DNA of 64,000 nt. It comes from Flavobacterium nackdongense (GTDB lineage: Bacteria; Bacteroidota; Bacteroidia; Flavobacteriales; Flavobacteriaceae). The stretch covers positions 992,001 through 1,056,000 of the forward strand of contig NZ_CP037933.1 of assembly GCF_004355225.1 (NCBI RefSeq), written 5' to 3'. Both the position numbers and the translations under genes were made by a program. The notes under the pieces were generated by a model. It did not search any database, was not told where the DNA came from, and saw nothing but the letters and a program-made list of their open reading frames with translations. Shown one piece after another: positions 1 through 64,000 of this stretch. Numbering within the stretch: position 1 is the first letter of the stretch; each line of letters begins with the position of its first letter.

Positions 1-29
1 TACTAAATAACAACATTTTATAATAAAAT

Positions 30-614
30 ATGAATTCTTTTACTCAAAAAACATTTGGACTAAAAAAGAAATATACTTTCAAAGAAAAAGGTCTAGAAAT
101 TGAGTTTACTGACAAAGATGGAGATTTTTCATTTTTCATAAACTTTGATAATATTTCTCCAAGAGAAAATGTTCGAATTCATACAAAAAGAAAAACGAAT
201 GTTTTAAAATATGGGTTAATAATTGCGCTATTAACTTTAATAAGAGGTTTTTTAACTGCAAAAACAGATTTACAAACAACATTGATAGTAATATCACTTT
301 CATTAGCTATCGGAGTTGGAACTTATATTTATTATCATCTAACAAAAATGAAATATTATTCTGTTGGACTTGAAGATGGTAAAATAACTAGAATTCTTTA
401 TGATAAACCGACTATTGAAAAAGCAGAAGAGTTTATTGACGAAATATTTAAACGCAGAAAAAAATATTACAGAGATAACTATTTTAAAATTGATTATGAA
501 AATGAAAAACAATCAGAATTAGATAAAATTAAATGGTTAAAATCTGAAAATATTATTACAGAAAATGAATTCAATGTTGTGGTAGACGAAATAAACGAAA
601 AATTTATAAAATAA
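30..614 (+). CDS. Hypothetical membrane protein with SHOCT-like C-terminus
   Basis: 194-residue protein of unknown function. The sequence shows an N-terminal hydrophilic part (about residues 1-58), two close hydrophobic segments (about 60-75 and 83-102) and a charged C-terminal half. The last 35 residues, around KIKWLKSENIITENEF, resemble the SHOCT short C-terminal domain (a leucine-rich helix, then G/N-I-I-T-x-x-E-F), which is often found at the end of small membrane proteins. Only 29 bases precede it, so its promoter and any upstream partner cannot be judged. The next gene has its own promoter, so this is probably the end of a separate unit. Family assignment is weak; the reading frame itself is well supported. 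Confidence 0.75.
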   Translation: MNSFTQKTFGLKKKYTFKEKGLEIEFTDKDGDFSFFINFDNISPRENVRIHTKRKTNVLKYGLIIALLTLIRGFLTAKTDLQTTLIVISLSLAIGVGTYIYYHLTKMKYYSVGLEDGKITRILYDKPTIEKAEEFIDEIFKRRKKYYRDNYFKIDYENEKQSELDKIKWLKSENIITENEFNVVVDEINEKFIK

Positions 615-721
615 CTACTACTAAATGTAAGATTTTACCTATATAAAAACACCAGCAATAGAACTCCACTTAAATACAAACCATAACATTTACAAATTCA
701 TTTCCCAAAAATAGACAAAAC

Positions 722-751
722 TTGCTTTTTAAGCGCTTTTCATTACATTTG
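722..751 (+). promoter_or_regulatory. Bacteroidetes-type promoter of the dipeptidase gene
   Basis: TTG at 722-724 and TACATTTG at 744-751 (exact TAnnTTTG) are separated by 19 bases, the usual -33/-7 layout of Bacteroidetes housekeeping promoters. Transcription should start near 757. This rules out the TTG codon at 756 as a start and supports the ATG codons at 783 or 789. Confidence 0.7.
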
Positions 752-782
752 ACTATTGAAAGTACCTCTTACTCAACTTCAA

Positions 783-1958
783 ATGAATATGAAAATCAAA
801 ATTCTACTTATCAGCCTTTTAATTAGTCAGCAAATGATGTCGCAATCGTATCAAAAAATTCACGAAAAAGCTATTGTGGTCGATACACACAATGATATTC
901 TGATGTTAACCGCAGATAAAGGCTATGTATTTGACAACAACCTAAAAGGACTAGCCCAAAGCGATTTGGCACGTTGGAAAGAAGGCGGACTTGATGTGCA
1001 ATTATTTTCTGTTTTTTGTGATGGTACGCAAGAAAATCCTTTTGCTTTTGCCAAAAAACAAATTGATTCCTTGGACGAAGTGGTGCAACGCAATCCAAAT
1101 CAAATTGCGAAAGTAGCCAATAGTAAAGAGTTACTTAAAGCAGTGCGCCAAAATAAATTGGCAGCAATGATTGGGGTCGAAGGTGGGCACATGATTGAAA
1201 ATAATTTAGACAATCTCGATTATCTCTACCGCCGTGGCACACGATATATGACTTTAACTTGGAATAATTCTACCGATTGGGCCACAAGTGCTTACGACGA
1301 AACCTTCAATAAAGAAATAACTCATAAGGGGTTGACGGATTTTGGCAAACAAGTAGTTCAGCGAATGAACGCCTTAGGAATGCTAGTTGATGTGAGTCAT
1401 GTAGGTGAAGAAACGTTTAAAGATGTGATCAATACGAGCACTAAACCAATTATCGCAAGCCATAGTTGTGTCTATGCTCTATGCGCACATCAACGCAATT
1501 TAAAAGACTACCAAATTCAGGCTATTGCGAAAAATGGCGGTGTCATTCAGGTAAATTTTTATTCTGGTTTTGTGGACCCCAATTTTTTTAAAAATAAAAC
1601 TATTTTTATGGAAAACCATCAAGAAGAAGTTGACGCACTTCTTCGCAGTGGCAAAAATGAACACGATATTGAGGCGGAACTTTTCCTAAAATACAAAAAA
1701 GAAACGGATGCTTTTCGGGCACCATTTGCTATGCTTATGGAGCATATAGAATACATTATTCGATTAGTTGGAGTGGATTATGTAGGTTTGGGCTCTGATT
1801 TTGACGGAACCAATTCGACCCCGGATCAACTTGACGATGTATCTACCTATCCCCTGATCACAAAAGCCTTGGTCGAAAAAGGATATAGTGAAAAAGATAT
1901 CCATAAAATACTCGGCGGCAATTTTTTGAGAGTTTTGAAAGCCAACGAAAAACAGTAG
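783..1958 (+). CDS. Exported membrane dipeptidase (peptidase family M19)
   Basis: Zinc dipeptidase of the renal dipeptidase family, which cleaves dipeptides outside the cytoplasm. After a signal peptide (MKIKILLISLLISQQMMSQS) the family's metal and active-site motifs are visible: VDTHNDI near the start, GVEGGHMIENNLDNL in the middle, LVDVSHVG, IIASHS, and GLGSDFDGT near the end. About 391 residues, a normal full length for M19. I chose ATG 783 (789 is equally possible) because the predicted transcription start lies downstream of the TTG at 756. It stands alone, with a 183-base gap before the next gene. Substrate is not predictable from sequence. Confidence 0.92.
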   Translation: MNMKIKILLISLLISQQMMSQSYQKIHEKAIVVDTHNDILMLTADKGYVFDNNLKGLAQSDLARWKEGGLDVQLFSVFCDGTQENPFAFAKKQIDSLDEVVQRNPNQIAKVANSKELLKAVRQNKLAAMIGVEGGHMIENNLDNLDYLYRRGTRYMTLTWNNSTDWATSAYDETFNKEITHKGLTDFGKQVVQRMNALGMLVDVSHVGEETFKDVINTSTKPIIASHSCVYALCAHQRNLKDYQIQAIAKNGGVIQVNFYSGFVDPNFFKNKTIFMENHQEEVDALLRSGKNEHDIEAELFLKYKKETDAFRAPFAMLMEHIEYIIRLVGVDYVGLGSDFDGTNSTPDQLDDVSTYPLITKALVEKGYSEKDIHKILGGNFLRVLKANEKQ

Positions 1959-2141
1959 AAAAATTACAAATACAAAGTCCTAAATCAATTCATAACAATA
2001 GCTCGAAATTAAAATATCTAAACTTCTAATTTACAATCAAATAGTTTTTATTATATTTACATAAAATCAAATAATACTGTCCCAAATTATCTACTGTTCA
2101 TCGCTTTATTTTTTTTTTATTAGTAAGTTAAACCAACTTAT

Positions 2142-2885
2142 ATGACTAAAAACAATACCATTTTGATCGTAGAGGATGAAATGATAATCGCTGCTAATAT
2201 TTCGTTGCAGCTCACTCATTTGGGCTATGAAGTCACAGGAATTGTTCCTCGAGCCGAAGAAGTTTTGCAGCAAATTTCGAAGCAAATCCCCGATATTATT
2301 CTGATGGACATCAATCTAAAAGGAGATTTAGACGGAATTGAAGTGGTGCATCTCATTCAGAAAGAATATAAAATTCCCATTATTTATTTGACCGCAAACT
2401 CGAACGAGGCGCATTTCAACCGGGCAAAGGAAACAAATCCGTATGCTTTTGTTTCTAAACCTTTCAAAAAATTAGATTTGCAACGGGCTATAGAATTGAC
2501 CTTAGTTCGAATTCAAGACGAACGAAATACTGACAAAAGCCTGAACTTGCTTACAGAAGAACCATTTATATTAAGTGACTGTATTTTTGTTCGCAGTCAC
2601 GACAAAATGGTAAAAGTTTGCATCAGCAATATTTTATACATCGAAGCCGAACGAAATTATTGCAAAATTCATTGCAAAGACAAAGAACATCTTTTGGTTA
2701 TGACGCTCAAGGATATTGAAGAAAAACTGATGTCGAATACTCTTTTACGCATTCACAGATCCTTTATTGTTAACCTTTCGCACATAGACGAAATAGCTAC
2801 AAATCATGTTGTAATTGCCAAAAAAGCCATCCCCCTAAGTGCCGATTTGAAGAAAAAATTACTACTGCATATTCAAAAAGTATAA
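2142..2885 (+). CDS. LytTR-family response regulator
   Basis: Two-component response regulator. The N-terminal receiver domain (about 1-120) has the acidic pocket (E11, D12), phospho-acceptor D56 in LMDINLKG, T84 and K106 in SKPF. The C-terminal half (about 145-247) is a LytTR DNA-binding domain, with the typical stretch YIEAERNYCKIHC and LLRIHRSFIVNLSHI. The sensor kinase gene follows after 17 bases, so the two are almost certainly one operon and one signalling pair. LytTR regulators bind short direct repeats, but no target repeat could be assigned here. The nearby run of exported small proteins (5-9.4 kb) is a possible but unproven target. Confidence 0.93.
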   Translation: MTKNNTILIVEDEMIIAANISLQLTHLGYEVTGIVPRAEEVLQQISKQIPDIILMDINLKGDLDGIEVVHLIQKEYKIPIIYLTANSNEAHFNRAKETNPYAFVSKPFKKLDLQRAIELTLVRIQDERNTDKSLNLLTEEPFILSDCIFVRSHDKMVKVCISNILYIEAERNYCKIHCKDKEHLLVMTLKDIEEKLMSNTLLRIHRSFIVNLSHIDEIATNHVVIAKKAIPLSADLKKKLLLHIQKV

Positions 2886-2902
2886 GCTATTGATGGTCAT
2901 TT

Positions 2903-4852
2903 ATGAATAAAATTTTAGTTTATCTTCTGCTTACTATTATTTGTAATGGTTACGCTCAGCACTATTCGGAAGAGGCAACATCCGACTCGTCCCTACAATG
3001 GAGCAAAAAGTACCAAAACAAAGCTTTATATTTTCTGAAAATCCCGCAGTACAACCGAGATAGTTCTGCCTATTATTTTGAAAAAGCTACAAAATTAGTC
3101 CAAAGCAATTCTGAAGCACATTATGAGCAATTGGCTACTATTTATTTACAAAAAGCCGATGTACTAACCTGCAATTATACATTATCGCAATTGGATTCCT
3201 TGTCCAGAATTGGATGGTACTATTTGAAAAAAATCCCGGTCCAACAAAATAAACTTTTGGAATATGACTTCTTAATCAATTGGGCATCGATTAAACTTGA
3301 ATTGGGCGAACATAAAAAGTCATTACTGCTTTTTTCGAACGCGCTTAGACTAGCCGAAGATTTCAAAAGCCCTGAATTAGTGGCGAAAATCTTAATGAAT
3401 AAAGGGGTTTATTATGAACGATATCAATTGGTAGAAGAAGAAAAATTATCTTTAGAAAATCTCTATAAAAGTCTTTCGTATTATCAAAAATGGGGCGAAT
3501 CAAAAAAACCAACAGCGCTTTTTAGCATTTATAGATCAATAATAAGTTATCATACCGATAAAAATAGCGACTCGGTCTATTACTATTTCGATAAAATGAA
3601 ACGCGTTTTGAAGTACTCGAAAAATCCTATTGTTCCAGCCTGGTACTACGTTTGTTTGGGAAGAGAACTCATTACATCGCCAGTTGCAGGGCAAAAAACC
3701 ATTAGCCAAAAGCAATATGATGAAGGTAAAAAAAACATCATCAAAGCGCTAAACATTCTGGAGCACTATAAAATTAAAACCAGCAGCATCACAGCCTACG
3801 GCTACGGACTCTTGGCTGATCTATATTTACACAACAAGCAATACGATTTGGCTATCGGCTATTATGTCAAGAGTAGAAATGACTATTTGCGATTGAAAAA
3901 TCTTTCGGCAGCCGAATCGATGACGCAATACATTGGTCAAGCCTATCAATTAAAGGGAGATTTGGCCAATGCGTTGATCTATTTTAAGCAATATTATTTG
4001 TTGTCTTCTATTTTTCAAAAAGAGAAAAATGAAAGAGGTTTGCGCGAAAATGAATTACAAATAAATCTATTGCAGCAGGAAAAAAAACTGATTCAAAAAC
4101 AAAAGCAACAAACAATTTATATCATCGCCTTACTTACCATTGTCATACTGCTTATCTGGTTTTATAGAAATTACCAACTAAAACAAAAAAGCAATCAACA
4201 ATTGGCTGCACTCAATAATGACCTGGCCAATAAAAATAATTTGCTGGACAAAAAAAATGCAGAAAATGAGTTGCTCCTCAAAGAAATACATCATCGGGTA
4301 AAAAATAATCTACTGGTAATTTCGAGTTTGCTCGAATTGCAGTCCGAACAAATTGATGACCCTAAGATCAAAGAAGCCATCAAGGATGGACAAAATCGCG
4401 TGAATTCGATAGGAATTGTACACCGAAAATTATATCAGTATGACAATGTAGGCTTTATCGATATGAAAGAATATGTGATGAGCCTAAGCGAAAGTATTCT
4501 CGGCGGTTTTGGCACAGAAGGACTCATCAATTTAGAATTGCAAGTAGAAAAATTCGATTTAGAAATTGACACTGCTATTCCAGTAGGGTTAATAATTAAT
4601 GAATTATTGACCAATGCTCTTAAATACGCGTTCCGACCCGGAGAAAAAGGAACAATTATTATCAAACTTGTCAGACAAAATAATGCTCTGCTCCATCTGC
4701 AAGTTGCCGATAATGGCATCGGAAAATCTGATGCGATTCAAGGCACCGGTTTTGGCGGACAATTAATTGCTTTACTGACCAATCAGCTCAATGGCAGGAT
4801 GAAGGAAGTCATACAAAACGGAACCACCATCAGTTTTGATTTTAAATTATAA
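2903..4852 (+). CDS. TPR sensor histidine kinase (HisKA_2 type)
   Basis: Membrane sensor kinase of 649 residues paired with the upstream LytTR regulator. Order of parts: signal peptide (first 18 residues, ending GYAQ), a periplasmic region of tetratricopeptide-like helical repeats (about 30-375), one membrane helix (TIYIIALLTIVILLIWFY, about 405-422), a coiled coil, then a HisKA_2 dimerisation motif EIHHRVKNNLLVISSLLELQ with the phospho-accepting His at 463 or 464. The HATPase domain shows the N box NELLTNALKYAF and G box DNGIG. The HisKA_2/TPR architecture coupled to LytTR output is common in Bacteroidetes. The ligand is unknown. Confidence 0.93.
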   Translation: MNKILVYLLLTIICNGYAQHYSEEATSDSSLQWSKKYQNKALYFLKIPQYNRDSSAYYFEKATKLVQSNSEAHYEQLATIYLQKADVLTCNYTLSQLDSLSRIGWYYLKKIPVQQNKLLEYDFLINWASIKLELGEHKKSLLLFSNALRLAEDFKSPELVAKILMNKGVYYERYQLVEEEKLSLENLYKSLSYYQKWGESKKPTALFSIYRSIISYHTDKNSDSVYYYFDKMKRVLKYSKNPIVPAWYYVCLGRELITSPVAGQKTISQKQYDEGKKNIIKALNILEHYKIKTSSITAYGYGLLADLYLHNKQYDLAIGYYVKSRNDYLRLKNLSAAESMTQYIGQAYQLKGDLANALIYFKQYYLLSSIFQKEKNERGLRENELQINLLQQEKKLIQKQKQQTIYIIALLTIVILLIWFYRNYQLKQKSNQQLAALNNDLANKNNLLDKKNAENELLLKEIHHRVKNNLLVISSLLELQSEQIDDPKIKEAIKDGQNRVNSIGIVHRKLYQYDNVGFIDMKEYVMSLSESILGGFGTEGLINLELQVEKFDLEIDTAIPVGLIINELLTNALKYAFRPGEKGTIIIKLVRQNNALLHLQVADNGIGKSDAIQGTGFGGQLIALLTNQLNGRMKEVIQNGTTISFDFKL

Positions 4853-5017
4853 AAGGCAACTAGAATCCCAAAACTACTTCACTCCCGATAAATAAAAAAT
4901 ACTATTCGGACATTATTTAGACACATTCGTCCTAGTGCAAAGTTTTTTACAATTGATTATCTGTTATTTAGACTTGATTTAACAAATTATTCTACTAACA
5001 TTTTAATCTGTAACATT

Positions 5018-5755
5018 ATGAAAAACTATTTCAATTTGAACGTGAGCATGCTACTACTAATGCTAATGCCCTTTGTAGGGATGAGCCAAACCAAAAACGT
5101 GATTTCCACAAATCGTGTATTTCCAAAAGTGGACAAAGTACTAGAATTTGAAAAAGCTTTAGCAAATCATGCACAAAAGTATCACACGGGCGATGTGAAA
5201 TGGCGTGTATTCGACATTCAATCAGGACCAGATGCTGGTGGATATCATATAGTTGAAGGACCTAAGTCTTGGGAATCAGAAGATAGTAGAGGCGATATTA
5301 GTGTGGCGCACAACACCGATTGGCATAAAGGTGTAACTCCTTTCTTAACAGATAAATCATCAACTGGTTATTCTGTTTACATCGATTCGTTAAGTACTGT
5401 TGCTATTGGCGATTATTCAGATAAAGTTCAAATACAACATCTCTATCCAAAACCAGGTTGCGGTGCGAAAGTAATCAGTATGATCGACAACTTGAAAGAG
5501 GTTTGGGCTGCAGATGGTTATACAGTTGCGGTATATTCTTCTAGCTCTTCTGGACCAACACAATATGCCATCGCCACAAGATACAAACAAGGTCTAAAAG
5601 AAAGAGCTTCAGGATTTCGCAAATCATTTATAGGCACTTACGAAAAGAAATTTGGTTCTGGTTCATGGGCTATTTTCAATGATAATATTCGCGAATATAC
5701 CGATGGCAATTGGAGTGAATTGATTTCTTTTCGAGCAGATTTGAGTTCTAAATAA
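5018..5755 (+). CDS. Exported protein, dimeric alpha-beta-barrel-like (hypothetical)
   Basis: 245-residue exported protein with signal peptide MKNYFNLNVSMLLLMLMPFVGMSQ. No firm family is recognised. The mature part looks like two successive ferredoxin-like halves: about 30-125, opening with NRVFPKVDKVLEFEKALANHAQKY, and about 130-235, opening with KVQIQHLYPKPG. This resembles antibiotic-biosynthesis-monooxygenase/EthD-like barrels. The next gene has a similar plan and follows after only 27 bases, so the two are probably co-transcribed. No catalytic residues can be named. The 165 bases upstream carry no clear TAnnTTTG box. Confidence 0.75.
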   Translation: MKNYFNLNVSMLLLMLMPFVGMSQTKNVISTNRVFPKVDKVLEFEKALANHAQKYHTGDVKWRVFDIQSGPDAGGYHIVEGPKSWESEDSRGDISVAHNTDWHKGVTPFLTDKSSTGYSVYIDSLSTVAIGDYSDKVQIQHLYPKPGCGAKVISMIDNLKEVWAADGYTVAVYSSSSSGPTQYAIATRYKQGLKERASGFRKSFIGTYEKKFGSGSWAIFNDNIREYTDGNWSELISFRADLSSK

Positions 5756-5782
5756 ACATTTACTATTTTAAAACAAAAAATC

Positions 5783-6541
5783 ATGAAAAATATAAAAACC
5801 ACACTGCTTTTTGGAGCCCTATTGCTAACTGCTAACTTGAACTTACAAGCTCAAAATCAAACCTTTTCGATTCACGCTGATTATGTAAAGCCATCGATGG
5901 AGTCCGATTATGTAGCCGTTGCAAAAGATTTTGTAGCCGAATGCAAAAAACACAATCTACAAAACACTGGTTGGACCACTATGCGATTGGATAACGGAAC
6001 CTACATGTATTTCGAATCAATACCCAACATGGCAGCACTGGATGTTGATGCATTTGCTCCTTTGGCTGACAAAATGGGAAAAGAAAATTTTCAAGCCCTT
6101 TTTGATCGTTTCAACAAATGCTACGACCGACACGGTAATTACCTACTCACTCGAATCGAAAGCCTAACTTATATGCCAGAAGGAGCATTGGCAGCTCAGG
6201 AAGGTCAAAACTACAGAAAATACCATTATTTATATGTCACCCCATCGACAGCCAAAATGGTGGGCGAAAAAATGAAAGCCATCAAAGAACTTTACACCAA
6301 AAAAGGATCTAAAGAATATTATCGTGTATATCACAGCGACTTTGGAACTATAAACGAATATTTTCTGGTAGCCATCTCGGCGAAAGATGAGCAATCTTAT
6401 GCTAAACAATCGGCAGAAAATGAAACTCTAATTGGAGCTGAAGGTAAAAAATTATTGGACGATTTATTCAAAAACATTGCTCGATATGAACCCGTTAGCG
6501 GTTATATCCAACCTGATCTGAACTATATCGCAAAAAAATAG
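5783..6541 (+). CDS. Exported protein, dimeric alpha-beta-barrel-like (hypothetical)
   Basis: 252-residue exported protein with signal peptide ending LNLQAQN. Like its upstream neighbour it appears to hold two ferredoxin-like halves (about 28-125 and 145-240), with stretches such as YVKPSMESDYVAVAKDFVAE and YLYVTPSTAKMVGEKMKAI at matching points, so the pair may be distant paralogues. Function unknown; stand-alone domains of this fold serve as small monooxygenases, decarboxylases or ligand binders. A hairpin-like inverted repeat (ctgtttg...caaacag) lies directly after the stop at about 6550-6586 and could reduce read-through into the epimerase gene. Confidence 0.72.
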   Translation: MKNIKTTLLFGALLLTANLNLQAQNQTFSIHADYVKPSMESDYVAVAKDFVAECKKHNLQNTGWTTMRLDNGTYMYFESIPNMAALDVDAFAPLADKMGKENFQALFDRFNKCYDRHGNYLLTRIESLTYMPEGALAAQEGQNYRKYHYLYVTPSTAKMVGEKMKAIKELYTKKGSKEYYRVYHSDFGTINEYFLVAISAKDEQSYAKQSAENETLIGAEGKKLLDDLFKNIARYEPVSGYIQPDLNYIAKK

Positions 6542-6602
6542 TAACCAACTCTGTTTGTTTGTTTTTTACTAAACAGCAAACAGGGTTTATATTCCAAAAA
6601 TC

Positions 6603-7559
6603 ATGAAAAAAGTAGGCATCATTGGTGGCTCTGGTTTCATTGGAAGCTATATCACCAAAATGTTTTTGGACAACGATTTTCTGGTGAAAGTTTCGGCCAC
6701 AGACATCACTAGAGAAGATAAATTTCAGCATTTAGTAACCTTATCCAATGCCGACAATCTGCACATCAGCGAATTAGACGTTTTGAATATAGCAATTCTA
6801 AAGGATTTTATTTTCGATTGTGATATTTTAATTCATTGTGGAACCCCTTTTATTTTGAATTTCCAAGATGCACAATCCCAATTGTTCGAACCTACGATTA
6901 AGGGAACCCAAAATTTTTTAAAACTAATCCATCAGACGCCCGGAATCGAAAAAGTAATTTTTATTGCCTCGGTTGCCGCCTACAATACCAACTTTCCTAT
7001 GCCCGCTGAAGGTAAAAGTTTTACCGATACTTTCGATGAAAATGACCGTCGATTTACCAGCTCCGAAAGTCACCCTTATGCTCAAGCCAAATTTCTGGCC
7101 AATCAGGAGGTTGAAAAATTCATCAAAGACAATCCCAATCTATCTTTCGAAATTAGTTCTGTATCGCCGGTTGCCGTTATGGGAAAAGCCATGTCCAATC
7201 GCGAAGATTCTACCTCAACGGGATTACAGTTTTTAATCAAAAATAAGATAGCTCCTGACGCATTTATTCAAGCGCTTTATGACAATGATGTTCCTTTTGC
7301 CATAGTCGATGTAGAAGATGTTGCATTGGCAGTTTTTAAAGCAGCCACCACCAAAGGATTGCACGGCAAAGACTATTTATTGAGCAGTGAAACCTATAAA
7401 ATCTCTGATATCCATTTGATGTTGAATCAAAAAGAACCACTCGAAAATGCACGCATCATTTATAAAAATGATTTAGCTACAACCGATTTGGGAATGCACT
7501 TTAGACCCGCAAAAGAAACCCTGAATAATTATTCAAACAACTCAATACAACCATCATGA
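6603..7559 (+). CDS. NAD(P)-dependent epimerase/dehydratase (extended SDR)
   Basis: 318-residue Rossmann-fold protein. The nucleotide-binding GIIGGSGFIGSYI (GxxGxxG, residues 5-17) is at the N-terminus; the SDR catalytic pair appears as YAQAKF (YxxxK, about 158-162), with an upstream Ser/Val stretch FIASVAAY. Members act on sugar nucleotides, flavonoid-like carbonyls or steroid-like substrates, so the substrate cannot be read from sequence. No signal peptide, so cytoplasmic. The stop overlaps the start of the EthD-like gene (ATGA at 7556-7559), indicating translational coupling and a shared pathway. Confidence 0.88.
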   Translation: MKKVGIIGGSGFIGSYITKMFLDNDFLVKVSATDITREDKFQHLVTLSNADNLHISELDVLNIAILKDFIFDCDILIHCGTPFILNFQDAQSQLFEPTIKGTQNFLKLIHQTPGIEKVIFIASVAAYNTNFPMPAEGKSFTDTFDENDRRFTSSESHPYAQAKFLANQEVEKFIKDNPNLSFEISSVSPVAVMGKAMSNREDSTSTGLQFLIKNKIAPDAFIQALYDNDVPFAIVDVEDVALAVFKAATTKGLHGKDYLLSSETYKISDIHLMLNQKEPLENARIIYKNDLATTDLGMHFRPAKETLNNYSNNSIQPS

Positions 7560-7858
7560 TTAAATTAACTGTACTCTATGGGCAACCTACGGATAGCGAA
7601 GCGTTCGAAAGTTATTATGCCAATATTCATTTACCACTGGCCTCAAAAATGACAGGGCACGAAAAAGTAGAATTTACCAAATTTTTAGATGGTGCAGATG
7701 GTGAAAAACCATTATACTATCGAATGGCAGAATTCTGGTATTCCAACATAGAAATCATGCAGCGAGCGATGGGTTCTCCCGAAGGACAAACCACTACGGC
7801 AGATCTTAGCAATTTTGCCACCGGAGGAGTTACTCTTTTAGTGGGCGAAGTTGTGTAA
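7556..7858 (+). CDS. EthD-family small protein
   Basis: 100-residue protein of the EthD family (dimeric alpha-beta barrel). Typical features are the opening IKLTVLYGQPTDSEAFESYYANIHLPLASKM, where the central Tyr-Tyr-x-x-x-His is the family hallmark, and a C-terminal FATGGVTLLVGEV strand. EthD members are small enzymes or accessory proteins in degradation of ethers, hydroxyquinones and polyketide-like compounds. It overlaps the epimerase stop by four bases, so the two are likely translated together. Cytoplasmic. Exact reaction unknown. Confidence 0.87.
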   Translation: MIKLTVLYGQPTDSEAFESYYANIHLPLASKMTGHEKVEFTKFLDGADGEKPLYYRMAEFWYSNIEIMQRAMGSPEGQTTTADLSNFATGGVTLLVGEVV

Positions 7859-7968
7859 TACTATGTTAATTAATGAATCGTCAAAATAATTTAATACCGG
7901 TTAATTTGATTACAACAACAAAATTTATCTCTAGAACAATGTAAACGGTACATCTATTAAAATAAATT

Positions 7969-8418
7969 ATGAAAAAAATTACTTTCCTCCTTATCAGTTT
8001 TTCCTTTTTAGGAATAGTTCAAGCACAAGAAAAGTATTCTTTTGCCTTTAATCATTTGGCTTTATCTGTAAAAAATTTGGATACGTCGGCCAACTTTTAC
8101 AATGAAGTTTTAGGCTTAAAAGAAATAACCAATAAAACTAAGATTAAAGGGATACGCTGGTTTTCTATATCAGAAGGAAAAGAATTGCATTTGATTTCTA
8201 TTTTGAATGAACCTGTAGTTATCAATAAAGCGGTTCACTTTGCTTTGTCTACTTCTGACTTTGATGACTTTATAAAAAAGTTGGATAAAAAACATATCCC
8301 CTATTCAGATTGGCTTGGTGTTATGAATAAAGTAACTATGAGAGCTGATGGCATTCAGCAGGTTTATTTTCAAGATCCAAATGGATATTGGATAGAGGTG
8401 AATAGTGTAAAGCAATAA
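7969..8418 (+). CDS. Exported VOC/glyoxalase-like protein
   Basis: 149-residue vicinal-oxygen-chelate fold protein carrying a signal peptide (MKKITFLLISFSFLGIVQAQ). The mature domain begins with FNHLALSVKNLDTSANFYNEVLGL and ends YFQDPNGYWIEVNS, the classic VOC ends, with candidate metal ligands His (NHLAL), His (AVHFAL) and Glu (WIEVN). VOC proteins include glyoxalase I, dioxygenases and fosfomycin-resistance enzymes; a secreted version is less usual. Stand-alone gene with 110 bases before it and 84 after. The substrate cannot be inferred. Confidence 0.88.
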   Translation: MKKITFLLISFSFLGIVQAQEKYSFAFNHLALSVKNLDTSANFYNEVLGLKEITNKTKIKGIRWFSISEGKELHLISILNEPVVINKAVHFALSTSDFDDFIKKLDKKHIPYSDWLGVMNKVTMRADGIQQVYFQDPNGYWIEVNSVKQ

Positions 8419-8502
8419 AAAAAACAAACAGCGTAGCCGAAAACTGATAAGAGTAAGCAAAAAAAGTGCGGCGTCAGCACCCTAAACTCTGACAAATCCA
8501 CA

Positions 8503-9438
8503 ATGAAAAAAATTACAACAATGGTAATGGTGATGATTTCCCTCATCGCATTTTCGCAGAAAAAAACAAATGGAACCATTTATGTAGAACATCCCGCAAT
8601 TACTACTGTTGAAGCTATGACCAAAGCTTTTGTGAGTGGTGATGCAGATAAAGTATCGAGCTATTTGGCAGCTGATTTCAAAGAATATGATGGCAATAGC
8701 ACTAGAACAAACGACAAAGGAATGGACAAAACCGCTTTTTCAAAAAAAGTAAAAGGTTGGCATGATGCCATCGATTATTTATCAATTTCACGCTCAAAAG
8801 GAGCTTATCCTGATGCCTTAGAATATAAAGATGAAAATCAAAAAGACATGGTTTGGGTGCAAACTTGGGAAGATTTGAAAGGAGTCCATAAAAAAACGGG
8901 AGTGAAAATAAATATGCCTATGCACCGTCTTTTTATTGTAAACAAAGACAATAAAATTGTAACCATCATCAATTATCAAAATTCTAGCATAAGTGCAGAA
9001 GTTCAGGATAGTTATGCCGACAGAACCAATGGAACTATCTACAACCACCACGAAAACATCAATACGATTCGAAAAATGATTTATGCCTTTGAAAATAAAG
9101 ATTTCGAAAAATGCTATAGCTTTTATGATCAAAAAGCCACTTTTCGAGATATCAATTCGAAAGACGACAAAACAATGTCATTAGACGAACTGAAAGCAGC
9201 CGATCAAGAGTTTTTGAAAAACTTTGAGATAACGAGTATCGATATGGTTGGCTATCCCGATTATTTACATTATGAATTAGGCGATGCACGTGTGGTTATG
9301 TCTTGGTGGAGTTACAATTTAATTCGAAAATCAGACAAAAAAGCATTTATACTCCCTGTTCATCTATCCGATGATTTTGACGCTAATGGAAAAATCACTT
9401 CAGAAACTGTTTATTACAATGGGGCATCATTGAAATAA
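8503..9438 (+). CDS. Exported protein with two NTF2/SnoaL-like domains
   Basis: 311-residue exported protein (signal MKKITTMVMVMISLIAFSQK). Two similar halves are visible: residues about 22-165, starting NGTIYVEHPAITTVEAMTKAF, and about 175-311, starting NGTIYNHHENINTIRKMIYAFE. Each has the NTF2-like pattern of an N-terminal helix, a conserved aromatic strand (YLAADFKEYDG and YDQKATFRDI) and W-rich C-terminal strands. This is an internal tandem duplication that should give an intramolecular dimer. SnoaL/NTF2 folds act as isomerases, hydratases or ligand binders; function here is unknown. A strong terminator follows at once. Confidence 0.8.
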   Translation: MKKITTMVMVMISLIAFSQKKTNGTIYVEHPAITTVEAMTKAFVSGDADKVSSYLAADFKEYDGNSTRTNDKGMDKTAFSKKVKGWHDAIDYLSISRSKGAYPDALEYKDENQKDMVWVQTWEDLKGVHKKTGVKINMPMHRLFIVNKDNKIVTIINYQNSSISAEVQDSYADRTNGTIYNHHENINTIRKMIYAFENKDFEKCYSFYDQKATFRDINSKDDKTMSLDELKAADQEFLKNFEITSIDMVGYPDYLHYELGDARVVMSWWSYNLIRKSDKKAFILPVHLSDDFDANGKITSETVYYNGASLK

Positions 9439-9453
9439 AAATTGAATTAGTAA

Positions 9454-9490
9454 TGGAGAAGCAACCCTAAAAAGTTGCTTCTCCTTTTTT
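9454..9490 (+). terminator. Rho-independent terminator after the NTF2-like gene
   Basis: The stem GGAGAAGCAAC pairs with GTTGCTTCTCC across a short loop and is followed by six T. It ends the unit of the NTF2-like protein. The TTG at 9489 lies inside it, which excludes that codon as start of the next gene. Confidence 0.88.
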
Positions 9491-9518
9491 GCAAAATAGG
9501 AACCCATTCACCCAATTT

Positions 9519-10712
9519 ATGACAACAACAATCCAACAACGAATTCAATCCATTGATATCCTAAGAGGTATAGTAATGGTCATTATGGCACTTGACCACG
9601 TGAGAGACTATTTTCACATTTATGCTTGGACAGACGACCCATTAAATCTGGAAACAACCACTCCAGAGCTATACTTTACAAGATATATCACCCATTTTTG
9701 TGCACCCACCTTTGTTTTTCTATCGGGAGTATCCATCTATTTACAAAGTTTGCGAAAAACAACACCAGAATTGAGCGCTTTTCTACTAAAACGCGGCTTG
9801 TGGCTCATTTTTGTTGAATTGGTGATTGTTGCTTTTGCCTGGTCGTTCAATCCTGCCTTCGAGCGATTTCCACTTGGAGTGATATGGTCCATTGGAGTGA
9901 GTATGTTCCTGCTCGGCTTTCTCATCCGATTACCCTATAAACTAATTTTAGGCTTGGGATTAGTGATCGTTTTTGGCCACAATGTATTAGATTTTCCCGA
10001 AGCCACAACTGGTTTTCAAGGAGGTTTTTGGCTGGATTTATTGCATAGTAGTAAATGGACTTCGTATGAAATTATGGATAATCGGAATTTGATTATTGCT
10101 TATCCATTCTTACCTTGGCTTGGTTTGATGATGGTGGGCTATTGCACGGGACGACTCTTTTCACCCCAATTTGACATTTTGCGAAGGAAAAAACTTTTAA
10201 CCCAAATGGGTATTGGATTACTGGTTTTATTTGTGATTTTGCGGAGCATCAACGTTTATGGCGATCCTGTAGCCTGGTCACCACAACGCAACGGATTATA
10301 CACTTTCTTTTCCTTTATGAATATCCACAAATACCCGCCTTCGCTGTTGTATATGTGTGTAACCATTGGTTGTGCCCTAGTCGTTTTGCCTCATTTAGAA
10401 AAATTAGAAAATCGATTTACCAAAATAATGGTCGTTTTCGGTCGAACAGCATTTTTTTACTACATCTTACATTTGTATTTAATTCATATATTAGCTGCGA
10501 TCAGTTTTTATATTCACGGCCATACTTTAGAAAAAATAGCCGAAGGAGAAAGTGTTTTTAAGTGGAAGTTTGTGGTTCCGGGAGAAGGATTTGGACTACT
10601 TGGGGTTTATCTAATTTGGATTTTTGTCATTGTTTGCTTGTATCCGCTTTGCAAATGGTATGATACCTATAAAACCAAGCACAAAGAAAAATGGTGGTTG
10701 AGTTATTTGTAA
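9519..10712 (+). CDS. DUF1624 membrane protein (heparan-glucosaminide acetyltransferase-like)
   Basis: Polytopic inner-membrane protein of about 397 residues with roughly ten hydrophobic segments. The N-terminus IQSIDILRGIVMVIMALDHVRDYF carries the DxLRGxxxxxMxxDH signature of DUF1624 and the related acyltransferase families, which move acetyl groups across the membrane to sugars. Other family features are THFCAPTFVFLSGVSIYL and FGRTAFFYYILHLYLIH. ATG 9519 is preferred because the longer frame would start inside a terminator hairpin. It precedes a GNAT gene by 31 bases. The acceptor molecule is unknown. Confidence 0.88.
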   Translation: MTTTIQQRIQSIDILRGIVMVIMALDHVRDYFHIYAWTDDPLNLETTTPELYFTRYITHFCAPTFVFLSGVSIYLQSLRKTTPELSAFLLKRGLWLIFVELVIVAFAWSFNPAFERFPLGVIWSIGVSMFLLGFLIRLPYKLILGLGLVIVFGHNVLDFPEATTGFQGGFWLDLLHSSKWTSYEIMDNRNLIIAYPFLPWLGLMMVGYCTGRLFSPQFDILRRKKLLTQMGIGLLVLFVILRSINVYGDPVAWSPQRNGLYTFFSFMNIHKYPPSLLYMCVTIGCALVVLPHLEKLENRFTKIMVVFGRTAFFYYILHLYLIHILAAISFYIHGHTLEKIAEGESVFKWKFVVPGEGFGLLGVYLIWIFVIVCLYPLCKWYDTYKTKHKEKWWLSYL

Positions 10713-10743
10713 AACAAATAAATTATAATAAAATTAAATACCA

Positions 10744-11265
10744 ATGAATACAAATTCTTCTATCGAAATTCGGGATGCCATTCTGCCAGAAGACCTAGAA
10801 CATATCAAAAAATTATGGACGGATTATCTCACTTGGGGTAACGACAATATGCAACTAAATTATGGAGTGCATCCGCATAATCCGAAGCCACAGGTCGAAA
10901 AAGATATTGAAATGATTGCTAAATTTCTGCCACCAAACGGGAGACTTATCCTAGCTTTTATCGATGGAAATGCTTGTGGAATAGGATGTCTAAAAAGTAT
11001 CAATGATGAAATAGGCGAAATCAAACGAATGTATGTAGATCCTTCTTTTAGAAAAATTGGCGCAGGACGAGCTATTCTTAATGCTTTATTAAATGCAGCT
11101 AAAGAAACCGGTTACAAAAAAGTACGGTTGGACAGTCCAAAATTTATGGAAGCCGCACATTCGCTCTACCGAAGTTTCGGTTTTCAACCCATTTCCGCAT
11201 ATCCCGAAGTGGAAATTCCAGCAGAGTTTAGACAGTATTTATTGTTTATGGAGATTGAATTGTAG
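10744..11265 (+). CDS. GNAT-family N-acetyltransferase
   Basis: 173-residue acetyl-CoA-dependent N-acyltransferase. The core shows motif A as IKRMYVDPSFRKIGAGRAILNALL, where the Arg/Gly-x-Gly-x-Gly/Ala loop binds the CoA pyrophosphate, then VRLDSPKFMEAAHSLYRSFGF, the motif B part with the Tyr near the active site. No signal peptide; cytoplasmic. Probably in one unit with the DUF1624 gene (31-base gap). The substrate is not predictable. Confidence 0.9.
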   Translation: MNTNSSIEIRDAILPEDLEHIKKLWTDYLTWGNDNMQLNYGVHPHNPKPQVEKDIEMIAKFLPPNGRLILAFIDGNACGIGCLKSINDEIGEIKRMYVDPSFRKIGAGRAILNALLNAAKETGYKKVRLDSPKFMEAAHSLYRSFGFQPISAYPEVEIPAEFRQYLLFMEIEL

Positions 11266-11473
11266 AAAGCAATGATTCAAACAGTTCACTATTTAAAACA
11301 ATTTAAAAAAATGATAACTAATTATTTGTACTTTTAAAACCGAAATCCCTTTCACAATACAAAGCTAAATATTCTTTAAAAATTAAAGGATATTGTAAAA
11401 TGGAAATCAAAGATTACTGCATCAATGCGCCTGTTATTTGCGCGTAACCAATCCCTAAAACAATAAAAAAGTC

Positions 11474-12937
11474 ATGTGTAAGACAAAACAAACCACCCTC
11501 CTATTTATCGCATTGATAAATATATTTTCTTTTCAGCTACTAGCGCAAAATAAAAGTAACACCAAAGCAAATGATGCTCTGAAAAATCAAGCAGCGGCAA
11601 GCATACAATCCGGTTATGATGCCTATAAAAAAATCGCATTAAATATTTGGGATTTTGCCGAATTGGGATACAAAGAAAATAAAAGTACCGCCTTGTTGCA
11701 GACTACATTAAAAGATAATGGTTTTACAGTTCAATCTGGTGTTGCTGGAATGCCAACCGCCTTTGTAGCCACTTATGGTAGCGGTTCACCTGTTATTGGA
11801 ATATTGGCAGAATTTGACGCTTTGCCCGGCATTTCACAGGACAATTCTTCTGTAAAAACACCTATAGCAAATAAAACTAGCGGACACGCTTGTGGCCATC
11901 ATTTATTTGGTACTGGCTCTGTAGCTGCTGGTATTGCCATCAAAAAATTATTAGAAACAGGAAAAATAAAAGGCACAATCAAGGTTTTTGGTTGCCCAGC
12001 AGAGGAAGGGGGAAGCGGAAAGGTGTTTATGGTTAGAGAAGGATTGTTTACTACTGTCGATATTGCGATTCATTGGCATCCAAGCAATGACAATTCAGTA
12101 ACGTATTCTGGCGCATTGGCAAATAAATCTGCGAAGTTTAGATTTTATGGTATTGCATCACACGCGGCTGGGTCGCCAGAAAAAGGTCGTTCGGCATTGG
12201 ATGGTGTAGAGGCTATGGATGCAATGGTTAATATGATGCGAGAACATATCCCACAAGAAACTCGAATTCATTATGTAATTACCAATGGCGGCAAAGCGCC
12301 TAATGTGGTTCCTGAATTTGCAGAAGTGTATTATTATGTTCGACACCCCGATAAAGAAACTGCCGTTTCTATTTTTGATAGAATTGCAAAAGCAGCAGAA
12401 GGCGCTGCCCTAGGAACAGAAACTAAAATGGATTACGAAATAATTGGTGGCACGCACGACTTACTCATCAATAAAACACTTGCCCAAAATATGCAAACTA
12501 ACCTAGAAAAAGTAGGTGGTGTGCAATACACAGCTGATGAAACTATTTATGCTAAAAAAATTCAAGCGAGTTTTTTAGGTAAATCAGAGTCAATAGATTT
12601 TGCAGCAAAAGTAAAACCATTGCACATTGATAAAAATTTAGGCTCTACCGATGTTGGTGATGTAAGCTATACAGTCCCAACAGTGGGCGTAGAAACTGCA
12701 ACTTGGGTATCCGGAACGAGTGCACATAGCTGGCAGGCAGTTGCTTGTGGCGGCACCGATATTGGAATAAAAGGAATGATGGTCGCTGCAAAAACAATGG
12801 CTTTTACAGCAATCGATTTATTCACAAACCCAGAATTAATAAAAACCGCAAAAGAAGAATTTATTCGAACAAAAGGCGATTACAAATACAAGGCTCTTCT
12901 TGGAGACATAAAACCAGCACTGAATTATAGGGATTAA
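11474..12937 (+). CDS. Exported M20 amidohydrolase, AbgB-like
   Basis: 487-residue zinc amidohydrolase of the M20 family, closest in appearance to the p-aminobenzoyl-glutamate hydrolase subunit B (AbgB) branch: long, with GHACGHHLFGTGSVAAGIA and CPAEEGGSGKVFM, and a C-terminal STDVGDVSYTVPTVGVET segment typical of that branch. The N-terminus is a signal peptide (TLLFIALINIFSFQLLAQ), so it acts outside the cytoplasm. Metal ligands expected are His in HACGH, Asp in AEFDALPG, Glu of PAEEGG and a later His. The gene after it is a second M20 enzyme 53 bases downstream with a near-identical signal peptide. The substrate is likely an N-acyl or peptide amide. Confidence 0.9.
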   Translation: MCKTKQTTLLFIALINIFSFQLLAQNKSNTKANDALKNQAAASIQSGYDAYKKIALNIWDFAELGYKENKSTALLQTTLKDNGFTVQSGVAGMPTAFVATYGSGSPVIGILAEFDALPGISQDNSSVKTPIANKTSGHACGHHLFGTGSVAAGIAIKKLLETGKIKGTIKVFGCPAEEGGSGKVFMVREGLFTTVDIAIHWHPSNDNSVTYSGALANKSAKFRFYGIASHAAGSPEKGRSALDGVEAMDAMVNMMREHIPQETRIHYVITNGGKAPNVVPEFAEVYYYVRHPDKETAVSIFDRIAKAAEGAALGTETKMDYEIIGGTHDLLINKTLAQNMQTNLEKVGGVQYTADETIYAKKIQASFLGKSESIDFAAKVKPLHIDKNLGSTDVGDVSYTVPTVGVETATWVSGTSAHSWQAVACGGTDIGIKGMMVAAKTMAFTAIDLFTNPELIKTAKEEFIRTKGDYKYKALLGDIKPALNYRD

Positions 12938-12990
12938 GTTTTACATTACTGTCAATCAATTATAAAAACACCAAAAACAAATTTAATAAA

Positions 12991-14313
12991 ATGAAATTAA
13001 AGCAATCCTCTCTCCTATTTTTCGCATTGATAAACATACTATATTTTCCATTAATGGCTCAAAAAAGTACCTACAGCGAAGCCATTGTAAAAAAAGCCAA
13101 TGCCATTGACCAAAAAGTGATTGCTTGGCGACACGATTTTCATCAAAACCCGGAATTGGGTAACCGAGAAACACGCACTGCAGCTGTTGTAGCTAAACAT
13201 TTGCAATCGCTTGGTATTGATGTAAAAACGAATGTAGCTCATACGGGAGTCGTAGGCATTTTGAAAGGCGATAAACCCGGACCAGTGATCGCTTTACGAG
13301 CGGATATGGATGCTTTGCCAGTCGAAGAAGTAAATAATTTGCCTTATGCTTCCAAAGTGAAAACGATGTACAACGGAAAAGAAACTAGTGTCATGCACGC
13401 TTGCGGACACGACGGACATACCGCCATTTTGATGGGCGTTGCCGAAGTTTTGGCAAGTATGAAAAAAGAATTGCGCGGTACCGTAAAATTTATTTTTCAA
13501 CCAGCGGAAGAAGGGGCACCAAAAGGCGAAGAAGGAGGAGCCGCATTAATGATAAAAGAAGGCGTAATGGAAAACCCAAAAGTAGATGTGATTTTCGGAT
13601 TACACTTAAATTCACAACTCGAAGTCAATAAACTTTCGTATCGCCCAGCTGGAACATTTGCTGGTATCGAAGATTTTAAAATTACTGTAAAAGGCAAACC
13701 AAGTCACGGTTCCCAACCTTGGAATTCCGTAGATCCTATAGTAGTTGCTGCTCAAATTATTACTAGCCTTCAAACTATCGTAAGTAGAAATATAAAACTT
13801 ACCGATAACGCCGCTGTAGTCACAGTAGGTTCTATTCAAGGCGGTAATCGTTCTAATATTATTCCGAAAGAAGTGGAAATGATTGGAGATATCAGAACAT
13901 TTACAAATGAAGATGAAACGCTAATAGTGAACCGCATCAAACAAATAGCCGAAAAAACTGCCGAAGCCGCAGGAGCAACCGCAGTTGTAGAGATGCCTTA
14001 TCAAACGCATTACCCCGTTACTTTTAATAATGTTGATTTAACTAAAGCGATGTTACCATCTTTACAAAAATCGGCTGGAGTTGAAAACGTGCTGCTGGTT
14101 CCCGCGACTACTGGTGCAGAAGATTTTTCGTTTTTCGCTCAAAAAGTACCTGGATTGTACATTCGCTTGGGAGGAACGGCAAAGGGGAAAGACATTAAAA
14201 CCGTTGGCCCACATCATACCCCTGAGTTTATTATTGAGGATGATTCATTCAAATTAGGAGTGATTGCGCTCAGTAATTTGGTTTTTGATTATGCAGCAAT
14301 GACTAAGAAATAA
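12991..14313 (+). CDS. Exported M20D amidohydrolase (hippurate hydrolase/IAA-amino acid hydrolase-like)
   Basis: 440-residue M20D carboxypeptidase or amidohydrolase. Visible motifs are RADMDALPVEE, MHACGHDGHTAILMGVAEVL (metal ligands), FQPAEEGAPKGEEGGA (catalytic Glu), GLHLNSQL, the dimerisation domain start KITVKGKPSHGS, and GAEDFSFFAQKVPG near the C-terminus. The signal peptide SLLFFALINILYFPLMAQ closely matches that of the gene upstream. The family removes acyl groups from amino acids or peptides. It probably forms a two-gene unit with its upstream paralogue and is followed by a palindromic repeat. Confidence 0.93.
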   Translation: MKLKQSSLLFFALINILYFPLMAQKSTYSEAIVKKANAIDQKVIAWRHDFHQNPELGNRETRTAAVVAKHLQSLGIDVKTNVAHTGVVGILKGDKPGPVIALRADMDALPVEEVNNLPYASKVKTMYNGKETSVMHACGHDGHTAILMGVAEVLASMKKELRGTVKFIFQPAEEGAPKGEEGGAALMIKEGVMENPKVDVIFGLHLNSQLEVNKLSYRPAGTFAGIEDFKITVKGKPSHGSQPWNSVDPIVVAAQIITSLQTIVSRNIKLTDNAAVVTVGSIQGGNRSNIIPKEVEMIGDIRTFTNEDETLIVNRIKQIAEKTAEAAGATAVVEMPYQTHYPVTFNNVDLTKAMLPSLQKSAGVENVLLVPATTGAEDFSFFAQKVPGLYIRLGGTAKGKDIKTVGPHHTPEFIIEDDSFKLGVIALSNLVFDYAAMTKK

Positions 14314-14389
14314 AACAATTCAGTCATTAAATCAAAAAAGTTTAAATCAGCTGAATCCAGGATTGAAATCTGGCGCTAAGGTACTTCGA

Positions 14390-14427
14390 ATAGACCTCAA
14401 AGGTTTTAAAAACCTTTGAGGTCTGAT
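14390..14427. repeat. GACCTCAAAGG palindromic repeat, copy 1
   Basis: Near-perfect palindrome with arms GACCTCAAAGGTTTT and AAAACCTTTGAGGTC. It sits between the convergent M20 and M28 genes. A second copy lies at 15942-15977 on the other side of the M28 gene. As RNA it would fold into a stable hairpin and may serve as a two-way transcription end. Confidence 0.85.
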
Positions 14428-14470
14428 ACTGGTAATCTAAAAAAAAATCAAACTCGAACCGATTGGAAAA

Positions 14471-15856
14471 TCATTTTGGTTCGAATAAAGAATAATTTTG
14501 ATCCATCAAATACAGCATCGCCGCCATAGTTGCCGCGCCTAATTCCAGTTCTCTTTTGTTGATGGCACCAAATTTGTCGTTTGCCGCGTGATGATAATCG
14601 AAATAACGCTGTGAATCGGGTTTCAATCCTGCTTTTATAATGGATTTCGAGGTTAATGGTTCAATATCTGAGCCACCATGTCCCTTTACAAAACTATGAA
14701 TTAAATACGGTTCGAATACAGGTTTCCAAGTCAGTATTTTATCGAAAACCGCATCGCTACTTTCAATCGAAAAACCTCTTGGCGAAAAACCACCCGAGTC
14801 ACTTTCTAAGGCAAAAATGTGCTTTTCCTTGTTGGCTTGAGCCAATTCTTCGTATTTTTTTCCGCCTCTTCCCCCATTTTCTTCATTCATAAAAAGTACC
14901 ACCCGAAGCGTATTTTTTGGCTTATAGCCAATGTTTTTGAAGATATTCATCACTTCCATACTTTGCACTACGCCTGCTCCATCATCGTGTGAGCCATCGG
15001 CAAGATCCCAAGAATCGAGATGCCCGCCCACAACCATTATATTTTCAGGATGTTCGCTGCCTTTGAGTTCCCCAACAACATTATAAGACACCACATCATC
15101 CATTTGCTGGCAAGATTGCTTCAAGTAGAATTTTAGTTTTGGATTATTTTTTAAAGTTTTACTCAATAATTCAGCCGCATTTGTGCTTATCGCCGCTGCA
15201 GGAATGTATTGCGACTTTGGAAGATCACCGTAATTTTGATTACCTGTATGCGGAAAATCGTCTAAACGCAAATTCATCGAGCGTACAATAGTAGCCACTG
15301 CTCCATATTTAGCGGCCTCTTTTGCACCAGAAGATCTTTGATCAACACAACCTCTGTAGGACAAAAATGTTTCTATATTTTCGGGTTCCATTGGCCGATT
15401 ATAAAAAACTATTTTCCCTTTTAATTTGCCGCCCAAAGTTTCTAATTCTTTAATGCTTTTCACCTCGATTACTTCCGCAGTAAGACCATTTTTGGGAGTA
15501 GCAATGGAACCACCAAGCGCACAAACTGGGACATTAATTTTAGATTTATTGTCTAAAATATAAGCCGATTCTTTTTCGCCTCGAACCCACTTGGGAACCA
15601 TCATCTCCTGAAGATAGACACGATCAAAACCCAAAGTTTCTAGTTGCGATTTGGTATATTGAACGGCTTTTTCGGCATTGGCTGAACCTGATAAGCGAGC
15701 ACCAATTGAATTAGACAAATAGTCCAACCAAGAATAACATTTAGAATTGGTTAAGGATGATTTGTAAATTTCTTTGATGGTTTGTTCTTCTTTAGTTTGG
15801 GAAAATAACAGAATTCCATTTAGAAATAGAACAATTAATAAAGCTGATTTTTTCAT
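14471..15856 (-). CDS. Exported M28-family zinc aminopeptidase
   Basis: About 461 residues from ATG 15856 (MKKSALLIVLFLNGILLFSQ is a signal peptide; the longer frame upstream is lysine-rich and implausible). Metal-site motifs of peptidase family M28 are seen: GGHLDSWDLADGSHDDGAGV (His and Asp), FMNEENGGRGG (catalytic and ligand Glu), ALESDSGGFSP (Asp) and YFDYHHAANDKF (His). A PA-like inserted domain lies before the catalytic part, around residues 140-260. It resembles the glutamate carboxypeptidase/plasma carboxypeptidase Q branch. Its two ends are flanked by copies of the same palindrome. Confidence 0.92.
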   Translation of the reverse strand: MKKSALLIVLFLNGILLFSQTKEEQTIKEIYKSSLTNSKCYSWLDYLSNSIGARLSGSANAEKAVQYTKSQLETLGFDRVYLQEMMVPKWVRGEKESAYILDNKSKINVPVCALGGSIATPKNGLTAEVIEVKSIKELETLGGKLKGKIVFYNRPMEPENIETFLSYRGCVDQRSSGAKEAAKYGAVATIVRSMNLRLDDFPHTGNQNYGDLPKSQYIPAAAISTNAAELLSKTLKNNPKLKFYLKQSCQQMDDVVSYNVVGELKGSEHPENIMVVGGHLDSWDLADGSHDDGAGVVQSMEVMNIFKNIGYKPKNTLRVVLFMNEENGGRGGKKYEELAQANKEKHIFALESDSGGFSPRGFSIESSDAVFDKILTWKPVFEPYLIHSFVKGHGGSDIEPLTSKSIIKAGLKPDSQRYFDYHHAANDKFGAINKRELELGAATMAAMLYLMDQNYSLFEPK

Positions 15857-15941
15857 GTATAAGTTACTCGTAATTAATTTGATTTTTTTAATCTTTGATT
15901 TGGATTTAAAGTTGAACTTTATCAACATTTAATTTATATAG

Positions 15942-15977
15942 AACAGACCTCAAAGGTTTTTACAACCTTTGAGGTCT
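15942..15977. repeat. GACCTCAAAGG palindromic repeat, copy 2
   Basis: Second copy of the palindrome at 14390-14427: arms AGACCTCAAAGGTTT and AACCTTTGAGGTCT around a 3-6 base loop. It lies just downstream of the GH97 gene and upstream of the M28 gene. Arms are identical between the copies while the loops differ (TAAA against TACA), as expected for a mobile palindrome or a constrained hairpin. Confidence 0.85.
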
Positions 15978-15996
15978 TGATTAAATTAAAAAGTCT

Positions 15997-18096
15997 TTAT
16001 TTAATTGGTTCAAAACTAATCGCTGTTCCGCCACCCGGAGCCAAATTCAATTTGATTTTTGAGTTAGAAGTAACTTCGACGGTGCTTATTTTATAGGCAA
16101 TTGGATTTTTTTTCCAATCGGCATCTTTGGCATCTTCATAAATAATGGCTTTGTATTTTTTTCCTTTGGTTAGGAAATCCAATTTAATTTCAGATTGTCG
16201 TGCATTTTCATCAGTGATGGCGCCTAGAAACCATTGCTCCGAATTTTTAGCTTTCCGAACCACGGTCAAATAATCTCCGGGTTCTGCTTCTAAATATTTA
16301 GAATCTTGCCAATCTAGCGCCACATCTTTGATAAACTGAAAAGCATCGGGATATTTTTCGTAATTTTCTGGCAAATCAGCGGCCATTTGCAAAGGCGAAT
16401 ACATGGTTACATACAATGCTAATTGTTTGACCAAAGTTGTATGAACCTGTTCGGTTTTCGATTTGTCGTAATAACTCATTTTGATTTCGAAAATTCCCGG
16501 GGTATAATCCATCGGGCCTCCAAGCAATCTTGTAAAAGGCAAAATCGTTTCGTGCATCGGAGGATTTCCGTTACTCCAAGCATTGAATTCATTGCCACGA
16601 GCCGCTTCGGCAGCGATATAATTGGGATAAGTTCGGCTGTAGCCTGTGGGCCGTGAACTTTCGTGTGAATTCAACATCAATTTATAATCGGCGGCGCGAC
16701 GGGCTACAAAATTAAAATGGTTGACCATCGTTTGTCCGTCGTGAAATTCGCCACGCGGAATAATTTTGCCCACATAACCTGATTTAACAGCAGGATAATC
16801 GTATTTTTTCATCAAATCGAAAGCACGATCCAAATGTCTTTCGTAATTGGCAACCGAAGCCGAAGTTTCGTGATGCATAATCATTTTGATATTTTTGGCT
16901 TTGGCGTAAGCCCTAACTTCATCAAGATTAAAGTCCGGATAAGGAGTTACAAAGTCGAAAACATCTTCTTTCCAATTGCCAAACCAATCTTCCCAACCAA
17001 CATTCCAACCTTCGACTAGAACGCCATCGAAACCATTTTTAGCAGCAAAATCAATATACCTTTTGGTGTTTTCGGTCGTTGCTCCGTGCTTTCCAGTGGG
17101 TTTTAATTGTCCATCGGCGGCATTTTGTGCATTTTGCGAACCGGCATAATCCCAAGTCGATTTCCCGACGTGCATTTCCCACCAAATTCCCACGTATTTC
17201 ATTGGTTTAATATAAGAGGTATCATCAATTTTACAAGGTTCGTTCAGATTCAAAATCATCTTAGAACCCACAATATCTCTGGCGTCGTCGCTCATCATAA
17301 CAGTTCTCCAAGGGGAAACACAAGGCGCTTGTAAATAAGCTTTGTCGCCAATGGCATTGGGAACTAAATGTGAAGTTAATTTATAATTTTTCACATCGGC
17401 ATCGAGGTGCATGATCGGATAATTGACCACAGCAGCTTCAAAAATATTGAGGTACAAACCCGAGGGCGACTTCATCATCAATGGGGATTGAATCGTGGTT
17501 TTTCCGGAAATAGACTTCACTCCTATTCCATTATTTAAATCTATTTTTTGGGTGTCGATAGCTGAAAACAGCGTTTCGTTGTACACATATTCCTGACTAT
17601 CAAAATCGCCTGGAATCCAGAAAGTCTTGTGGTCTTCAGTCAAATTAAACTGAGAAACCTCATCCGAAATGATGAAATAATTCAAGTCTTTTTGCTTTGG
17701 AAAATCATATCTAAAGGCAACGCCCTCATCGAAAACTCTGAAAATGATATTCATTTTTATATGAGTATCCTTTTGCGAAAGCGCGACAACAAGTTCATTG
17801 TAATGATTTGTAATAGTTGCTTGTTCGCCTAAAACGGGTTGCCAAGACTCATTAAAACTGGAATTTTTGAGGTTATCTATTTCAAAGTTAACATTCAAGG
17901 CAGGTTTGTCCTTTAGTTTAATGCCCAAAGTACTTTCGGAAATTATAACTTTGTTTTTGTACTTGACGACATAAGAAGGCTGTCCAGAAGGAGTCAGTTT
18001 GAAATCTAGGGCGATTGTACCTGATGGCGATTTGGTGTTTTGAGCATACAGCATATTCAAGAGGAGAAATAGAATAGTTGATAAGAAATATTTCAT
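15997..18096 (-). CDS. susB: GH97 alpha-glucosidase, SusB-like inverting type
   Basis: 699-residue exported glycoside hydrolase of family 97 (signal peptide ending MLYAQN). The order fits the family: N-terminal beta-sandwich (about 20-280), TIM barrel (about 290-580), C-terminal sheet. Motifs line up with SusB of Bacteroides: MHHETSASVANYERHLD, AVKSGYVGKIIPRGE, NSHESSRPTGYSRTYPN and AARGNEF hold the Glu residues used by inverting members. KSGYVG has Gly where retaining GH97 enzymes carry their nucleophile Asp, so an inverting mechanism on alpha-glucans is inferred. No SusCD genes are nearby. CAAATATA at 18118-18125 gives a minus-strand -7 box (TATATTTG) about 20 bases upstream of the start. 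Confidence 0.95.
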   Translation of the reverse strand: MKYFLSTILFLLLNMLYAQNTKSPSGTIALDFKLTPSGQPSYVVKYKNKVIISESTLGIKLKDKPALNVNFEIDNLKNSSFNESWQPVLGEQATITNHYNELVVALSQKDTHIKMNIIFRVFDEGVAFRYDFPKQKDLNYFIISDEVSQFNLTEDHKTFWIPGDFDSQEYVYNETLFSAIDTQKIDLNNGIGVKSISGKTTIQSPLMMKSPSGLYLNIFEAAVVNYPIMHLDADVKNYKLTSHLVPNAIGDKAYLQAPCVSPWRTVMMSDDARDIVGSKMILNLNEPCKIDDTSYIKPMKYVGIWWEMHVGKSTWDYAGSQNAQNAADGQLKPTGKHGATTENTKRYIDFAAKNGFDGVLVEGWNVGWEDWFGNWKEDVFDFVTPYPDFNLDEVRAYAKAKNIKMIMHHETSASVANYERHLDRAFDLMKKYDYPAVKSGYVGKIIPRGEFHDGQTMVNHFNFVARRAADYKLMLNSHESSRPTGYSRTYPNYIAAEAARGNEFNAWSNGNPPMHETILPFTRLLGGPMDYTPGIFEIKMSYYDKSKTEQVHTTLVKQLALYVTMYSPLQMAADLPENYEKYPDAFQFIKDVALDWQDSKYLEAEPGDYLTVVRKAKNSEQWFLGAITDENARQSEIKLDFLTKGKKYKAIIYEDAKDADWKKNPIAYKISTVEVTSNSKIKLNLAPGGGTAISFEPIK

Positions 18097-18194
18097 TTTA
18101 GTTCATTTTAGAACCGTCAAATATAGCAACTGTAGCCTTATAATTAAAGGAGATTGGCAAAAAATTTATGATGGCTTACTCCTCGAATTTGCAT

Positions 18195-18226
18195 CAAAAA
18201 AAAACGTCCCAAAAAAGGGACGTTTG
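18195..18226 (-). terminator. Terminator of the lysine/alanine dehydrogenase-like gene
   Basis: Stem AAACGTCCC/GGGACGTTT with a six-base loop; read on the minus strand it is followed by a run of eight or nine T. It starts three bases after the stop codon at 18229. Confidence 0.9.
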
Positions 18227-18228
18227 CA

Positions 18229-19431
18229 TTATTTTCCATCGACATACTCTTGCAAATAACTAAATCGTGCTGTCAGTTTTCCGTTTTCCGTGACTTTGGC
18301 TCGCTGCAAAACTCCGTCTTTATCGCCGTTGAAAAACGCAGGAATCACATGTTCCATAAACATTTCGCCAAAACCTTCACTAGCGTCTCTTGGCATCTCG
18401 CAGGGTAAATTATCGACCGCCATCACCACAATTGCTGCTGGATGAAAAACATCGACTTCTTTATTTTCGATAGGAAGATAGCCGTAAATAGGCTCTTCGA
18501 TGGTCGAGGCTCTGAGCGTACAAGCAATCGAACTATTGACATCGCAGGAAATATCTCCAACCACTTTTATTTTGCAATCTTTGGATTTCAACATCTCAGC
18601 AGTGAGAATATCGGGAGCTTCATTGGAATGAAAATGTCCCGTGATGTAAATATCAGAAACCTTGGTAAACCGTTCAAAATTAGAAACATATTCTTGCGGA
18701 TGCTGAAAAAAATCGTTAAAATCTATCACTTTTCCATCCTTTCGAACATTATAATCCAAAACATCAATCTGCACATAAACCGCTTGAGTATAGTTTTTTG
18801 TCAAATAATTTTCGACCGAAACTTCTTTGATTTTCATCGCATCCAAAATTTCTTTGACGCCGGTGCCTACTTTTCCGGTTCCAGTATTTACAATCTTAAT
18901 CGGAGGCAAAACCAAGCGTTTCAAATGAGCAATCATATCTTGCTTTCCGGAAAGTGTGGCTGCTTTGGGCAGTTTGAACAATTCGAATTTGATGCCAAAA
19001 GCACGAAAACTATTGTACGCCCCTACGAATCCGGCATATTTTCCGAAACCAATAAGCCGATGATTATGTGCATCGACAATCGTTTCGTGGTCATAAAAAT
19101 CGATATTCTTTGCCAATAACGCTTGAAGTAATTTGCGGTTATGGGGTTGCTTTTTGATGGTGTGAGAAAAAAAGAAATATGATTTGTTGGGAATTAAATA
19201 GTCAACAGGTACCTCTTTTACACCAAAAAAAAGATCGCAATCGCCGATATCCTCGGTAACCTGAATATTCATATTTCGATATTCTTCATCTGAAAAAGCT
19301 CTAATATCGGAACTTTCTACTTTTACGACAATCCCTTGATGCTGTTGCTTCAATCTAGCCAATTCATCGGGTGTAAAAACCACTCTTCTGTCGGGTGTAT
19401 TTTTTCTTTCTCTGATAATTCCGAATTTCAT
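18229..19431 (-). CDS. NAD(P)-dependent saccharopine dehydrogenase (Lys-forming)/alanine-dehydrogenase-like oxidoreductase
   Basis: 400-residue enzyme of the alanine dehydrogenase/transhydrogenase N-domain superfamily. The opening FGIIRERKNTPDRRVVFTPDELARL is typical of the saccharopine dehydrogenase (lysine-forming, LYS1-like) branch: Arg and Lys residues for substrate binding, followed by YFFFSHTIKKQ and the Rossmann part VNTGTGKVGTGVKEIL (GxGxxG). GDISCDVNSSIAC and a distal HVIPAFF region complete it. It may act in lysine/glutamate or other amino-acid metabolism; the substrate is not certain. Stand-alone unit with a promoter at 19478-19506 and a terminator immediately downstream. Confidence 0.85.
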   Translation of the reverse strand: MKFGIIRERKNTPDRRVVFTPDELARLKQQHQGIVVKVESSDIRAFSDEEYRNMNIQVTEDIGDCDLFFGVKEVPVDYLIPNKSYFFFSHTIKKQPHNRKLLQALLAKNIDFYDHETIVDAHNHRLIGFGKYAGFVGAYNSFRAFGIKFELFKLPKAATLSGKQDMIAHLKRLVLPPIKIVNTGTGKVGTGVKEILDAMKIKEVSVENYLTKNYTQAVYVQIDVLDYNVRKDGKVIDFNDFFQHPQEYVSNFERFTKVSDIYITGHFHSNEAPDILTAEMLKSKDCKIKVVGDISCDVNSSIACTLRASTIEEPIYGYLPIENKEVDVFHPAAIVVMAVDNLPCEMPRDASEGFGEMFMEHVIPAFFNGDKDGVLQRAKVTENGKLTARFSYLQEYVDGK

Positions 19432-19477
19432 ATATTTTAGATTGTAATTAATATAACTTTATAGAGCAGTATTGTTA

Positions 19478-19506
19478 CAAAAATAACAATAATATTGAAT
19501 GCGCAA
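19478..19506 (-). promoter_or_regulatory. Promoter of the saccharopine dehydrogenase-like gene
   Basis: On the minus strand TTG (19506-19504) and TATTTTTG (19485-19478, exact TAnnTTTG) are spaced 18 bases apart. This puts the transcription start about 40 bases before the ATG at 19431. Confidence 0.55.
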
Positions 19507-19638
19507 GATTTTAAGGAAACTGTTTTCTGAATAAAAATGGTAAGCACTGATTTTTAATACACTAACAAATTTCAAAATATGTTAATAAAAAAAGTGTTAA
19601 CTTTTAAGTGCACTAGGTGCCTAATTAGATTGATTCTA

Positions 19639-19646
19639 TATATTTG
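19639..19646 (+). promoter_or_regulatory. -7 promoter box of the serine hydrolase gene
   Basis: TATATTTG matches TAnnTTTG exactly, 20 bases before ATG 19666. No clear -33 element at the normal distance. It argues against the upstream in-frame ATG at 19579. Confidence 0.5.
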
Positions 19647-19665
19647 CGGTTCTAGCAAATCCCTT

Positions 19666-20871
19666 ATGAAGTACATCAAACGCACAAATATACTACAATT
19701 CCTCCTTTTACTTTTCGTTTTAAGCTCTTGTACTAAAGAGAAAAACATACCGATTACAGCAATTAAAGATGCGGAACTTCCAAAAGACTCATTGCCAAAA
19801 ATGCGACCTCTTACCAATGAGACTCCAAAACTTACTGCAGATTATATCAATTCTAAAAAAGCAGAAATAGATGTCTTTTATAGGAGAAACTGGCCTAGTA
19901 ACTCTATGAATGGGGGATTTTTGGTGGCTAAAAATGGTCAAATTATTTATGAAAAATACGAAGGATACGCCAATTTTAGAGATAAAACCTATATTACCAG
20001 CAACACGCCCATCCACATTGCCTCGGTGAGTAAAGTTCTGACCGCCACGGCAGTTTTAAAACTAGTTAATGCTAAAAGAATAGGTTTAGACGATCTCGTA
20101 ACGGTTTATTTAAAAGAGTTTCCATATCCGAAAGTTACCGTTCGAATGCTATTGAGTCACCGCAGCGGAATGCGCAGTTACGCCTATTTTACGGACCGAG
20201 ACAAAAGCGTTTGGGACCGACACAATACGCTCACCAATCAGGATATCTTAACCATCATGGCAACTAAAAACATAGGGCTAGAGCAAAGAACGGGGACTCG
20301 ATTTGCTTACTGCAATACCAATTATGCTATGTTGGCTTTGATTGTTGAGAAAGTAACCAAAATGTCGTTTGGCAAAGCGATGAGCGAAATGATTTTCAAA
20401 CCATTGGCAATGACGAACACTTTTGTTTTAGATTTTGACAAAGACAAAAAGAAGGTGGCTCCGTCTTATAAAGGTAATCGTGTGGAAATTGGCATTGATT
20501 ATCTAGACAAAATCTATGGAGATAAAAACATTTATTCTACACCCCGAGATTTATTGAAATTTGATCGTGCTCGAAATTCTCCAAATTTTTTAGAGCCAGA
20601 GCTGCTAAAACAAGTTTATGTTGGCTACAGTAACGAGCATCCCGGCACTAAAAATTATGGCTTGGGCATTCGAATGGTGAATTGGCCAAATGGCAAGAAT
20701 TTTTACTTTCACAATGGTTGGTGGCACGGGTTCACCTCGTCTTATATTCCCTTAAAAGATGAAAATACAACCATAATCGCACTCTCTAACAAATTCACTA
20801 AAAGTACCTACGCAGTCCGAAAAATAGCCCCACTATTCGGAGATTATCCTTTCAAGGTAGAAGACGAGTAA
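19666..20871 (+). CDS. Serine hydrolase lipoprotein (beta-lactamase/class C PBP-like)
   Basis: About 401 residues from ATG 19666. The N-terminus is a lipoprotein signal (FLLLLFVLSSC, lipobox Cys). The beta-lactamase/DD-peptidase fold is shown by SVSK (S-x-x-K catalytic motif in HIASVSKVLTA), YCNTNYAML (Tyr-x-Asn equivalent) and HNGWWHGF (H-x-G motif near the C-terminus). Such proteins act in the periplasm as esterases, D-aminopeptidases or PBP-like enzymes rather than true beta-lactamases. Stand-alone. The longer reading frame from 19579 adds a Cys-rich N-terminus that would hide the signal peptide and starts before the -7 box. Confidence 0.9.
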   Translation: MKYIKRTNILQFLLLLFVLSSCTKEKNIPITAIKDAELPKDSLPKMRPLTNETPKLTADYINSKKAEIDVFYRRNWPSNSMNGGFLVAKNGQIIYEKYEGYANFRDKTYITSNTPIHIASVSKVLTATAVLKLVNAKRIGLDDLVTVYLKEFPYPKVTVRMLLSHRSGMRSYAYFTDRDKSVWDRHNTLTNQDILTIMATKNIGLEQRTGTRFAYCNTNYAMLALIVEKVTKMSFGKAMSEMIFKPLAMTNTFVLDFDKDKKKVAPSYKGNRVEIGIDYLDKIYGDKNIYSTPRDLLKFDRARNSPNFLEPELLKQVYVGYSNEHPGTKNYGLGIRMVNWPNGKNFYFHNGWWHGFTSSYIPLKDENTTIIALSNKFTKSTYAVRKIAPLFGDYPFKVEDE

Positions 20872-20881
20872 AAGAACGATA

Positions 20882-20909
20882 TACGAAGTGGGAAGTACGA
20901 AGTGGGAAG
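20882..20909. repeat. 14-bp direct duplication
   Basis: TACGAAGTGGGAAG occurs twice in tandem without a spacer (20882-20895 and 20896-20909), directly after the serine hydrolase stop. The unit is twice seven bases. Confidence 0.85.
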
Positions 20910-20982
20910 TTTTTATTCTATAGATTATTCACTTCAGTAATAGTTAATGGTCTTGGCATAAAAATTGATATTGCCATTTTCA

Positions 20983-21013
20983 TTGCAAATGATTCTGTAT
21001 TATTGTATCTTTG
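20983..21013 (+). promoter_or_regulatory. Promoter of ssrA
   Basis: TTG at 20983-20985, 20-base spacer, TATCTTTG at 21006-21013 (exact TAnnTTTG). Transcription should begin near 21020, so the primary transcript carries about 40 bases ahead of the mature tmRNA 5' end. Confidence 0.72.
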
Positions 21014-21052
21014 CAATCTGAAATCTGAAATCTGAAATCTGAAATCTGAAAT
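21014..21052. repeat. Heptamer array (AAATCTG) in the ssrA leader
   Basis: Five tandem units (CAATCTG then four AAATCTG) plus a four-base remnant. The array begins at the base right after the -7 box and ends a few bases before the mature tmRNA, so it is the transcribed leader removed during maturation. Confidence 0.9.
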
Positions 21053-21058
21053 AAAAAA

Positions 21059-21452
21059 GGGGTCGACTGGTTTTGACAGCAAGTCGAATTGAAAAGTAAG
21101 CACGTCGAGAACTGGGATAATTCTCGTAAATAAAAGGTCTCAAACACTTTACACGGCGAAGGAAACTACGCTCTTGCTGCATAATCTGAATCATAGTAAG
21201 ATTAGCCTCGTCCCACAAGGTGGGAAAGCAGGATTCATCTCGAAAGCTCTGGTTTATAGCGGTCGATAAAGATGAATCGTAAATTTAAACCTAGATTTCC
21301 ATAAGCTTCGGGTGGATTTCGAAACTAAAGAAGCTAAGCGATGTGTGGCTGTTTCTGGCCTAGCACAAAGTCGAAAATTCAATCAGGAAATAAGCGTGTA
21401 GAAAGTTTTTTAGTTGCTTGTTTGGACGGGAGTTCGACTCTCCCCGACTCCA
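21059..21452 (+). ncRNA. ssrA: Transfer-messenger RNA (tmRNA)
   Basis: One-piece tmRNA of about 394 nt. The 5' end GGGGTCGACTGGTTTTGACAGC and the 3' end GGGAGTTCGACTCTCCCCGACTCC form the tRNA-like domain: the acceptor stem pairs GGGGTCG with CGACTCC, and the T-arm loop contains GTTCGACTC. The resume reading frame is at 21155-21184 and encodes GEGNYALAA followed by TAA, close to tags known from Bacteroidetes. The 3' CCA is not encoded (genomic bases after the discriminator A are CAA), so it must be added. The RNA rescues stalled ribosomes together with SmpB. A terminator follows at 21476. Confidence 0.97.
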
Positions 21453-21475
21453 CAAATCTATTATCAAATAGAAGT

Positions 21476-21512
21476 AAACGCCCGTAAATCTTAGGATTTA
21501 TGGGCGTTTTTA
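21476..21512 (+). terminator. Terminator of ssrA
   Basis: Long stem AAACGCCCGTAAATC/GATTTATGGGCGTTT with a four-base TTAG loop and a T run. It separates ssrA from the convergent menD gene and could work weakly in the other direction too. Confidence 0.88.
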
Positions 21513-21534
21513 TGTACGATAGTTTTTTATAAAT

Positions 21535-23196
21535 TTACTTCAACTCCCGAAAATATTGGAGTAAAATTTTATCATTTTGCAATGTGGGGGTGAAAACTTC
21601 CAAAATACTAGGTTGGTCGTTTTGTGCAAATAATTGCGACAAACTTCGTTCCAAACTTTCTTCATCACTGGCAATAGAGTACTGAAAACCGTACATTTTT
21701 GCCAATTGTTCAGCTGTCAAACAATGAAATGTTTCAAAAAATTGATTAAAAACAGCCGTTTCTTCGTGTCCTGGTAAAATCCTAAAAATCCCTCCTCCTC
21801 CATTGTTGATTAGAATAATCTTGAAGTTTTTCGGTACGTAATTATTCCACAAAGCGTTGCTATCATAGAAAAAACCTATATCGCCAGCTATCAAAACCGT
21901 TTGTTTTTCATTGGCAACAGCCGCTCCTATTGCCGTCGATGTGCTACCGTCGATACCACTAGTGCCTCGATTGCAAAACACCTGAATTGAGGCATCTAAC
22001 TGAAATAACTGTGCGTATCGAATGGCAGAACTATTACTGATTTGCAACATAGAATTCAAAGGCAAAGAAGGAATTATTTTTTCGAAAGCTTTGAAATCAG
22101 AAAAAGGAATTTTGGATAAATAGTCTTGATGTTTTTGTGCCCTTAATTTTGCGATCCTATCAAAAGTCGAAAAATACGTGCTTTTAAGCGGAATGGTGAA
22201 AGGCAAAAACTGTTTGAAAAACTGGTTTGGACTCACCTTGAAATGTTGAGTCAAACCGCCGTAGGTATCGTAAGCTCTCAAATGATCGATATGCCAATGG
22301 TGCTTGGGCTTGTAATTCCGCAAAAAAGTTTTAACTCTTTTTGACACCACCATACCACCAAATGTGATTAAGATATCAGGTTGCAGTTGATTGAATTCCC
22401 TTTTAGAAAAAGGCGTAATGATGGTGTCAATCGTGTTCAAAAAATTGGGGTGATGCACATTGGAAGTGGTTTCTGTCATCACTACAACCGATGCATCTTT
22501 GGCAAAAAAATCAATAAATTCAGTCTCGATTTCGTTAGGCTTCAGCTCACCAATGAGGATTAATTTCTTTTTAGATTTATTCCAAATATTGGTAAATTCG
22601 ATAATTTCACCTATCGATAACTTTTTATGTTTCCTGGCCAAAGCTAAAATAGTAGAATCGACTAACTGCTTGCTAACCGTCTGGTATAAAGGCTCTTCAA
22701 ACGGCGCATTGATGTGCACTGGTCCTTTTTTGGCAAAGGCCTTATTGATGGCGTGATTGATTTTTACATCATTTTCAACGGAAGTCTCCTCGGATAAATT
22801 GGCATTGTACAAGGAATGGTTTTTAAAAACTTTTTCTTGTCGAATGGTTTGTCCGTCACCAATATCGATCTTGGATTGCGGTCTATCCGCCGAAATTACA
22901 ATCAATGGTATTTGGCTGTAAAAAGCCTCGGCCACAGCGGGATAATAATTGAGTAAGGCTGAACCCGAAGTGCACACTACAACAGTGGGCAATTTGGTTT
23001 GTTGTGCAATTCCCAATGCAAAAAATGCTGCGCAGCGCTCATCGACAACACTATAACAATTGAAGGCAGGATTGTTGACAAAACCTATCGTCAAAGGTGC
23101 ATTTCTTGAACCTGGTGAAATAATTATGTTTTTAATTCCTTTGGCAAGACAAATCTGAATGATGCTCTGTGCTAAAGGTATTTTTGGATAAACCAT
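21535..23196 (-). CDS. menD: MenD, SEPHCHC synthase of menaquinone biosynthesis
   Basis: 553-residue thiamine-diphosphate enzyme that joins 2-oxoglutarate and isochorismate (2-succinyl-5-enolpyruvyl-6-hydroxy-3-cyclohexene-1-carboxylate synthase). Motifs: IIISPGSRNAPL near the N-terminus (isochorismate-binding region), VVCTSGSALLNYYPAVAEA, SADRPQ, NRGTSGIDGSTSTAIGAAV, and the ThDP/Mg site GDIGFFYDSNALWNN...INNGGGGIF. Full length for the family. Menaquinone is the expected quinone for the NrfD module in this window. No other men genes are adjacent. CAAAGTTA at 23292-23299 is a possible minus-strand -7 box. Confidence 0.97.
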   Translation of the reverse strand: MVYPKIPLAQSIIQICLAKGIKNIIISPGSRNAPLTIGFVNNPAFNCYSVVDERCAAFFALGIAQQTKLPTVVVCTSGSALLNYYPAVAEAFYSQIPLIVISADRPQSKIDIGDGQTIRQEKVFKNHSLYNANLSEETSVENDVKINHAINKAFAKKGPVHINAPFEEPLYQTVSKQLVDSTILALARKHKKLSIGEIIEFTNIWNKSKKKLILIGELKPNEIETEFIDFFAKDASVVVMTETTSNVHHPNFLNTIDTIITPFSKREFNQLQPDILITFGGMVVSKRVKTFLRNYKPKHHWHIDHLRAYDTYGGLTQHFKVSPNQFFKQFLPFTIPLKSTYFSTFDRIAKLRAQKHQDYLSKIPFSDFKAFEKIIPSLPLNSMLQISNSSAIRYAQLFQLDASIQVFCNRGTSGIDGSTSTAIGAAVANEKQTVLIAGDIGFFYDSNALWNNYVPKNFKIILINNGGGGIFRILPGHEETAVFNQFFETFHCLTAEQLAKMYGFQYSIASDEESLERSLSQLFAQNDQPSILEVFTPTLQNDKILLQYFRELK

Positions 23197-23342
23197 TGTT
23201 GAAAGTTAGAAGTTACCCTTCGGCAGGCTCAGGGTGACAGTTAGTTGTTATAAATTTGAAAGTTCAGGTTTTAAAACCGTAACATAAAAAGCAAAGTTAC
23301 AAACTTGACAACCGAATTCCTTCAATTGGAATAAGTTTTTCA

Positions 23343-23350
23343 TACTTTTG
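23343..23350 (+). promoter_or_regulatory. -7 box upstream of the GNAT gene
   Basis: TACTTTTG is an exact TAnnTTTG, 19 bases before the ATG at 23370. No well-spaced TTG upstream. Confidence 0.45.
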
Positions 23351-23369
23351 ATGAGAAATAGTTATTGCA

Positions 23370-23864
23370 ATGAAAATTCAGATTAGACCTTATAAAACAG
23401 ATGATACTCAAGCAATTTTGGATATTATCAACCATAATATTTTACATTCGACTGCATTATACGATTACAAAATTCGAAATTACGAACAGCAAAAAACCAT
23501 TTTAGAAGAAAAAATAAACAAAAACTTCCCAGTTATTGTTGCCGAATACAATGGCCTAGTAACGGGTTTCGGTATGTACAGCGAATTTCGTTTCAGAGAA
23601 GCGTACAAATTTACAGTGGAACATTCGGTTTATGTCAACGAAGATTTTCACGGTCAAGGCATTGGCAAACTACTTCTGCAAGAATTGATTTCATTGGCAA
23701 AAAACCAAAAACTCCACACTATGATTGCGGTCATCGATTCCGAAAATCAAGCTAGTGTGGAATTTCACGAAAACTTTGGTTTCAAAACCGTAGGAATCAT
23801 CAAAGAATCCGGTTACAAATTTGACCGCTGGTTGGATTCCGTCTTTATGCAGCTTATTCTTTAA
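23370..23864 (+). CDS. GNAT acetyltransferase, phosphinothricin-acetyltransferase-like
   Basis: 164-residue N-acetyltransferase similar to the phosphinothricin/methionine sulfoximine acetyltransferase branch. It has RPYKTDDTQAILDIINHNILHSTALYDY near the start, VEHSVYVNEDFHGQGIGKLLLQELI (motif A with G-Q-G-I-G) and VIDSENQASVEFHENFGFKTVG (motif B). Many relatives act on methionine derivatives; the substrate here is unknown. Divergent from menD. A palindrome follows the stop. Confidence 0.9.
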   Translation: MKIQIRPYKTDDTQAILDIINHNILHSTALYDYKIRNYEQQKTILEEKINKNFPVIVAEYNGLVTGFGMYSEFRFREAYKFTVEHSVYVNEDFHGQGIGKLLLQELISLAKNQKLHTMIAVIDSENQASVEFHENFGFKTVGIIKESGYKFDRWLDSVFMQLIL

Positions 23865-23883
23865 ATAGGTTTTATACAAAAAT

Positions 23884-23903
23884 CCCACGGTTGAAACCGT
23901 GGG
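23884..23903. repeat. Palindrome CCCACGGTTGAAACCGTGGG
   Basis: Perfect 8-bp-arm palindrome between the convergent GNAT and glutathione peroxidase genes. It is related to 43426-43445: the same core with paired changes in both arms. It may act as a bidirectional terminator hairpin. Confidence 0.85.
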
Positions 23904-23914
23904 CTTCATTAAAA

Positions 23915-24496
23915 CTACCCCTTCACCCAATTTACAATTTCAGGATCGGTCGGAACGGTTCTTGGAGAAATTACTTTAACCAATTCTCCTTTTTCATTCA
24001 AAAGGTATTTTTGGAAATTCCAGCCCACTTCAGAATCCTCTAATCCATTTTTTGATTTTTGAGTTAGAAACTGATACACCGCACACATATCACTTCCTTT
24101 TACTGAAACTTTGTCCATCATCGGGAACGTAACACCATAATTCAGTTGACAGAAAGTCGCAATTTCTTCATTGGTTCCCGGTTCTTGACCTGCAAAATTA
24201 TTGGCTGGAAAGCCCACAATCACAAAACCCTTTGCGGAATATTCTTTATACAACGCTTCTAATTCTTTGTATTGCGGCGTTAATCCACATTTGGATGCCG
24301 TGTTGACAATCATTATTTTTTTTCCTTTCAAAGAAGCAAAATCAAATGGTTTTCCAGATAAATCTTTTACCTTGAATTGATAAATTGTTTGTTTTTCCAT
24401 AGCAACTTCGGGTTTGTTGGGTGTGATTGGTTTGTTTTGTCCCTGACAACTCGTAAAAAAGAAAAGGCCTAAGGCAACAATAAATAAATTTTTCAT
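23915..24496 (-). CDS. Glutathione peroxidase-family thiol peroxidase (lipoprotein)
   Basis: 193-residue peroxidase of the GPx family that reduces hydroperoxides, in bacteria usually with thioredoxin. The N-terminus MKNLFIVALGLFFFTSCQGQ is a lipoprotein signal with Cys at the lipobox, placing the enzyme in the envelope. The active site is NTASKCGLTPQYKELE (peroxidatic Cys in place of selenocysteine), with GFPANNFAGQEPGTNEEI (conserved Gln) and EVGWNFQKYLL (conserved Trp-Asn). Complete. Single gene, minus strand, 12 bases from the palindrome at 23884. Confidence 0.93.
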   Translation of the reverse strand: MKNLFIVALGLFFFTSCQGQNKPITPNKPEVAMEKQTIYQFKVKDLSGKPFDFASLKGKKIMIVNTASKCGLTPQYKELEALYKEYSAKGFVIVGFPANNFAGQEPGTNEEIATFCQLNYGVTFPMMDKVSVKGSDMCAVYQFLTQKSKNGLEDSEVGWNFQKYLLNEKGELVKVISPRTVPTDPEIVNWVKG

Positions 24497-24915
24497 AATA
24501 AATTAATTTTTGTTAAAATTAGTAAAAATGATTTTTACTCGGCTAATACAATTCCTAAAGTTTTATTAATATTAAGCAGTCACCAAAAAAGAAGCCCGAC
24601 AATACTATATCGGGCTTTCCAACAAAAACAATAGCTAGCTCAACTATCAAAAAGTCTGGCTACTATCAAACAAAAAACCAACTAAATAAATCAATACTTA
24701 TAACTCGACTTTCCATTAAAAAGATAGAAGTTCCGGATGTGAAATGAATTTCTTTGACGCTATTTGTTAAGTTTTGCAATCTCGATTCGGTGGCAAATCG
24801 GGTTTTGTTGCATTCTAAATTAAAATATTTTCGGGTGCTATACCATTTGTTTTCATAGTCATAAATTATCCATAAAACGCAATCCATTAAATGCAAATAA
24901 TGTGGGTATTTTTCA
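24497..24915. other. Intergenic region without a convincing gene
   Basis: 419 bases between two minus-strand genes. It contains the terminator at 24585-24618. A 76-codon open frame on the minus strand (24666-24896) has no signal peptide, no recognisable domain and no start signal, and is treated as chance. No promoter box matching TAnnTTTG was seen for the peroxidase gene. Confidence 0.6.
24585..24618 (-). terminator. Terminator downstream of the DUF4331/TPR operon
   Basis: Stem AAGCCCGA/TCGGGCTT with a ten-base loop, followed on the minus strand by six T. It separates the TPR lipoprotein unit from the peroxidase gene. Confidence 0.8.
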
Positions 24916-26211
24916 TTACAAATTGCTAATTTTCTGTTCCAAATTTGGACCTAATTCATAAATACTATTTAACAATTCAGCTTTGATTGGGGCTATTTTT
25001 ACTGTTTCTTTGTTGGCTTTGTAAATTGTTGCTAGGTGATAATTCAACTTAGGTTCAAATGATTTTCCAACCACATATTTTTCTGCGATTTCTAATGCTT
25101 TTTCAGCATCGCCCAAATTATAGTACGACCATGCCAACAAATCATAAGAATCTGGAGTTGGACGATGTTGAACTTCAATTTTGGCAATTTCTAATGCTTT
25201 TACAGCCGTATTTTTATCGTCAGCATAAATTAAAGCATTGTATTTGTTGTACATCTCACCATAATTAATCGTGTTCAGCATTTGAAAATAAGCGTTTAGA
25301 TTTTCATTTTTAGCCATCGTATTATTTTCAAATTCTGCAATTTGCGCTTTAAGCAAATAAAAATCAGGTGTATTATGCTTTTTCGAAATAGCATCAATAA
25401 TTCTTTTTGCCTCAACAGTGTTTCTCTCGTGCGAAAATGCAATCCAAGCAATTCCTTTCAACGAGTAAGAATGATTAGGTTCTAGTTCTAAAGCTTTTAA
25501 ATAATAATCATACGATTTTTGAATATCTCCAGCGTGACCATTCAAGTCGCCCAGATTAGAATAAGTCCAAACTTGTAAGTATTTATTTTCGTTTAAAATC
25601 GCAATATTCTTGGCCTTTTCCATTAAAGAAATTGCTGTTTTCAAATCTCCCAGATGGTCATTCCATTTCGAAATACGAACGAGATAATCAAAATCAGAGC
25701 TGTTATTTATCGCTTTTAAATTTTGCTCCGCTTGAGTGTAATTCCCTAATTCCATGTTCACATCAAAAAGCAATTTTTGAGTTTCTTTTCCTCCTTCGCC
25801 AATGACAGCTGCTTTATTTGCCAATACTAAAGCTTCCTTAAAACGATGTTGGGAAATATAATTTCGCGCCAACGAACGAATCGTTCCTACTGCACTATAA
25901 TTGTATGCTTCATTAGATTGCAATAGTAAATCCTCGGCTTTATATAAGTATTTTACGTTTCCAGTATTTTCAAATAGTTTAGAATAATTAGATGCGAGAA
26001 TACTTAAATAGCTGATTTGATTGGGCGCAGCATCAAATTTTTTTTGCCAAAATACAATTTCGTCTTCCACAAATGCTTTCGACTTATTGTCTTTAATCTC
26101 CAAATATTTATTGTACTCCTTTTGCGAAGTAATTGTATTTGATTTTTGATTACAACTCAGCAACACCAAAGCGCTCAGTAGTAAAATTGATAGTTTTTGT
26201 ATAGTTCTCAT
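24916..26211 (-). CDS. TPR-repeat lipoprotein
   Basis: 431-residue protein with lipoprotein signal MRTIQKLSILLLSALVLLSC and a chain of tetratricopeptide-like helix pairs through the rest (clear units around YLKALELEPNHSYSLKGIAWIAF and LAWSYYNLGDAEKALEIAEKYV). TPR domains bind partner proteins. It is third in a row with two DUF4331 genes on the same strand, though a hairpin at 26235-26266 lies between. The link suggests an envelope complex with the DUF4331 proteins; the biochemical role is unknown. Confidence 0.85.
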   Translation of the reverse strand: MRTIQKLSILLLSALVLLSCNQKSNTITSQKEYNKYLEIKDNKSKAFVEDEIVFWQKKFDAAPNQISYLSILASNYSKLFENTGNVKYLYKAEDLLLQSNEAYNYSAVGTIRSLARNYISQHRFKEALVLANKAAVIGEGGKETQKLLFDVNMELGNYTQAEQNLKAINNSSDFDYLVRISKWNDHLGDLKTAISLMEKAKNIAILNENKYLQVWTYSNLGDLNGHAGDIQKSYDYYLKALELEPNHSYSLKGIAWIAFSHERNTVEAKRIIDAISKKHNTPDFYLLKAQIAEFENNTMAKNENLNAYFQMLNTINYGEMYNKYNALIYADDKNTAVKALEIAKIEVQHRPTPDSYDLLAWSYYNLGDAEKALEIAEKYVVGKSFEPKLNYHLATIYKANKETVKIAPIKAELLNSIYELGPNLEQKISNL

Positions 26212-26234
26212 TTTTTTGTTTTTTTTTGTTGGTT

Positions 26235-26266
26235 AAAAATCAGGGCGCATAAAATAACGCACCCTG
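26235..26266 (-). terminator. Hairpin/terminator after the second DUF4331 gene
   Basis: CAGGGCGCAT...ACGCACCCTG forms a hairpin followed on the minus strand by ATTTTTAACC. Likely a partial terminator that lowers expression of the TPR gene relative to the DUF4331 genes. Confidence 0.7.
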
Positions 26267-26281
26267 AATTCTACATTTATA

Positions 26282-26830
26282 CTACCAAGCTGCAGCCAAG
26301 TACGGGAATGAAGTCCCGAACGCTTTGTCATTGGCACCCACATTATCTTTTGTCAAACCAGGGTTTGAAGCGCCTGTTGGCCCGCCGAAAATGAGCAACA
26401 ATTCTACATCAATAACATCATCGGCAAGTGCACGACCTGTCAAAACATTAGTTCCGTCAAAAAAAGTAGTTTTCTTTGTTTTATCTACTCCCAAAACATC
26501 GGTTGCCAACAATCCTGTTAATTGAGACGCCGTTTGACCTAAAGCATTTGTTGTATATCCTGCGTTTAAAGCCAATAATCTAGATTGAAAAACCGATTGA
26601 TACGCAGCTCCCATTGCGGATGGAATTGTAGTGTTGAATGCATCTTTTGGTGCGCCAGCTGCAATAAAAACGGTATTTATTGCTGGTCTTGCCATTTGGT
26701 CTTGCATTACATAAGTCCCAGAAAAGTCAAGGCTTGCTGCTGGAGAATCTCCATCATTATCACAGCTTACCAAAAATGTCGCTGCAAAAATTAGTGACAT
26801 TGTTACTATTTTATATTTAGTTGTTTTCAT
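26282..26830 (-). CDS. DUF4331-family lipoprotein (C-terminal-half type)
   Basis: 182 residues with lipoprotein signal ending FLVSCDNDGD. The mature part resembles the second half of full-length DUF4331 proteins: QMARPAINTVFIAAGAPKDAFN (the R-P-x-x-N segment) and GRALADDVIDVELLLIFGG. The complementary first half is encoded by the gene just upstream (26858-27505), so what is one chain in many bacteria is split into an exported and a lipid-anchored protein here. Function of the family is unknown. The gene precedes a TPR lipoprotein and lies across from an ECF sigma/anti-sigma pair. Confidence 0.82.
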   Translation of the reverse strand: MKTTKYKIVTMSLIFAATFLVSCDNDGDSPAASLDFSGTYVMQDQMARPAINTVFIAAGAPKDAFNTTIPSAMGAAYQSVFQSRLLALNAGYTTNALGQTASQLTGLLATDVLGVDKTKKTTFFDGTNVLTGRALADDVIDVELLLIFGGPTGASNPGLTKDNVGANDKAFGTSFPYLAAAW

Positions 26831-26857
26831 ATTATTTTTATTTTAAAAATTAAATTA

Positions 26858-27505
26858 TTATTTTTTCTTGGTTTCTGCCCAAACATTTATTGTAGAAGAA
26901 GAACCTAACAAAGATTTTGGAACTTCAATTATAGTAGCAAGTACGTTTGTACCAGCAAAAGTGTCTGTTCCTGGATTATTAAAACCTGTTGCAGTACCTC
27001 CTAAAATCGCTTTGAATTGTCCTAAATCAAAGAAAAATGGGTCGTCTCTTGGACCAGCAAAAAATTTCATTCCGTTTGCCGTTGCCATTATAGGGGCACT
27101 TCCATAAGGTGTAATGTTGACACTTCCAGCCATTGCAGCTGTTTTTACCATACTGCTAGCTCCTGTATTTCCTGGAGCAACTGGGCCAAAGAAATACATT
27201 TTGTTGCCTCTTTTAATGGCTTGGATTACCAAATCTTCGACATTGTCGCCAGTGTTGTCGATATTGATTTCTACCATTACATTTTCATTGAACGTCGCCG
27301 CTGCCGTTGCAGTTGGCGATAACAAACCTTGCGTATTTACTACAAATACCATATTGTTTGTATCTTGCCCTTGAAAAGCATACACATCTGTAATGTCATT
27401 AGCATTACCTGTTACAGCTGGAGCATCTGCGTGATCCGCTGCCATAAAAACTAGACCTGCAATCGCTACCAGCGACAGACCTAATACAATTTTTGTTTTT
27501 TTCAT
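26858..27505 (-). CDS. DUF4331-family exported protein (N-terminal-half type)
   Basis: 215 residues with a signal peptide (MKKTKIVLGLSLVAIAGLVFMAA). The start of the mature chain, ADHADAPAVTGNANDITDVYAFQG, is the family's hallmark (H-x-D/E-A-P...D-I-T-D-x-Y-A-F), and AGPRDDPFFFDLGQFKAIL is the second hallmark. The chain ends where the second half of a full-length protein would begin, and that half is the next gene (27-base gap). Divergently transcribed from the ECF sigma gene, which probably controls it. No biochemical role is established for DUF4331. Confidence 0.85.
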   Translation of the reverse strand: MKKTKIVLGLSLVAIAGLVFMAADHADAPAVTGNANDITDVYAFQGQDTNNMVFVVNTQGLLSPTATAAATFNENVMVEINIDNTGDNVEDLVIQAIKRGNKMYFFGPVAPGNTGASSMVKTAAMAGSVNITPYGSAPIMATANGMKFFAGPRDDPFFFDLGQFKAILGGTATGFNNPGTDTFAGTNVLATIIEVPKSLLGSSSTINVWAETKKK

Positions 27506-27745
27506 TGTTATTAATTTTAATTGGTTAAAAATAGATTTACGAGAATGGATTTGTTTTGGATTTAAAAAAGGTTAAAAAAAATGAAAATAATTTTTAAAAC
27601 ATTGATTAGTAATAATTTAAAAAATAATTATTTTTCTTTTTTTTAATTTGAAAAGAGTAGATAAAACCGTTTGAAAAATAAATTACTTTTATAAAACCAA
27701 ACATTGAATTCTATCGTATATGTTCATAACAAAAACAAAAAAACA
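27506..27745. promoter_or_regulatory. Divergent promoter region between the DUF4331 operon and the ECF sigma gene
   Basis: 240 AT-rich bases. A repeated ATAAAACC motif occurs at about 27661 and 27690 on the sigma side. No TAnnTTTG box with a proper -33 was found in either direction, which would fit control by the encoded ECF sigma factor, but no convincing ECF -35/-10 pair could be fixed by eye. Confidence 0.4.
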
Positions 27746-28276
27746 ATGACACAAGAAGAATTAATTCCGTTAATCCTTAAGAAGGATGAGCGAGCGTTTA
27801 CGATTATGTATGATATGTATTCGAAAAGTTTATTTTCGGTTATTTCAAATCTTTTGAAAGAAACGGAAGATGCAGAAGACACTTTACAGGAAGTATTTGT
27901 AAAAATCTGGAAAAGCATCGATAGCTATTCCGATAGTAAGGGGCGATTGTACACTTGGATGTTAAACATTGCTAGAAACACAGCAATAGACAAATTGCGA
28001 TCGAAAGGATTTAACAACAGTCAAAAAAACCTATCAGCCGATAATTTCGTACATCTATTAGACGACAGCAATAAACTGACCAGTAGAATCGATACCATTG
28101 GGATTCAAGAATTTGTAAAGAAGTTAAAACCCAAGTGTATTCAAATTATCGAATTGCTGTTCTTTCAAGGTTACACCCAACAAGAAGCTTCGGACGAACT
28201 GGCGATACCGCTTGGAACTGTCAAAACACAAAATAGAAATTGCATCAATGATTTAAGAACTTATTTAAAAGTATAA
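27746..28276 (+). CDS. ECF-type RNA polymerase sigma factor
   Basis: 176-residue sigma-70 family factor of the extracytoplasmic-function type. Region 2 is visible as AFTIMYDMYSKSLFSVISNLLKETEDAEDTLQEVFVKIWKSIDSY with DxxLQEVF, then GRLYTWMLNIARNTAIDKLR (region 2.4). Region 4 shows IIELLFFQGYTQQEASDELAIPLGTVKTQNRNCINDL. ATG 27746 is preferred over the TTG at 27704 because the extra 14 residues are not part of the fold. Its stop overlaps the anti-sigma start (TAATG at 28274-28278). Confidence 0.93.
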   Translation: MTQEELIPLILKKDERAFTIMYDMYSKSLFSVISNLLKETEDAEDTLQEVFVKIWKSIDSYSDSKGRLYTWMLNIARNTAIDKLRSKGFNNSQKNLSADNFVHLLDDSNKLTSRIDTIGIQEFVKKLKPKCIQIIELLFFQGYTQQEASDELAIPLGTVKTQNRNCINDLRTYLKV

Positions 28277-29064
28277 TGGATACAAAAGAATATATCGAAA
28301 GCGGAATTTTAGAACTCTATGTTTATGGTTTGCTCTCTGAATCCGAAAATATGGAAGTGGCCCAAATGGCGAAAGAACATCAGGAAATCGAGGCCGAAAT
28401 CATTTCAATTGAAAAAGCAATTGTGAATTTATCTACAAGTTTTTCTCCGTTTTTATCTGCCGATAATTTTGAGAAAATCAAAGCCAAATTGGATTTGAAA
28501 TATTCAAAAGTGATTGAAATCAAACCGCGGAATAATTGGTCGCAATATGTAGGTTGGGCAGCGGCTGTTGTGCTTTTTCTTGGTGTTGGATACCAATACA
28601 CACAATGGAATGAAACGCAAAATCAAGTGGCAACTATCGAAAAAGAAAAAACGAATTTGCAAGACACCTTAGTAAATTTAAAACTAAAAAACCAACAAAC
28701 ACTGACGGCTTTGGCAGTCATTCGTGACACTAAAAACACCGTTATTAATCTCGGCGGTCAAGCGGTTTCTCCTAAATCGTATGCCAAAATTTATTGGAAC
28801 AAAGAAACGGAAGTGGTTTATGTAGATGCTTCAGGATTACCAGAACCGCCAAAGGGAATGGTGTATCAAATTTGGTCTTTAAAATTAGCACCGCAATTGA
28901 CCCCAACAAGCATTGGATTATTATCTGATTTTTCTGGAAACGAAGAAAAAATATTTGCTGTAGAAAAAACAGGCGATGCCGAAGCTTTTGGAATCACACT
29001 CGAACCGGCTGGCGGCAGCAAATCGCCTACAATGGAGCAATTGTATACTTTAGGGAAAGTGTAA
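28276..29064 (+). CDS. Anti-sigma factor (RskA/anti-sigma-K type)
   Basis: 262-residue membrane-anchored anti-sigma factor. The N-terminal cytoplasmic part begins IESGILELYVYGLLSESENMEVAQMAKEH, like the sigma-binding domain of this family; one membrane helix is near residues 93-110 (YVGWAAAVVLFLGVGYQY); a short coiled coil follows, and the periplasmic domain contains YWNKETEVVYVDASGLPEPPKGMVYQIWSL, the RskA signature. It should hold the upstream sigma factor inactive until a signal triggers release. Translationally coupled to the sigma gene. No zinc motif. Confidence 0.92.
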   Translation: MDTKEYIESGILELYVYGLLSESENMEVAQMAKEHQEIEAEIISIEKAIVNLSTSFSPFLSADNFEKIKAKLDLKYSKVIEIKPRNNWSQYVGWAAAVVLFLGVGYQYTQWNETQNQVATIEKEKTNLQDTLVNLKLKNQQTLTALAVIRDTKNTVINLGGQAVSPKSYAKIYWNKETEVVYVDASGLPEPPKGMVYQIWSLKLAPQLTPTSIGLLSDFSGNEEKIFAVEKTGDAEAFGITLEPAGGSKSPTMEQLYTLGKV

Positions 29065-29113
29065 ATAGTATTTAATAGAAGCTTCTAGCATTAAAACGGT
29101 ATTATATAAAAGT

Positions 29114-29150
29114 AAAGCTTCCAGCTTGTTGAAGGCTGGAAGCTTTTTTT
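29114..29150 (+). terminator. Terminator of the sigma/anti-sigma operon
   Basis: Stem AAAGCTTCCAGC/GCTGGAAGCTTT with a nine-base loop and a run of T. Ends the unit before the convergent cytochrome maturation gene. Confidence 0.92.
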
Positions 29151-29163
29151 ATTAATTTAAATT

Positions 29164-32100
29164 CTATTTACCAGTCCTATAATACTTTCTAGCTTTTGGA
29201 TAGGTAATTGCGCCTAAAATCGCAATAGCCGTCAAAGATTGCCAAATCCAACTTAAAGATTTCGCTTCACCACTGGCGTAGGAATGCAATCCTACTAGAT
29301 GGAAATTGACTCCGAAATACGTAAATAAAATAGACAAGAAAGCGAATACACTCATCAAGTTGAATATCCATTTTCCTCGTAATGCAGGAACAAATCGCGC
29401 GTGAATCACAAAAGCATATACCATAATACTAATCAATGCCCAGGTTTCTTTGGGGTCCCATCCCCAATAACGTCCCCAACTTTCGTTGGCCCATTGTCCA
29501 CCTAGGAAGTTTCCAATAGTAAGCATTATCAAGCCAATAGTCAAAGCCATTTCGTTGATATAGGTGATTTCTTTGATATTGAGTTTCATTTTTTCCTTAT
29601 TTTTTTCAGTGGTAAACAAAATCAGAATCAAAGAAACTACTCCTAAAATCATTCCCAAGGCAAATGGTCCGTAACTTGCCACGATGATAGCTACGTGAAT
29701 CATCAACCAATACGAATTCAGTACGGGTTGTAAATTGCCAATTTCTGGATCAATCCAGTTCATATAAGCAGCGGTCAAAATCATTGCTGCCACAAAGGCA
29801 GAGGATGCTACTGTAAGTTTCGATTTTCGATCGAAAGCCAATCCAAAAAACATTGTCGCCCAAGCTACATAAATAATAGATTCATAGGCATTACTCCAAG
29901 GTGCGTGCCCCGAAATATACCAACGCGCAATCAAAGCCACAGTATGCAAACCAAAAAGTAAACCAATCACAACATGCATTGTATTGACTGCATAATTGAG
30001 AAATTTTCGTTCTTTAAATATTTTTAAAATGGTAAATAAAAGCATCAAAATAGAAGCATACAAATACCAATAAGGCAATTTCTGGAATATGTCGTATTTA
30101 TTATACAGGATTTCAGATGTAACTTTTTGATCGGTTGGCAATACTTTACCACCGTATTTGTGCTGAAATCCATTGATACTTTCTAATAATCCATTTGCTT
30201 TACTGTAGTCAGTAGAAACGGCCGCTGTTTCCAATTCATTAAAATACATTTGAAGTATGTTTTGAGTATAGGTGGCAGCCATACCTTTGATACCCGAATT
30301 AGCCAATTCAGGAAAAGAAACCCATTTGTTATTCGGATCATTCGGAATTGGGAAAATTTTGAGAATACTGCCGCTTAATGCCGATTCCATCAGATTTACT
30401 TTCTTATCGGTTTCGATAAAATCTTTTTCAAACTGATTTGGATTTGCAGTTTTGTATGCCTCTTCCAAATAAGGCATCAGTTTATAATTCCCTTTATTGT
30501 CAAAAAAGTCAATAAAAGAAGCATATTTCTTGTCAGCATCAATGCCAATAATCTTACGAATACTATCATTGCCCGCCTTCATATAAATCAGTGGCACTTG
30601 AATCCAAATGTTTCCTCCTTGTGTCATCGACAAAAATACTTGGTCAGAATTCATTCCGTTGTAGGTATCGCTATGACTTACTTTTCGCAGTAATTCCGAA
30701 GAAAAAGTATTGATTGGTTTCATTCTACCACCAGCATCTTGAATAATCAGTCGGCCGAATTTAGCAGCATGGTCCTCAGTCACTTTTCGCTTTTGGATAA
30801 TGGAGTCCAATTGTTTTTCGGATAAAAATCGAGCATTATTATGATCTTGGGCAAAAGCTCCAAAACTAAAAAGAAGCACAATAAAAGTTAAAATTTTGGC
30901 TTTTTTAGTTTTCACTACTTCTAGTTTTCTTTTTAAATCGGCAAAACGGGAATGTTTGGTAAACATAATCGCCATCAGAGCAAAATAGAGCATAAAATAA
31001 CCGAAGTACGTAATCATCGATCCCCAATAATCGTGGCTTACAGACAATACTGTTCCCATTTCATCAGGATCGAATGAGGATTGAAAGAAGCGATAGCCTT
31101 CATAATCCAGGATATTATTCATAAATATTCTTGCATCAAAAACTTCCGCTTTATTGCGAACAGTAACCTGACTTTCGAAAGAGGAAAAACTCTTTTCCGT
31201 TCCGGGATATTTTTGAGCTATAAAATCATTCAATTTAATACTAAAAGGCAAATGATTGACTTTGTTTCCGTAGGTAAAAGTATAATCTAATTTGCCAATT
31301 TTTACCGTTTGTGGTTGGCCTACAAGCCCTTTGGTACCAATCAATGTAATAACTTTTTCCTGACCCTCAGCTTTAAGTTTTACCATCAACGCATCGTTGT
31401 GTTGTTTGGCCTTATAATCATTATCTGCTTCGTAACCAATGCTGCCTTTGGTTGCAGGTTCTGGGAAAACAATTCTCATATCTCCTATAGAATATAGCGA
31501 ACGCATCATAAGCGGTTGCACGATATCCTTGGCCACATTCCCTTGCAGTTTGTCGGCCATTCGCATAAACTGTCCTTCAAATGGAGTTTGAATCGTAGAA
31601 ATACTGTCATTGACAACAATATTAATAGCGCCTTTGGTAGGTTTATTTAACGAAAATAGTGTATTGTGAATGTTTTGAACTTCGCCTTCTTTCAAGAAAT
31701 GTTCTTCACGACCGCCTTCGCCCGCTTCAACAAGTTTGAAATACAAATTGCCTTTCGGATCGGGTTTAATTACTTCTTTGGCTCCAAGCAAAAAGTTTTC
31801 GTATTGAACCTCAAATTCAGTTTCTGCAAATTGGTCCGAAATCGAAAAATTATTATTGGTAACGGGCGAAAGCAACAATGGTTTTTCGAATACTCTGCGT
31901 TTCATTCCGCCTTGGTACTCGCCATCAACGAAAAGCGTGAGGTACATTTTATCCGAATAAAAAATATTTTCGGTGGCCCCTTCACGAATCGGCATCATCC
32001 CTTCGTAACTTATGTAGCGCGTGATAAATGCGCCTGCTATGATAAAAATAAAAGCCAAATGGAGCATCAAAGTGGCCCATTTTTCCTTTCGCAACAAATT

Positions 32101-32307
32101 ATATCTTTTGATATTTCCGATGAAATTAATCATAAAAACCAACATAATTCCTTCGAACCACCAAGCGTTATAAACCCAAATTCTAGCGGTGTCGGTATTG
32201 TATTTGCTTTCGATAAAAGTTCCTACTCCCATCGCAATAGCAAAACCTAAAAAAAGGACCGCCATTAATCGAGTTGAAAACAAAAATGAAATTATTTTTT
32301 TATCCAT
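29164..32307 (-). CDS. ccsBA: Fused ResB-CcsA cytochrome c maturation protein (system II)
   Basis: 1047-residue membrane protein that exports haem and attaches it to CxxCH motifs of apocytochromes. The N-terminal part (about 1-460) is ResB/Ccs1-like, with three early membrane helices and a large periplasmic domain; a middle stretch with a signal-like segment (FIVLLFSFGAFAQDHNN, about 480) leads into a second periplasmic region; the C-terminal part (about 775-1047) is CcsA, with the haem-binding WWD-type motif WGRYWGWDPKETWALI and conserved His residues. This serves the c-type cytochromes at 35.6-42 kb. CAAAAGTA at 32340-32347 gives a minus-strand -7 box (TACTTTTG). Confidence 0.95.
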   Translation of the reverse strand: MDKKIISFLFSTRLMAVLFLGFAIAMGVGTFIESKYNTDTARIWVYNAWWFEGIMLVFMINFIGNIKRYNLLRKEKWATLMLHLAFIFIIAGAFITRYISYEGMMPIREGATENIFYSDKMYLTLFVDGEYQGGMKRRVFEKPLLLSPVTNNNFSISDQFAETEFEVQYENFLLGAKEVIKPDPKGNLYFKLVEAGEGGREEHFLKEGEVQNIHNTLFSLNKPTKGAINIVVNDSISTIQTPFEGQFMRMADKLQGNVAKDIVQPLMMRSLYSIGDMRIVFPEPATKGSIGYEADNDYKAKQHNDALMVKLKAEGQEKVITLIGTKGLVGQPQTVKIGKLDYTFTYGNKVNHLPFSIKLNDFIAQKYPGTEKSFSSFESQVTVRNKAEVFDARIFMNNILDYEGYRFFQSSFDPDEMGTVLSVSHDYWGSMITYFGYFMLYFALMAIMFTKHSRFADLKRKLEVVKTKKAKILTFIVLLFSFGAFAQDHNNARFLSEKQLDSIIQKRKVTEDHAAKFGRLIIQDAGGRMKPINTFSSELLRKVSHSDTYNGMNSDQVFLSMTQGGNIWIQVPLIYMKAGNDSIRKIIGIDADKKYASFIDFFDNKGNYKLMPYLEEAYKTANPNQFEKDFIETDKKVNLMESALSGSILKIFPIPNDPNNKWVSFPELANSGIKGMAATYTQNILQMYFNELETAAVSTDYSKANGLLESINGFQHKYGGKVLPTDQKVTSEILYNKYDIFQKLPYWYLYASILMLLFTILKIFKERKFLNYAVNTMHVVIGLLFGLHTVALIARWYISGHAPWSNAYESIIYVAWATMFFGLAFDRKSKLTVASSAFVAAMILTAAYMNWIDPEIGNLQPVLNSYWLMIHVAIIVASYGPFALGMILGVVSLILILFTTEKNKEKMKLNIKEITYINEMALTIGLIMLTIGNFLGGQWANESWGRYWGWDPKETWALISIMVYAFVIHARFVPALRGKWIFNLMSVFAFLSILFTYFGVNFHLVGLHSYASGEAKSLSWIWQSLTAIAILGAITYPKARKYYRTGK

Positions 32308-32491
32308 CTGTAAGAAATTATGTTATTATAAAACCGTGTCAAAAGTAGTAATAATAGTTGAACTTATCCCGTTGAGCATTTGTTAATTTAATCCAAATTT
32401 ACGCTATAGTTCCTTTACTAAATATGATATTTAACAGCTTTTATTAAAAAATCAATTGAGAGAGTTTGTGTCGCATTTTATTTTTTTTCCT

Positions 32492-32499
32492 TAATTTTG
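32492..32499 (+). promoter_or_regulatory. -7 box overlapping the DUF2520 gene start
   Basis: TAATTTTG is an exact TAnnTTTG only four bases before ATG 32504; a TTTG lies 23 bases upstream (32465-32468). If used, the mRNA would be leaderless or nearly so. Confidence 0.45.
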
Positions 32500-32503
32500 G
32501 CAA

Positions 32504-33265
32504 ATGATTAAAATTGTACTAATTGGTTCTGGAAATGTGGCTCATCATTTGATTGCGGCTTTCGCCAAAAGTAAAAAAGCATCCATAATTCAAGTCTTTG
32601 CTCGACAAAAAGAAACTATCACTGCACCTTTTGATTCTAATAAAGTTACAGACAATTTGGCTGATTTGGCTCGAGCAGATGTGTACATTATTGCAGTTTC
32701 AGACGATGCGATTGCCAAAGTTTCGGCTCAATTGCCTTTTGAAAATCGACTCGTTGTACATACCTCAGGAACGGTTTCACTAGATGCACTAGACCCTAAA
32801 AACAGAAAAGGGATTTTTTATCCTTTACAGACTTTTTCGAAAAACAAAGCGGTGGATTTTAGTCAAATTCCGATTTGTATTGAAAGTGAAATTCAAACCG
32901 ATTACGAAATCTTAGAAAAATTGGCGAAAAACGTTTCGGATAAGGTATACAAAATCAATTCTATACAGCGAAAATCATTGCATATTTCGGCAGTTTTTGT
33001 CAATAATTTTGTCAATCATCTGTACCAAAAAGGGCAAGAAATTTGTATCGAAAACGATCTTCCCTTTGCTATTTTAAAACCCTTGATTTTGGAAACAGCC
33101 AACAAGGTGATGAGTCTTTCACCTGAAGAGGCACAAACTGGTCCTGCAAAACGCAATGATAATCAAACTATTCAAGCGCATCTGGCTGCTCTCACTGACG
33201 AGAATCAAAAAAAAATTTATACAATACTAACCCAATCTATACAAAATAATGGCACGAAGTTATAA
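32504..33265 (+). CDS. Rossmann-like DUF2520 oxidoreductase
   Basis: 253 residues related to pyrroline-5-carboxylate reductase/6-phosphogluconate dehydrogenase folds. The NAD(P)-binding start is IVLIGSGNVAHHLIAAFAKS (GxGxxA), then the Rossmann strand VYIIAVSDDAIAKVS. The C-terminal helical DUF2520 domain carries HISAVFVNNFVNHLYQ and GPAKRNDNQTIQAHLAAL, the family hallmark. Substrate unknown. It overlaps the next gene, a KdsC-like phosphatase, by 17 bases, so the two are co-translated. This pairing is common in Bacteroidetes. Confidence 0.92.
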   Translation: MIKIVLIGSGNVAHHLIAAFAKSKKASIIQVFARQKETITAPFDSNKVTDNLADLARADVYIIAVSDDAIAKVSAQLPFENRLVVHTSGTVSLDALDPKNRKGIFYPLQTFSKNKAVDFSQIPICIESEIQTDYEILEKLAKNVSDKVYKINSIQRKSLHISAVFVNNFVNHLYQKGQEICIENDLPFAILKPLILETANKVMSLSPEEAQTGPAKRNDNQTIQAHLAALTDENQKKIYTILTQSIQNNGTKL

Positions 33266-33776
33266 AGAAATAATGAACGACATCACCACTTTCATCTTTG
33301 ATATCGATGGTGTCCTTACTGACGGTTCTGTATTTGTTACCAATGAAGGTGAAATTCTAAGAACGATGAACATTAGAGATGGATATGCCTTAAAAGCTGC
33401 TGTAGAAAGCGGTTACAATGTATGCGTCATTTCTGGTGGCAGCAACGAAGGCGTGCGTGTGCGATTGCGAAATTTAGGCATCACCGACATACACCTTGGC
33501 ACACCAGATAAGGTAGAAACCTATAAAGAATATATCGAACTGTACAATATCCAACCCGAACAAGTGATGTATATGGGTGATGATATTCCTGATTATCACG
33601 TAATGCAATTGGTTGGACTGCCTGTTTGCCCGCAAGATGCAAGTCCAGAAATTAAAGCCATTTCAAAGTATATTTCACATAAAAAAGGTGGAAAAGGTGC
33701 GGCGCGTGAAGTCATCGAACAAGTGATGAAAGTTCAGGATAAATGGACCTTATATTTTGACGGAAAACTGGATTAA
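33249..33776 (+). CDS. HAD-family KdsC-like phosphatase (KDO 8-phosphate phosphatase)
   Basis: 175-residue C0-type HAD phosphatase without a cap, like KdsC/YrbI, which makes 3-deoxy-D-manno-octulosonate for lipopolysaccharide. Motif I is FIFDIDGVLTDG, motif II ISGGSN, motif III a Lys in GTPDKVETYKEY, motif IV MGDDIPDYHVM; then VCPQDASPEI and GGKGAAREVIEQV, the tail that closes the partner active site in the tetramer. Overlaps the DUF2520 gene by 17 bases. Confidence 0.92.
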   Translation: MARSYKEIMNDITTFIFDIDGVLTDGSVFVTNEGEILRTMNIRDGYALKAAVESGYNVCVISGGSNEGVRVRLRNLGITDIHLGTPDKVETYKEYIELYNIQPEQVMYMGDDIPDYHVMQLVGLPVCPQDASPEIKAISKYISHKKGGKGAAREVIEQVMKVQDKWTLYFDGKLD

Positions 33777-33871
33777 GCTGCTAGCCCCAAAAGGGGAATT
33801 AGCAATAAATCTTAAACTTCTAAATGCCACCCTGAGCTAATCCAGGGGCAGGCTCTAACTTCTAACTTTAT

Positions 33872-34525
33872 ATGATAAAAACAGTAATTTTCGATATGGA
33901 CGGCGTAATCGTCGACACGGAACCCGTTCATAGCTACGCTTATTTTCAGCACTTTGCCGAATTAAATATCGATGTTTCCAAGGATATGTTTACCTCCTTT
34001 ATGGGGAACTCAACTCGAAATACGTTTCAGAAACTGAAAGAATTATTCCCTATTGATGGCGAAGTAGAAGAGCTAATTCAACGAAAACGGACCCTTTTTA
34101 ATGACGCCTTCGATAACAAAGAAGATTTGTATTTGATAGAAGGAGTCGAAAAGTTAATTCGAGATTTACACCAAAACGGCATGCAGTTAATTTTAGCCTC
34201 ATCGGCTGCAAAAGTGACCATAGACCGTGTTTTTAAGCGTTTTGATTTGCATCAATATTTCGCACATATTGTCAGTGGTGAAGATTTTCCGCATTCTAAA
34301 CCGCATCCCGCCATTTTTGAATATGCCGCAAGTTTGTCAACCGCTGAAAAAGAAAATTGTATCGTCATTGAAGACAGCACCAATGGCATTCGAGCAGCCA
34401 AAGCAGCGGAACTTTTTTGTGTGGGCTACGATAGCGAAAACTCAAAACTTCAAGATTTGTCTCTTGCCGATGTAGTCGTACAAAGTTTAAGCGAATTGAG
34501 TTTTGAAACAATCTCGAATTACTAA
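33872..34525 (+). CDS. HAD-superfamily hydrolase, beta-phosphoglucomutase-like
   Basis: 217-residue HAD protein with a helical C1 cap. Motif I FDMDGVIVDTEPVH, motif II LASSAAK, motif III Lys in GEDFPHSKPHPAIF, motif IV VIEDSTNGIRAAKAA. Acts on phosphorylated sugars or related metabolites; subfamily members are phosphatases or beta-phosphoglucomutases and cannot be told apart here. Complete. The 95-base gap before it holds a GC-rich imperfect repeat. Confidence 0.9.
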   Translation: MIKTVIFDMDGVIVDTEPVHSYAYFQHFAELNIDVSKDMFTSFMGNSTRNTFQKLKELFPIDGEVEELIQRKRTLFNDAFDNKEDLYLIEGVEKLIRDLHQNGMQLILASSAAKVTIDRVFKRFDLHQYFAHIVSGEDFPHSKPHPAIFEYAASLSTAEKENCIVIEDSTNGIRAAKAAELFCVGYDSENSKLQDLSLADVVVQSLSELSFETISNY

Positions 34526-34562
34526 TTATGAAATAATTAACAATTTTAGTAGATTGAATTTG

Positions 34563-34570
34563 TAATTTTG
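34563..34570 (+). promoter_or_regulatory. -7 box of the DUF2911 gene
   Basis: TAATTTTG (exact TAnnTTTG) ends at the TTG 34568 that the longest frame would use, so the true start is ATG 34592. Confidence 0.5.
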
Positions 34571-34591
34571 AATAAATCTAAATTAAACAGT

Positions 34592-35434
34592 ATGAAAAAA
34601 ATTATTTTTGTTTTAGCAATGATTATTGCCAATTATGTATCTGAAGCCCAGATAAAAACACCTCAACCCAGCCCAAAGTGTACTTTGAATCAGGTTGTAG
34701 GTTTAACAAATGTTGAAATTGTATATTCAAGGCCGAGTGCCAAAGGCAGAGATGTTTTCAATAATTTAGTTCCTTTCGGAAAATTATGGAGAACAGGAGC
34801 CAACGAAAACACAACTATATCCTTTAGTGAAGATGTTGTTATTGATGGCAAAACCCTACCCAAAGGAAAATATGCACTTTATACTACTCCAAGAGCGGAC
34901 AACTGGGAAATCATTTTCTATACAAAAACAGACAATTGGGGAAATCCAGAAAATTGGGACGAAACAAAAGTAGCCCTGAAAACGAGCGTGAAATCGGAAC
35001 ATATCGATAGAATGGTCGAGAGTTTTACCATAGGGATTAATAATTTAGACAACAATTTTGCACATTTAGAAATCTCTTGGGAAAAAACAATTGTTGCCGT
35101 AAAATTCGAAGTTCCAACGGCAAAAGCAGCAATGGCAAGTATTGACAAGACTTTGGCCGGGCCAACCGCTGGAGACTATTTTTCATCGGCGCAGTATTTG
35201 CAGCAGTCTAACGGCGATATGACAAAAGCCCTTGCTTACATCAACAAAGCGTTAGAAATGAACACCGATAAACCTTTTTGGTACACCCGATTGAAATCGT
35301 TGATTCAAGCCAAACTTGGGGATAAAAAAGGAGCTATCGAAACCGCTAAAATTTCACTCGCTTCCGCAGAAGCTGCCAAGAATCAAGATTATGTAAAAAT
35401 GAACAAGGACAGTATTGCCGAATGGAGTAAATAA
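34592..35434 (+). CDS. Exported DUF2911 protein
   Basis: About 280 residues from ATG 34592. A signal peptide (MKKIIFVLAMIIANYVSEAQ) is followed by a DUF2911 domain: SPKCTLNQVVGLTNVEIVYSRPSAKGRDVF, LVPFGKLWRTGANENTTISFSEDV and a YALYTTPRADNWEIIFY segment, all strongly conserved in this family. The C-terminal 75 residues are helical and TPR-like (ALAYINKALEMNTDKPFWYTRLKSLIQAKLGDK). Widespread in Bacteroidetes; function unknown. Own promoter and terminator. Confidence 0.93.
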   Translation: MKKIIFVLAMIIANYVSEAQIKTPQPSPKCTLNQVVGLTNVEIVYSRPSAKGRDVFNNLVPFGKLWRTGANENTTISFSEDVVIDGKTLPKGKYALYTTPRADNWEIIFYTKTDNWGNPENWDETKVALKTSVKSEHIDRMVESFTIGINNLDNNFAHLEISWEKTIVAVKFEVPTAKAAMASIDKTLAGPTAGDYFSSAQYLQQSNGDMTKALAYINKALEMNTDKPFWYTRLKSLIQAKLGDKKGAIETAKISLASAEAAKNQDYVKMNKDSIAEWSK

Positions 35435-35455
35435 TTATCTTTAAAACTCTGTTAT

Positions 35456-35490
35456 AAACCCTGTTTGGAAAGACCAAACAGGGTTTTTTA
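35456..35490 (+). terminator. Terminator of the DUF2911 gene
   Basis: Perfect 13-bp stem AAACCCTGTTTGG/CCAAACAGGGTTT with a four-base loop and a T run. Confidence 0.93.
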
Positions 35491-35528
35491 TAATTTGAAA
35501 TCTGGCAACATTTGCTCAAATACGGTCA

Positions 35529-35562
35529 TAAAAAAGGGTTCGATTACTCAAACCCTATTTTT
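35529..35562 (-). terminator. Terminator of the ferredoxin-NrfD-cytochrome c operon
   Basis: AGGGTT...AACCCT hairpin; on the minus strand it is followed by six T. Placed just after the stop of the cytochrome c gene. Confidence 0.75.
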
Positions 35563-35582
35563 ATTGTAAAACAAATAAACGA

Positions 35583-35978
35583 CTATTTCATCGTTCTCAT
35601 ATAAGCGACTAATTGCCATATTTCGGCATCACTTAATTTTTCTTTGTAAGATGGCATAGGTTTTCTACCAACTTTAGTGTAATAAAACAATTCACCATCT
35701 GATTTAGATTGAAATTCTTTAGAAGAAAAATCACCACAAGATATATCAATTTTTTCAGCTTTAGGACCATCTCCTAAACCTTTCACCCCGTGACAAGATT
35801 TACAATTTGTGCCCCATAAACCTTTACCAGCGGCAGAATCTGTACCCGAGGGCATTTTTTTGCCAGCATCGGCGGCAGGAACTTTCCACTCTTTACCTTT
35901 TGGTTTTGCTTGAGCGTTAGACGTTTGTGTGAACATAAAGGCTGCAATTAGTGCCAAGCCAAAAAAGATTTTTTTCAT
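35583..35978 (-). CDS. Monoheme class I cytochrome c
   Basis: 131-residue periplasmic cytochrome with signal peptide MKKIFFGLALIAAFMFTQTSNAQ. One haem site CKSCH, and a likely Met ligand in KPMPSYKEKL, with the final helix DAEIWQLVAYMRTMK typical of small c-type cytochromes. It is last in a four-gene minus-strand unit (ferredoxin, NrfD, small membrane protein, cytochrome), so it probably passes electrons between the NrfD complex and a periplasmic or terminal acceptor. Confidence 0.93.
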   Translation of the reverse strand: MKKIFFGLALIAAFMFTQTSNAQAKPKGKEWKVPAADAGKKMPSGTDSAAGKGLWGTNCKSCHGVKGLGDGPKAEKIDISCGDFSSKEFQSKSDGELFYYTKVGRKPMPSYKEKLSDAEIWQLVAYMRTMK

Positions 35979-36016
35979 GTTTTTTCAATTTTAATGTTAA
36001 TACTAGTTTTTAAATG

Positions 36017-36574
36017 TTACTCTTTTATTTCTTGAATTTTTCCCAATCGTTTTATTTTGAAAACTTGCAGAACAGCATATAATAAAGTCCCCCAAATCAA
36101 ACCAATAATTAAAAGTGAAATCGCTATAAAATAAATTGGAGCCTTATCTCTTCCGGCTGAAAAGGAACGCTCTTCGATATTAGAGTTGTCACTACTTACA
36201 ATAACCCCCCAATTTACTAGTCCGCTAGTCTCCGTATTCTTATAGTTTTCGTCATCGACTATACTAGCAAATATAGTTAATTTTCCGTTAGTTGACGGTA
36301 TATCAGCAGGAAATTCGAAGCTGGCAACCCCGGTAGAATCTGTTGCAACTGCATCGCCAATAGGTAACTTAGAATACAATCTTTTTACAGATAATACCAC
36401 AGGCACATCGACGACCGGCTGACCTTCTGAAATAACCGATGCTTTGCACACAAGCAGTGAATCCACCTTTTCAAAAGTCAAAGTAATTTTTGCTTCCTTA
36501 TCTTGAGCGAATGAAGTTGTTATCGAAAACAAAATCATCAAAATGACTGCTAAGAAATAGTTATACTTTTTCAT
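36017..36574 (-). CDS. Membrane-anchored periplasmic protein of the NrfD operon (hypothetical)
   Basis: 185 residues: signal peptide (MKKYNYFLAVILMILFSITTSFAQ), a periplasmic beta-rich domain of about 110 residues resembling an Ig-like or cupredoxin-like fold (KITLTFEKVDSLLVCKASVISEGQPVV...), then one C-terminal membrane helix (APIYFIAISLLIIGLIWGTLLYAV) and a short basic tail. No haem or metal motif. Seven bases from the NrfD gene; likely an accessory or assembly subunit of that complex. Not recognised as a known family. Confidence 0.8.
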   Translation of the reverse strand: MKKYNYFLAVILMILFSITTSFAQDKEAKITLTFEKVDSLLVCKASVISEGQPVVDVPVVLSVKRLYSKLPIGDAVATDSTGVASFEFPADIPSTNGKLTIFASIVDDENYKNTETSGLVNWGVIVSSDNSNIEERSFSAGRDKAPIYFIAISLLIIGLIWGTLLYAVLQVFKIKRLGKIQEIKE

Positions 36575-36581
36575 CTGTACA

Positions 36582-37943
36582 TTATTTATAATTAAATATT
36601 TCTTCTTTTCCTTCTAATTCTCCTTCGGCTACTTCCCAAACTGAAATGATAGGGAAAAATCTAGAAAACAAAGTCACCACAAGAAGCAGTCCGGCAAATG
36701 TTGCTGCAACTACAGTCATTTCAACTGCACTCGGGAAATAATGTGTCCAAGACTTAGGAACATCTTGAATCGGCAAATAAGGATGCAATAAGCCCGGAAT
36801 CACAATCAAATAAAGTCTGAACCAGCCAGCGATCAATACCGCTAAGGAAATTATAGTCAACGGAATTGGCTTTCTCATTTTTGGAAATAAAGGCAATAAG
36901 AACGGAATAATAATTCCAAAAAATACCACTGACCAATAAAATCCAGCTTCTTTTCCAACAAATAGGTTTAAAAGGGTGTTCTCGTGCAAGCCTGACATTT
37001 TATAGGCTGGAATCAAATATTCGTTTACATTGAAGTAGCCGTGAATCAAAGCCATTAAAACCATTGCTTGACCTAATTTATCGAAATGCATTTCGGTTAA
37101 ATATTTTTCTAATTTATAGGCTTTCCTAAAAATAAAAGTAGCCAAAGTCATTACGGCAACACTTAGCAAAAAAGCATTGGATACAAAATAGGCACCAAAA
37201 TTAGTACTATCCCATTCTGCCCTTAGCGTGGTAGCAAACAGCCAAGCGGTTATAGTACAAATAATAACTCCTAACGGAATAACCAAAGCAGTCAAAGTTT
37301 TCATAGTTTTTTTCAAAATGGCCCATTGTTCTGGAGTGCCTTGCCAACCGAATGAGAGCATATTGTACATTTTTAATTGCCATTTTGGCAAGTTCTCCAA
37401 ATGGTTTTTACAGGTGACCAATGAAGGAATTAGGGGTATAAAAAGTAAAATTATGCAGGCAGTCAAATCGGTTGTGATACCGATTACATCCCAAATAATT
37501 GGCGACTGAATGCGACCATACAGGAGTAAATTGATTAATCGATCCGGTCGTCCCATTGCTACGACAATACTTATTCCGCCAAACATTATGGCACCAATAG
37601 CAATAACTTCGGCAATTCTGGAAAGGGGTCGGTACCATTCAAAATTGGTAAGTTTCAATATCGCTGACATTAGCACACCTACCAATCCAATGGCAACCAT
37701 AAAGAGAAAATTGGAAATGTAAATTCCCCACATCGTGTAGTCTCTTAAACTGGTGGTAACATATTTACTTTTGGTTTCCTGAATGATATAGGCTACAACT
37801 CCTGCCATGAAAACAGCGACCAAAAATGCAATCCATAATTTGCCCGCTTTCCCAATCTTTTCAATGGGTCGAAGCAGATCATTCTTCATCACCATGTACT
37901 CCGCTTGTGTAAAGGTTTCGTGTTTATTTATATTTGCTGACAT
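36582..37943 (-). CDS. NrfD/PsrC-type membrane quinone-interacting subunit
   Basis: 453-residue polytopic protein with about ten membrane helices, of the NrfD/polysulfide reductase membrane family. Helices start at about residue 36 (KLWIAFLVAVFMAGVVAYI); GRPDRLINLLLYGRIQSPIIWDVI is the family's conserved loop, and ALIHGYFNVNEYLIPAYKMS lies where quinone-site residues are expected. These subunits oxidise or reduce menaquinone and exchange electrons with a ferredoxin-like partner. It follows the ferredoxin gene by 21 bases. No gene for the usual catalytic molybdopterin subunit is adjacent. Confidence 0.92.
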   Translation of the reverse strand: MSANINKHETFTQAEYMVMKNDLLRPIEKIGKAGKLWIAFLVAVFMAGVVAYIIQETKSKYVTTSLRDYTMWGIYISNFLFMVAIGLVGVLMSAILKLTNFEWYRPLSRIAEVIAIGAIMFGGISIVVAMGRPDRLINLLLYGRIQSPIIWDVIGITTDLTACIILLFIPLIPSLVTCKNHLENLPKWQLKMYNMLSFGWQGTPEQWAILKKTMKTLTALVIPLGVIICTITAWLFATTLRAEWDSTNFGAYFVSNAFLLSVAVMTLATFIFRKAYKLEKYLTEMHFDKLGQAMVLMALIHGYFNVNEYLIPAYKMSGLHENTLLNLFVGKEAGFYWSVVFFGIIIPFLLPLFPKMRKPIPLTIISLAVLIAGWFRLYLIVIPGLLHPYLPIQDVPKSWTHYFPSAVEMTVVAATFAGLLLVVTLFSRFFPIISVWEVAEGELEGKEEIFNYK

Positions 37944-37964
37944 TTTATATACTTTTTAAAATGA

Positions 37965-38900
37965 TTATTCCTTGGTGTTTTGAACTTCGGTGGCATCTTC
38001 AAATGGGAAATCACGTTTCACAGGCGGTAAATAATACACCCTTGGTTTTGTGCCTAATTCTTCAAATTGGCGATATCCAGCTCGGTCTTGCAATAATTTT
38101 TTTAGCCTAACCGTATCTTCTCCATTTGTGACCACATCTTCCAGTTCGTCACCGTGATAAATGGCTCCATTAGGGCATTCAATTACACAAGCAGGCAATA
38201 ATCCTTGCTCGGAACGATCCGTACAAAAATCACATTTCGCAACCGTACCCTCCTGAGCGTAAGGCGTTGTACAATGATTGGGATCGGAAGTATCGTTTTT
38301 ATGCTCTTCGCTATATTTTACTTGTTCAGGTCTACCAAAATTAAAGGTCCTAGCTGAATAAGGACAAGCCGCCATACAGAATTTACAACCGATACAGCGT
38401 TCATAATCCATAGCCACAATTCCATCGGAACGTTTGAAAGTAGCATCAACAGGACACACTTTTGTGCACGGAGGGTTATCGCAATGGTAACACATCGTCG
38501 GAAACCAATACGGAGATTCTAGCGGTGAATTTTGCATCTTTTTCACCTTTATATACTCAATGGGAGCCAAAACATTATGCGCTTTTTGACATCCGGTAAT
38601 ACATTTTCGCTCATTGGCACATTTGCCCAAATCGATAACTCGAATGAATTTCTTTCCAGCCACTCCTTGACGAAGTTCCGCCTTGGAAAAATCATCATTG
38701 GCGGCGTGGTGATCTACTAGAGAACTATCAATTTCTACTAATTTTCCATCGGCAGTAAGCACTTTTACTTTTTTTCCTGTGGCTTTTGGCGTTTCATCAG
38801 TAACAGCGCTAGCAATAGCAGTACCTGCTAGTGCAATTCCTCCTAAAGCGCCTAGCTTTAGAAAATTCCTTCTGGATGAATTGTTATTTTCATTTTCCAT
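37965..38900 (-). CDS. Tat-exported ferredoxin-like electron carrier (four [4Fe-4S] clusters)
   Basis: 311-residue iron-sulfur protein of the NrfC/DmsB/PsrB/DsrO kind. The N-terminus has a twin-arginine signal (SSRRNFLKLGALGGIALAG). Sixteen cluster Cys are arranged in the usual four groups: C..CITGC near residue 100, CYHCDNPPCTKVCP, CIGCKFCMAACPY and CDFC...CVIECP. It should sit on the periplasmic side and pass electrons to or from the NrfD subunit encoded next. The upstream region carries an FNR-like dyad shared with the hexaheme gene. Confidence 0.94.
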   Translation of the reverse strand: MENENNNSSRRNFLKLGALGGIALAGTAIASAVTDETPKATGKKVKVLTADGKLVEIDSSLVDHHAANDDFSKAELRQGVAGKKFIRVIDLGKCANERKCITGCQKAHNVLAPIEYIKVKKMQNSPLESPYWFPTMCYHCDNPPCTKVCPVDATFKRSDGIVAMDYERCIGCKFCMAACPYSARTFNFGRPEQVKYSEEHKNDTSDPNHCTTPYAQEGTVAKCDFCTDRSEQGLLPACVIECPNGAIYHGDELEDVVTNGEDTVRLKKLLQDRAGYRQFEELGTKPRVYYLPPVKRDFPFEDATEVQNTKE

Positions 38901-39117
38901 ATTATTGTATATTACTTTTTAGAAATTCATTGAACAATAAACTATCGTTATGCGTAGCATTCACATTTGAATTCTTATGTAAATTTCCACCTATTTCATC
39001 AAATTTTTAATGATAATTATCATAGTTTTAAATTTTAACAATCTAATATAAAGCGCTCAATACCAATTAAATATCATAATAAATTCAAAACAAGACCAAA
39101 ATCTCTTTTTTAGATTA
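38901..39117. promoter_or_regulatory. Control region of the ferredoxin-NrfD operon
   Basis: AT-rich, no gene. Contains the dyad ATGATAATTATCAT at 39010-39023 and, on the promoter side, GTAAATTT at 38979-38986 (AAATTTAC on the coding strand), 23 bases apart. Confidence 0.6.
39010..39023. promoter_or_regulatory. FNR-like operator dyad, ferredoxin-NrfD operon
   Basis: Perfect palindrome ATGATAATTATCAT; its core TGAT-N4-ATCA matches the Crp/Fnr-family site TTGAT-N4-ATCAA apart from the outermost base of each arm. Centre is about 116 bases before the ATG. Confidence 0.6.
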
Positions 39118-39164
39118 CAAAAAAGAGGATAACTCGTCCTAATGGAAAAAAGCATCCTCTTTTT
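39118..39164 (-). terminator. Terminator after the DUF5777 gene
   Basis: AAAAAGAGGAT...ATCCTCTTTTT stem with a 23-base loop; separates the hexaheme/DUF5777 unit from the ferredoxin-NrfD unit. Confidence 0.72.
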
Positions 39165-39217
39165 CAAATTTAATTGATACCAATTGTAGTTATTTACACA
39201 ATCAGTTTATTAAACAA

Positions 39218-40090
39218 TTACCAAGTTCTTCCAATATTAAATCCGATGGCGAAGTCACCTTCAAAGAAATTATTTTGATTGAACATATTGCTGGTTTGAT
39301 TTATGATTCCTCTGTAATTACTAATGAATATCTGAAAGGTGTGTCCAACGGTCGAGAATTCTGTTCCCACAGCAAAACCGGATTTAGGTAGAACTTCCTG
39401 AGAACTAATGGGTTGATTCACATCTAATACAATCGAAATTCCAGAAGTAACTTTGGCACGACCTCCAAATTCGATAGCAAATAAATCATTACTCATCGGT
39501 GCTTCGACAACATTGTAGTGCGAATAACTTGGTGCAATTTGTAATGAGAACATTTTGTTCAAACGCTTAGCAATAATAATTTGGTTGAAAAAGGACCATC
39601 GATCGGAAGTGTGATAGAAATTTTCTTTAGGTAATGCACTGAGCGAAGCGTTTCCGTAATAGGTAACACTGACAGGCATTTTGCCATTGACCGTTTGTTT
39701 TAAGATAGCTCCTTTAAGATTGAAATCTTGCAATCTAAAATCTTTCGTGGTTCCGTATCCTACAGCAATTCGATCTGTGATAGAATAGGTAACCGCTAAA
39801 CGAATATTGGCGGGAGCCCAAATTCCAATCAAATCATTGGTTCCAGTAACCAGACCAAAACGGTGATTCATAATCATCTCGATAGTCCCTTTTGAATAGA
39901 CACGATCGGTTTGGTTTTCGATCAATGAAGTACTTTCGAAAGCTGCACGCTCGTATTCCACTTCCACTTCAGGTGCAATACTATCTGTTTTTGCAACAGC
40001 AGCAGTATCTTTTTGCTCTTGTGCCAACATCAATGTTGGTAAAGCAAATACAACTATAAATAATGTTTTTAATAATTTCATGATTTTCAA
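39218..40090 (-). CDS. DUF5777 outer-membrane beta-barrel protein
   Basis: 290 residues with a signal peptide (ending LPTLMLAQ). The mature chain is a series of alternating amphipathic strands and ends in a C-terminal aromatic (IGFNIGRTW), as in outer-membrane barrels. It fits DUF5777: MIMNHRFGLVTGTNDLIGIWAPANIRLAVTY and the later GGRAKVTSGISIVLDVNQPIS. Members are often encoded beside cytochromes and YceI-like proteins in Bacteroidetes. It lies seven bases after a monoheme lipoprotein gene and may provide an outer-membrane channel or dock for the haem proteins (inference). Confidence 0.87.
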   Translation of the reverse strand: MKIMKLLKTLFIVVFALPTLMLAQEQKDTAAVAKTDSIAPEVEVEYERAAFESTSLIENQTDRVYSKGTIEMIMNHRFGLVTGTNDLIGIWAPANIRLAVTYSITDRIAVGYGTTKDFRLQDFNLKGAILKQTVNGKMPVSVTYYGNASLSALPKENFYHTSDRWSFFNQIIIAKRLNKMFSLQIAPSYSHYNVVEAPMSNDLFAIEFGGRAKVTSGISIVLDVNQPISSQEVLPKSGFAVGTEFSTVGHTFQIFISNYRGIINQTSNMFNQNNFFEGDFAIGFNIGRTW

Positions 40091-40097
40091 TTTATAG

Positions 40098-40481
40098 TTA
40101 GTTATTAGGCGCGCCAGCGTTTATCCACTTGTCGACCAATGCAATTTTGGAATCACTCCATTTTTGAGCAGGTGGCATTAATGCAGCACCTTCACCTAGA
40201 AGTGATTTATGAAGACTACTAGCAGCAGCATTTCCTGGAATTACATATTTATTGTTTTTGGTTAACGCTAGATATGAGTTAGCAGCGGTTAAATCAGGTG
40301 ATGTCGCAGTTGGTTTATGACAACTAATACAATCTTGATCCCATAAGGGCTGAATATCTTTAGAGTAAGACACTACATCTGGAATCGGAATCTCCGCCTC
40401 TACAGGCATTTCGTCATAGTAACAGGATGTAGCCATTAAACTCGCTGTTAGCATCAATACGTATTGAAATATTTTTTTCAT
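40098..40481 (-). CDS. Monoheme c-type cytochrome lipoprotein
   Basis: 127 residues. Lipoprotein signal MKKIFQYVLMLTASLMATSC, then SYSKDIQPLWDQDCISCHKPTATSPDLTAANSY, one CxxCH site, and LMPPAQKWSDSKIALVDKWINAGAPNN, where the Met is the likely second ligand. This form is typical of the small haem domains of Bacteroidetes and Planctomycetes that accompany larger redox proteins. Followed after seven bases by the DUF5777 barrel gene, so the pair is likely co-transcribed and co-localised at the outer membrane. Confidence 0.92.
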   Translation of the reverse strand: MKKIFQYVLMLTASLMATSCYYDEMPVEAEIPIPDVVSYSKDIQPLWDQDCISCHKPTATSPDLTAANSYLALTKNNKYVIPGNAAASSLHKSLLGEGAALMPPAQKWSDSKIALVDKWINAGAPNN

Positions 40482-40739
40482 ATGTTCCTATTTATTGTTT
40501 TTTAATGGTCATATGTAATTTGCAAATCCTATTTGGTTTTAGCAACCAAGTATTGGTTATGCTCATTTCATCTTTTATTTTTTAATTGAATAATTGCTAT
40601 AAAGTCTTAGGCAACAATTTTCATTGCCAAAGGATTTAAAATGCTGTGAGCAATTGCTAAAGAATGAAAAACTAAATTTCATTTCTTTAGGTCATTAAAA
40701 TGATTACCTCTGAGACCGAATCCCAGAGGTAATTCACTA
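40482..40739. other. Intergenic region with inverted repeats, no gene
   Basis: 258 bases between the hexaheme and monoheme lipoprotein genes. Holds AACCAAGTATTGGTT (40544-40558), GGCAA...TTGCC (40610-40628), AGCAATTGCT (40649-40658) and the hairpin at 40703-40733. These dyads could be operator or RNA-processing sites; none matches a motif I know. Confidence 0.5.
40703..40733 (-). terminator. Hairpin directly after the hexaheme gene
   Basis: ATTACCTCTG...CAGAGGTAAT stem, 10 bp, followed on the minus strand by a weak T-rich stretch. Possible partial terminator setting different levels for hexaheme and monoheme proteins. Confidence 0.6.
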
Positions 40740-42089
40740 TTATTTTAATGCTTCAATTGAGTTTTGAATCAAAGCCATTGTGTACGGTGGGTTGTGCACT
40801 CCTTTACCTTCATCACCAACAATTAATTTATAATTCCAATAGGCTTGTACATATTTTAGAGGGAAATCAGTTCTTGATTGGTACCAAGTTGTTGGAGTAT
40901 TTGTTCCAGAAGCTGGACTTGTTGGGAACGGTGTACCTGTGGTGCTATCAAAAGTTTTAATAGTTACACTTTTAACTCCTGTCGTACTGCTTACAGTTAC
41001 AGTAAAATATGTTGGTTTTGCTTCAAATGCAGCTATTAATTTTGCTACCTCAGTATCGAATTTTGCGTGGAAACTAGTCAATAAAGTTTCTGGCGCCGGG
41101 TGACAAGAAACGCAAGTTTGATAAGAAAGTTTCATAGTATGCGAACCGTTATCTACTGTTCCTGCTTTAGGTTTGTCCATATGACATTGAACACAAGAAG
41201 CATTTGTATAATGTTTAGCAGTTTTGGCAGCTGGTAATCGTGTTGCGGTGCCTTCGATATCAATACCCGTAATTCCCATCCATAAATCACCTTGTTCTGA
41301 AACGTGTACGGCTCGATCTAATGAATTAGAGTAATTTTTGTAATAAGTTGTTCCTGCTGGATAACCTTTAACTGCATCGGCCAATTTCCTTTGAGACCAG
41401 AATCTGTACAAAGGTCCTTTAACTGGGTCGTTAGTTATCACCACAACTCCAGAAGCATCTTTTTCACCACTTTCTATAACAGGTCTTTTGTAATACCCAT
41501 TAGAATCAGGTCTTGTTTGGTGACATCCGATACAAGTATTAGCTGAACTTACACCACCAGTAGGGGAAGCATTCAAAGTAAAGGCTGGATTGATTTTTTG
41601 TGGTACCGCGGCAATGTTTCTTAAACCGTAATCATTACCATCTTTTGCAAAATTAAAGGAACGGTGAGTTACACCGTGGCAACCTTCGCAGGAAATAGAA
41701 CCAAAATTAGCATATCCAGTTGGATTCGGTTTGCCATATTTTTTCACGTCGATATATCCCTCTTGAGAGTGACATTCTGCACAAAAAGCCCTATCACTGT
41801 TTAGTGAGCCATCTGGAAGGACTGTATTGGTGCCATAAATATGTTTTGTAAATGAACCATCCGCATTTTGAATTCCCCGACCATGAACGGACAAATTATA
41901 AGCATCAACAATAGGTTGTTTGTGCTCTACCGAGTGGCATGCTTCACAAGAAGCGGTACCAGAAACTCCAGGCGCACCATCGGCACCATCTTGTCCCGGA
42001 ACAGGAATGTAGTCATCGTGGGAACATCCTTGTAAGGCGAAAAAAAGAAGCCCTAAAACAACTAACCAAGTTTGTGTAACTGTTTTCAT
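40740..42089 (-). CDS. Hexaheme c-type cytochrome lipoprotein
   Basis: 449-residue multihaem cytochrome. The signal ends FFALQGCSHDD (lipobox LQGC), followed by a short collagen-like Gly-x-y stretch (GQDGADGAPGVSG). Six CxxCH sites: CEACH, CAECH, CEGCH, CIGCH, CVQCH and CVSCH, all in the first three-quarters; the last 100 residues are haem-free, beta-rich and end in a helix. This suggests a relative of multihaem reductases or electron-transfer proteins (Nrf/Mcc/Otr-like), but with fewer haems than octahaem enzymes and no Lys-ligated CxxCK site. Upstream DNA carries the FNR-like dyad also present before the ferredoxin gene. Substrate unknown. Confidence 0.9.
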   Translation of the reverse strand: MKTVTQTWLVVLGLLFFALQGCSHDDYIPVPGQDGADGAPGVSGTASCEACHSVEHKQPIVDAYNLSVHGRGIQNADGSFTKHIYGTNTVLPDGSLNSDRAFCAECHSQEGYIDVKKYGKPNPTGYANFGSISCEGCHGVTHRSFNFAKDGNDYGLRNIAAVPQKINPAFTLNASPTGGVSSANTCIGCHQTRPDSNGYYKRPVIESGEKDASGVVVITNDPVKGPLYRFWSQRKLADAVKGYPAGTTYYKNYSNSLDRAVHVSEQGDLWMGITGIDIEGTATRLPAAKTAKHYTNASCVQCHMDKPKAGTVDNGSHTMKLSYQTCVSCHPAPETLLTSFHAKFDTEVAKLIAAFEAKPTYFTVTVSSTTGVKSVTIKTFDSTTGTPFPTSPASGTNTPTTWYQSRTDFPLKYVQAYWNYKLIVGDEGKGVHNPPYTMALIQNSIEALK

Positions 42090-42357
42090 AATTTTGATTG
42101 TTTAATTTAATTCATTTTTCTTAAACTTAACATAATATTAAGATATTTGATGAAGTAAATTTATCAGTTAAATACTTGTAAAAAAATGATATTTATCATA
42201 TTTCAATAAAAAATACAATTTTATCTATTTTCAATAACTGATTGAAAAACAATTAGTTAAATTAAAATATATCAAAAACGAAAACGATTTAGAAAAATAG
42301 TAGTTAAACTCGCTTTTAAAAAACCACATTCAAAATAAAATGTTAAAACATTTAAAC
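42090..42357. promoter_or_regulatory. Control region of the hexaheme cytochrome gene
   Basis: Very AT-rich, no gene. The dyad at 42186-42199 is followed, toward the gene, by a 23-base spacer and GTAAATTT at 42155-42162 (coding-strand TAAATTTAC, a near -7 box). The arrangement equals that of the ferredoxin operon. Confidence 0.6.
42186..42199. promoter_or_regulatory. FNR-like operator dyad, hexaheme gene
   Basis: ATGATATTTATCAT: arms ATGATA and TATCAT with a two-base centre, same as 39010-39023 apart from the centre. Core TGAT-N4-ATCA is Crp/Fnr-like. Centre about 103 bases before the ATG. Confidence 0.6.
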
Positions 42358-42389
42358 AAAAAAAAACTGCCGTAAAAGGCAGTTTTTTT
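42358..42389 (-). terminator. Terminator of the moa cluster
   Basis: AAAAAACTGCC/GGCAGTTTTTT, 11-bp stem with a six-base loop and T runs on either side. Ends the moaCB unit and isolates the cytochrome control region. Confidence 0.9.
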
Positions 42390-42409
42390 GAACTATGCAG
42401 CAATACCTA

Positions 42410-43321
42410 CTAATCGTGTTGTTTTCCATCAGCTACTCTAAAAATGTGCAGTAAGGACGGAAATAAAGCGTCCATAGATTCCTGAGCGCCCTTGGTCGAA
42501 CCAGGCAAAGTCAAAATCAGTGTTTTACCTTTCATTCCGGCAACACCTCTGGATAACATCGAAAAAGGAGTGCGATCTTGACCATAATTGCGTGCGGCTT
42601 CCATAATTCCCGGAATTTCTCGATCTAAAAGCGGTTTTATGGCCTCAGGCGAATTATCTCTTGGCGAAAGCCCTGTTCCTCCTGTCAATATTATAAGGTC
42701 TACTTTTTGAGCGTATAAATCCAAAACTTTGTTCTGAATCCCTTCTGTATCATCCGAAATGATCGAATAATCGCTAATACCAACATTGCAGGATTCTAAT
42801 TTTTGAATGATGGCTTTACCGGCTCGATCGAATTTTTTTCCGGCTGAAATACTATCGGAACAAACAATCACTGCCGCCATCAAATCGGTGCGGTATTTAT
42901 CGGTAAAATCGGATTTGCCCCCTTTTTTCTCCAATAATTTAATGGCGTGAATTTCGATGCCTTTATCGATAGGTTTCAACATATCGTACATTGTGAGCGC
43001 CACCACCGATGCGCCGTGCATTGCCTCTACTTCTACTCCTGTCTTATATATAGTATGCACTTCGACTTCGATTGTAATTTCTAAGTCCGCAATCGTGTAA
43101 TTTACAGCCGTAAATTCAACAGGAATGGGATGACAATCCGGAATCATATCACTAGTGCGTTTTACAGCAAAGAGTCCGGCGGTTTTAGCCATTTCCAGAA
43201 CATCTCCTTTGGGAACCGTTTTATTGACAATGGCATCAATGGTTTCTTTTTTACTGACTTTTAGAATGGCTTGCGCCTTTGCAACGCGAAGCGTGCTTGA
43301 TTTGAATGTTATATTGACCAT
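42410..43321 (-). CDS. moaCB: MoaC-MogA/MoaB fusion, molybdenum cofactor biosynthesis
   Basis: 303-residue bifunctional protein. Residues about 1-155 are MoaC (cyclic pyranopterin monophosphate synthase): DCHPIPVEF and [21 protein letters not shown], then a Lys-rich loop [11 protein letters not shown]. Residues about 160-303 are the MogA/MoaB adenylyltransferase: [29 protein letters not shown], GRxx-type tail and [17 protein letters not shown]. The fusion links an early and a late step of the pathway in one chain and is known in some Bacteroidetes. A six-unit heptamer array precedes its start. Confidence 0.95.
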
Positions 43322-43327
43322 AGGAAC

Positions 43328-43369
43328 TTTGTAGTTTGTGGTTTGTGGTTTGTGGTTTGTGGTTTGTGG
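43328..43369. repeat. Heptamer array (TTTGTGG) upstream of moaCB
   Basis: Six tandem seven-base units (TTTGTAG then five TTTGTGG on the plus strand), ending seven bases before the moaCB start codon, so it is in the 5' leader. The same unit recurs in degenerate form before tcdA (59340-59367). Confidence 0.92.
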
Positions 43370-43425
43370 TTAAGTTTATGTTTATGTTTACGTTAGTAAT
43401 TGAAAGTTAGAAGATTAAGCCATAG

Positions 43426-43445
43426 CCAACGGTTTCAACCGTTGG
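43426..43445. repeat. Palindrome CCAACGGTTTCAACCGTTGG
   Basis: Perfect palindrome between moaE and moaCB. Compared with the (reverse-complemented) copy at 23884-23903 it differs at base 3 and at the paired base 18, so pairing is preserved. Confidence 0.85.
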
Positions 43446-43475
43446 TTGATTGGTTGGTTGGTTGTTAAAAATCAA

Positions 43476-43922
43476 TTAAAGCTGATTTTCTTTCCAAACA
43501 AAAGAATCATCTTCGAAAATTTCTTTTCCCCAGATGGGTGTCATCGCTTTTATTTGCTCTACAATATCCTGACAGGCTTCGAAGGCTACTTTGCGGTGTT
43601 TGGATGAAACAAATACAAACAGGCAAATTTCACCCGCTTTTACCACACCAAGGCTGTGATAAATATGCATACACACTAAATTGTATTTGGCAAACGCAGC
43701 CTCTCTGATTTCGTGCATAAGTTCATCGGCCATTTCCTGATAGGCTTCATAGTGGATAGCAACCACTGTTTTATCCTCAATTACATCGCTTCGGACTTGT
43801 CCTAAAAAGATATCGTGGGCTCCAATGTCGGTTTTTGTGCTGTGTTTGGAAATGCTATTGGCAATAAACTCCGGTGTTATGGGTCCATTGATGAATACGT
43901 TGTGTTTTTTTTTCTCTTTCAT
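43476..43922 (-). CDS. moaE: MoaE, molybdopterin synthase catalytic subunit
   Basis: 148-residue large subunit of molybdopterin synthase, which adds two sulfur atoms to cyclic pyranopterin monophosphate with sulfur carried by MoaD. Family features: GAHDIFLGQVRSDVIEDKTVVAIHYEAYQEMAD, HIYHSLGVVKAGEICLFVFVSSKHRKVAFEACQDIVEQIK (active-site Lys/Arg region) and PIWGKEIFEDDSFVWKEN. Three bases from the moeB-like gene, so co-transcribed. Confidence 0.96.
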   Translation of the reverse strand: MKEKKKHNVFINGPITPEFIANSISKHSTKTDIGAHDIFLGQVRSDVIEDKTVVAIHYEAYQEMADELMHEIREAAFAKYNLVCMHIYHSLGVVKAGEICLFVFVSSKHRKVAFEACQDIVEQIKAMTPIWGKEIFEDDSFVWKENQL

Positions 43923-43925
43923 TTT

Positions 43926-45041
43926 TTAATTTTTAATTTTCCATTCATCGATACCTCCTTTTAAATTAAAGGCTTGACAATTTGGATATTTTTCTTTCAT
44001 TATTTTAATCGCTTTTGCACTTCGTTGGCCTGATTTACAAAAGACTACTATTTTATTTTCGATTGGAATTGTTGCTATTAAATTTTCAAATGCACTCAAT
44101 GGAATTAAGGTAAAAGGAAATTCGTCCACTTCAGGAAGTTCTCCTTTTTCACGAACATCGATTATGGTGATTCTTTCGTTTTTCCTAAGAATATCAAATT
44201 CTTCGACAGAAAGACTTTCAACATCGGAATTGGAGTTGCAAAACCATTCATAATTAAAGGCTAAAAAATGGTCTTTGCTTTTTGGAAAATCAATAGATGG
44301 GTTTGAATTTGCGGCAATTTCAAAATCGTAAAAAGAATTTTCCAAAGCGTTGTATGAAATTATTTTATTGGTCAATGGTTTGCCAACACCAGTAATGATT
44401 TTCAGCGCTTCAGCGGCTTGCATTGTTCCAATAATGCCGGGAATCACGCCCAAAACCCCTACTTCGTTACAAGAAATGGCTGTTGCCGAATCGGGAGGTT
44501 TTGGAAATAAATCACGGTAATTGGTTTTACAATTACCTTCATTATCCAAAAAATTAAAAACCCCAATTTGCCCTTCAAAACGCAAAACAGCTCCGTAAAC
44601 TAAAGGTTTTTCGAGAAGTATACAAGCGTCATTGACAAGATATCTAGTGGCAAAATTATCGGAACCATCGATTATAATATCATAGTTTTGTAAAATTTCA
44701 AGTGCATTTTTATTGGTAATTTGTACAGTATAAGTTTCAATTTTAATTTGCGGATTGAGCGCTTCAATTTTTTTCGCCGCTGTACTTGCTTTTGATTGAC
44801 CAATATCAACCACTGTGTACAGAATTTGACGTTGCAGGTTTGACATTTCGACCACATCAAAATCGACAATACCAATCGTTCCCACACCAGCGGCAGCAAG
44901 GTATTGCAAGGCAGGGCAACCCAAACCGCCTGCGCCAATTACCAGTACTTTTGCCTTAGTAATTTTGTCCTGACCTGCTTGCCCAATTTCCTTGAGTTGA
45001 ATTTGTCTTTGGTATCTGTTATGACTGCTTGCTTTGTTCAT
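43926..45041 (-). CDS. MoeB/ThiF-type adenylyltransferase fused to rhodanese domain
   Basis: 371 residues. The N-terminal E1-like part (about 1-250) activates the MoaD C-terminus: RYQRQIQLKEIG, VLVIGAGGLGCPALQYLAAAGVG (ATP loop), DFDVVEMSNLQRQILY (Asp and Arg), DGSDNFATRYLVNDAC. The two CxxC pairs usual in MoeB are not evident. The C-terminal rhodanese part (about 270-371) has the active Cys loop VFCKSGQRSAKAI and should supply the sulfur. Domain order matches MOCS3/MoeBR proteins, so it can adenylate and sulfurate MoaD in one chain. Neighbours moaE and moaD support this role. Confidence 0.93.
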   Translation of the reverse strand: MNKASSHNRYQRQIQLKEIGQAGQDKITKAKVLVIGAGGLGCPALQYLAAAGVGTIGIVDFDVVEMSNLQRQILYTVVDIGQSKASTAAKKIEALNPQIKIETYTVQITNKNALEILQNYDIIIDGSDNFATRYLVNDACILLEKPLVYGAVLRFEGQIGVFNFLDNEGNCKTNYRDLFPKPPDSATAISCNEVGVLGVIPGIIGTMQAAEALKIITGVGKPLTNKIISYNALENSFYDFEIAANSNPSIDFPKSKDHFLAFNYEWFCNSNSDVESLSVEEFDILRKNERITIIDVREKGELPEVDEFPFTLIPLSAFENLIATIPIENKIVVFCKSGQRSAKAIKIMKEKYPNCQAFNLKGGIDEWKIKN

Positions 45042-45055
45042 TTTATTTATTTTTA

Positions 45056-45110
45056 AACCATTAAGAAAATTAAGTTTTTTGCTTAATAAACCTTATTTTC
45101 CTTAATGGTT
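45056..45110. repeat. Long imperfect hairpin repeat (AACCATTAAG arms)
   Basis: AACCATTAAGAAAATTAAG at the left pairs with CTTATTTTCCTTAATGGTT at the right around an 18-base loop that itself contains TTAA-rich repeats. It lies between moaD and the moeB-like gene. Looks like a dispersed palindromic repeat or attenuating hairpin. Confidence 0.7.
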
Positions 45111-45122
45111 AATAAGAAATTT

Positions 45123-45356
45123 TTACCCTCCTGAAAATGGCGGAAGTAAAGCTATCGTATCTTTATCACTGATTATAGTATTCGTTTGAACTACTTTTTT
45201 ATTTACCGCTATTGAATATTTCATTTTGACCAAAGCGGGAAACTCTTCCTCTAATTTTTGTATCAAAGCATTTGTATCCTCCACTTCTGAAATTTTCCAG
45301 GTCGATTTGCCTGTAATCTCGGCAATTTGTCCAAAGGCAAGTAGGTTTATTTCCAT
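45123..45356 (-). CDS. moaD: MoaD, molybdopterin synthase sulfur-carrier subunit
   Basis: 77-residue ubiquitin-like sulfur carrier. It ends in the required Gly-Gly (ALLPPFSGG), the site of adenylation and thiocarboxylate formation; the start VNLLAFGQIAEITG-type strand and VAVNKKVV segment match the family. One base after the mobA stop codon and 81 bases before the moeB-like gene that activates it. Confidence 0.94.
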   Translation of the reverse strand: MEINLLAFGQIAEITGKSTWKISEVEDTNALIQKLEEEFPALVKMKYSIAVNKKVVQTNTIISDKDTIALLPPFSGG

Positions 45357-45357
45357 T

Positions 45358-45948
45358 TTAAATTCGGTTTAATGCGTTGTTTAAATCCTCTTTTGTATTG
45401 ATGTTTTTAAAAAAAGAGGTTGCAAAAATCTCATTGTTTTCAACCGGAATGGTCTTCAACTGGAAGCGCAACACCATTTCCTGCAATTTAATCACTTTTT
45501 GTTCCATAAGTTCCAACCAAATTGGCTCACAATCTTTGGCATAAATTCCAAATAAAGGTTCGATTCTAGCTTTATTTTCAAGCAAAACAATTTGTGATTC
45601 TTCGCTATTTTTAATTACAAATTCTATCGCTGCTGCAGTTACAAAAGGCATATCGCAACTCACCATAAAATTCAATTTCGTATCAGAATGATTCAAAGCT
45701 GTATAAATTCCGCCTGCCGGGCCACTATCTTTTATCAAATCTGGAATCACTTCGAATCCAAATTTTTCGTATTCAGGATTATTAGAAACAATAACTACTT
45801 TACTAAAAATAGGCTGCATTTGCTCGATGACATATTGAATCATTGGTTTTCCTTCAAAGAGCAGTAAGCCTTTATCGGTTCCCATTCGGGAGCTTTTGCC
45901 ACCAGCCAGAATATAGCCGGTTATGTCTTTTAGATTGGTTTTCATCAT
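45358..45948 (-). CDS. mobA: MobA, molybdenum cofactor guanylyltransferase
   Basis: 196-residue nucleotidyltransferase that adds GMP to molybdopterin, making the guanine dinucleotide form used by DMSO-reductase-type enzymes. The signature GYILAGGKSSRMGTDKGLL is at the N-terminus; IPDLIKDSGPAGGIYTAL and VSCDMPFVT (metal-binding Asp) follow. Its presence implies that the cell makes a bis-MGD enzyme, but none is encoded in this window. The start overlaps the stop of the TauE-like gene by one base. Confidence 0.95.
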   Translation of the reverse strand: MMKTNLKDITGYILAGGKSSRMGTDKGLLLFEGKPMIQYVIEQMQPIFSKVVIVSNNPEYEKFGFEVIPDLIKDSGPAGGIYTALNHSDTKLNFMVSCDMPFVTAAAIEFVIKNSEESQIVLLENKARIEPLFGIYAKDCEPIWLELMEQKVIKLQEMVLRFQLKTIPVENNEIFATSFFKNINTKEDLNNALNRI

Positions 45949-46679
45949 CAGGTGAAAATTAATTTTATGGAAGCGAGCAGCAATACCATTGCCAATATTT
46001 TATTCAAAAAGGCATTTTTAAATCTATTGGCACCAAAATAAGAACCCGTAATTCCGCCTATTAATGCCAGGACCACCATCCATCCCATTTCGGTTGTAAA
46101 TTCAAATCCTTTGGTCAGAAGTCCTGCAAAACCTGCAATTGAATTTACAAAAATGAACAAAGCCGAAACTGCAGCGGTTTTTTTCATATCTGCCCAGTGC
46201 ATCAACAAAATAATGGGACTTAAAATAATCCCGCCGCCAATGCCTATCATTCCTGAAAACAATCCGATGATGGCCCCGATCAAAAGTGCTAAAAAGACAT
46301 TTTGTTTCAGATCGAATTTGGCAGTTTTGAATGGAATCCCCAATAATCGCACTATCGAAAACAACAACAACACTGCTAATATTTTTTTGTACCAGCCCGC
46401 ATCGACCGTAATCATTCCGCCAATAAAAGCGGCAGGAAAAGAAGCTAACGCAAAGGGCCAAAACAAATTCCACTTAAAAAAACCAGCACGATAATATTGA
46501 ATAAACGCAATTAAGGAAACAAAAATATTGAGCAACAAAGCTGTTGGTTTCATCGTTTCTGGGGCAAAGGAAAATAAAGCCATTAAGGCCAAATAACCGC
46601 TTGCGCCACCGTGTCCCACCGAAGAGTAGAGAAAAGCAACGAGAACGAGTAACACATAAAATATAATTTCTAAATACAT
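45948..46679 (-). CDS. TauE/SafE-family membrane transporter
   Basis: About 243 residues from ATG 46679, with seven or eight membrane segments. The start YVLLVLVAFLYSSVGHGGASGYLALMALF and the repeated half GLFSGMIGIGGGIILSPIILL are the paired glycine motifs of the TauE/SafE/DUF81 family (sulfite, sulfonate or other anion export). It lies between a ModE-like regulator and mobA, overlapping mobA, so its job is tied to molybdenum or sulfur handling. Whether it moves sulfite, or molybdate or another oxyanion, is not known; no ModABC genes are present here. Confidence 0.88.
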   Translation of the reverse strand: MYLEIIFYVLLVLVAFLYSSVGHGGASGYLALMALFSFAPETMKPTALLLNIFVSLIAFIQYYRAGFFKWNLFWPFALASFPAAFIGGMITVDAGWYKKILAVLLLFSIVRLLGIPFKTAKFDLKQNVFLALLIGAIIGLFSGMIGIGGGIILSPIILLMHWADMKKTAAVSALFIFVNSIAGFAGLLTKGFEFTTEMGWMVVLALIGGITGSYFGANRFKNAFLNKILAMVLLLASIKLIFT

Positions 46680-46681
46680 CC

Positions 46682-47014
46682 TTAAATAGTTTTGCAAATT
46701 TGTGTTTTAAATGCTTCGAAAGCGGCATTCAACTTGATGTAACAAGCGATCAATTCCTCACCTTCTTTTGTAACCACAGTGCCGCCACCACTGGAACCAC
46801 CCGTATTTTTTACCACCAAAGGAGCGTCTGCAATGGCATTCATTTTTTTGATCATTTCCCAAGCGTGCCGATACGAGATTTTCATTTCAGTTGCCGCTGC
46901 TTTGATAGAACCCGTTTCCCTGATTTTTTCAAGCAATTCTTTTTTGCCCATTCCCATCAAATGGCCTTTGCTGTTTTCTATCGAAAGATGTCCTTTTATT
47001 ATTAAATTTTTCAT
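46682..47014 (-). CDS. ModE-type DNA-binding regulator (HTH only)
   Basis: 110-residue winged-helix protein like the N-terminal half of ModE: GKKELLEKIRETGSIKAAATEMKISYRHAWEMIKKMNAI, then VVKNTGGSSGGGTVVTKEGEELIACYIKL, as in LysR-type N-terminal domains. It lacks the C-terminal TOBE domains that sense molybdate in E. coli ModE, so how it senses metal is unclear. It directly precedes the TauE-like gene with two bases between, and probably controls the cluster. Confidence 0.9.
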   Translation of the reverse strand: MKNLIIKGHLSIENSKGHLMGMGKKELLEKIRETGSIKAAATEMKISYRHAWEMIKKMNAIADAPLVVKNTGGSSGGGTVVTKEGEELIACYIKLNAAFEAFKTQICKTI

Positions 47015-47061
47015 TTTAAAAATTTATCATTATTATATTTGAACTTGAATGTTATTAAAAA

Positions 47062-47224
47062 ATTTAAACCACATAGAAAAAGTATCTTTATTTTATTGAA
47101 AGACGCTTTGCTTATACATAGCCTTCATAGCTATGAGTAAATAAAATGCCTATGACTTTAGCGAAGCGAACTGATAAAGTAAAATCTATGTTAATTATAT
47201 TTACAAAAATCTATGTGGCTAAAA
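47062..47224. repeat. MITE-like repeat with CCACATAG ends, copy 1
   Basis: About 155-bp element bounded by TTTAAACCACATAG (left) and CTATGTGGCT (right), between moeA and the ModE-like gene. Its core CATAGCTATGAGTAAATAAAATGCCTATG (47126-47154) occurs as the reverse complement, 28 of 29 bases, in the element at 62127-62300. No open frame. Confidence 0.8.
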
Positions 47225-47244
47225 AAATTTACTTTAAAGACGCT

Positions 47245-48420
47245 TTATAAAATCATTCTCACATTAACCAAATCCCCTTTTTTGAAATTCTCACCTTCTT
47301 CACTAAATTCGATTAGGCAATCTGCCACAGCAAAAGAATTGAGTTTATAACTTTCTTGATTGTTCAAAACCATCACATTATTTTCTCCCATTTTTCCTTT
47401 TAAAAAGAACGTAAGACCTGCTTTTTTATTAAAATCTTCAGCCAATGGCAATGCCATTTTCTTAAAATATTCTTTGTGTGTAAAACTGCTGATCGCCTGA
47501 ACCACATATTCATAAAAACAACTCATTACCGCCGCAGGATTTCCGGGTAAAGCAAATACAAGCGTTTGATTGTGACGTCCAAAATAAAAGGGTTTACCTG
47601 GTTTTTGTTTGATTTTATGAAATATTTTTTGAACCCCACATTTTCCTAACGAAGCGGGAACCAAATCATAATCGCCTACCGAAACACCACCTGTAAGAAT
47701 CAGAATATCGGAACTCAATTGTTTCGAAATGGCTTTTTCAATTTCTTCTTCAACATCATCGACCACTTCAACCGAAACAGGGTTTATCCCTAATTGTTGT
47801 AAGGCAGCAATCAGACCAATGGAATTCGATTCGAAAATTTTACCTTCTGAAATTTCATCATTTGCCCCAGCAAGTTCTTTGCCGGTTACAATAATACTGA
47901 CCGTTGGTTTCGAAAATACGTTTACTTTAGTAATACCAATTCCTGCTAAAAACGAAATCGCAACGGGTGTTACTAATTGTTGTTCTTGCAAGGCCATTTC
48001 TCCCTTTTTTGTTTGTGAACCTTGGGGGCGAACGTTCGTTCCCGAGACCAATGAAGCATCCAGAATTTGAATCGAATTTCCATCGCGATTGACTTTTTCC
48101 TGCATCACCACCGTATCTGTTCCCGGTGGAATTGGAGCTCCTGTATAAATTCGTACCGCTTGATTGGATTCTACTATTTTATCCGAATAATTCCCAGTTT
48201 GAATTTCGCCAATAACCGTCAATTTGCTTTTTTGATCCCAGTTTTCGAAGGAAAAAGCATAACCATCCATCGCCGACTGATCAAAGGGTGGCGTGTCTAT
48301 TACTGCATAAATAGGTTCGGCCAAAATGCTCCCATTGGCTTCAAGCAGGCTCAAGGTTACTACTTTCGATGCACAGCAATTTTCGTCTATTAGCTGTTTG
48401 GCTTCTTTTACATTTATCAT
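47245..48420 (-). CDS. moeA: MoeA, molybdenum insertion protein
   Basis: 391-residue molybdopterin molybdotransferase. Recognisable parts: VIDTPPFDQSAMDGYAF at the N-terminus, IYTGAPIPPGTDTVVMQE, then the adenylate-hydrolysing domain IVTGKELAGANDEI, ILTGGVSVGDYDL and FGRHNQTLVFALPGNPAAVMSCFYEYV. Inserts molybdate into adenylated molybdopterin made by the MogA part of MoaCB. It follows moaA after 56 bases in the same direction and is separated from the ModE-like gene by the repeat element. Confidence 0.96.
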   Translation of the reverse strand: MINVKEAKQLIDENCCASKVVTLSLLEANGSILAEPIYAVIDTPPFDQSAMDGYAFSFENWDQKSKLTVIGEIQTGNYSDKIVESNQAVRIYTGAPIPPGTDTVVMQEKVNRDGNSIQILDASLVSGTNVRPQGSQTKKGEMALQEQQLVTPVAISFLAGIGITKVNVFSKPTVSIIVTGKELAGANDEISEGKIFESNSIGLIAALQQLGINPVSVEVVDDVEEEIEKAISKQLSSDILILTGGVSVGDYDLVPASLGKCGVQKIFHKIKQKPGKPFYFGRHNQTLVFALPGNPAAVMSCFYEYVVQAISSFTHKEYFKKMALPLAEDFNKKAGLTFFLKGKMGENNVMVLNNQESYKLNSFAVADCLIEFSEEGENFKKGDLVNVRMIL

Positions 48421-48476
48421 TTTTATATTTATTTTCGATATGCCAAAAAAGGAATAACGGTGTTCAAAAAAAAGGC

Positions 48477-49457
48477 TTATCCTCCTATGTTTATCATACT
48501 TCTGTTGTCAATTTTCGTGGCGTCAATTTTTTTATAATCGCCTTGAAATTGTCCGCCCAATGCTTCGGCTTTGCTTGCGACACATTGCTTTATGATTGGA
48601 ACAATATCTTCTGAATTTCGGAGTGCGGTCAAAATATCGGCTTCGCCTTTAGAAAATAAACAATTCTTCATTTTACCATCGGCGGTGAGTCGCATTCGGT
48701 TACAATTGCCACAAAACGGAGCGCTCATTGTACTGATTACGGCAAAAGTGCCTTCGTGACCCAAGGGTTTGAATTTTTTGGCGGTTTCAGTTGCACCGTC
48801 TTTCATTCGGAGGAAACTGTATTTTGTTGCCGCAACATCTATAATTTCCTGATAACTAAACACTTTTTGGGTGTTCCATTGGTTTTTATCAAAAGGCATA
48901 AATTCGATAAACCGAACGTGAACAGGCTGTTTTTTCGTCCACTCGATAAAATCAAGGATTTCCGAATCGTTGAAATCTCGCATTACAACCGTATTTACTT
49001 TGACGTGAAACCCTTCATCTATGAGTTGCTGAATGTTGTTCCACACTTTTTCGAAAACATTGCGCTTGGTAATGGTAAAAAACTGCTCTTTATCAAGCGT
49101 ATCAAGGCTTACATTAATCGATTTTATTCCTGCTTTTTTGAAAACGTCAATAAACTCATTGGTTCTTAGTCCGTTTGTAGTCAAAGTGAGTTCCACTGGA
49201 AATTTCGAAAGTGCCAAAACTATTTCAGCAAAGTCCTTTCTAACCAAAGGTTCACCACCAGTAAGGCGAATTTTGTTCACCCCCAATTTCACAAATTCCC
49301 GGGCGATAGCATCAATTTCATCGACCGTCATCAAACGAGATGAAGGCATAAAAGAGGTATTTTCGTCTGGAATGCAATACTGACATCTGAAATTACAAAC
49401 ATCGGTCAGCGAAATCCGCAGGTAATCGTGTGCTCTTCCAAAATTATCTTTCAACAT
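48477..49457 (-). CDS. moaA: MoaA, GTP 3',8-cyclase (radical SAM)
   Basis: About 326 residues from ATG 49457 (MLKDNFGRAHDYLRIS; the TTG two codons upstream is unlikely). First step of molybdenum cofactor synthesis. Radical SAM cluster motif CNFRCQYC, TGGEP loop as LTGGEPLVRKDF, the C-terminal second cluster CGNCNRMRLTADGKMKNC, and the essential C-terminal Gly-Gly (SMINIGG). CAAATTTA at 49525-49532 gives a minus-strand -7 box (TAAATTTG) about 65 bases upstream. Confidence 0.97.
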   Translation of the reverse strand: MLKDNFGRAHDYLRISLTDVCNFRCQYCIPDENTSFMPSSRLMTVDEIDAIAREFVKLGVNKIRLTGGEPLVRKDFAEIVLALSKFPVELTLTTNGLRTNEFIDVFKKAGIKSINVSLDTLDKEQFFTITKRNVFEKVWNNIQQLIDEGFHVKVNTVVMRDFNDSEILDFIEWTKKQPVHVRFIEFMPFDKNQWNTQKVFSYQEIIDVAATKYSFLRMKDGATETAKKFKPLGHEGTFAVISTMSAPFCGNCNRMRLTADGKMKNCLFSKGEADILTALRNSEDIVPIIKQCVASKAEALGGQFQGDYKKIDATKIDNRSMINIGG

Positions 49458-49680
49458 ATTCAATTATTTTGTTTCTTGGCAATGCATTGGGTTTAGCAGT
49501 ATAGCAAGCCCATCTATTTGGAGTCAAATTTAAGGTATTATTTTTTCATTCATTCGACCTGCTTGCCATTTTTCAAAGAAATGCACTAAGTATTCTTGAA
49601 AAATCAAAAAAAACTAAAAATCAATCTATTTATTTCACAAATGATAATTTAACCAAAATTCAGATTACCATAAAAAAATA

Positions 49681-49716
49681 AAAAAGGCGATGATTTAAAA
49701 TAAACCATCGCCTTTT
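49681..49716 (-). terminator. Terminator of the SQR-TusE-DsrE operon
   Basis: AAAAGGCGATG/CATCGCCTTTT, 11-bp stem with a 13-base loop and flanking T run on the minus strand. Confidence 0.88.
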
Positions 49717-49734
49717 AGTCCAACTATCAAAAAG

Positions 49735-50238
49735 CTATGTAAAAATAATTTGGGTTCTATCGCCGTCACATAATTCGTAAAATTCCCCAATGGTAATGAT
49801 GTCTTTCACCTCATCCGAAAAATCGTCTTTAGTCAATTTGAACATATCCACGGCAAGTTTACAAGCATAAATCGAACCTCCACCAGCAGTAATCATTTCC
49901 AGAAATTCATCTACCGGAGGCATTCCCAATTCTTCCATTTGCTTTCTCATCATACTTGAAACCGCCGATTCTACGCCAGGCAATCCGCCAAGCATTGTTG
50001 GAAAAGGAATTCCTCCCGGCATTTTCATCGCGGGGTTACCTGTTGTGGCTGTATGCAAATGATTCATCGATTTTTTGGTAATTCCTTCAAGTCCAAAAAA
50101 GGTAAAAAACACATTAGTTTCTATTCCTTCCATAACAGCTCCGTTGGCCATAACTAGCGCTGCATACACATCTTCTAAATTACCTTTAGCACAAATAATA
50201 CAAACTTTTTCTAAAGGTTTTTTTTCTTTAATTTCCAT
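49735..50238 (-). CDS. DsrE/F-like sulfur-transfer protein
   Basis: 167-residue member of the DsrE/DsrF/TusD superfamily, DsrE2-like branch. It starts VCIICAKGNLEDVYAALVMANGA and contains a glycine/proline-rich loop GNPAMKMPGGIPFPTMLGGLPG and ITAGGGSIYACKLAVDMF, where the conserved Cys are candidates for persulfide binding. Such proteins hand sulfur between SQR, rhodanese/TusA and TusE-type partners. It is last in the unit after TusE-like and SQR genes, so a sulfide-oxidation or sulfur-relay role is likely. Confidence 0.88.
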   Translation of the reverse strand: MEIKEKKPLEKVCIICAKGNLEDVYAALVMANGAVMEGIETNVFFTFFGLEGITKKSMNHLHTATTGNPAMKMPGGIPFPTMLGGLPGVESAVSSMMRKQMEELGMPPVDEFLEMITAGGGSIYACKLAVDMFKLTKDDFSDEVKDIITIGEFYELCDGDRTQIIFT

Positions 50239-50253
50239 CTTTTGACAATTAAA

Positions 50254-50565
50254 TTAGATACAACTTTTTGGCTTAGGGATTCCAGCCATTTTACTGGAGA
50301 ATTTCAACGGCCCTTTAGGAAATAATTCATACAATTGCTTGATATCGACAATCCCACTTTTCCCAACACCTCTTATTGATAATGCCACTTCTTTTCGTTG
50401 CTGATCTTGCAAATAAGCGAGGACTTCAAAATGTTTATCGGTCAGCTCGTTGATTCCAACTTCTTTCCCAATTTCGATTGCAATGTCTTTATTCCATTGA
50501 GCTAAATCGGTTAAATAGCCTTCTTTGTCCACACTAACCGTTTGCCCTGCATATACTTTTTCCAT
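50254..50565 (-). CDS. TusE/DsrC-family sulfur-relay protein
   Basis: 103-residue protein of the DsrC/TusE family: YLTDLAQWNKDIAIEIGKEVGI, LTDKHFEVLAYLQDQ and the C-terminal arm ending AGIPKPKSCI, where the penultimate Cys is the conserved sulfur-binding residue. The second Cys that true DsrC proteins have about ten residues earlier is replaced by Ser (KFSSKMAG), so it belongs with single-Cys TusE-like carriers, not with the dissimilatory sulfite reductase partner. Between SQR and DsrE-like genes, 15-30 bases apart. Confidence 0.9.
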   Translation of the reverse strand: MEKVYAGQTVSVDKEGYLTDLAQWNKDIAIEIGKEVGINELTDKHFEVLAYLQDQQRKEVALSIRGVGKSGIVDIKQLYELFPKGPLKFSSKMAGIPKPKSCI

Positions 50566-50595
50566 CTTAAATTTATTTTATATTAAACATTATTT

Positions 50596-51831
50596 TTAGT
50601 CAAAATTCTTTCCTGCTTTGCTCATTTTTGGAGTTATGAATGGTAATTTTCTTGCTGGCAACAGCATATTCCAATAAACCCATCTGAACGCCAATTTGCC
50701 CCAATGATTCAATCGAGATTCTGTAAGCAGATTCAAGGGGCCAATCCCAGCAAAAGGAAACTTACCTGAGACGGGTTCGTATTCGTAATTAAAATCAATC
50801 AATAGCGCTTTTCCGTGACCTGTTTCAATAAAACAATTGGCGTGCCCGTCAAAATCGGGTTTCAATTCTTTTCCTTCGATATACAAAAGGATGTTTTCGG
50901 TTAAAATTTCAGCTTGAAAGTGAGCCACAGAACCCGCTTTGGAGGCAGGAACATTGGTGCAATCGCCCAAAGCAAAAATGTTTTCTTTCACTTTTGTTTG
51001 CAAGGTGTTTTTATCGGTCGGAACATAATTCATATCGTCGCCGATGCCGGATCTTGACATCAAATCATCTCCCATATTGGTCGGAATGGTCACTAACAAA
51101 TCGAAAGGCACTTCTTCACCGCCGTAATCCACAATTTTTCCGTTTTCTCCATCAATATGTTCTACAGCAAAATCGGGTACAATTTTGATATTTTTGTCCT
51201 TTAATAAATACGTTAAAGCGGTGGTACATTTTTCTTTTGTAAATGCACCAGAAAGTGGAGTAACATAGGTGATATCCACTTTATCACGTATGCCTTTATT
51301 GATGAAAAATGTATCGGCAAGGAAAGCGAATTCTAAGGGAGCAACAGGACATTTTATGGGCATTTCAGTAATATGAATCACTAATTTTCCCCCTTTCCAA
51401 TCTCTTAATTTGTCTCTCAAAGCCAAGGCTCCTTCGAAAGTATAAAAGTCAAAAATGGTTTTGTACCAATAATCACCTAACATTCCTTGCACTTCGCCGG
51501 GAGCGGTTTTTGTTCCGGTGGCAAGAATTAAAATATCGTAGGTTAATTTTGTACCATTTTCTAAAACAACCGTATCTGAGTCTTTATCAATAAAATCAAT
51601 TTTTTCTCGAATCAATTTTACTCCCTTTGGAATAAATTCATCAATCGATTTTTTTACATCCTCAGGTTTATAGGTATCAAAAGGCAAAAACAAAAATCCT
51701 GGTTGGTAATAATGGGTTTTGTATTGGTCGACAATGGTAATTTCCCAATCTGATTTTTTTAATTTTTTAATGAGGTGACTTGCCATCATTGTTCCGGCTG
51801 TTCCTGCACCAAGTATGACTAACTTTTTCAT
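50596..51831 (-). CDS. Sulfide:quinone oxidoreductase-like flavoprotein
   Basis: About 411 residues from ATG 51831 (the longer frame adds a Cys-rich leader before the FAD fold). FAD-binding start KLVILGAGTAGTMMASHLIKKL, YQPGFLFLPF, LILATGTKTAPGEV, a conserved Cys in PIKCPVAPLEFAFLAD, FALGDCTNVPASKAGSVAHFQ, and C-terminal GKLAFRWVYWNMLLPAR, an amphipathic membrane-binding end. This matches SQR/FCSD-type enzymes that oxidise sulfide to persulfide or polysulfide and reduce quinone. The TusE-like and DsrE-like genes downstream should accept the sulfur. Confidence 0.92.
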   Translation of the reverse strand: MKKLVILGAGTAGTMMASHLIKKLKKSDWEITIVDQYKTHYYQPGFLFLPFDTYKPEDVKKSIDEFIPKGVKLIREKIDFIDKDSDTVVLENGTKLTYDILILATGTKTAPGEVQGMLGDYWYKTIFDFYTFEGALALRDKLRDWKGGKLVIHITEMPIKCPVAPLEFAFLADTFFINKGIRDKVDITYVTPLSGAFTKEKCTTALTYLLKDKNIKIVPDFAVEHIDGENGKIVDYGGEEVPFDLLVTIPTNMGDDLMSRSGIGDDMNYVPTDKNTLQTKVKENIFALGDCTNVPASKAGSVAHFQAEILTENILLYIEGKELKPDFDGHANCFIETGHGKALLIDFNYEYEPVSGKFPFAGIGPLNLLTESRLNHWGKLAFRWVYWNMLLPARKLPFITPKMSKAGKNFD

Positions 51832-52064
51832 ATCTACTTTACTAATTTCATAGGTTAAAAGTAGTAGGAATAAAAAACAAGGATGGTAACAATAGTTACA
51901 CAACTGCTTATTTTTTTAATTTATCTTCATTTTTATCAGAATTGTGCAAAAAGTGAATTCGCATCAACGAAAATCTTACGAATTATAAAAAGCCCTCTGT
52001 TTCCAAAAACAACAAAAAGCACTGATTTCTCAATGCTATTTTTACTTTCTAAAAAGAATTTTGT

Positions 52065-53789
52065 TTAAATCTGAGCCGTGGCTTTATTTCTAAAAAATAG
52101 AAACTGCATCATCATCGACATCACAATGGTCAGCATAGCTCCTATAAAGTTGAGCCACAAATAACCCAATTTTTCTTCGCCACTTGGGTAAATAAATATG
52201 GTGAAATAATAAATGACAAATATGGCAATTTGACTCAAAACGGCGCTGTAAAAAATAGCTTTGGCCTGAACGAATTTAATATAAAAACCGACCAAGAAAA
52301 TACCCAAAACGGTACCATAAAATATAGAACCTACGATATTAACCAATTGAATCAAGTTTTCGAATAGCGTGCCAATACTTGCAAAAAGGATGGCAACAAT
52401 TCCCCAAAATAAGGTGAAAAACTTGGTAACATTGACATAATGCGTTTCGTTCTTTTCTGCTTTGACATTGCGCTTGTAAATATCGATAGCTGTAGTCGAA
52501 GCCAAAGCATTCAAGCCAGAAGCAGTAGAGGACATCGCCGCCGAAATGATTACGGCTAGCAATAAACCAATCAATCCTTTGGGTAAATAATGCAGGATAA
52601 AATGAAAGAAAACATAATCTTTATCATTGGTCTCATTGCGGTCATCGGCTTTCTGAATGAGTTCTTTGGCGTGGTCTCTCAAATCTTTTTCTTTACTCGA
52701 TAAGGCAACCAATTCCTTTCGCAGCGTCGGATTGTCATAATCCTGATTGAGCTGATCAATGTACAATAAGTTGATTACTTTTTTATCCTCGGATAAGGCT
52801 TCTAATTTTTTTTCTAGAACCTGATACTCCTCTTTATATTCAGACTTATCGATACTAATTTTATTATTGGGATTAAAATTCAAAGGCACTGGATTGAATT
52901 GAAAAAACACAAAAACCATCACTCCGGTAAGCAATATCAAGAATTGCATTGGTACTTTGAGCAAGCCGTTCATAATCAAACCCATTTGGCTTTCGCGGAC
53001 GGATTTCCCAGACAAATAGCGTCCCACCTGGGATTGGTCGGTACCAAAATAGGCCAAAGCCAAGAAAAAACCGCCTGTAAGTCCGCTCCAAATCGTATAT
53101 TTTTCTTCCGGATCAAATGAAAAATCAACGATATTCATTTTGTCATTTGCGCCAGCAATATGCAGGGCATTGCTAAACGTCATATCATTGGGTAAATAAT
53201 ACAAAATGAGAAGAAATGTGGTAAACATTCCCATCATTATCACAAACATTTGTTGCTTCTGAGTGACATTTACGGCTTTTGTACCTCCGGAAAAAGTATA
53301 AATTATGACCAAAACCCCAATTACTATGTTCATCAAGGTTAAATTCCAGCCTAGTAAAGCCGACAAAATGATTGATGGCGCATAAATGGTCAATCCGGTT
53401 CCTAATCCTCTTTGTACTAAGAACAGTATCGCCGCTAGTGAACGCGTTTTTAAATCGAAGCGTTTTTCGAGGTATTCATAAGCGGTATACACTTTATATT
53501 TGTGGTATAAGGGTATGAAAGTCAGGCAAATCACCACCATCGCAATAGGCAAACCAAAATAGAATTGTATGAAACCCATTCCGTCGTGGTAGGCCTGTCC
53601 GGGTGTGGACAAAAAAGTAATCGCACTGGCCTGCGTCGCCATAACCGAAAGTCCCACGGTATACCAAGGAGTTTCATTGTTGCCAAGAATATAATCTTCT
53701 ACATTTTTACTCCCCTTCGTTTTCCAAACGCCATAAATCACAATGAAAAGCAGGGTTACTATTAATACAATCCAGTCGAATAGTTGCAT
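52065..53789 (-). CDS. Sodium:solute symporter (SSS family)
   Basis: 574-residue transporter with about 13 membrane helices: WYTVGLSVMATQASAITFLSTPGQAYHDG at helices 2-3 (typical of SSS), RFDLKTRSLAAILFLVQRGLGTG, TFSGGTKAVNVTQKQQM, and AAMSSTASGLNALASTTAIDIYKR with the Na2-site Ser/Thr. A hydrophilic loop of about 90 residues (near 300-390) separates two helices. Substrate (sugar, sialic acid, amino acid or similar) is not predictable. A 35-residue membrane peptide is encoded three bases upstream. Confidence 0.93.
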   Translation of the reverse strand: MQLFDWIVLIVTLLFIVIYGVWKTKGSKNVEDYILGNNETPWYTVGLSVMATQASAITFLSTPGQAYHDGMGFIQFYFGLPIAMVVICLTFIPLYHKYKVYTAYEYLEKRFDLKTRSLAAILFLVQRGLGTGLTIYAPSIILSALLGWNLTLMNIVIGVLVIIYTFSGGTKAVNVTQKQQMFVIMMGMFTTFLLILYYLPNDMTFSNALHIAGANDKMNIVDFSFDPEEKYTIWSGLTGGFFLALAYFGTDQSQVGRYLSGKSVRESQMGLIMNGLLKVPMQFLILLTGVMVFVFFQFNPVPLNFNPNNKISIDKSEYKEEYQVLEKKLEALSEDKKVINLLYIDQLNQDYDNPTLRKELVALSSKEKDLRDHAKELIQKADDRNETNDKDYVFFHFILHYLPKGLIGLLLAVIISAAMSSTASGLNALASTTAIDIYKRNVKAEKNETHYVNVTKFFTLFWGIVAILFASIGTLFENLIQLVNIVGSIFYGTVLGIFLVGFYIKFVQAKAIFYSAVLSQIAIFVIYYFTIFIYPSGEEKLGYLWLNFIGAMLTIVMSMMMQFLFFRNKATAQI

Positions 53790-53792
53790 AGG

Positions 53793-53900
53793 CTAAGAAT
53801 AAAACTTCATTAATAAACAAAAAATCAAAATGTAAATCACATTGGCTACCAAAACCCAAGTGTAGCTTTTTTTCCAGGTTTTTACTTTTTTAGTTATCAT
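53793..53900 (-). CDS. 35-residue single-span membrane peptide
   Basis: Short gene ATG 53900 to TAG 53793 encoding 35 residues: a basic N-terminus (MITKKVKTWKKSYTW) then one hydrophobic helix (VLVANVIYILIFCLLMKF). It fits exactly between the PIG-L stop (10 bases) and the symporter start (3 bases) on the same strand. The positive-inside N-terminus and helix length fit a real inner-membrane small protein, perhaps an auxiliary subunit of the symporter. No homologue recognised by eye. Confidence 0.7.
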   Translation of the reverse strand: MITKKVKTWKKSYTWVLVANVIYILIFCLLMKFYS

Positions 53901-53910
53901 AACAGAAGTA

Positions 53911-56442
53911 TTAGGGTTTCACTTTTTGTGCAGGCAATTTCACATCATTCTGAATAGAAATTAGATTCGACAACAATTTGTAAGCTCCAGAAACGCCTTC
54001 GGGCAATTCTCTGAAAAAACTTAAACCCGTGTAAATATAATGTCCTTTTCCGTAAGGAGCGATTAATAGTGCTCCATTTTTAGGAGTTTCCCCTTTATCA
54101 TTAGACGATAAAATGGGTGTAAATGCTTGATCGAATTCTCTCGGATAATACAAACCTTGCTCTTGTTTCCACCCTTCAAAATCTTTGGCAGTAATTTTAT
54201 TTGGTGAACTCAAAACGGGATGATTGGGCGCCAAAAACCGAACTTCTGCGTTTTCCTGTGTCACACGATCGGAAGATATTTTCAAAGGAAATGGGGCAAT
54301 ATACTCTGTAACCAAATCATTTGGATTATTGTATTGCACTAGCATTATCTTTCCGCCTTTTACAAAATCAAAAAGAATAGTCTGCTTGTTTGCCAAGGCT
54401 TGAACGGTATTGTATGCCCGAATTCCTGTTATAACCATATCAAAGTTTGCCATTTTTTCAGGTGAAATTTCTTCGGGATTCAGCAGTGTTACTTTATACC
54501 CCATTTGGGTCAAACTGCTAGGAACCTCATCTCCTGCTCCCATAATGTAGGCAATTCTTTCGTTATTGGTTTTCAAATCCATACGGATAAATTTAGATTC
54601 CGCCGGCTTCAAAACTTGCTGCTTGGTGATATGATTGAAATCGATAATGATTTGCTCATTGTCAAAGACTTTTCCCTCTACAATGGCAACGCTTTTAGCA
54701 ACCGCTTCCTCGGGAGCATTGGGCGGAGTCACTTCGAAATAATAGGTTTGCTCGGTTCCTTTTTTATCTAAAACAAAAGCAATATTGCGGGGTTGCACCG
54801 TCCAACTGTTGGGCAATTCGAGTTGTAAATCACCTTTGACTGCATCTTTTCCCGCCTTTACTTTTACAGCAATATATTTCTTTTTAGTATCTTTAAATAG
54901 CGAAACTTTATCCAGAATACTGGTGGTCACCTCCGGAACAATATCCAAATAATTGTACATTTCTCCTTTGACATCGTCATTGTATTTATAAACAACAGTT
55001 CGCTCGAAAGGAATTTCGATTCCGCTGATTTGAATATTAAAAACAACTTTAACTGTTCGAATTATATCGGGAATTCCAATGTTTTTGGGTTCGCTGACCG
55101 TGTACATCCCCACAGTTCCTTTGTCCTTCAACCAATACGGCTGCGTATAATCAATTGCAGCGGGTAACTGAACATCTAGTGTTGTTTTTTGCGAGATATT
55201 GAAATTTAAAGGCAAATTTTTAACTGTCGCTTTCTGTTCCGGCAAAGCGGTCACGCTCACAAATTGCATAGGGACCATACTCCTATTGATGGCTTCAATT
55301 GTTAGGTTCACTAGGCTTCCCTTGGTGACTTCTTGATTTTGTGCCACAGCCTCAAGATATAGCCCGGCACAAGCCGCGATAGTATTTTTGATTTCTTCTA
55401 ATTTTATTGGTTTCCAATGATTTTCGTCCAAAGATTTAATCATCGTATAGGCTTTCGCCAAATCAGGAATGCTGGAAGATGGAGTATTAAAATCGAAGTC
55501 CGCGGCTATTTTTGATAAAAGTTCCCCAATAGGCTTCCCTCCTTTTATTCGATTCCAACTGGTATCGATTCCTTCAAAAATGGACGATTTGTTCTGCAAG
55601 GGACTTCCATTTATGAATTCTAAATATTCGGTTTCTTCACCCCGACTGCCGGTACTCCCGAATCCTTGTGATTGATGGCGACTGCGACTCAAAGCAGCAA
55701 TTTCCTGATTGGATTTTCCTTTTGAGGCATAATAAACGCCCGTTTGTAAAGACAACATATTCGTTTTATCCGCCGCATTAAATTTTTCTTGACTGCCATA
55801 AAACCACCACGAAGTATTGAAAAACTGACGTTTGGGTTGCCAAGGTTGTACCCAACTCAGTTGCTCTGGAAAAATGCTAGCATCATTTGCCTTGTTAAAA
55901 CATTCGAAACTCAATTTGGCTGAGGCAGAATGATGTCCGTGAGTATTACCAGAAGTACGATGATCAAAACGGTTGATAATCACATCGGGTTGGAATTTTC
56001 GAATGGCCCATACGATATCTGCTTGAACTCGTTCTTTGTCCCAAATTTCCAAAGTTTCTTCGGCATTTTTAGAAAAACCAAAATCGTTTGCTCGTGTAAA
56101 AAGTTGTTCTCCTCCGTCAATTTTTCGCGCTTCGATCAATTCTTGGGTTCGAATAACTCCCAGTAATTCCCGAAGTTGCGGGCCTATTAAATTTTGTCCT
56201 CCATCGCCTCGCGTCAATGATAAATAAGCGGTTCTCGCATTGGTTTCATTAGCTAAATAAGAAATTAATCGGGTATTTTCATCATCGGGATGAGCAGCAA
56301 CATAAAGCACTGAACCTAAAAAATTCAATTTCTGAATTTGATGAAAAATTTCAACCGAAGTCGATTTTTGAGGTTGTTGCGCATTAGAAAATGGAAAGAT
56401 AAAAATGGTTATAACAAGCGAATACAGTAGGTTTTTGAGCAT
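53911..56442 (-). CDS. Exported PIG-L family deacetylase, large form
   Basis: 843 residues with signal peptide MLKNLLYSLVITIFIFPFSNAQ. The N-terminal 270 residues form a PIG-L/LmbE zinc deacetylase: VLYVAAHPDDENTRLISYL (AHPDDE metal site), SLTRGDGGQNLIG and NTHGHHSASAKLSFECF (His ligand). The C-terminal 550 residues contain beta-sandwich parts and a glutamine-amidotransferase-like or ThuA-like end (VTGIRAYNTVQALANK...YIYTGLSFFRELPEGVSGAYKLL). Expected substrates are N-acetylglucosamine conjugates outside the cell. CAAATGTA at 56474-56481 is a minus-strand -7 box. Heads the unit with the small peptide and symporter. Confidence 0.9.
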   Translation of the reverse strand: MLKNLLYSLVITIFIFPFSNAQQPQKSTSVEIFHQIQKLNFLGSVLYVAAHPDDENTRLISYLANETNARTAYLSLTRGDGGQNLIGPQLRELLGVIRTQELIEARKIDGGEQLFTRANDFGFSKNAEETLEIWDKERVQADIVWAIRKFQPDVIINRFDHRTSGNTHGHHSASAKLSFECFNKANDASIFPEQLSWVQPWQPKRQFFNTSWWFYGSQEKFNAADKTNMLSLQTGVYYASKGKSNQEIAALSRSRHQSQGFGSTGSRGEETEYLEFINGSPLQNKSSIFEGIDTSWNRIKGGKPIGELLSKIAADFDFNTPSSSIPDLAKAYTMIKSLDENHWKPIKLEEIKNTIAACAGLYLEAVAQNQEVTKGSLVNLTIEAINRSMVPMQFVSVTALPEQKATVKNLPLNFNISQKTTLDVQLPAAIDYTQPYWLKDKGTVGMYTVSEPKNIGIPDIIRTVKVVFNIQISGIEIPFERTVVYKYNDDVKGEMYNYLDIVPEVTTSILDKVSLFKDTKKKYIAVKVKAGKDAVKGDLQLELPNSWTVQPRNIAFVLDKKGTEQTYYFEVTPPNAPEEAVAKSVAIVEGKVFDNEQIIIDFNHITKQQVLKPAESKFIRMDLKTNNERIAYIMGAGDEVPSSLTQMGYKVTLLNPEEISPEKMANFDMVITGIRAYNTVQALANKQTILFDFVKGGKIMLVQYNNPNDLVTEYIAPFPLKISSDRVTQENAEVRFLAPNHPVLSSPNKITAKDFEGWKQEQGLYYPREFDQAFTPILSSNDKGETPKNGALLIAPYGKGHYIYTGLSFFRELPEGVSGAYKLLSNLISIQNDVKLPAQKVKP

Positions 56443-56485
56443 TTTTCTTAATATTTTTTATTGGCTTTGATTTCAAATGTACTAA

Positions 56486-57016
56486 TTAATCTGTAAACTC
56501 CTTTTCTTCGTCAGGATGTTTTAAAATTGTGATTCCAATTTGCAACATCAAATTATTTGGGTACACTATAATTTCCCCTTTTTGGGTTTTCAAATACACG
56601 TGGAAAGCGCCAATATCCTCAATTTCGGCTTCGATGGGAAAATCTTTGTCGTGAATGTAAATAGAGTCTCCAATTTTGAAAGGGAAAGAAAAGAATAAAA
56701 TGATGCCCGATGTTATATTACTCAAAATCGACCATTGAGCAAACATCGCCACTCCAACCACGGTTGCCACGGAAGAAAACACGACAAAAATATCTTTGGT
56801 TTCAACGCCCCAAATGATAATTAAAGCAAATACTGCAAGGATATTCATTAATAAATGAATGTACTTGAGTACTAAACGGGTTCGTTTTTCGATAGTTTGA
56901 CTTCGTTTGGCGAAGCTTCGCACCAATTTTGAAACGATTAATCGCGACAAAACAACAACGAAAAACAAAATTCCAGTTGCTATCACTTCCTTGGTGTAAT
57001 CATTTAAAAATTCCAT
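56486..57016 (-). CDS. Small MscS-family mechanosensitive channel protein
   Basis: 176 residues, short for MscS but with the core: one N-terminal helix (ATGILFFVVVLSRLIVSKLV), a second (YIHLLMNILAVFALIIIWGV), the pore helix VFSSVATVVGVAMFAQWSILSNITSGIILFFSFPFKIGDSI and the beta domain IEAEIEDIGAFHVYLKTQKGEIIVYPNNL. It lacks the larger C-terminal vestibule, as in other compact members. 11 bases downstream of maf. Role: relief of osmotic shock (family-based). Confidence 0.92.
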   Translation of the reverse strand: MEFLNDYTKEVIATGILFFVVVLSRLIVSKLVRSFAKRSQTIEKRTRLVLKYIHLLMNILAVFALIIIWGVETKDIFVVFSSVATVVGVAMFAQWSILSNITSGIILFFSFPFKIGDSIYIHDKDFPIEAEIEDIGAFHVYLKTQKGEIIVYPNNLMLQIGITILKHPDEEKEFTD

Positions 57017-57027
57017 AACGCAAATTT

Positions 57028-57612
57028 TTAGGCTAATGTAGTTAAATATTCATACACTTTATCCGTGGGCATTCCCATCACATTGGCGTAGGAACCTTCG
57101 ATTTTTGAAACCGCTACAAAACCAATCCATTCCTGAATGCCATAAGCACCTGCTTTGTCAAAAGGCTTGTAATTTTCAATATAATATTTAATGGCTTCAT
57201 CGCTCAATTTGTTGAAAGTAACTCGGGTTACTTCACTCAAAACTTTCGACTCGAATTTGGTTTTAAAACAAACCGAAGTGATGACTTCGTGCGTCGCATT
57301 CGACAAGGATTTTAGAATTTCAAAAGCATCTTGCGCATCTTTTGGTTTGCCTAAAGCCTTGTTATTGTGCCAAACAATGGTGTCGCTGGTAATCAGAATT
57401 TCGTTATCGTTCAACTCTCCTTCGAAAGCGCTGGCTTTAAGTTCAGCCAAATAATTGGTAATTTCTTCCGCTTTCAATTCCGGTGGAAAAATTTCTTCGA
57501 TTTCTTTCAACCTGATCTCGAAATCAAGGTCTAAATCTTTGAAAAATTGTTGGCGTCTGGGCGAACCTGAAGCTAAAATGAGTTTGTATTTTTGTAATTT
57601 AATTTTAAGCAT
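57028..57612 (-). CDS. maf: Maf-family nucleoside triphosphate pyrophosphatase
   Basis: 194-residue house-cleaning NTP pyrophosphatase (dTTP/UTP type). Signature start LILASGSPRRQQFFKDLDLDFEIRL, then ITSDTIVWHNNKALGKPKDAQDAFEIL with the catalytic Asp, and DKAGAYGIQEWIGFVAVSKIEGSYANVMGMP. Complete. Its start overlaps the UbiA gene stop by eight bases, and the MscS gene follows closely, giving one unit. Confidence 0.95.
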   Translation of the reverse strand: MLKIKLQKYKLILASGSPRRQQFFKDLDLDFEIRLKEIEEIFPPELKAEEITNYLAELKASAFEGELNDNEILITSDTIVWHNNKALGKPKDAQDAFEILKSLSNATHEVITSVCFKTKFESKVLSEVTRVTFNKLSDEAIKYYIENYKPFDKAGAYGIQEWIGFVAVSKIEGSYANVMGMPTDKVYEYLTTLA

Positions 57613-58531
57613 TGTACCTAATGTTTAAGTTGATAACCACAATCGAAAGGATTCCGAAAAACAAAATCCATTTTAGAATAGTGCTCAAATGGTGAAAATC
57701 TCCGCTTGTCGATGCCGACCAAAGTTTTATCGAAAAATAAAGTAGCGGTGCCAAAATAAAAACCAATCCGTATAAAGTTGCAAAAAATAATCCCGAAGCA
57801 AACAGGTTGGTATTGATGTAATTCGCGATTAATAGTATGGGAATTAAACTCAATACAAAAACTAGTTTAGTTGTTTTTACCTTTCCAAAAGCGATAGGTA
57901 AAGTATTCATTCCCTGATTAGAATCACCTTCCATATCTTGCAAATCTTTAACTATTTCGCGAATACAATTGAGGATAAAAGCAAAAATAGCATAGTCCAA
58001 AAGAATACCAAAAAGCAAACTCATTAAGGGCCTATTTTCTTCCTTTGTAATGGGAAACAAATCAAATATTCCAATGATAATTACACTAAACGAAAGTAAC
58101 AAAGCCACGATGAAATTGCCAATGAGCAAACTTTGTTTCAAGCTCGTAGCATAAAAATAAAGCGTTGCTGCAATAATAATGAAAATAGAAGCAAAATTGG
58201 GCTTGTCGATAACATTCGACAAATAAAACCCTACCGCCACACCGAGAACGGTAAAACCAATATACCAATTATAAGCCTTTGTTTCTGAAATCGATTTGCC
58301 TACGACTACACTTTCAGGCTTGTTTTCGGAATCAGTTTGTACATCCAAAATATTGTTGATAATGTAACCGCCTGCAGCGATTGATACTGTTGCCAAAACC
58401 AACAAACCAAATTGCCAATGGTTCAAAGCCAACGGAATATTTTGCAATTTCAGAAAACCGTATCGAAATATGAGCTGCATCAAAGCGAGCATCAAAAGAT
58501 TTTGGTAACGAATGAGCTTTAGGTAGTTCAT
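57605..58531 (-). CDS. UbiA-family prenyltransferase (GGGP synthase type-like)
   Basis: 308-residue membrane prenyltransferase with nine predicted helices. Both Asp motifs are present: GGYIINNILDVQTDSENKPE (first NxxxDxxxD region) and IREIVKDLQDMEGDSNQGMNTLP (second). Flavobacterial relatives are often annotated as geranylgeranylglycerol-phosphate geranylgeranyltransferase, but the acceptor is unproven. Overlaps maf by eight bases. A T/A-rich repeat lies upstream (58555-58613). Confidence 0.9.
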   Translation of the reverse strand: MNYLKLIRYQNLLMLALMQLIFRYGFLKLQNIPLALNHWQFGLLVLATVSIAAGGYIINNILDVQTDSENKPESVVVGKSISETKAYNWYIGFTVLGVAVGFYLSNVIDKPNFASIFIIIAATLYFYATSLKQSLLIGNFIVALLLSFSVIIIGIFDLFPITKEENRPLMSLLFGILLDYAIFAFILNCIREIVKDLQDMEGDSNQGMNTLPIAFGKVKTTKLVFVLSLIPILLIANYINTNLFASGLFFATLYGLVFILAPLLYFSIKLWSASTSGDFHHLSTILKWILFFGILSIVVINLNIRYNA

Positions 58532-58554
58532 TTTAGATTGGAGATTGCATTTAG

Positions 58555-58613
58555 ATGCTTTAGATTCTTTAAATTTTTTAGATATTTTAAATTTTTTAGA
58601 TTTTTTAGATTTT
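58555..58613. repeat. A/T-rich degenerate repeat upstream of ubiA-like gene
   Basis: Irregular tandem copies of TTTTTTAGA-like units (nine to ten bases) between the tcdA stop and the prenyltransferase start. Probably a leader repeat of the same sort as the heptamer arrays, but more degenerate. Confidence 0.65.
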
Positions 58614-59327
58614 TCACTTCTTCAGTAAATATTGAATCACAGTTTCGGCAGCATACAAACCAAATAGGCCCGGCATATAACTATTAGTACCATAAAAAGA
58701 TTTCTTGAAATTGGAACCGTCGGTCATTTTCAGACTGCTTTGATCTTGAATTTCTGATGAAAAAACAACTTTCAATTTGTCTATTTTTTCTTTCTTTAGT
58801 CTGCGGCGAATGGTTTTGGCAAACATACAATTGATGGTATTGCTAATATCAGCCACTTTAACTTTGGCCGCTTCCATCTTTCCTCCTGCTCCCATACTGC
58901 TAATGATTTTAACTCTTTTGCGTTTGGCGGCAATGATCAAATTCAACTTTGGAGTAACGCTATCGATGCAATCTAGTACATAATCGTATTCGTTAGAAAC
59001 AATCTCGAAGGCTCTTTCCGGTGATAAAAATTCCCGAATTCTGGTCAATTGCAATTCAGGATTGATGTCCATTAATCGGTCGCCTACGATGGTTACTTTC
59101 GGCGCTCCGACGGTCGAATGCAAGGCTGGCAATTGTCGATTGATGTTGGTAATATCGACAATATCACCATCCACGATGGTCATTTTCCCAACACCAGCTC
59201 TCGCCAAAAATTCTGCTGCAAAAGAGCCCACACCGCCCAATCCTACGACCAAAATATTGGAGTTTTTTAATTTGTCTAATCCTTCTGCTTTAAATAAGAG
59301 CTCAGCTCTTTCTGTCCATTCTGCCAT
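58614..59327 (-). CDS. tcdA: TcdA (CsdL), tRNA threonylcarbamoyladenosine dehydratase
   Basis: 237-residue E1-like enzyme that cyclises t6A in tRNA to ct6A. The ThiF/MoeB fold start ILVVGLGGVGSFAAEFLARAGVGKMTIVDGD is clear; NINRQLPALHSTVGAPK carries the Arg and Gln, and VLDCIDSVTPKLNLI the Asp. The TcdA branch is indicated by length, by IISSMGAGGKMEAAKVKVADIS and by the lack of a rhodanese domain. Six bases after the tatD gene. Confidence 0.93.
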   Translation of the reverse strand: MAEWTERAELLFKAEGLDKLKNSNILVVGLGGVGSFAAEFLARAGVGKMTIVDGDIVDITNINRQLPALHSTVGAPKVTIVGDRLMDINPELQLTRIREFLSPERAFEIVSNEYDYVLDCIDSVTPKLNLIIAAKRKRVKIISSMGAGGKMEAAKVKVADISNTINCMFAKTIRRRLKKEKIDKLKVVFSSEIQDQSSLKMTDGSNFKKSFYGTNSYMPGLFGLYAAETVIQYLLKK

Positions 59328-59333
59328 TTCTGT

Positions 59334-60011
59334 TTAGGGTTTGTGGTTTATTGTTTTTGGTTTGTGACATTCAAAAACTGTTTTATAATTTTTATTCACA
59401 ATCTCTTGTAATTCACTTAATTCTAATCCTTTATATTTTGCAGCCAAAGCATAAACAGCTCGAATTCCTTCTTCGACCATATCGGTTTCCAACAAGAATC
59501 TATAGTTTGGAATGCTGACAAAAACCGATTCCAATTCGAGATTTCGCAATAAGTTTTTTCCAAAAGAAAGATAAAACCCATTGTCTATTAATTGCTTGAC
59601 TAATTCTATTTTCTTTGAGAATCCGTGAACCACCATTGGAACACTAATCTTCAATCTTTTTTTGATTTCGATGAGTTCCTGAAAAGCGGCAACACAATGA
59701 ATCACGACTGGTTTTTGGTGTTTTTCGGCCAAAGCCAATTGCCTTTCGAAAACAGATAGCTGCACTTTAAACGGAGTTTCGCTTCTTTTATCTAATCCAC
59801 ATTCGCCAAGAGCCAAACATTCTGTTAAAGCTAGTTTTTCGTCCACAATTTTAAAATCACTTTCCAATCGGTTTTCGTCAATGTACAAAGGATGAATTCC
59901 GATGGAATAAAACGGAATCGCACCATCAAATTCTTGTGGATATTGATTCACCAATTCCAATACATCGGGTTGATTGGTGAATTGATGTGTATGTAGATTG
60001 AAGTATTTCAT
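59334..60011 (-). CDS. TatD-family metal-dependent hydrolase
   Basis: 225-residue amidohydrolase-fold deoxyribonuclease-like protein. Metal sites: FNLHTHQF (HxH), GIHPLYID, LGECGLD (Glu), VIHCVAAFQE and MVVHGFSK; LLETDMVEEG near the C-terminus. Shorter than E. coli TatD (about 260). Its last 12 codons are formed by a degenerate heptamer array, giving the unusual tail HKPKTINHKP. Start and end abut DUF1684 and tcdA genes, one unit. Confidence 0.92.
   Translation of the reverse strand: MKYFNLHTHQFTNQPDVLELVNQYPQEFDGAIPFYSIGIHPLYIDENRLESDFKIVDEKLALTECLALGECGLDKRSETPFKVQLSVFERQLALAEKHQKPVVIHCVAAFQELIEIKKRLKISVPMVVHGFSKKIELVKQLIDNGFYLSFGKNLLRNLELESVFVSIPNYRFLLETDMVEEGIRAVYALAAKYKGLELSELQEIVNKNYKTVFECHKPKTINHKP
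59340..59367. repeat. Degenerate heptamer array within the tatD 3' end
   Basis: Four seven-base units on the plus strand: TTTGTGG, TTTATTG, TTTTTGG, TTTGTGA. They are at the 3' end of tatD and just before the tcdA start codon, and match the array before moaCB. Confidence 0.75.
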
Positions 60012-60616
60012 TAGTCGTGAAATTTCTTAACTCCTGCTTTAATTTCGATTTTCAAATCGTTTTCTAATGGCACTTTAGGACAGGAATATTTGTGATTATA
60101 AGCACATAGCGGATTGTACGAGGTATTAAAATCAATAGCAATTGTGTCAGTTGTTGGCGTTTTCAAATCGATATATTTCCCTCCGATATAACTTTCTTTT
60201 CCGGAAGTCAAATCAGAAAAAGGCAGGAACAAATAGTCTTTGTATTCCTCTTTTTTGGATAATTCAATGTTTTGATAAATATTCAATTGAAATGGTTTTC
60301 CGTCAATCACAAAATGCGCTTCACCATATTTTACATACATTGGCTTCCTGTCTGTGGAAGTTTTCATTTCGAACGGTTTTTCATCTTCAGTTCTGATAAA
60401 TTTTGCCGTCACAAAGAACTTTTCGTTGATGGGATAAAAATCCAAACTCTTGAATATTGCCAAATCTTCTGCTGTCAATGGACTTGTCTTGGCATCGGCA
60501 AATTCCGTATTCAATTCTTTTTGAAATTTTTCGACAGCTGCGACCTCAAATTTTTCTTGGCCAAAACCAAAATTGAATAATGCTAAAAAAAGGAATGTTA
60601 GGATTGTTCTCATCAT
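60011..60616 (-). CDS. Exported DUF1684 protein
   Basis: About 201 residues from ATG 60616 (MMRTILTFLFLALFNFGFGQ is a signal peptide). Contains the DUF1684 pattern: a middle FEMKTSTDRKPMYVKYGEAHFVIDGKPFQLNIYQ, LFLPFSDLTSGKESYIGGKYIDL and the near-terminal NPLCAYNHKYSCPKVPLENDLKIEIKAG, with the conserved Cys-Ala-Tyr and Cys-Pro. Function of the family is unknown. Shares one base with tatD. Confidence 0.92.
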   Translation of the reverse strand: MMRTILTFLFLALFNFGFGQEKFEVAAVEKFQKELNTEFADAKTSPLTAEDLAIFKSLDFYPINEKFFVTAKFIRTEDEKPFEMKTSTDRKPMYVKYGEAHFVIDGKPFQLNIYQNIELSKKEEYKDYLFLPFSDLTSGKESYIGGKYIDLKTPTTDTIAIDFNTSYNPLCAYNHKYSCPKVPLENDLKIEIKAGVKKFHD

Positions 60617-60840
60617 TTTTATTTTGAGCAAAAATAGTTTAAAAGTTAGAAAGCTACAACGTTTATATTTTGGGAAGAATGATTTCTGTTATGCGAATCC
60701 TAGCCCAGAGTACTTCACCTAGCTTTTATTTTAATTGGAGTTCAGTGAACTTCGTTTGCAGTGGAAATCCTTTTATTTTTTTCCTTTAAAAAAATAAAAG
60801 ATTGCAACGAATAGCTGGAAAAAGCTCCTAAAAATCTTTG

Positions 60841-60848
60841 TAGCTTTG
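60841..60848 (+). promoter_or_regulatory. -7 box of the MFS transporter gene
   Basis: TAGCTTTG, exact TAnnTTTG, 18 bases before ATG 60867. It overlaps the TTG at 60846, which therefore cannot be the start. Confidence 0.5.
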
Positions 60849-60866
60849 CAAACAAGAAATTTCCCT

Positions 60867-62093
60867 ATGCTTAGAACTGGACTTCGTAGTTACATCAATA
60901 ATTTTAAAGGCTTTAGACGTGAAGTATGGATTCTGGCGCTCATTACTTTTATCAATCGAGCGGGAACGATGGTTTTGCCTTTTTTATCCAAATATTTAAA
61001 GGAAAATCTACATTTTACATACGGTGAAGTGGGATGGATTATGGTGGCTTTTGGTTTAGGTTCTATGCTGGGTTCGTGGCTTGGGGGCAAATTGACGGAT
61101 AAAATTGGGTTTTATAAGATTATGATTTTCAGTCTTTTTACCAGTGGAATCCTGTTTTTTATTCTGCAATACATCACAAGTTTTTGGGGATTGTGCGCGG
61201 GAATGTTTGCCATTATGACCATTGCCGATATGTTTCGTCCCGCAATGTTTGTTTCACTTAGCGTATATGCAAAACCTGAAAATAGGGTTCGCGCCTTGAC
61301 TTTGGTTCGTCTGGCTGTCAATCTTGGTTTTGCTGCCGGCCCCACTTTAGGCGGTTTGATTATTTTAGGAATGGGCTATCAAGGTTTGTTTTGGGTCGAT
61401 GGTAGTTCGTGTATAATTGCCATTCTGATTTTTGCTTTGACGGTCAAAGAGAAAAAAAGAATTCCGCTTGCCATTGGGGAAAAACCCGCGATTATCAAAC
61501 CAAAATCGGTTTATCGCGATGGACCATTTTGGTTATTATTGTTTATCATTTTTATCATTGCCATGGTGTTTTTTCAAATTTTCACCACGCTCCCATTGTA
61601 TCATAACGAAAAATTTGGCTTGACCGAGTTCCAAACCGGAATGCTTCTTTCTCTGAATGGATTACTGGTTTTTCTGCTAGAAATGCCTATTGTGAGCCGA
61701 ATCGAAAGAGAAAAAATCAATAAAATTAAAATGATTTCCTATGGTGCTTGGTGTTTAGCTTTAGGATATTATATTTTGTTATTAGACTCTTGGGCCGTTA
61801 TCTTGGTCATTAGTATTGTATTACTCACCCTGGCAGAAATATTTGCCTTTCCGTTTTCGAATGCCGTTGCCTTAAACCGTGCTCCAAAAGGACAGGAAGG
61901 CCAATATATGGGGTTGTACACAATGAGTTTTAGCCTGGCGCACATCGCTTGTTCCAAAACCGGATTGGATATCATCGCTCATTTTGGATATCAAACCAAT
62001 TGGGTTGTGATGGGAACTTTGGGAATGTTGGCCGCCATTTGCTGTATTTGGCTGAATCGAATGCTGATAGCAGAGAAAAGAATAGCAGCATAA
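60867..62093 (+). CDS. MFS-type transporter (drug or metabolite efflux)
   Basis: 408 residues with 12 membrane helices in two halves. Typical MFS loop motif between helices 2 and 3 as GSWLGGKLTDKIGFYKIM, with FINRAGTMVLPFLSKYLKENL in helix 1 and FSNAVALNRAPKGQEGQYMGLYTMSFSLAHIA in the second half. Resembles MdtH/YfcJ-like proton-coupled exporters. Substrate unknown. Alone on the plus strand; no regulator gene adjacent. Confidence 0.92.
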   Translation: MLRTGLRSYINNFKGFRREVWILALITFINRAGTMVLPFLSKYLKENLHFTYGEVGWIMVAFGLGSMLGSWLGGKLTDKIGFYKIMIFSLFTSGILFFILQYITSFWGLCAGMFAIMTIADMFRPAMFVSLSVYAKPENRVRALTLVRLAVNLGFAAGPTLGGLIILGMGYQGLFWVDGSSCIIAILIFALTVKEKKRIPLAIGEKPAIIKPKSVYRDGPFWLLLFIIFIIAMVFFQIFTTLPLYHNEKFGLTEFQTGMLLSLNGLLVFLLEMPIVSRIEREKINKIKMISYGAWCLALGYYILLLDSWAVILVISIVLLTLAEIFAFPFSNAVALNRAPKGQEGQYMGLYTMSFSLAHIACSKTGLDIIAHFGYQTNWVVMGTLGMLAAICCIWLNRMLIAEKRIAA

Positions 62094-62126
62094 ATTATTT
62101 TTAACCCCGAGTTCGCTTACTATTTT

Positions 62127-62300
62127 ATAACCACATAGATTATTGAAATATATAATTTACAAAGTTTTTCATAGGCATTTTATTTACGCATAGCTATGAC
62201 CCGAGTCCCTATAATTATCGGGACGAACGGACGAAGTAATTCTATGATAAGCAAAGCACCTTTTTATTAGAAAATAATATTTTTACTATGTGGTTTAAAC
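62127..62300. repeat. MITE-like repeat with CCACATAG ends, copy 2 (inverted)
   Basis: Element of about 170 bp from ATAACCACATAG (62127) to CTATGTGGTTTAAAC (62286-62300). Opposite in orientation to the copy at 47062. Core CATAGGCATTTTATTTACGCATAGCTATG at 62170-62198. Contains an extra inner dyad (GTCCC...CGGGAC, 62206-62223) not found in copy 1, which suggests nested repeats. Confidence 0.8.
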
Positions 62301-62349
62301 TTTTTGATATTAATCGAATTTAGATTTAAAACTTAAAATTTAGTTAAAT

Positions 62350-62365
62350 AACTATAAAAATAGTT
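62350..62365. promoter_or_regulatory. BlaI-type operator dyad 1
   Basis: AACTATAAAAATAGTT, arms AACTAT/ATAGTT, upstream of the -7 box of the BlaI-like gene. Same arms in the second dyad 20 bases on. Confidence 0.65.
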
Positions 62366-62369
62366 TTCT

Positions 62370-62385
62370 AACTATAAATATAGTT
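62370..62385. promoter_or_regulatory. BlaI-type operator dyad 2
   Basis: AACTATAAATATAGTT, a perfect palindrome ending one base before the -7 box TATGTTTG (62387-62394). Centre-to-centre distance from dyad 1 is 20 bp, two helical turns, so two repressor dimers would sit on one face. Confidence 0.7.
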
Positions 62386-62386
62386 G

Positions 62387-62394
62387 TATGTTTG
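62387..62394 (+). promoter_or_regulatory. -7 box of the BlaI/M56 operon
   Basis: TATGTTTG, exact TAnnTTTG, 28 bases before ATG 62423, directly next to operator dyad 2. This makes ATG 62423 the start instead of the upstream ATG at 62384. Confidence 0.6.
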
Positions 62395-62422
62395 TTCTCA
62401 GAATGACAAAAACGATACAACT

Positions 62423-62782
62423 ATGCAAAAACTGACCAATAAAGAAGAGGAAATCATGCAAATTTTATGGAAGCTCGAAAAAGCTTTTGTAAAAGAAGTA
62501 CTGGCAGAAATCACTGAAGAGCAACCTCATTACAATACCCTTTCGACCATTATCAGAAACCTGGAAGAAAAAGGTTTTGTGTCACACAATGCCTTTGGAA
62601 ACACGCACCAATACTTCCCTATCGTGAAAATGGAAGATTACAGAAAGCGATTTATGAACACGGCAATCGATACTTATTTTAATAGTTCCTATAAAAATAT
62701 GGTATCGTTTTTTGCCAAAGAAGAAAAGATTTCAGCGGAAGAATTACGCGAGATTTTAGCGATGATAGAAAAAAAGCAATAG
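62423..62782 (+). CDS. BlaI/MecI-family transcriptional repressor
   Basis: 119-residue winged-helix repressor: KLTNKEEEIMQILWKLEKAFVKEVLAEI and TLSTIIRNLEEKGFVSHNAFGNTHQYFPIV are the DNA-binding half, and the C-terminal helix region EDYRKRFMNTAIDTYF...FFAKEEKISAEELREIL serves for dimerisation and as the cleavage site in the family. Two operator-like dyads lie in its promoter, so it should repress itself. The next gene, one base on, encodes the matching M56 sensor protease. In Bacteroidetes such pairs often control envelope or other genes, not beta-lactamase. Confidence 0.93.
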   Translation: MQKLTNKEEEIMQILWKLEKAFVKEVLAEITEEQPHYNTLSTIIRNLEEKGFVSHNAFGNTHQYFPIVKMEDYRKRFMNTAIDTYFNSSYKNMVSFFAKEEKISAEELREILAMIEKKQ

Positions 62783-62783
62783 T

Positions 62784-64000
62784 ATGGAAACGCTATTCAT
62801 TTACCTCGTCAAATCCAGTGGATTAATAGGAATGTTTTATGTTTCCTATTATATTTTGTTGCGAAAGGAAACTTTTTTCAACAGCAATCGTTGGTTTTTA
62901 TTGGCAGGATTAATCAGCTCGGTAGTATTGCCTGCGGTTGTTTTTACAAAAATAGTTTGGGTTGACCCAAGTCCGAACACTTTCGACTGGTCGAAAATTC
63001 CAGTTACCAATTCAATAGAAGAGGAAACTTTCGAAATCAATTGGTATTTAATTTCTGCAGTTGTTTATTCGATTGGGATTCTGGGTTTCTTATTGAAATT
63101 TGCCTTTGATTTTCGCAGTTTATCCAAAGTTTTAAAAGGCAAAACCATTCAGCGGCAAGCCGATTTTAAGTTTATTGACGTTAGCGAAAACATCGCTCCT
63201 TTTTCCTATTTCAATTCTATCGTGTATAACTCATCACTATACAGCGACACGGAATTGGAAAACATTTTGGAACACGAAAAAGTTCACAGTGCACAAAATC
63301 ACACGATTGACGTTTTGATTTCTAGTTTTTTTTGTGTAATATTTTGGTTCAACCCGCTAGTGTGGTTGTATAAAAAAGCTATCGTTCAAAACCTGGAATT
63401 CATCGCCGACAGCGAAGCTTCCAAAAGCATATCCGACAAAAAAGCCTATCAACTGACGCTTCTAAAAATTACGACACAGGAAAATTGTGTTGTCCTTACC
63501 AATCATTTTTATCAATCATTAATCAAAAAACGAATCGTTATGTTAAACAAAAATCAATCAAACAAAAGGAATTATTGGAAGTATTTATTTATCATTCCAT
63601 TACTAGGTGCATTTGTATTCTTATTTCAGATTAAAGTCATTGCGCAAAAAAAAGAGTCATCAAAACAAGAAATTACCAATAAAGAAATACCCTTTTATAT
63701 TGTTATTGATAAAAATAGGTCCGAAAAAGAAATCAAAGAATCTTCATCGGTCGCAAAATCAAATTACAATGTGGTTTTGAAATTTTCGAAAATAAAGAGA
63801 AATTCGAATGGAGAAATCACAGCAATTAAAGTTACCTATACAGGCAAAGAAGGGCTTTCTGGAGCTACTGAAATAAAAGGGACGAAACCAATTAAAAGTT
63901 TTGCATTTTTCGTAGACGGTGATAAAATGGGTTTTTTAGAATTGGATAATTCTAAAATCAACGGAAAAGTGATCGTTTCAAAGTATCCTATAACTGATTT
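62784..64000 (+). CDS. M56-family (BlaR1-like) membrane sensor protease, truncated by window end
   Basis: At least 405 residues, open at the right edge. Start ATG is one base after the repressor stop. Membrane helices at the N-terminus (IYLVKSSGLIGMFYVSYYILL, NRWFLLAGLISSVVLPAVVF, YLISAVVYSIGILGFLLKFAF) frame the protease; the zinc motif HEKVH in NILEHEKVHSAQNH is preserved, with the downstream Glu in NLEFIADSEA. After a further helix (YLFIIPLLGAFVFLFQIKVIAQ) a periplasmic region begins, with no penicillin-binding domain seen so far. In Bacteroidetes this type commonly ends in a TonB or other sensor domain, not visible here. Confidence 0.92.
   Translation, partial: METLFIYLVKSSGLIGMFYVSYYILLRKETFFNSNRWFLLAGLISSVVLPAVVFTKIVWVDPSPNTFDWSKIPVTNSIEEETFEINWYLISAVVYSIGILGFLLKFAFDFRSLSKVLKGKTIQRQADFKFIDVSENIAPFSYFNSIVYNSSLYSDTELENILEHEKVHSAQNHTIDVLISSFFCVIFWFNPLVWLYKKAIVQNLEFIADSEASKSISDKKAYQLTLLKITTQENCVVLTNHFYQSLIKKRIVMLNKNQSNKRNYWKYLFIIPLLGAFVFLFQIKVIAQKKESSKQEITNKEIPFYIVIDKNRSEKEIKESSSVAKSNYNVVLKFSKIKRNSNGEITAIKVTYTGKEGLSGATEIKGTKPIKSFAFFVDGDKMGFLELDNSKINGKVIVSKYPITD

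Follow-up and report, generated by a model that had tools for sequence, protein, structure and literature searches.

The ferredoxin-NrfD operon and the hexaheme cytochrome unit probably share a class II promoter layout of the FNR family, through which P0001 (G000:C1:1328583-1329269), a protein resembling FNR, is predicted from sequence to activate both together when oxygen is low. Within the window (the whole 64 kb stretch of DNA that was analysed), ATGATA-N2-TATCAT is present on the minus strand at 39010-39023 and 42186-42199, followed after exactly 23 bases in both cases by AAATTTAC (38979-38986 and 42155-42162, minus strand). The exact string of dyad, gap and AAATTTAC was found twice in the window, only at these two promoters, confirming the equal layout described in the original prediction. 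What the two units have in common is TGATA-N2-TATCA, 23 bases, and then [G/T]AAATTTA. The features are listed in Table 1.

Table 1. Genes and promoter features of the two units (coordinates in the window).
Feature	Position	Strand	Remarks
Monoheme cytochrome c, 131 aa	35583..35978	-	
185-aa protein without family match	36017..36574	-	
NrfD-family membrane protein, 453 aa	36582..37943	-	Best solved match Alternative Complex III subunit C
Periplasmic-type ferredoxin, 311 aa, DsrO/TtrB-like	37965..38900	-	Below NCBIfam cut-offs
Predicted transcription start (A), ferredoxin-NrfD operon	38975	-	75 nt leader; placed from the sequence and the available part of PMC9723704
GAAATTTA, degenerate TAnnTTTG box, ferredoxin promoter	38980..38987	-	23 bases past dyad; inferred -12 to -5
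Dyad TGATAATTATCA 5' of ferredoxin-NrfD operon	39011..39022	-	Predicted activator site, inferred centre -41.5
DUF5777 membrane beta-barrel protein	39218..40090	-	
One-CxxCH protein, 127 aa	40098..40481	-	Weak cytochrome matches only, below cut-offs
Hexaheme cytochrome, six CxxCH, 449 aa	40740..42089	-	N-terminus lipoprotein-like by eye
Predicted transcription start (A), hexaheme unit	42151	-	62 nt leader; placed from the sequence and the available part of PMC9723704
TAAATTTA, degenerate TAnnTTTG box, hexaheme promoter	42156..42163	-	23 bases past dyad; inferred -12 to -5
Dyad TGATAAATATCA 5' of hexaheme unit	42187..42198	-	Predicted activator site, inferred centre -41.5

The TGAT-N4-ATCA core at both promoters supports the proposal that the dyads are of the Crp/Fnr type. 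The FNR consensus is TTGAT-N4-ATCAA, and at class II promoters of FNR and CRP the dyad is centred at -41.5, an activating position. The promoters described here resemble these in their TGAT-N4-ATCA dyad, in the fixed distance to the sigma box and in having cbb3 oxidase and hemN among their targets, but the core is TGATANNTATCA rather than that of FNR, and TAnnTTTG takes the place of TATAAT. The original prediction had found no standard TAnnTTTG box. This claim needs to be revised, as a frame one base upstream gives the degenerate boxes TAAATTTA and GAAATTTA: both keep A2 and TTT, with TAAATTTA missing position 8 and GAAATTTA (followed by C) missing positions 1 and 8, and the strict TAnnTTTG is present at neither promoter. 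We read TAAATTTA and GAAATTTA as degenerate main sigma boxes, in a register that is occupied elsewhere in the set by TATCTTTG, TACTTTTG, TAACTTTG and TATATTTG. An E. coli-type sigma-70 promoter was rejected, with 29 matches against 25.0 expected across 35300-42500. According to the available part of PMC9723704, the box of the main sigma factor spans -12 to -5 in F. psychrophilum; from this register, which is that of another species, we infer that the dyads are centred at -41.5, the class II position, in agreement with the geometry first proposed.

Across the 4.2 Mb genome, the 14-base dyad occurs 10 times (once for the reversed pattern) and the 12-base core TGATANNTATCA 19 times (six for the reversed pattern). 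Allowing up to two mismatches gives 8 dyads in the window where 5.5 are expected, which is chance level, so that the signal is carried only by near-perfect dyads. A relaxed box, [TG]AnnTTT[GA], defined after the two promoters were known, is found at gap 22 (three) or 23 (nine) in 12 of the 19 core dyads, on one strand each, against a total of three matches over the rest of the gap range 8-38; the strict TAnnTTTG is found at gap 22 or 23 in 7 of the 19. More independent tests are provided by the orthologue promoters (below) and by the strict-box spacing in other genomes, which peaks at gap 23 both in 40 genomes (43/82) and in 197 genomes of the class (42/98). In this genome, the composite recurs at respiratory and heme genes and is located 5' of ccoN, a ccoI-like gene, hemN, pckA, a 2-oxoacid oxidoreductase gene (VorB/KorA-like) and fusA2 (EF-G2-like, best match NF058620). 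Because ccoN, ccoI-like genes and hemN are typical low-oxygen targets, oxygen is favoured over nitrogen oxides, the two signals originally considered; yet in one relative the same layout precedes nirK.

P0001 contains a cNMP-binding and a Crp-type HTH domain, and its gene is divergent from the ccoI-like gene, from which a core dyad separates it, and near hemN. Of 29 genomes, only four have a TGAT-N4-ATCA dyad in the 250 bp before the P0001 orthologue, so self-regulation is no general rule. The best model match of P0001 is PRK11161 (NCBIfam Fnr), at 95.5 bits and below the cut-off of 228. FNR, which senses oxygen through a [4Fe-4S] cluster, has a ligand set of four cysteines (three N-terminal and one core), and P0001 does not have this set: Cys4, Cys7 and Cys106 align with two N-terminal cysteines and the core cysteine, the third N-terminal cysteine is replaced by serine, and Cys53 aligns with an alanine of FNR. 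Cys53 covaries with the other P0001 cysteines in 28 of 29 relatives, and it is for this covariation and the missing third N-terminal cysteine that we call P0001 FNR-like. In a comparison that ignores phylogeny, 28 genomes encode a P0001 orthologue, and 22 of these have a strict site whereas six have none; among the 12 genomes lacking an orthologue, one has a strict site. P0001 is the likely activator of both promoters, as predicted from sequence, and the earlier suggestion of a single regulator common to the two units is likewise supported as likely.

Members of the Crp/Fnr family recognise similar sites, and four Crp/Fnr-family proteins in this genome score above the Pfam cut-off. The dyads could be read, in response to nitrate, nitrite or NO instead of oxygen, by another paralogue: either crp2 (position 310871, with a nitrate-reductase-like ORF nearby) or crp3/P0002 (position 1713058). 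The N-terminal cysteine set of crp2 is FNR-like and the nirK promoter of the one relative also fits such a signal, but no TGAT-N4-ATCA dyad was found in the 3.2 kb locus around crp2, and the region upstream of crp3 has a different dyad, TGATTCTAATCA. The core dyad beside P0001, those 5' of ccoN and hemN, and the way that sites track the P0001 orthologue (co-occurrence was computed for P0001 only) also argue against a paralogue, which we consider unlikely.

Improbable, to a greater degree, is a regulator that is functionally like BT4338 (Crp family, Bacteroides), with the gene set answering to carbon or energy state and not to oxygen. Of 29 relatives, 28 retain the P0001 cysteines, and ccoN, the ccoI-like gene and hemN are typical of low oxygen; on the other hand, the cysteines are absent from one distant relative of P0001 and pckA is in the set. 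BT4338 (MalR/Cur-type) likewise belongs to the Crp/Fnr family, with fusA2 as one of the genes that carry a site, and the composite here precedes the EF-G2-like gene; according to the available part of PMC6989115, no BT4338 target in B. thetaiotaomicron ranks above fusA2. Flavobacteriales homologues are treated as MalR-like in the part of PMC8510549 available to us. The signal that PMC6989115 reports for BT4338 is carbon limitation, and the operator differs: the consensus given there, wwwTATGTTnTAnAACATAwww, is unlike TGATANNTATCA, the form of the dyads here, and a BT4338-type operator was rejected.

The promoters of close orthologues carry the exact composite in 11 of 13 cases for the ferredoxin gene and 8 of 12 for the multiheme gene, all at gap 23, while the other four multiheme promoters have at most two mismatches, also at gap 23. 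Isolates that retain the layout include F. alvei HR-AY and F. fluvii DSM 19978. Among the matches listed, the ferredoxin orthologues below 86% identity, which make up 69 of the 80 loci, have no composite directly 5' of the gene. Conservation upstream of orthologous operons, which the original prediction requires, holds for close orthologues, and distant ones are mostly without the composite. Repression by a protein that occupies the dyad and occludes the promoter is very unlikely. A box-like AAAATTTG 3 bases past the ferredoxin-promoter dyad would fit it, but this string is not kept in the orthologue promoters listed, whereas the gap-23 box is, and -41.5 is an activating class II position. Chance likeness is scarcely credible even in these AT-rich regions where two-mismatch dyads are at chance level, since the exact composite is present in 19 of 25 orthologue stretches (which are mutually related, hence not independent trials) against 0 of 50,000 simulated stretches, placing the layout far above chance, as had been argued, and since the spacing peak at 23 recurs in other genomes.

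Among solved chains, the NrfD protein is closest to Alternative Complex III subunit C (6btm_C, 1.4e-41), and there is a resemblance between the ferredoxin and the Fe-S portion of subunit B. The ORFs between 35583 and 42089 contain a 311-aa ferredoxin and one NrfD protein but neither a large, ActB-size subunit nor a second NrfD-type subunit, and membership in Alternative Complex III was rejected on these grounds. In the second unit, the hexaheme protein had no match among solved chains, and nothing on DUF5777 was found in the literature searched. The terminator scan identified a hairpin at 40733-40703, 3' of the hexaheme gene, so that the transcript of this unit may in part end early. Between the DUF5777 gene and the ferredoxin promoter the scan returned no terminator; only inspection by eye suggests a longer hairpin there, at about 39170-39121.

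For co-activation by P0001, we propose that a P0001 dimer bound to TGATANNTATCA at the inferred -41.5 would contact the main RNA polymerase, and that this contact would compensate for the weak boxes GAAATTTA and TAAATTTA. As oxygen falls, the ferredoxin-NrfD-cytochrome and multiheme-cytochrome/beta-barrel modules would be made together. In F. psychrophilum, the cbb3 oxidase and heme enzymes are up under oxygen limitation, as the available part of PMC9723704 reports. More tentatively, Bacteroidota may possess an oxygen regulator of their own, an FNR-like protein with a predicted relocated Fe-S ligand (Cys4, Cys7, Cys53, Cys106) that works on TAnnTTTG promoters from a TGATA-N2-TATCA site centred at -41.5. 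Such a regulator would link cbb3 respiration, the synthesis of heme and the alternative translation factor EF-G2 with a pared-down quinol module of the ActC type and with an outer-membrane electron conduit of multiheme and beta-barrel proteins. No description of an FNR-type regulon from flavobacteria was found in the literature searched, though one may be in print elsewhere. The analysis offers a promoter rule (TGATANNTATCA, 23 bases, TAnnTTTG) and a candidate regulator whose cysteine set is unusual. It also hints that Crp/Fnr-family control of fusA2, shown in Bacteroides in the available part of PMC6989115, reaches flavobacteria with another operator, and the predicted gene set would place two uncharacterised electron-transfer units among the low-oxygen genes.

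Re-read on the minus strand, the promoters of the ferredoxin-NrfD operon and of the hexaheme cytochrome unit each carry a Crp/Fnr-type dyad and, exactly 23 bases on, a box (see table), with the positions and spacing that the original prediction had given; this exact composite occurs at only these two places in the window. The same prediction saw no standard TAnnTTTG box at either promoter, a claim that arose from reading one base off, since GAAATTTA and TAAATTTA are degenerate forms of TAnnTTTG, neither of which matches the strict consensus. Between the DUF5777 gene and the ferredoxin promoter, a long-loop hairpin with T runs is visible by eye (window 39121-39170), and is absent from the output of the terminator scan.

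Activators bound at -41.5 are in the class II position. The main sigma box of F. psychrophilum, TAnnTTTG, lies at -12 to -5 according to the available part of PMC9723704, so that with a gap of 23 the 12-base dyad would span -47 to -36; its centre at -41.5 agrees with the class II geometry proposed earlier, while a gap of 22 gives -40.5.

Promoters, predicted starts and genes behind boxed dyads in the genome
Feature	Position	Strand	Sequence or site	Remark
Ferredoxin promoter	window, gene start 38900	minus	TGATAATTATCA-N23-GAAATTTA-C	sequence reading
Hexaheme cytochrome promoter	window, gene start 42089	minus	TGATAAATATCA-N23-TAAATTTA-C	sequence reading
Predicted start, ferredoxin unit	window 38975	minus	A	75 nt leader
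Predicted start, hexaheme unit	window 42151	minus	A	62 nt leader
EF-G2-like gene (locus L006)	G000:C1:1056345-1059358		TGATATATATCA-N23-GAAATTTG upstream	~1.8 kb past window end
pckA			boxed dyad	family model match over cut-off
ThrE-like exporter			boxed dyad	
hemN			boxed dyad	over cut-off
ccoN-type oxidase gene			boxed dyad	over cut-off
ccoI-like P-type ATPase			boxed dyad	below cut-offs, ORF cut by locus edge
VorB/KorA-like 2-oxoacid oxidoreductase			boxed dyad	over cut-off
hemA-like gene			boxed dyad	by eye
Gene at locus L192			boxed dyad	without family match
Short ORF	732708		boxed dyad	
Ferredoxin and hexaheme units			boxed dyad	last two of the 12 sites

Across the single 4.217 Mb contig, of which the window is 992001-1056000, the 14-base dyad occurs 10 times (reversed control, 1) and the 12-base core dyad 19 times (reversed control, 6). 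The sequence on either side was inspected for each of the 19. Five lie within ORFs of at least 100 aa, without a box at gap 22 or 23; 12 of the remaining 14 have [TG]AnnTTT[GA] at gap 23 (nine) or 22 (three), on one strand each, and at each of these an ORF of at least 90 aa begins within 350 bases. Core dyads 270129 and 323462, although outside ORFs of at least 100 aa, do not show this combination. The relaxed box, defined post hoc once the finding was known, thus accompanies 12 of the 19 dyads at the expected spacing, against three matches when every other gap between 8 and 38 is taken on either strand; the strict box is present at gap 22 or 23 in seven.

The genes hemN, cco, ccoI-like and P0001, which encodes a predicted FNR-like regulator, lie together at 1317665-1329269. 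A near dyad, TGATATAAATCA, accompanies a class I fumarase gene, and the strict box follows it at gap 23. The EF-G2-like gene, its ORF cut by the locus edge, best matches NF058620 (EFG2_Bacteroid), below cut-off. In the available part of PMC6989115, fusA2 heads the targets of BT4338, a Crp-family regulator of Bacteroides whose operator is a different one. Upstream of the Crp/Fnr paralogue crp3 (P0002), at G000:C1:1712516-1712591 (loci L017 and L018), the dyad TGATTCTAATCA is flanked on each side by strict TAnnTTTG at a gap of 24, and is perhaps a second operator type.

The spacing recurs in other genomes. With the strict box at gaps 8 to 38, 40 genomes (own included) gave 82 matches (reversed control, 12): 43 at gap 23, 12 at 22, three at 24 and the remaining 24 spread over 28 further gaps. 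A scan of 197 genomes of the class over gaps 16 to 30 yielded 98 matches (reversed control, 9), with 42 at gap 23, 16 at 22, nine at 24 and the remaining 31 spread over 12 further gaps; genomes that bear just the label 'same class' contributed 80, 29 of them at gap 23 (23 genomes), and 136 of the 197 had none. Gene content was inspected at 29 loci from the 40-genome scan (L054-L082), where gap 22-24 sites precede, among others, hemN (L070, L072), cco genes (L069, L071), feoB-like genes (L058, L060, L066; Pfam test on L060 only), universal stress proteins (L057, tested; L062, by eye) and nirK (L082).

Conservation at orthologous operons held for close orthologues and was mostly lacking beyond them. 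Of 150 genomes of the genus, 11 carry the ferredoxin and four the hexaheme protein, both counts including the own genome; a named-genome scan gave 258 ferredoxin relatives, of which the best 80 were retained, 11 at 86% identity or more. After merging apparently identical loci (L089 with L101, L090 with L105), the exact composite was present in 11 of 13 ferredoxin and eight of 12 multiheme promoters, always at gap 23; these totals count the two promoters in the window. Inexact composites at gap 23 occur at L100 and L104 (one mismatch) and L084 and L149 (two); L127 has no composite within 420 bases. L106 lacks a site at its ferredoxin gene and has TGATATATATCA-N23-TATATTTG before the cluster's first gene, scored as a multiheme promoter. 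Mean majority fractions were 0.97 (dyad), 0.98 (box), 0.69 (spacer) and 0.71-0.73 (flanks) over the 11 ferredoxin promoters, and 0.97, 0.88, 0.64 and 0.64 over the eight multiheme promoters. With any gap from 10 to 36 allowed, the 25 stretches, which are related and not independent trials, gave 19 composites at gap 23 and one at gap 10; 50,000 first-order Markov versions gave the dyad in 83 and the composite in none.

In the 69 loci below 86% identity, some with little upstream DNA, no composite was seen directly 5' of the ferredoxin gene, and two (L147, L161) have one before the cluster's first gene. At L161 (2044-6984, a Lentimicrobiaceae MAG), TGATATATATCA-N23-TATTTTTA, its box counted by eye, lies between an FNR-like gene and a divergent cytochrome-DUF5777-heptaheme-ferredoxin-NrfD run. 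The predicted control is therefore kept in the Flavobacterium clade and sporadic beyond it. In three distant loci (L135 919, L145 253, L148 2539), ATGATTTTAATCAT stands ~360-380 bases upstream of the ferredoxin gene and may be a further Crp/Fnr operator.

Of seven proteins of the genome that match PF13545, four exceed its cut-off. The 228-aa P0001 is encoded divergently from the ccoI-like gene, and the stretch separating the two holds a dyad. An orthologue of P0001 (at least 40% identity) is present in 28 of 40 genomes, and the strict site at gap 22-24 occurs in 22 of these 28 against one of the 12 others (Fisher 5e-5, counting the own genome and taking no account of phylogeny); for the genus by itself the counts are 18 of 22 and one of three. 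A site is within 15 kb of the orthologue in 13 of 28 genomes. Counting against the link, a TGAT-N4-ATCA dyad is present in the 250 bases ahead of the orthologue in only four of 29. Cys4, Cys7 and Cys106 align with cysteines of an FNR of solved structure (9qlt), whose third N-terminal cysteine is Ser in P0001, while Cys53 stands opposite an Ala. Positions 4, 7, 53 and 106 read CCCC in 26 of 29 relatives, -CCC in two (start codons as chosen) and EIVT in one; Cys29 is retained in 16 of 29. In the paralogue crp2 the N-terminal cysteines number three, and position 53 is Phe. Cys53 of P0001 is a candidate cluster ligand. Because a defining cysteine is lacking and the NCBIfam Fnr score (95.5 bits) is below the cut-off of 228, we call P0001 FNR-like, not FNR.

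The hexaheme unit comprises the hexaheme cytochrome, a small protein with one CxxCH and a DUF5777 barrel, and the ferredoxin unit the ferredoxin, NrfD, a 185-aa protein and a monoheme cytochrome. Both orders are the same in close relatives and partial in distant loci, and the heme count of the first gene differs among loci. The nearest solved structure to NrfD is Alternative Complex III subunit C; the units may provide a quinol-linked route to a cytochrome at the cell surface. A gene run at window 42410-49463, on the upstream side of the hexaheme unit, resembles molybdenum cofactor synthesis by eye, with different genes in its place at L103 and L107. A type III sulfide:quinone reductase (window 50596-51903), which scores 635.9 bits with the NCBIfam model of the selenoprotein subtype (cut-off 525), adjoins a DsrE2-like protein below cut-off (49735-50238).

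No description of such a regulon was found in the literature searched, including the available parts of PMC6989115 and PMC8510549, which is not proof of absence. In the available part of PMC9723704, cbb3 oxidase and heme biosynthesis enzymes are strongly up-regulated under oxygen limitation, a response that, though F. psychrophilum is another species, fits the gene set found here.
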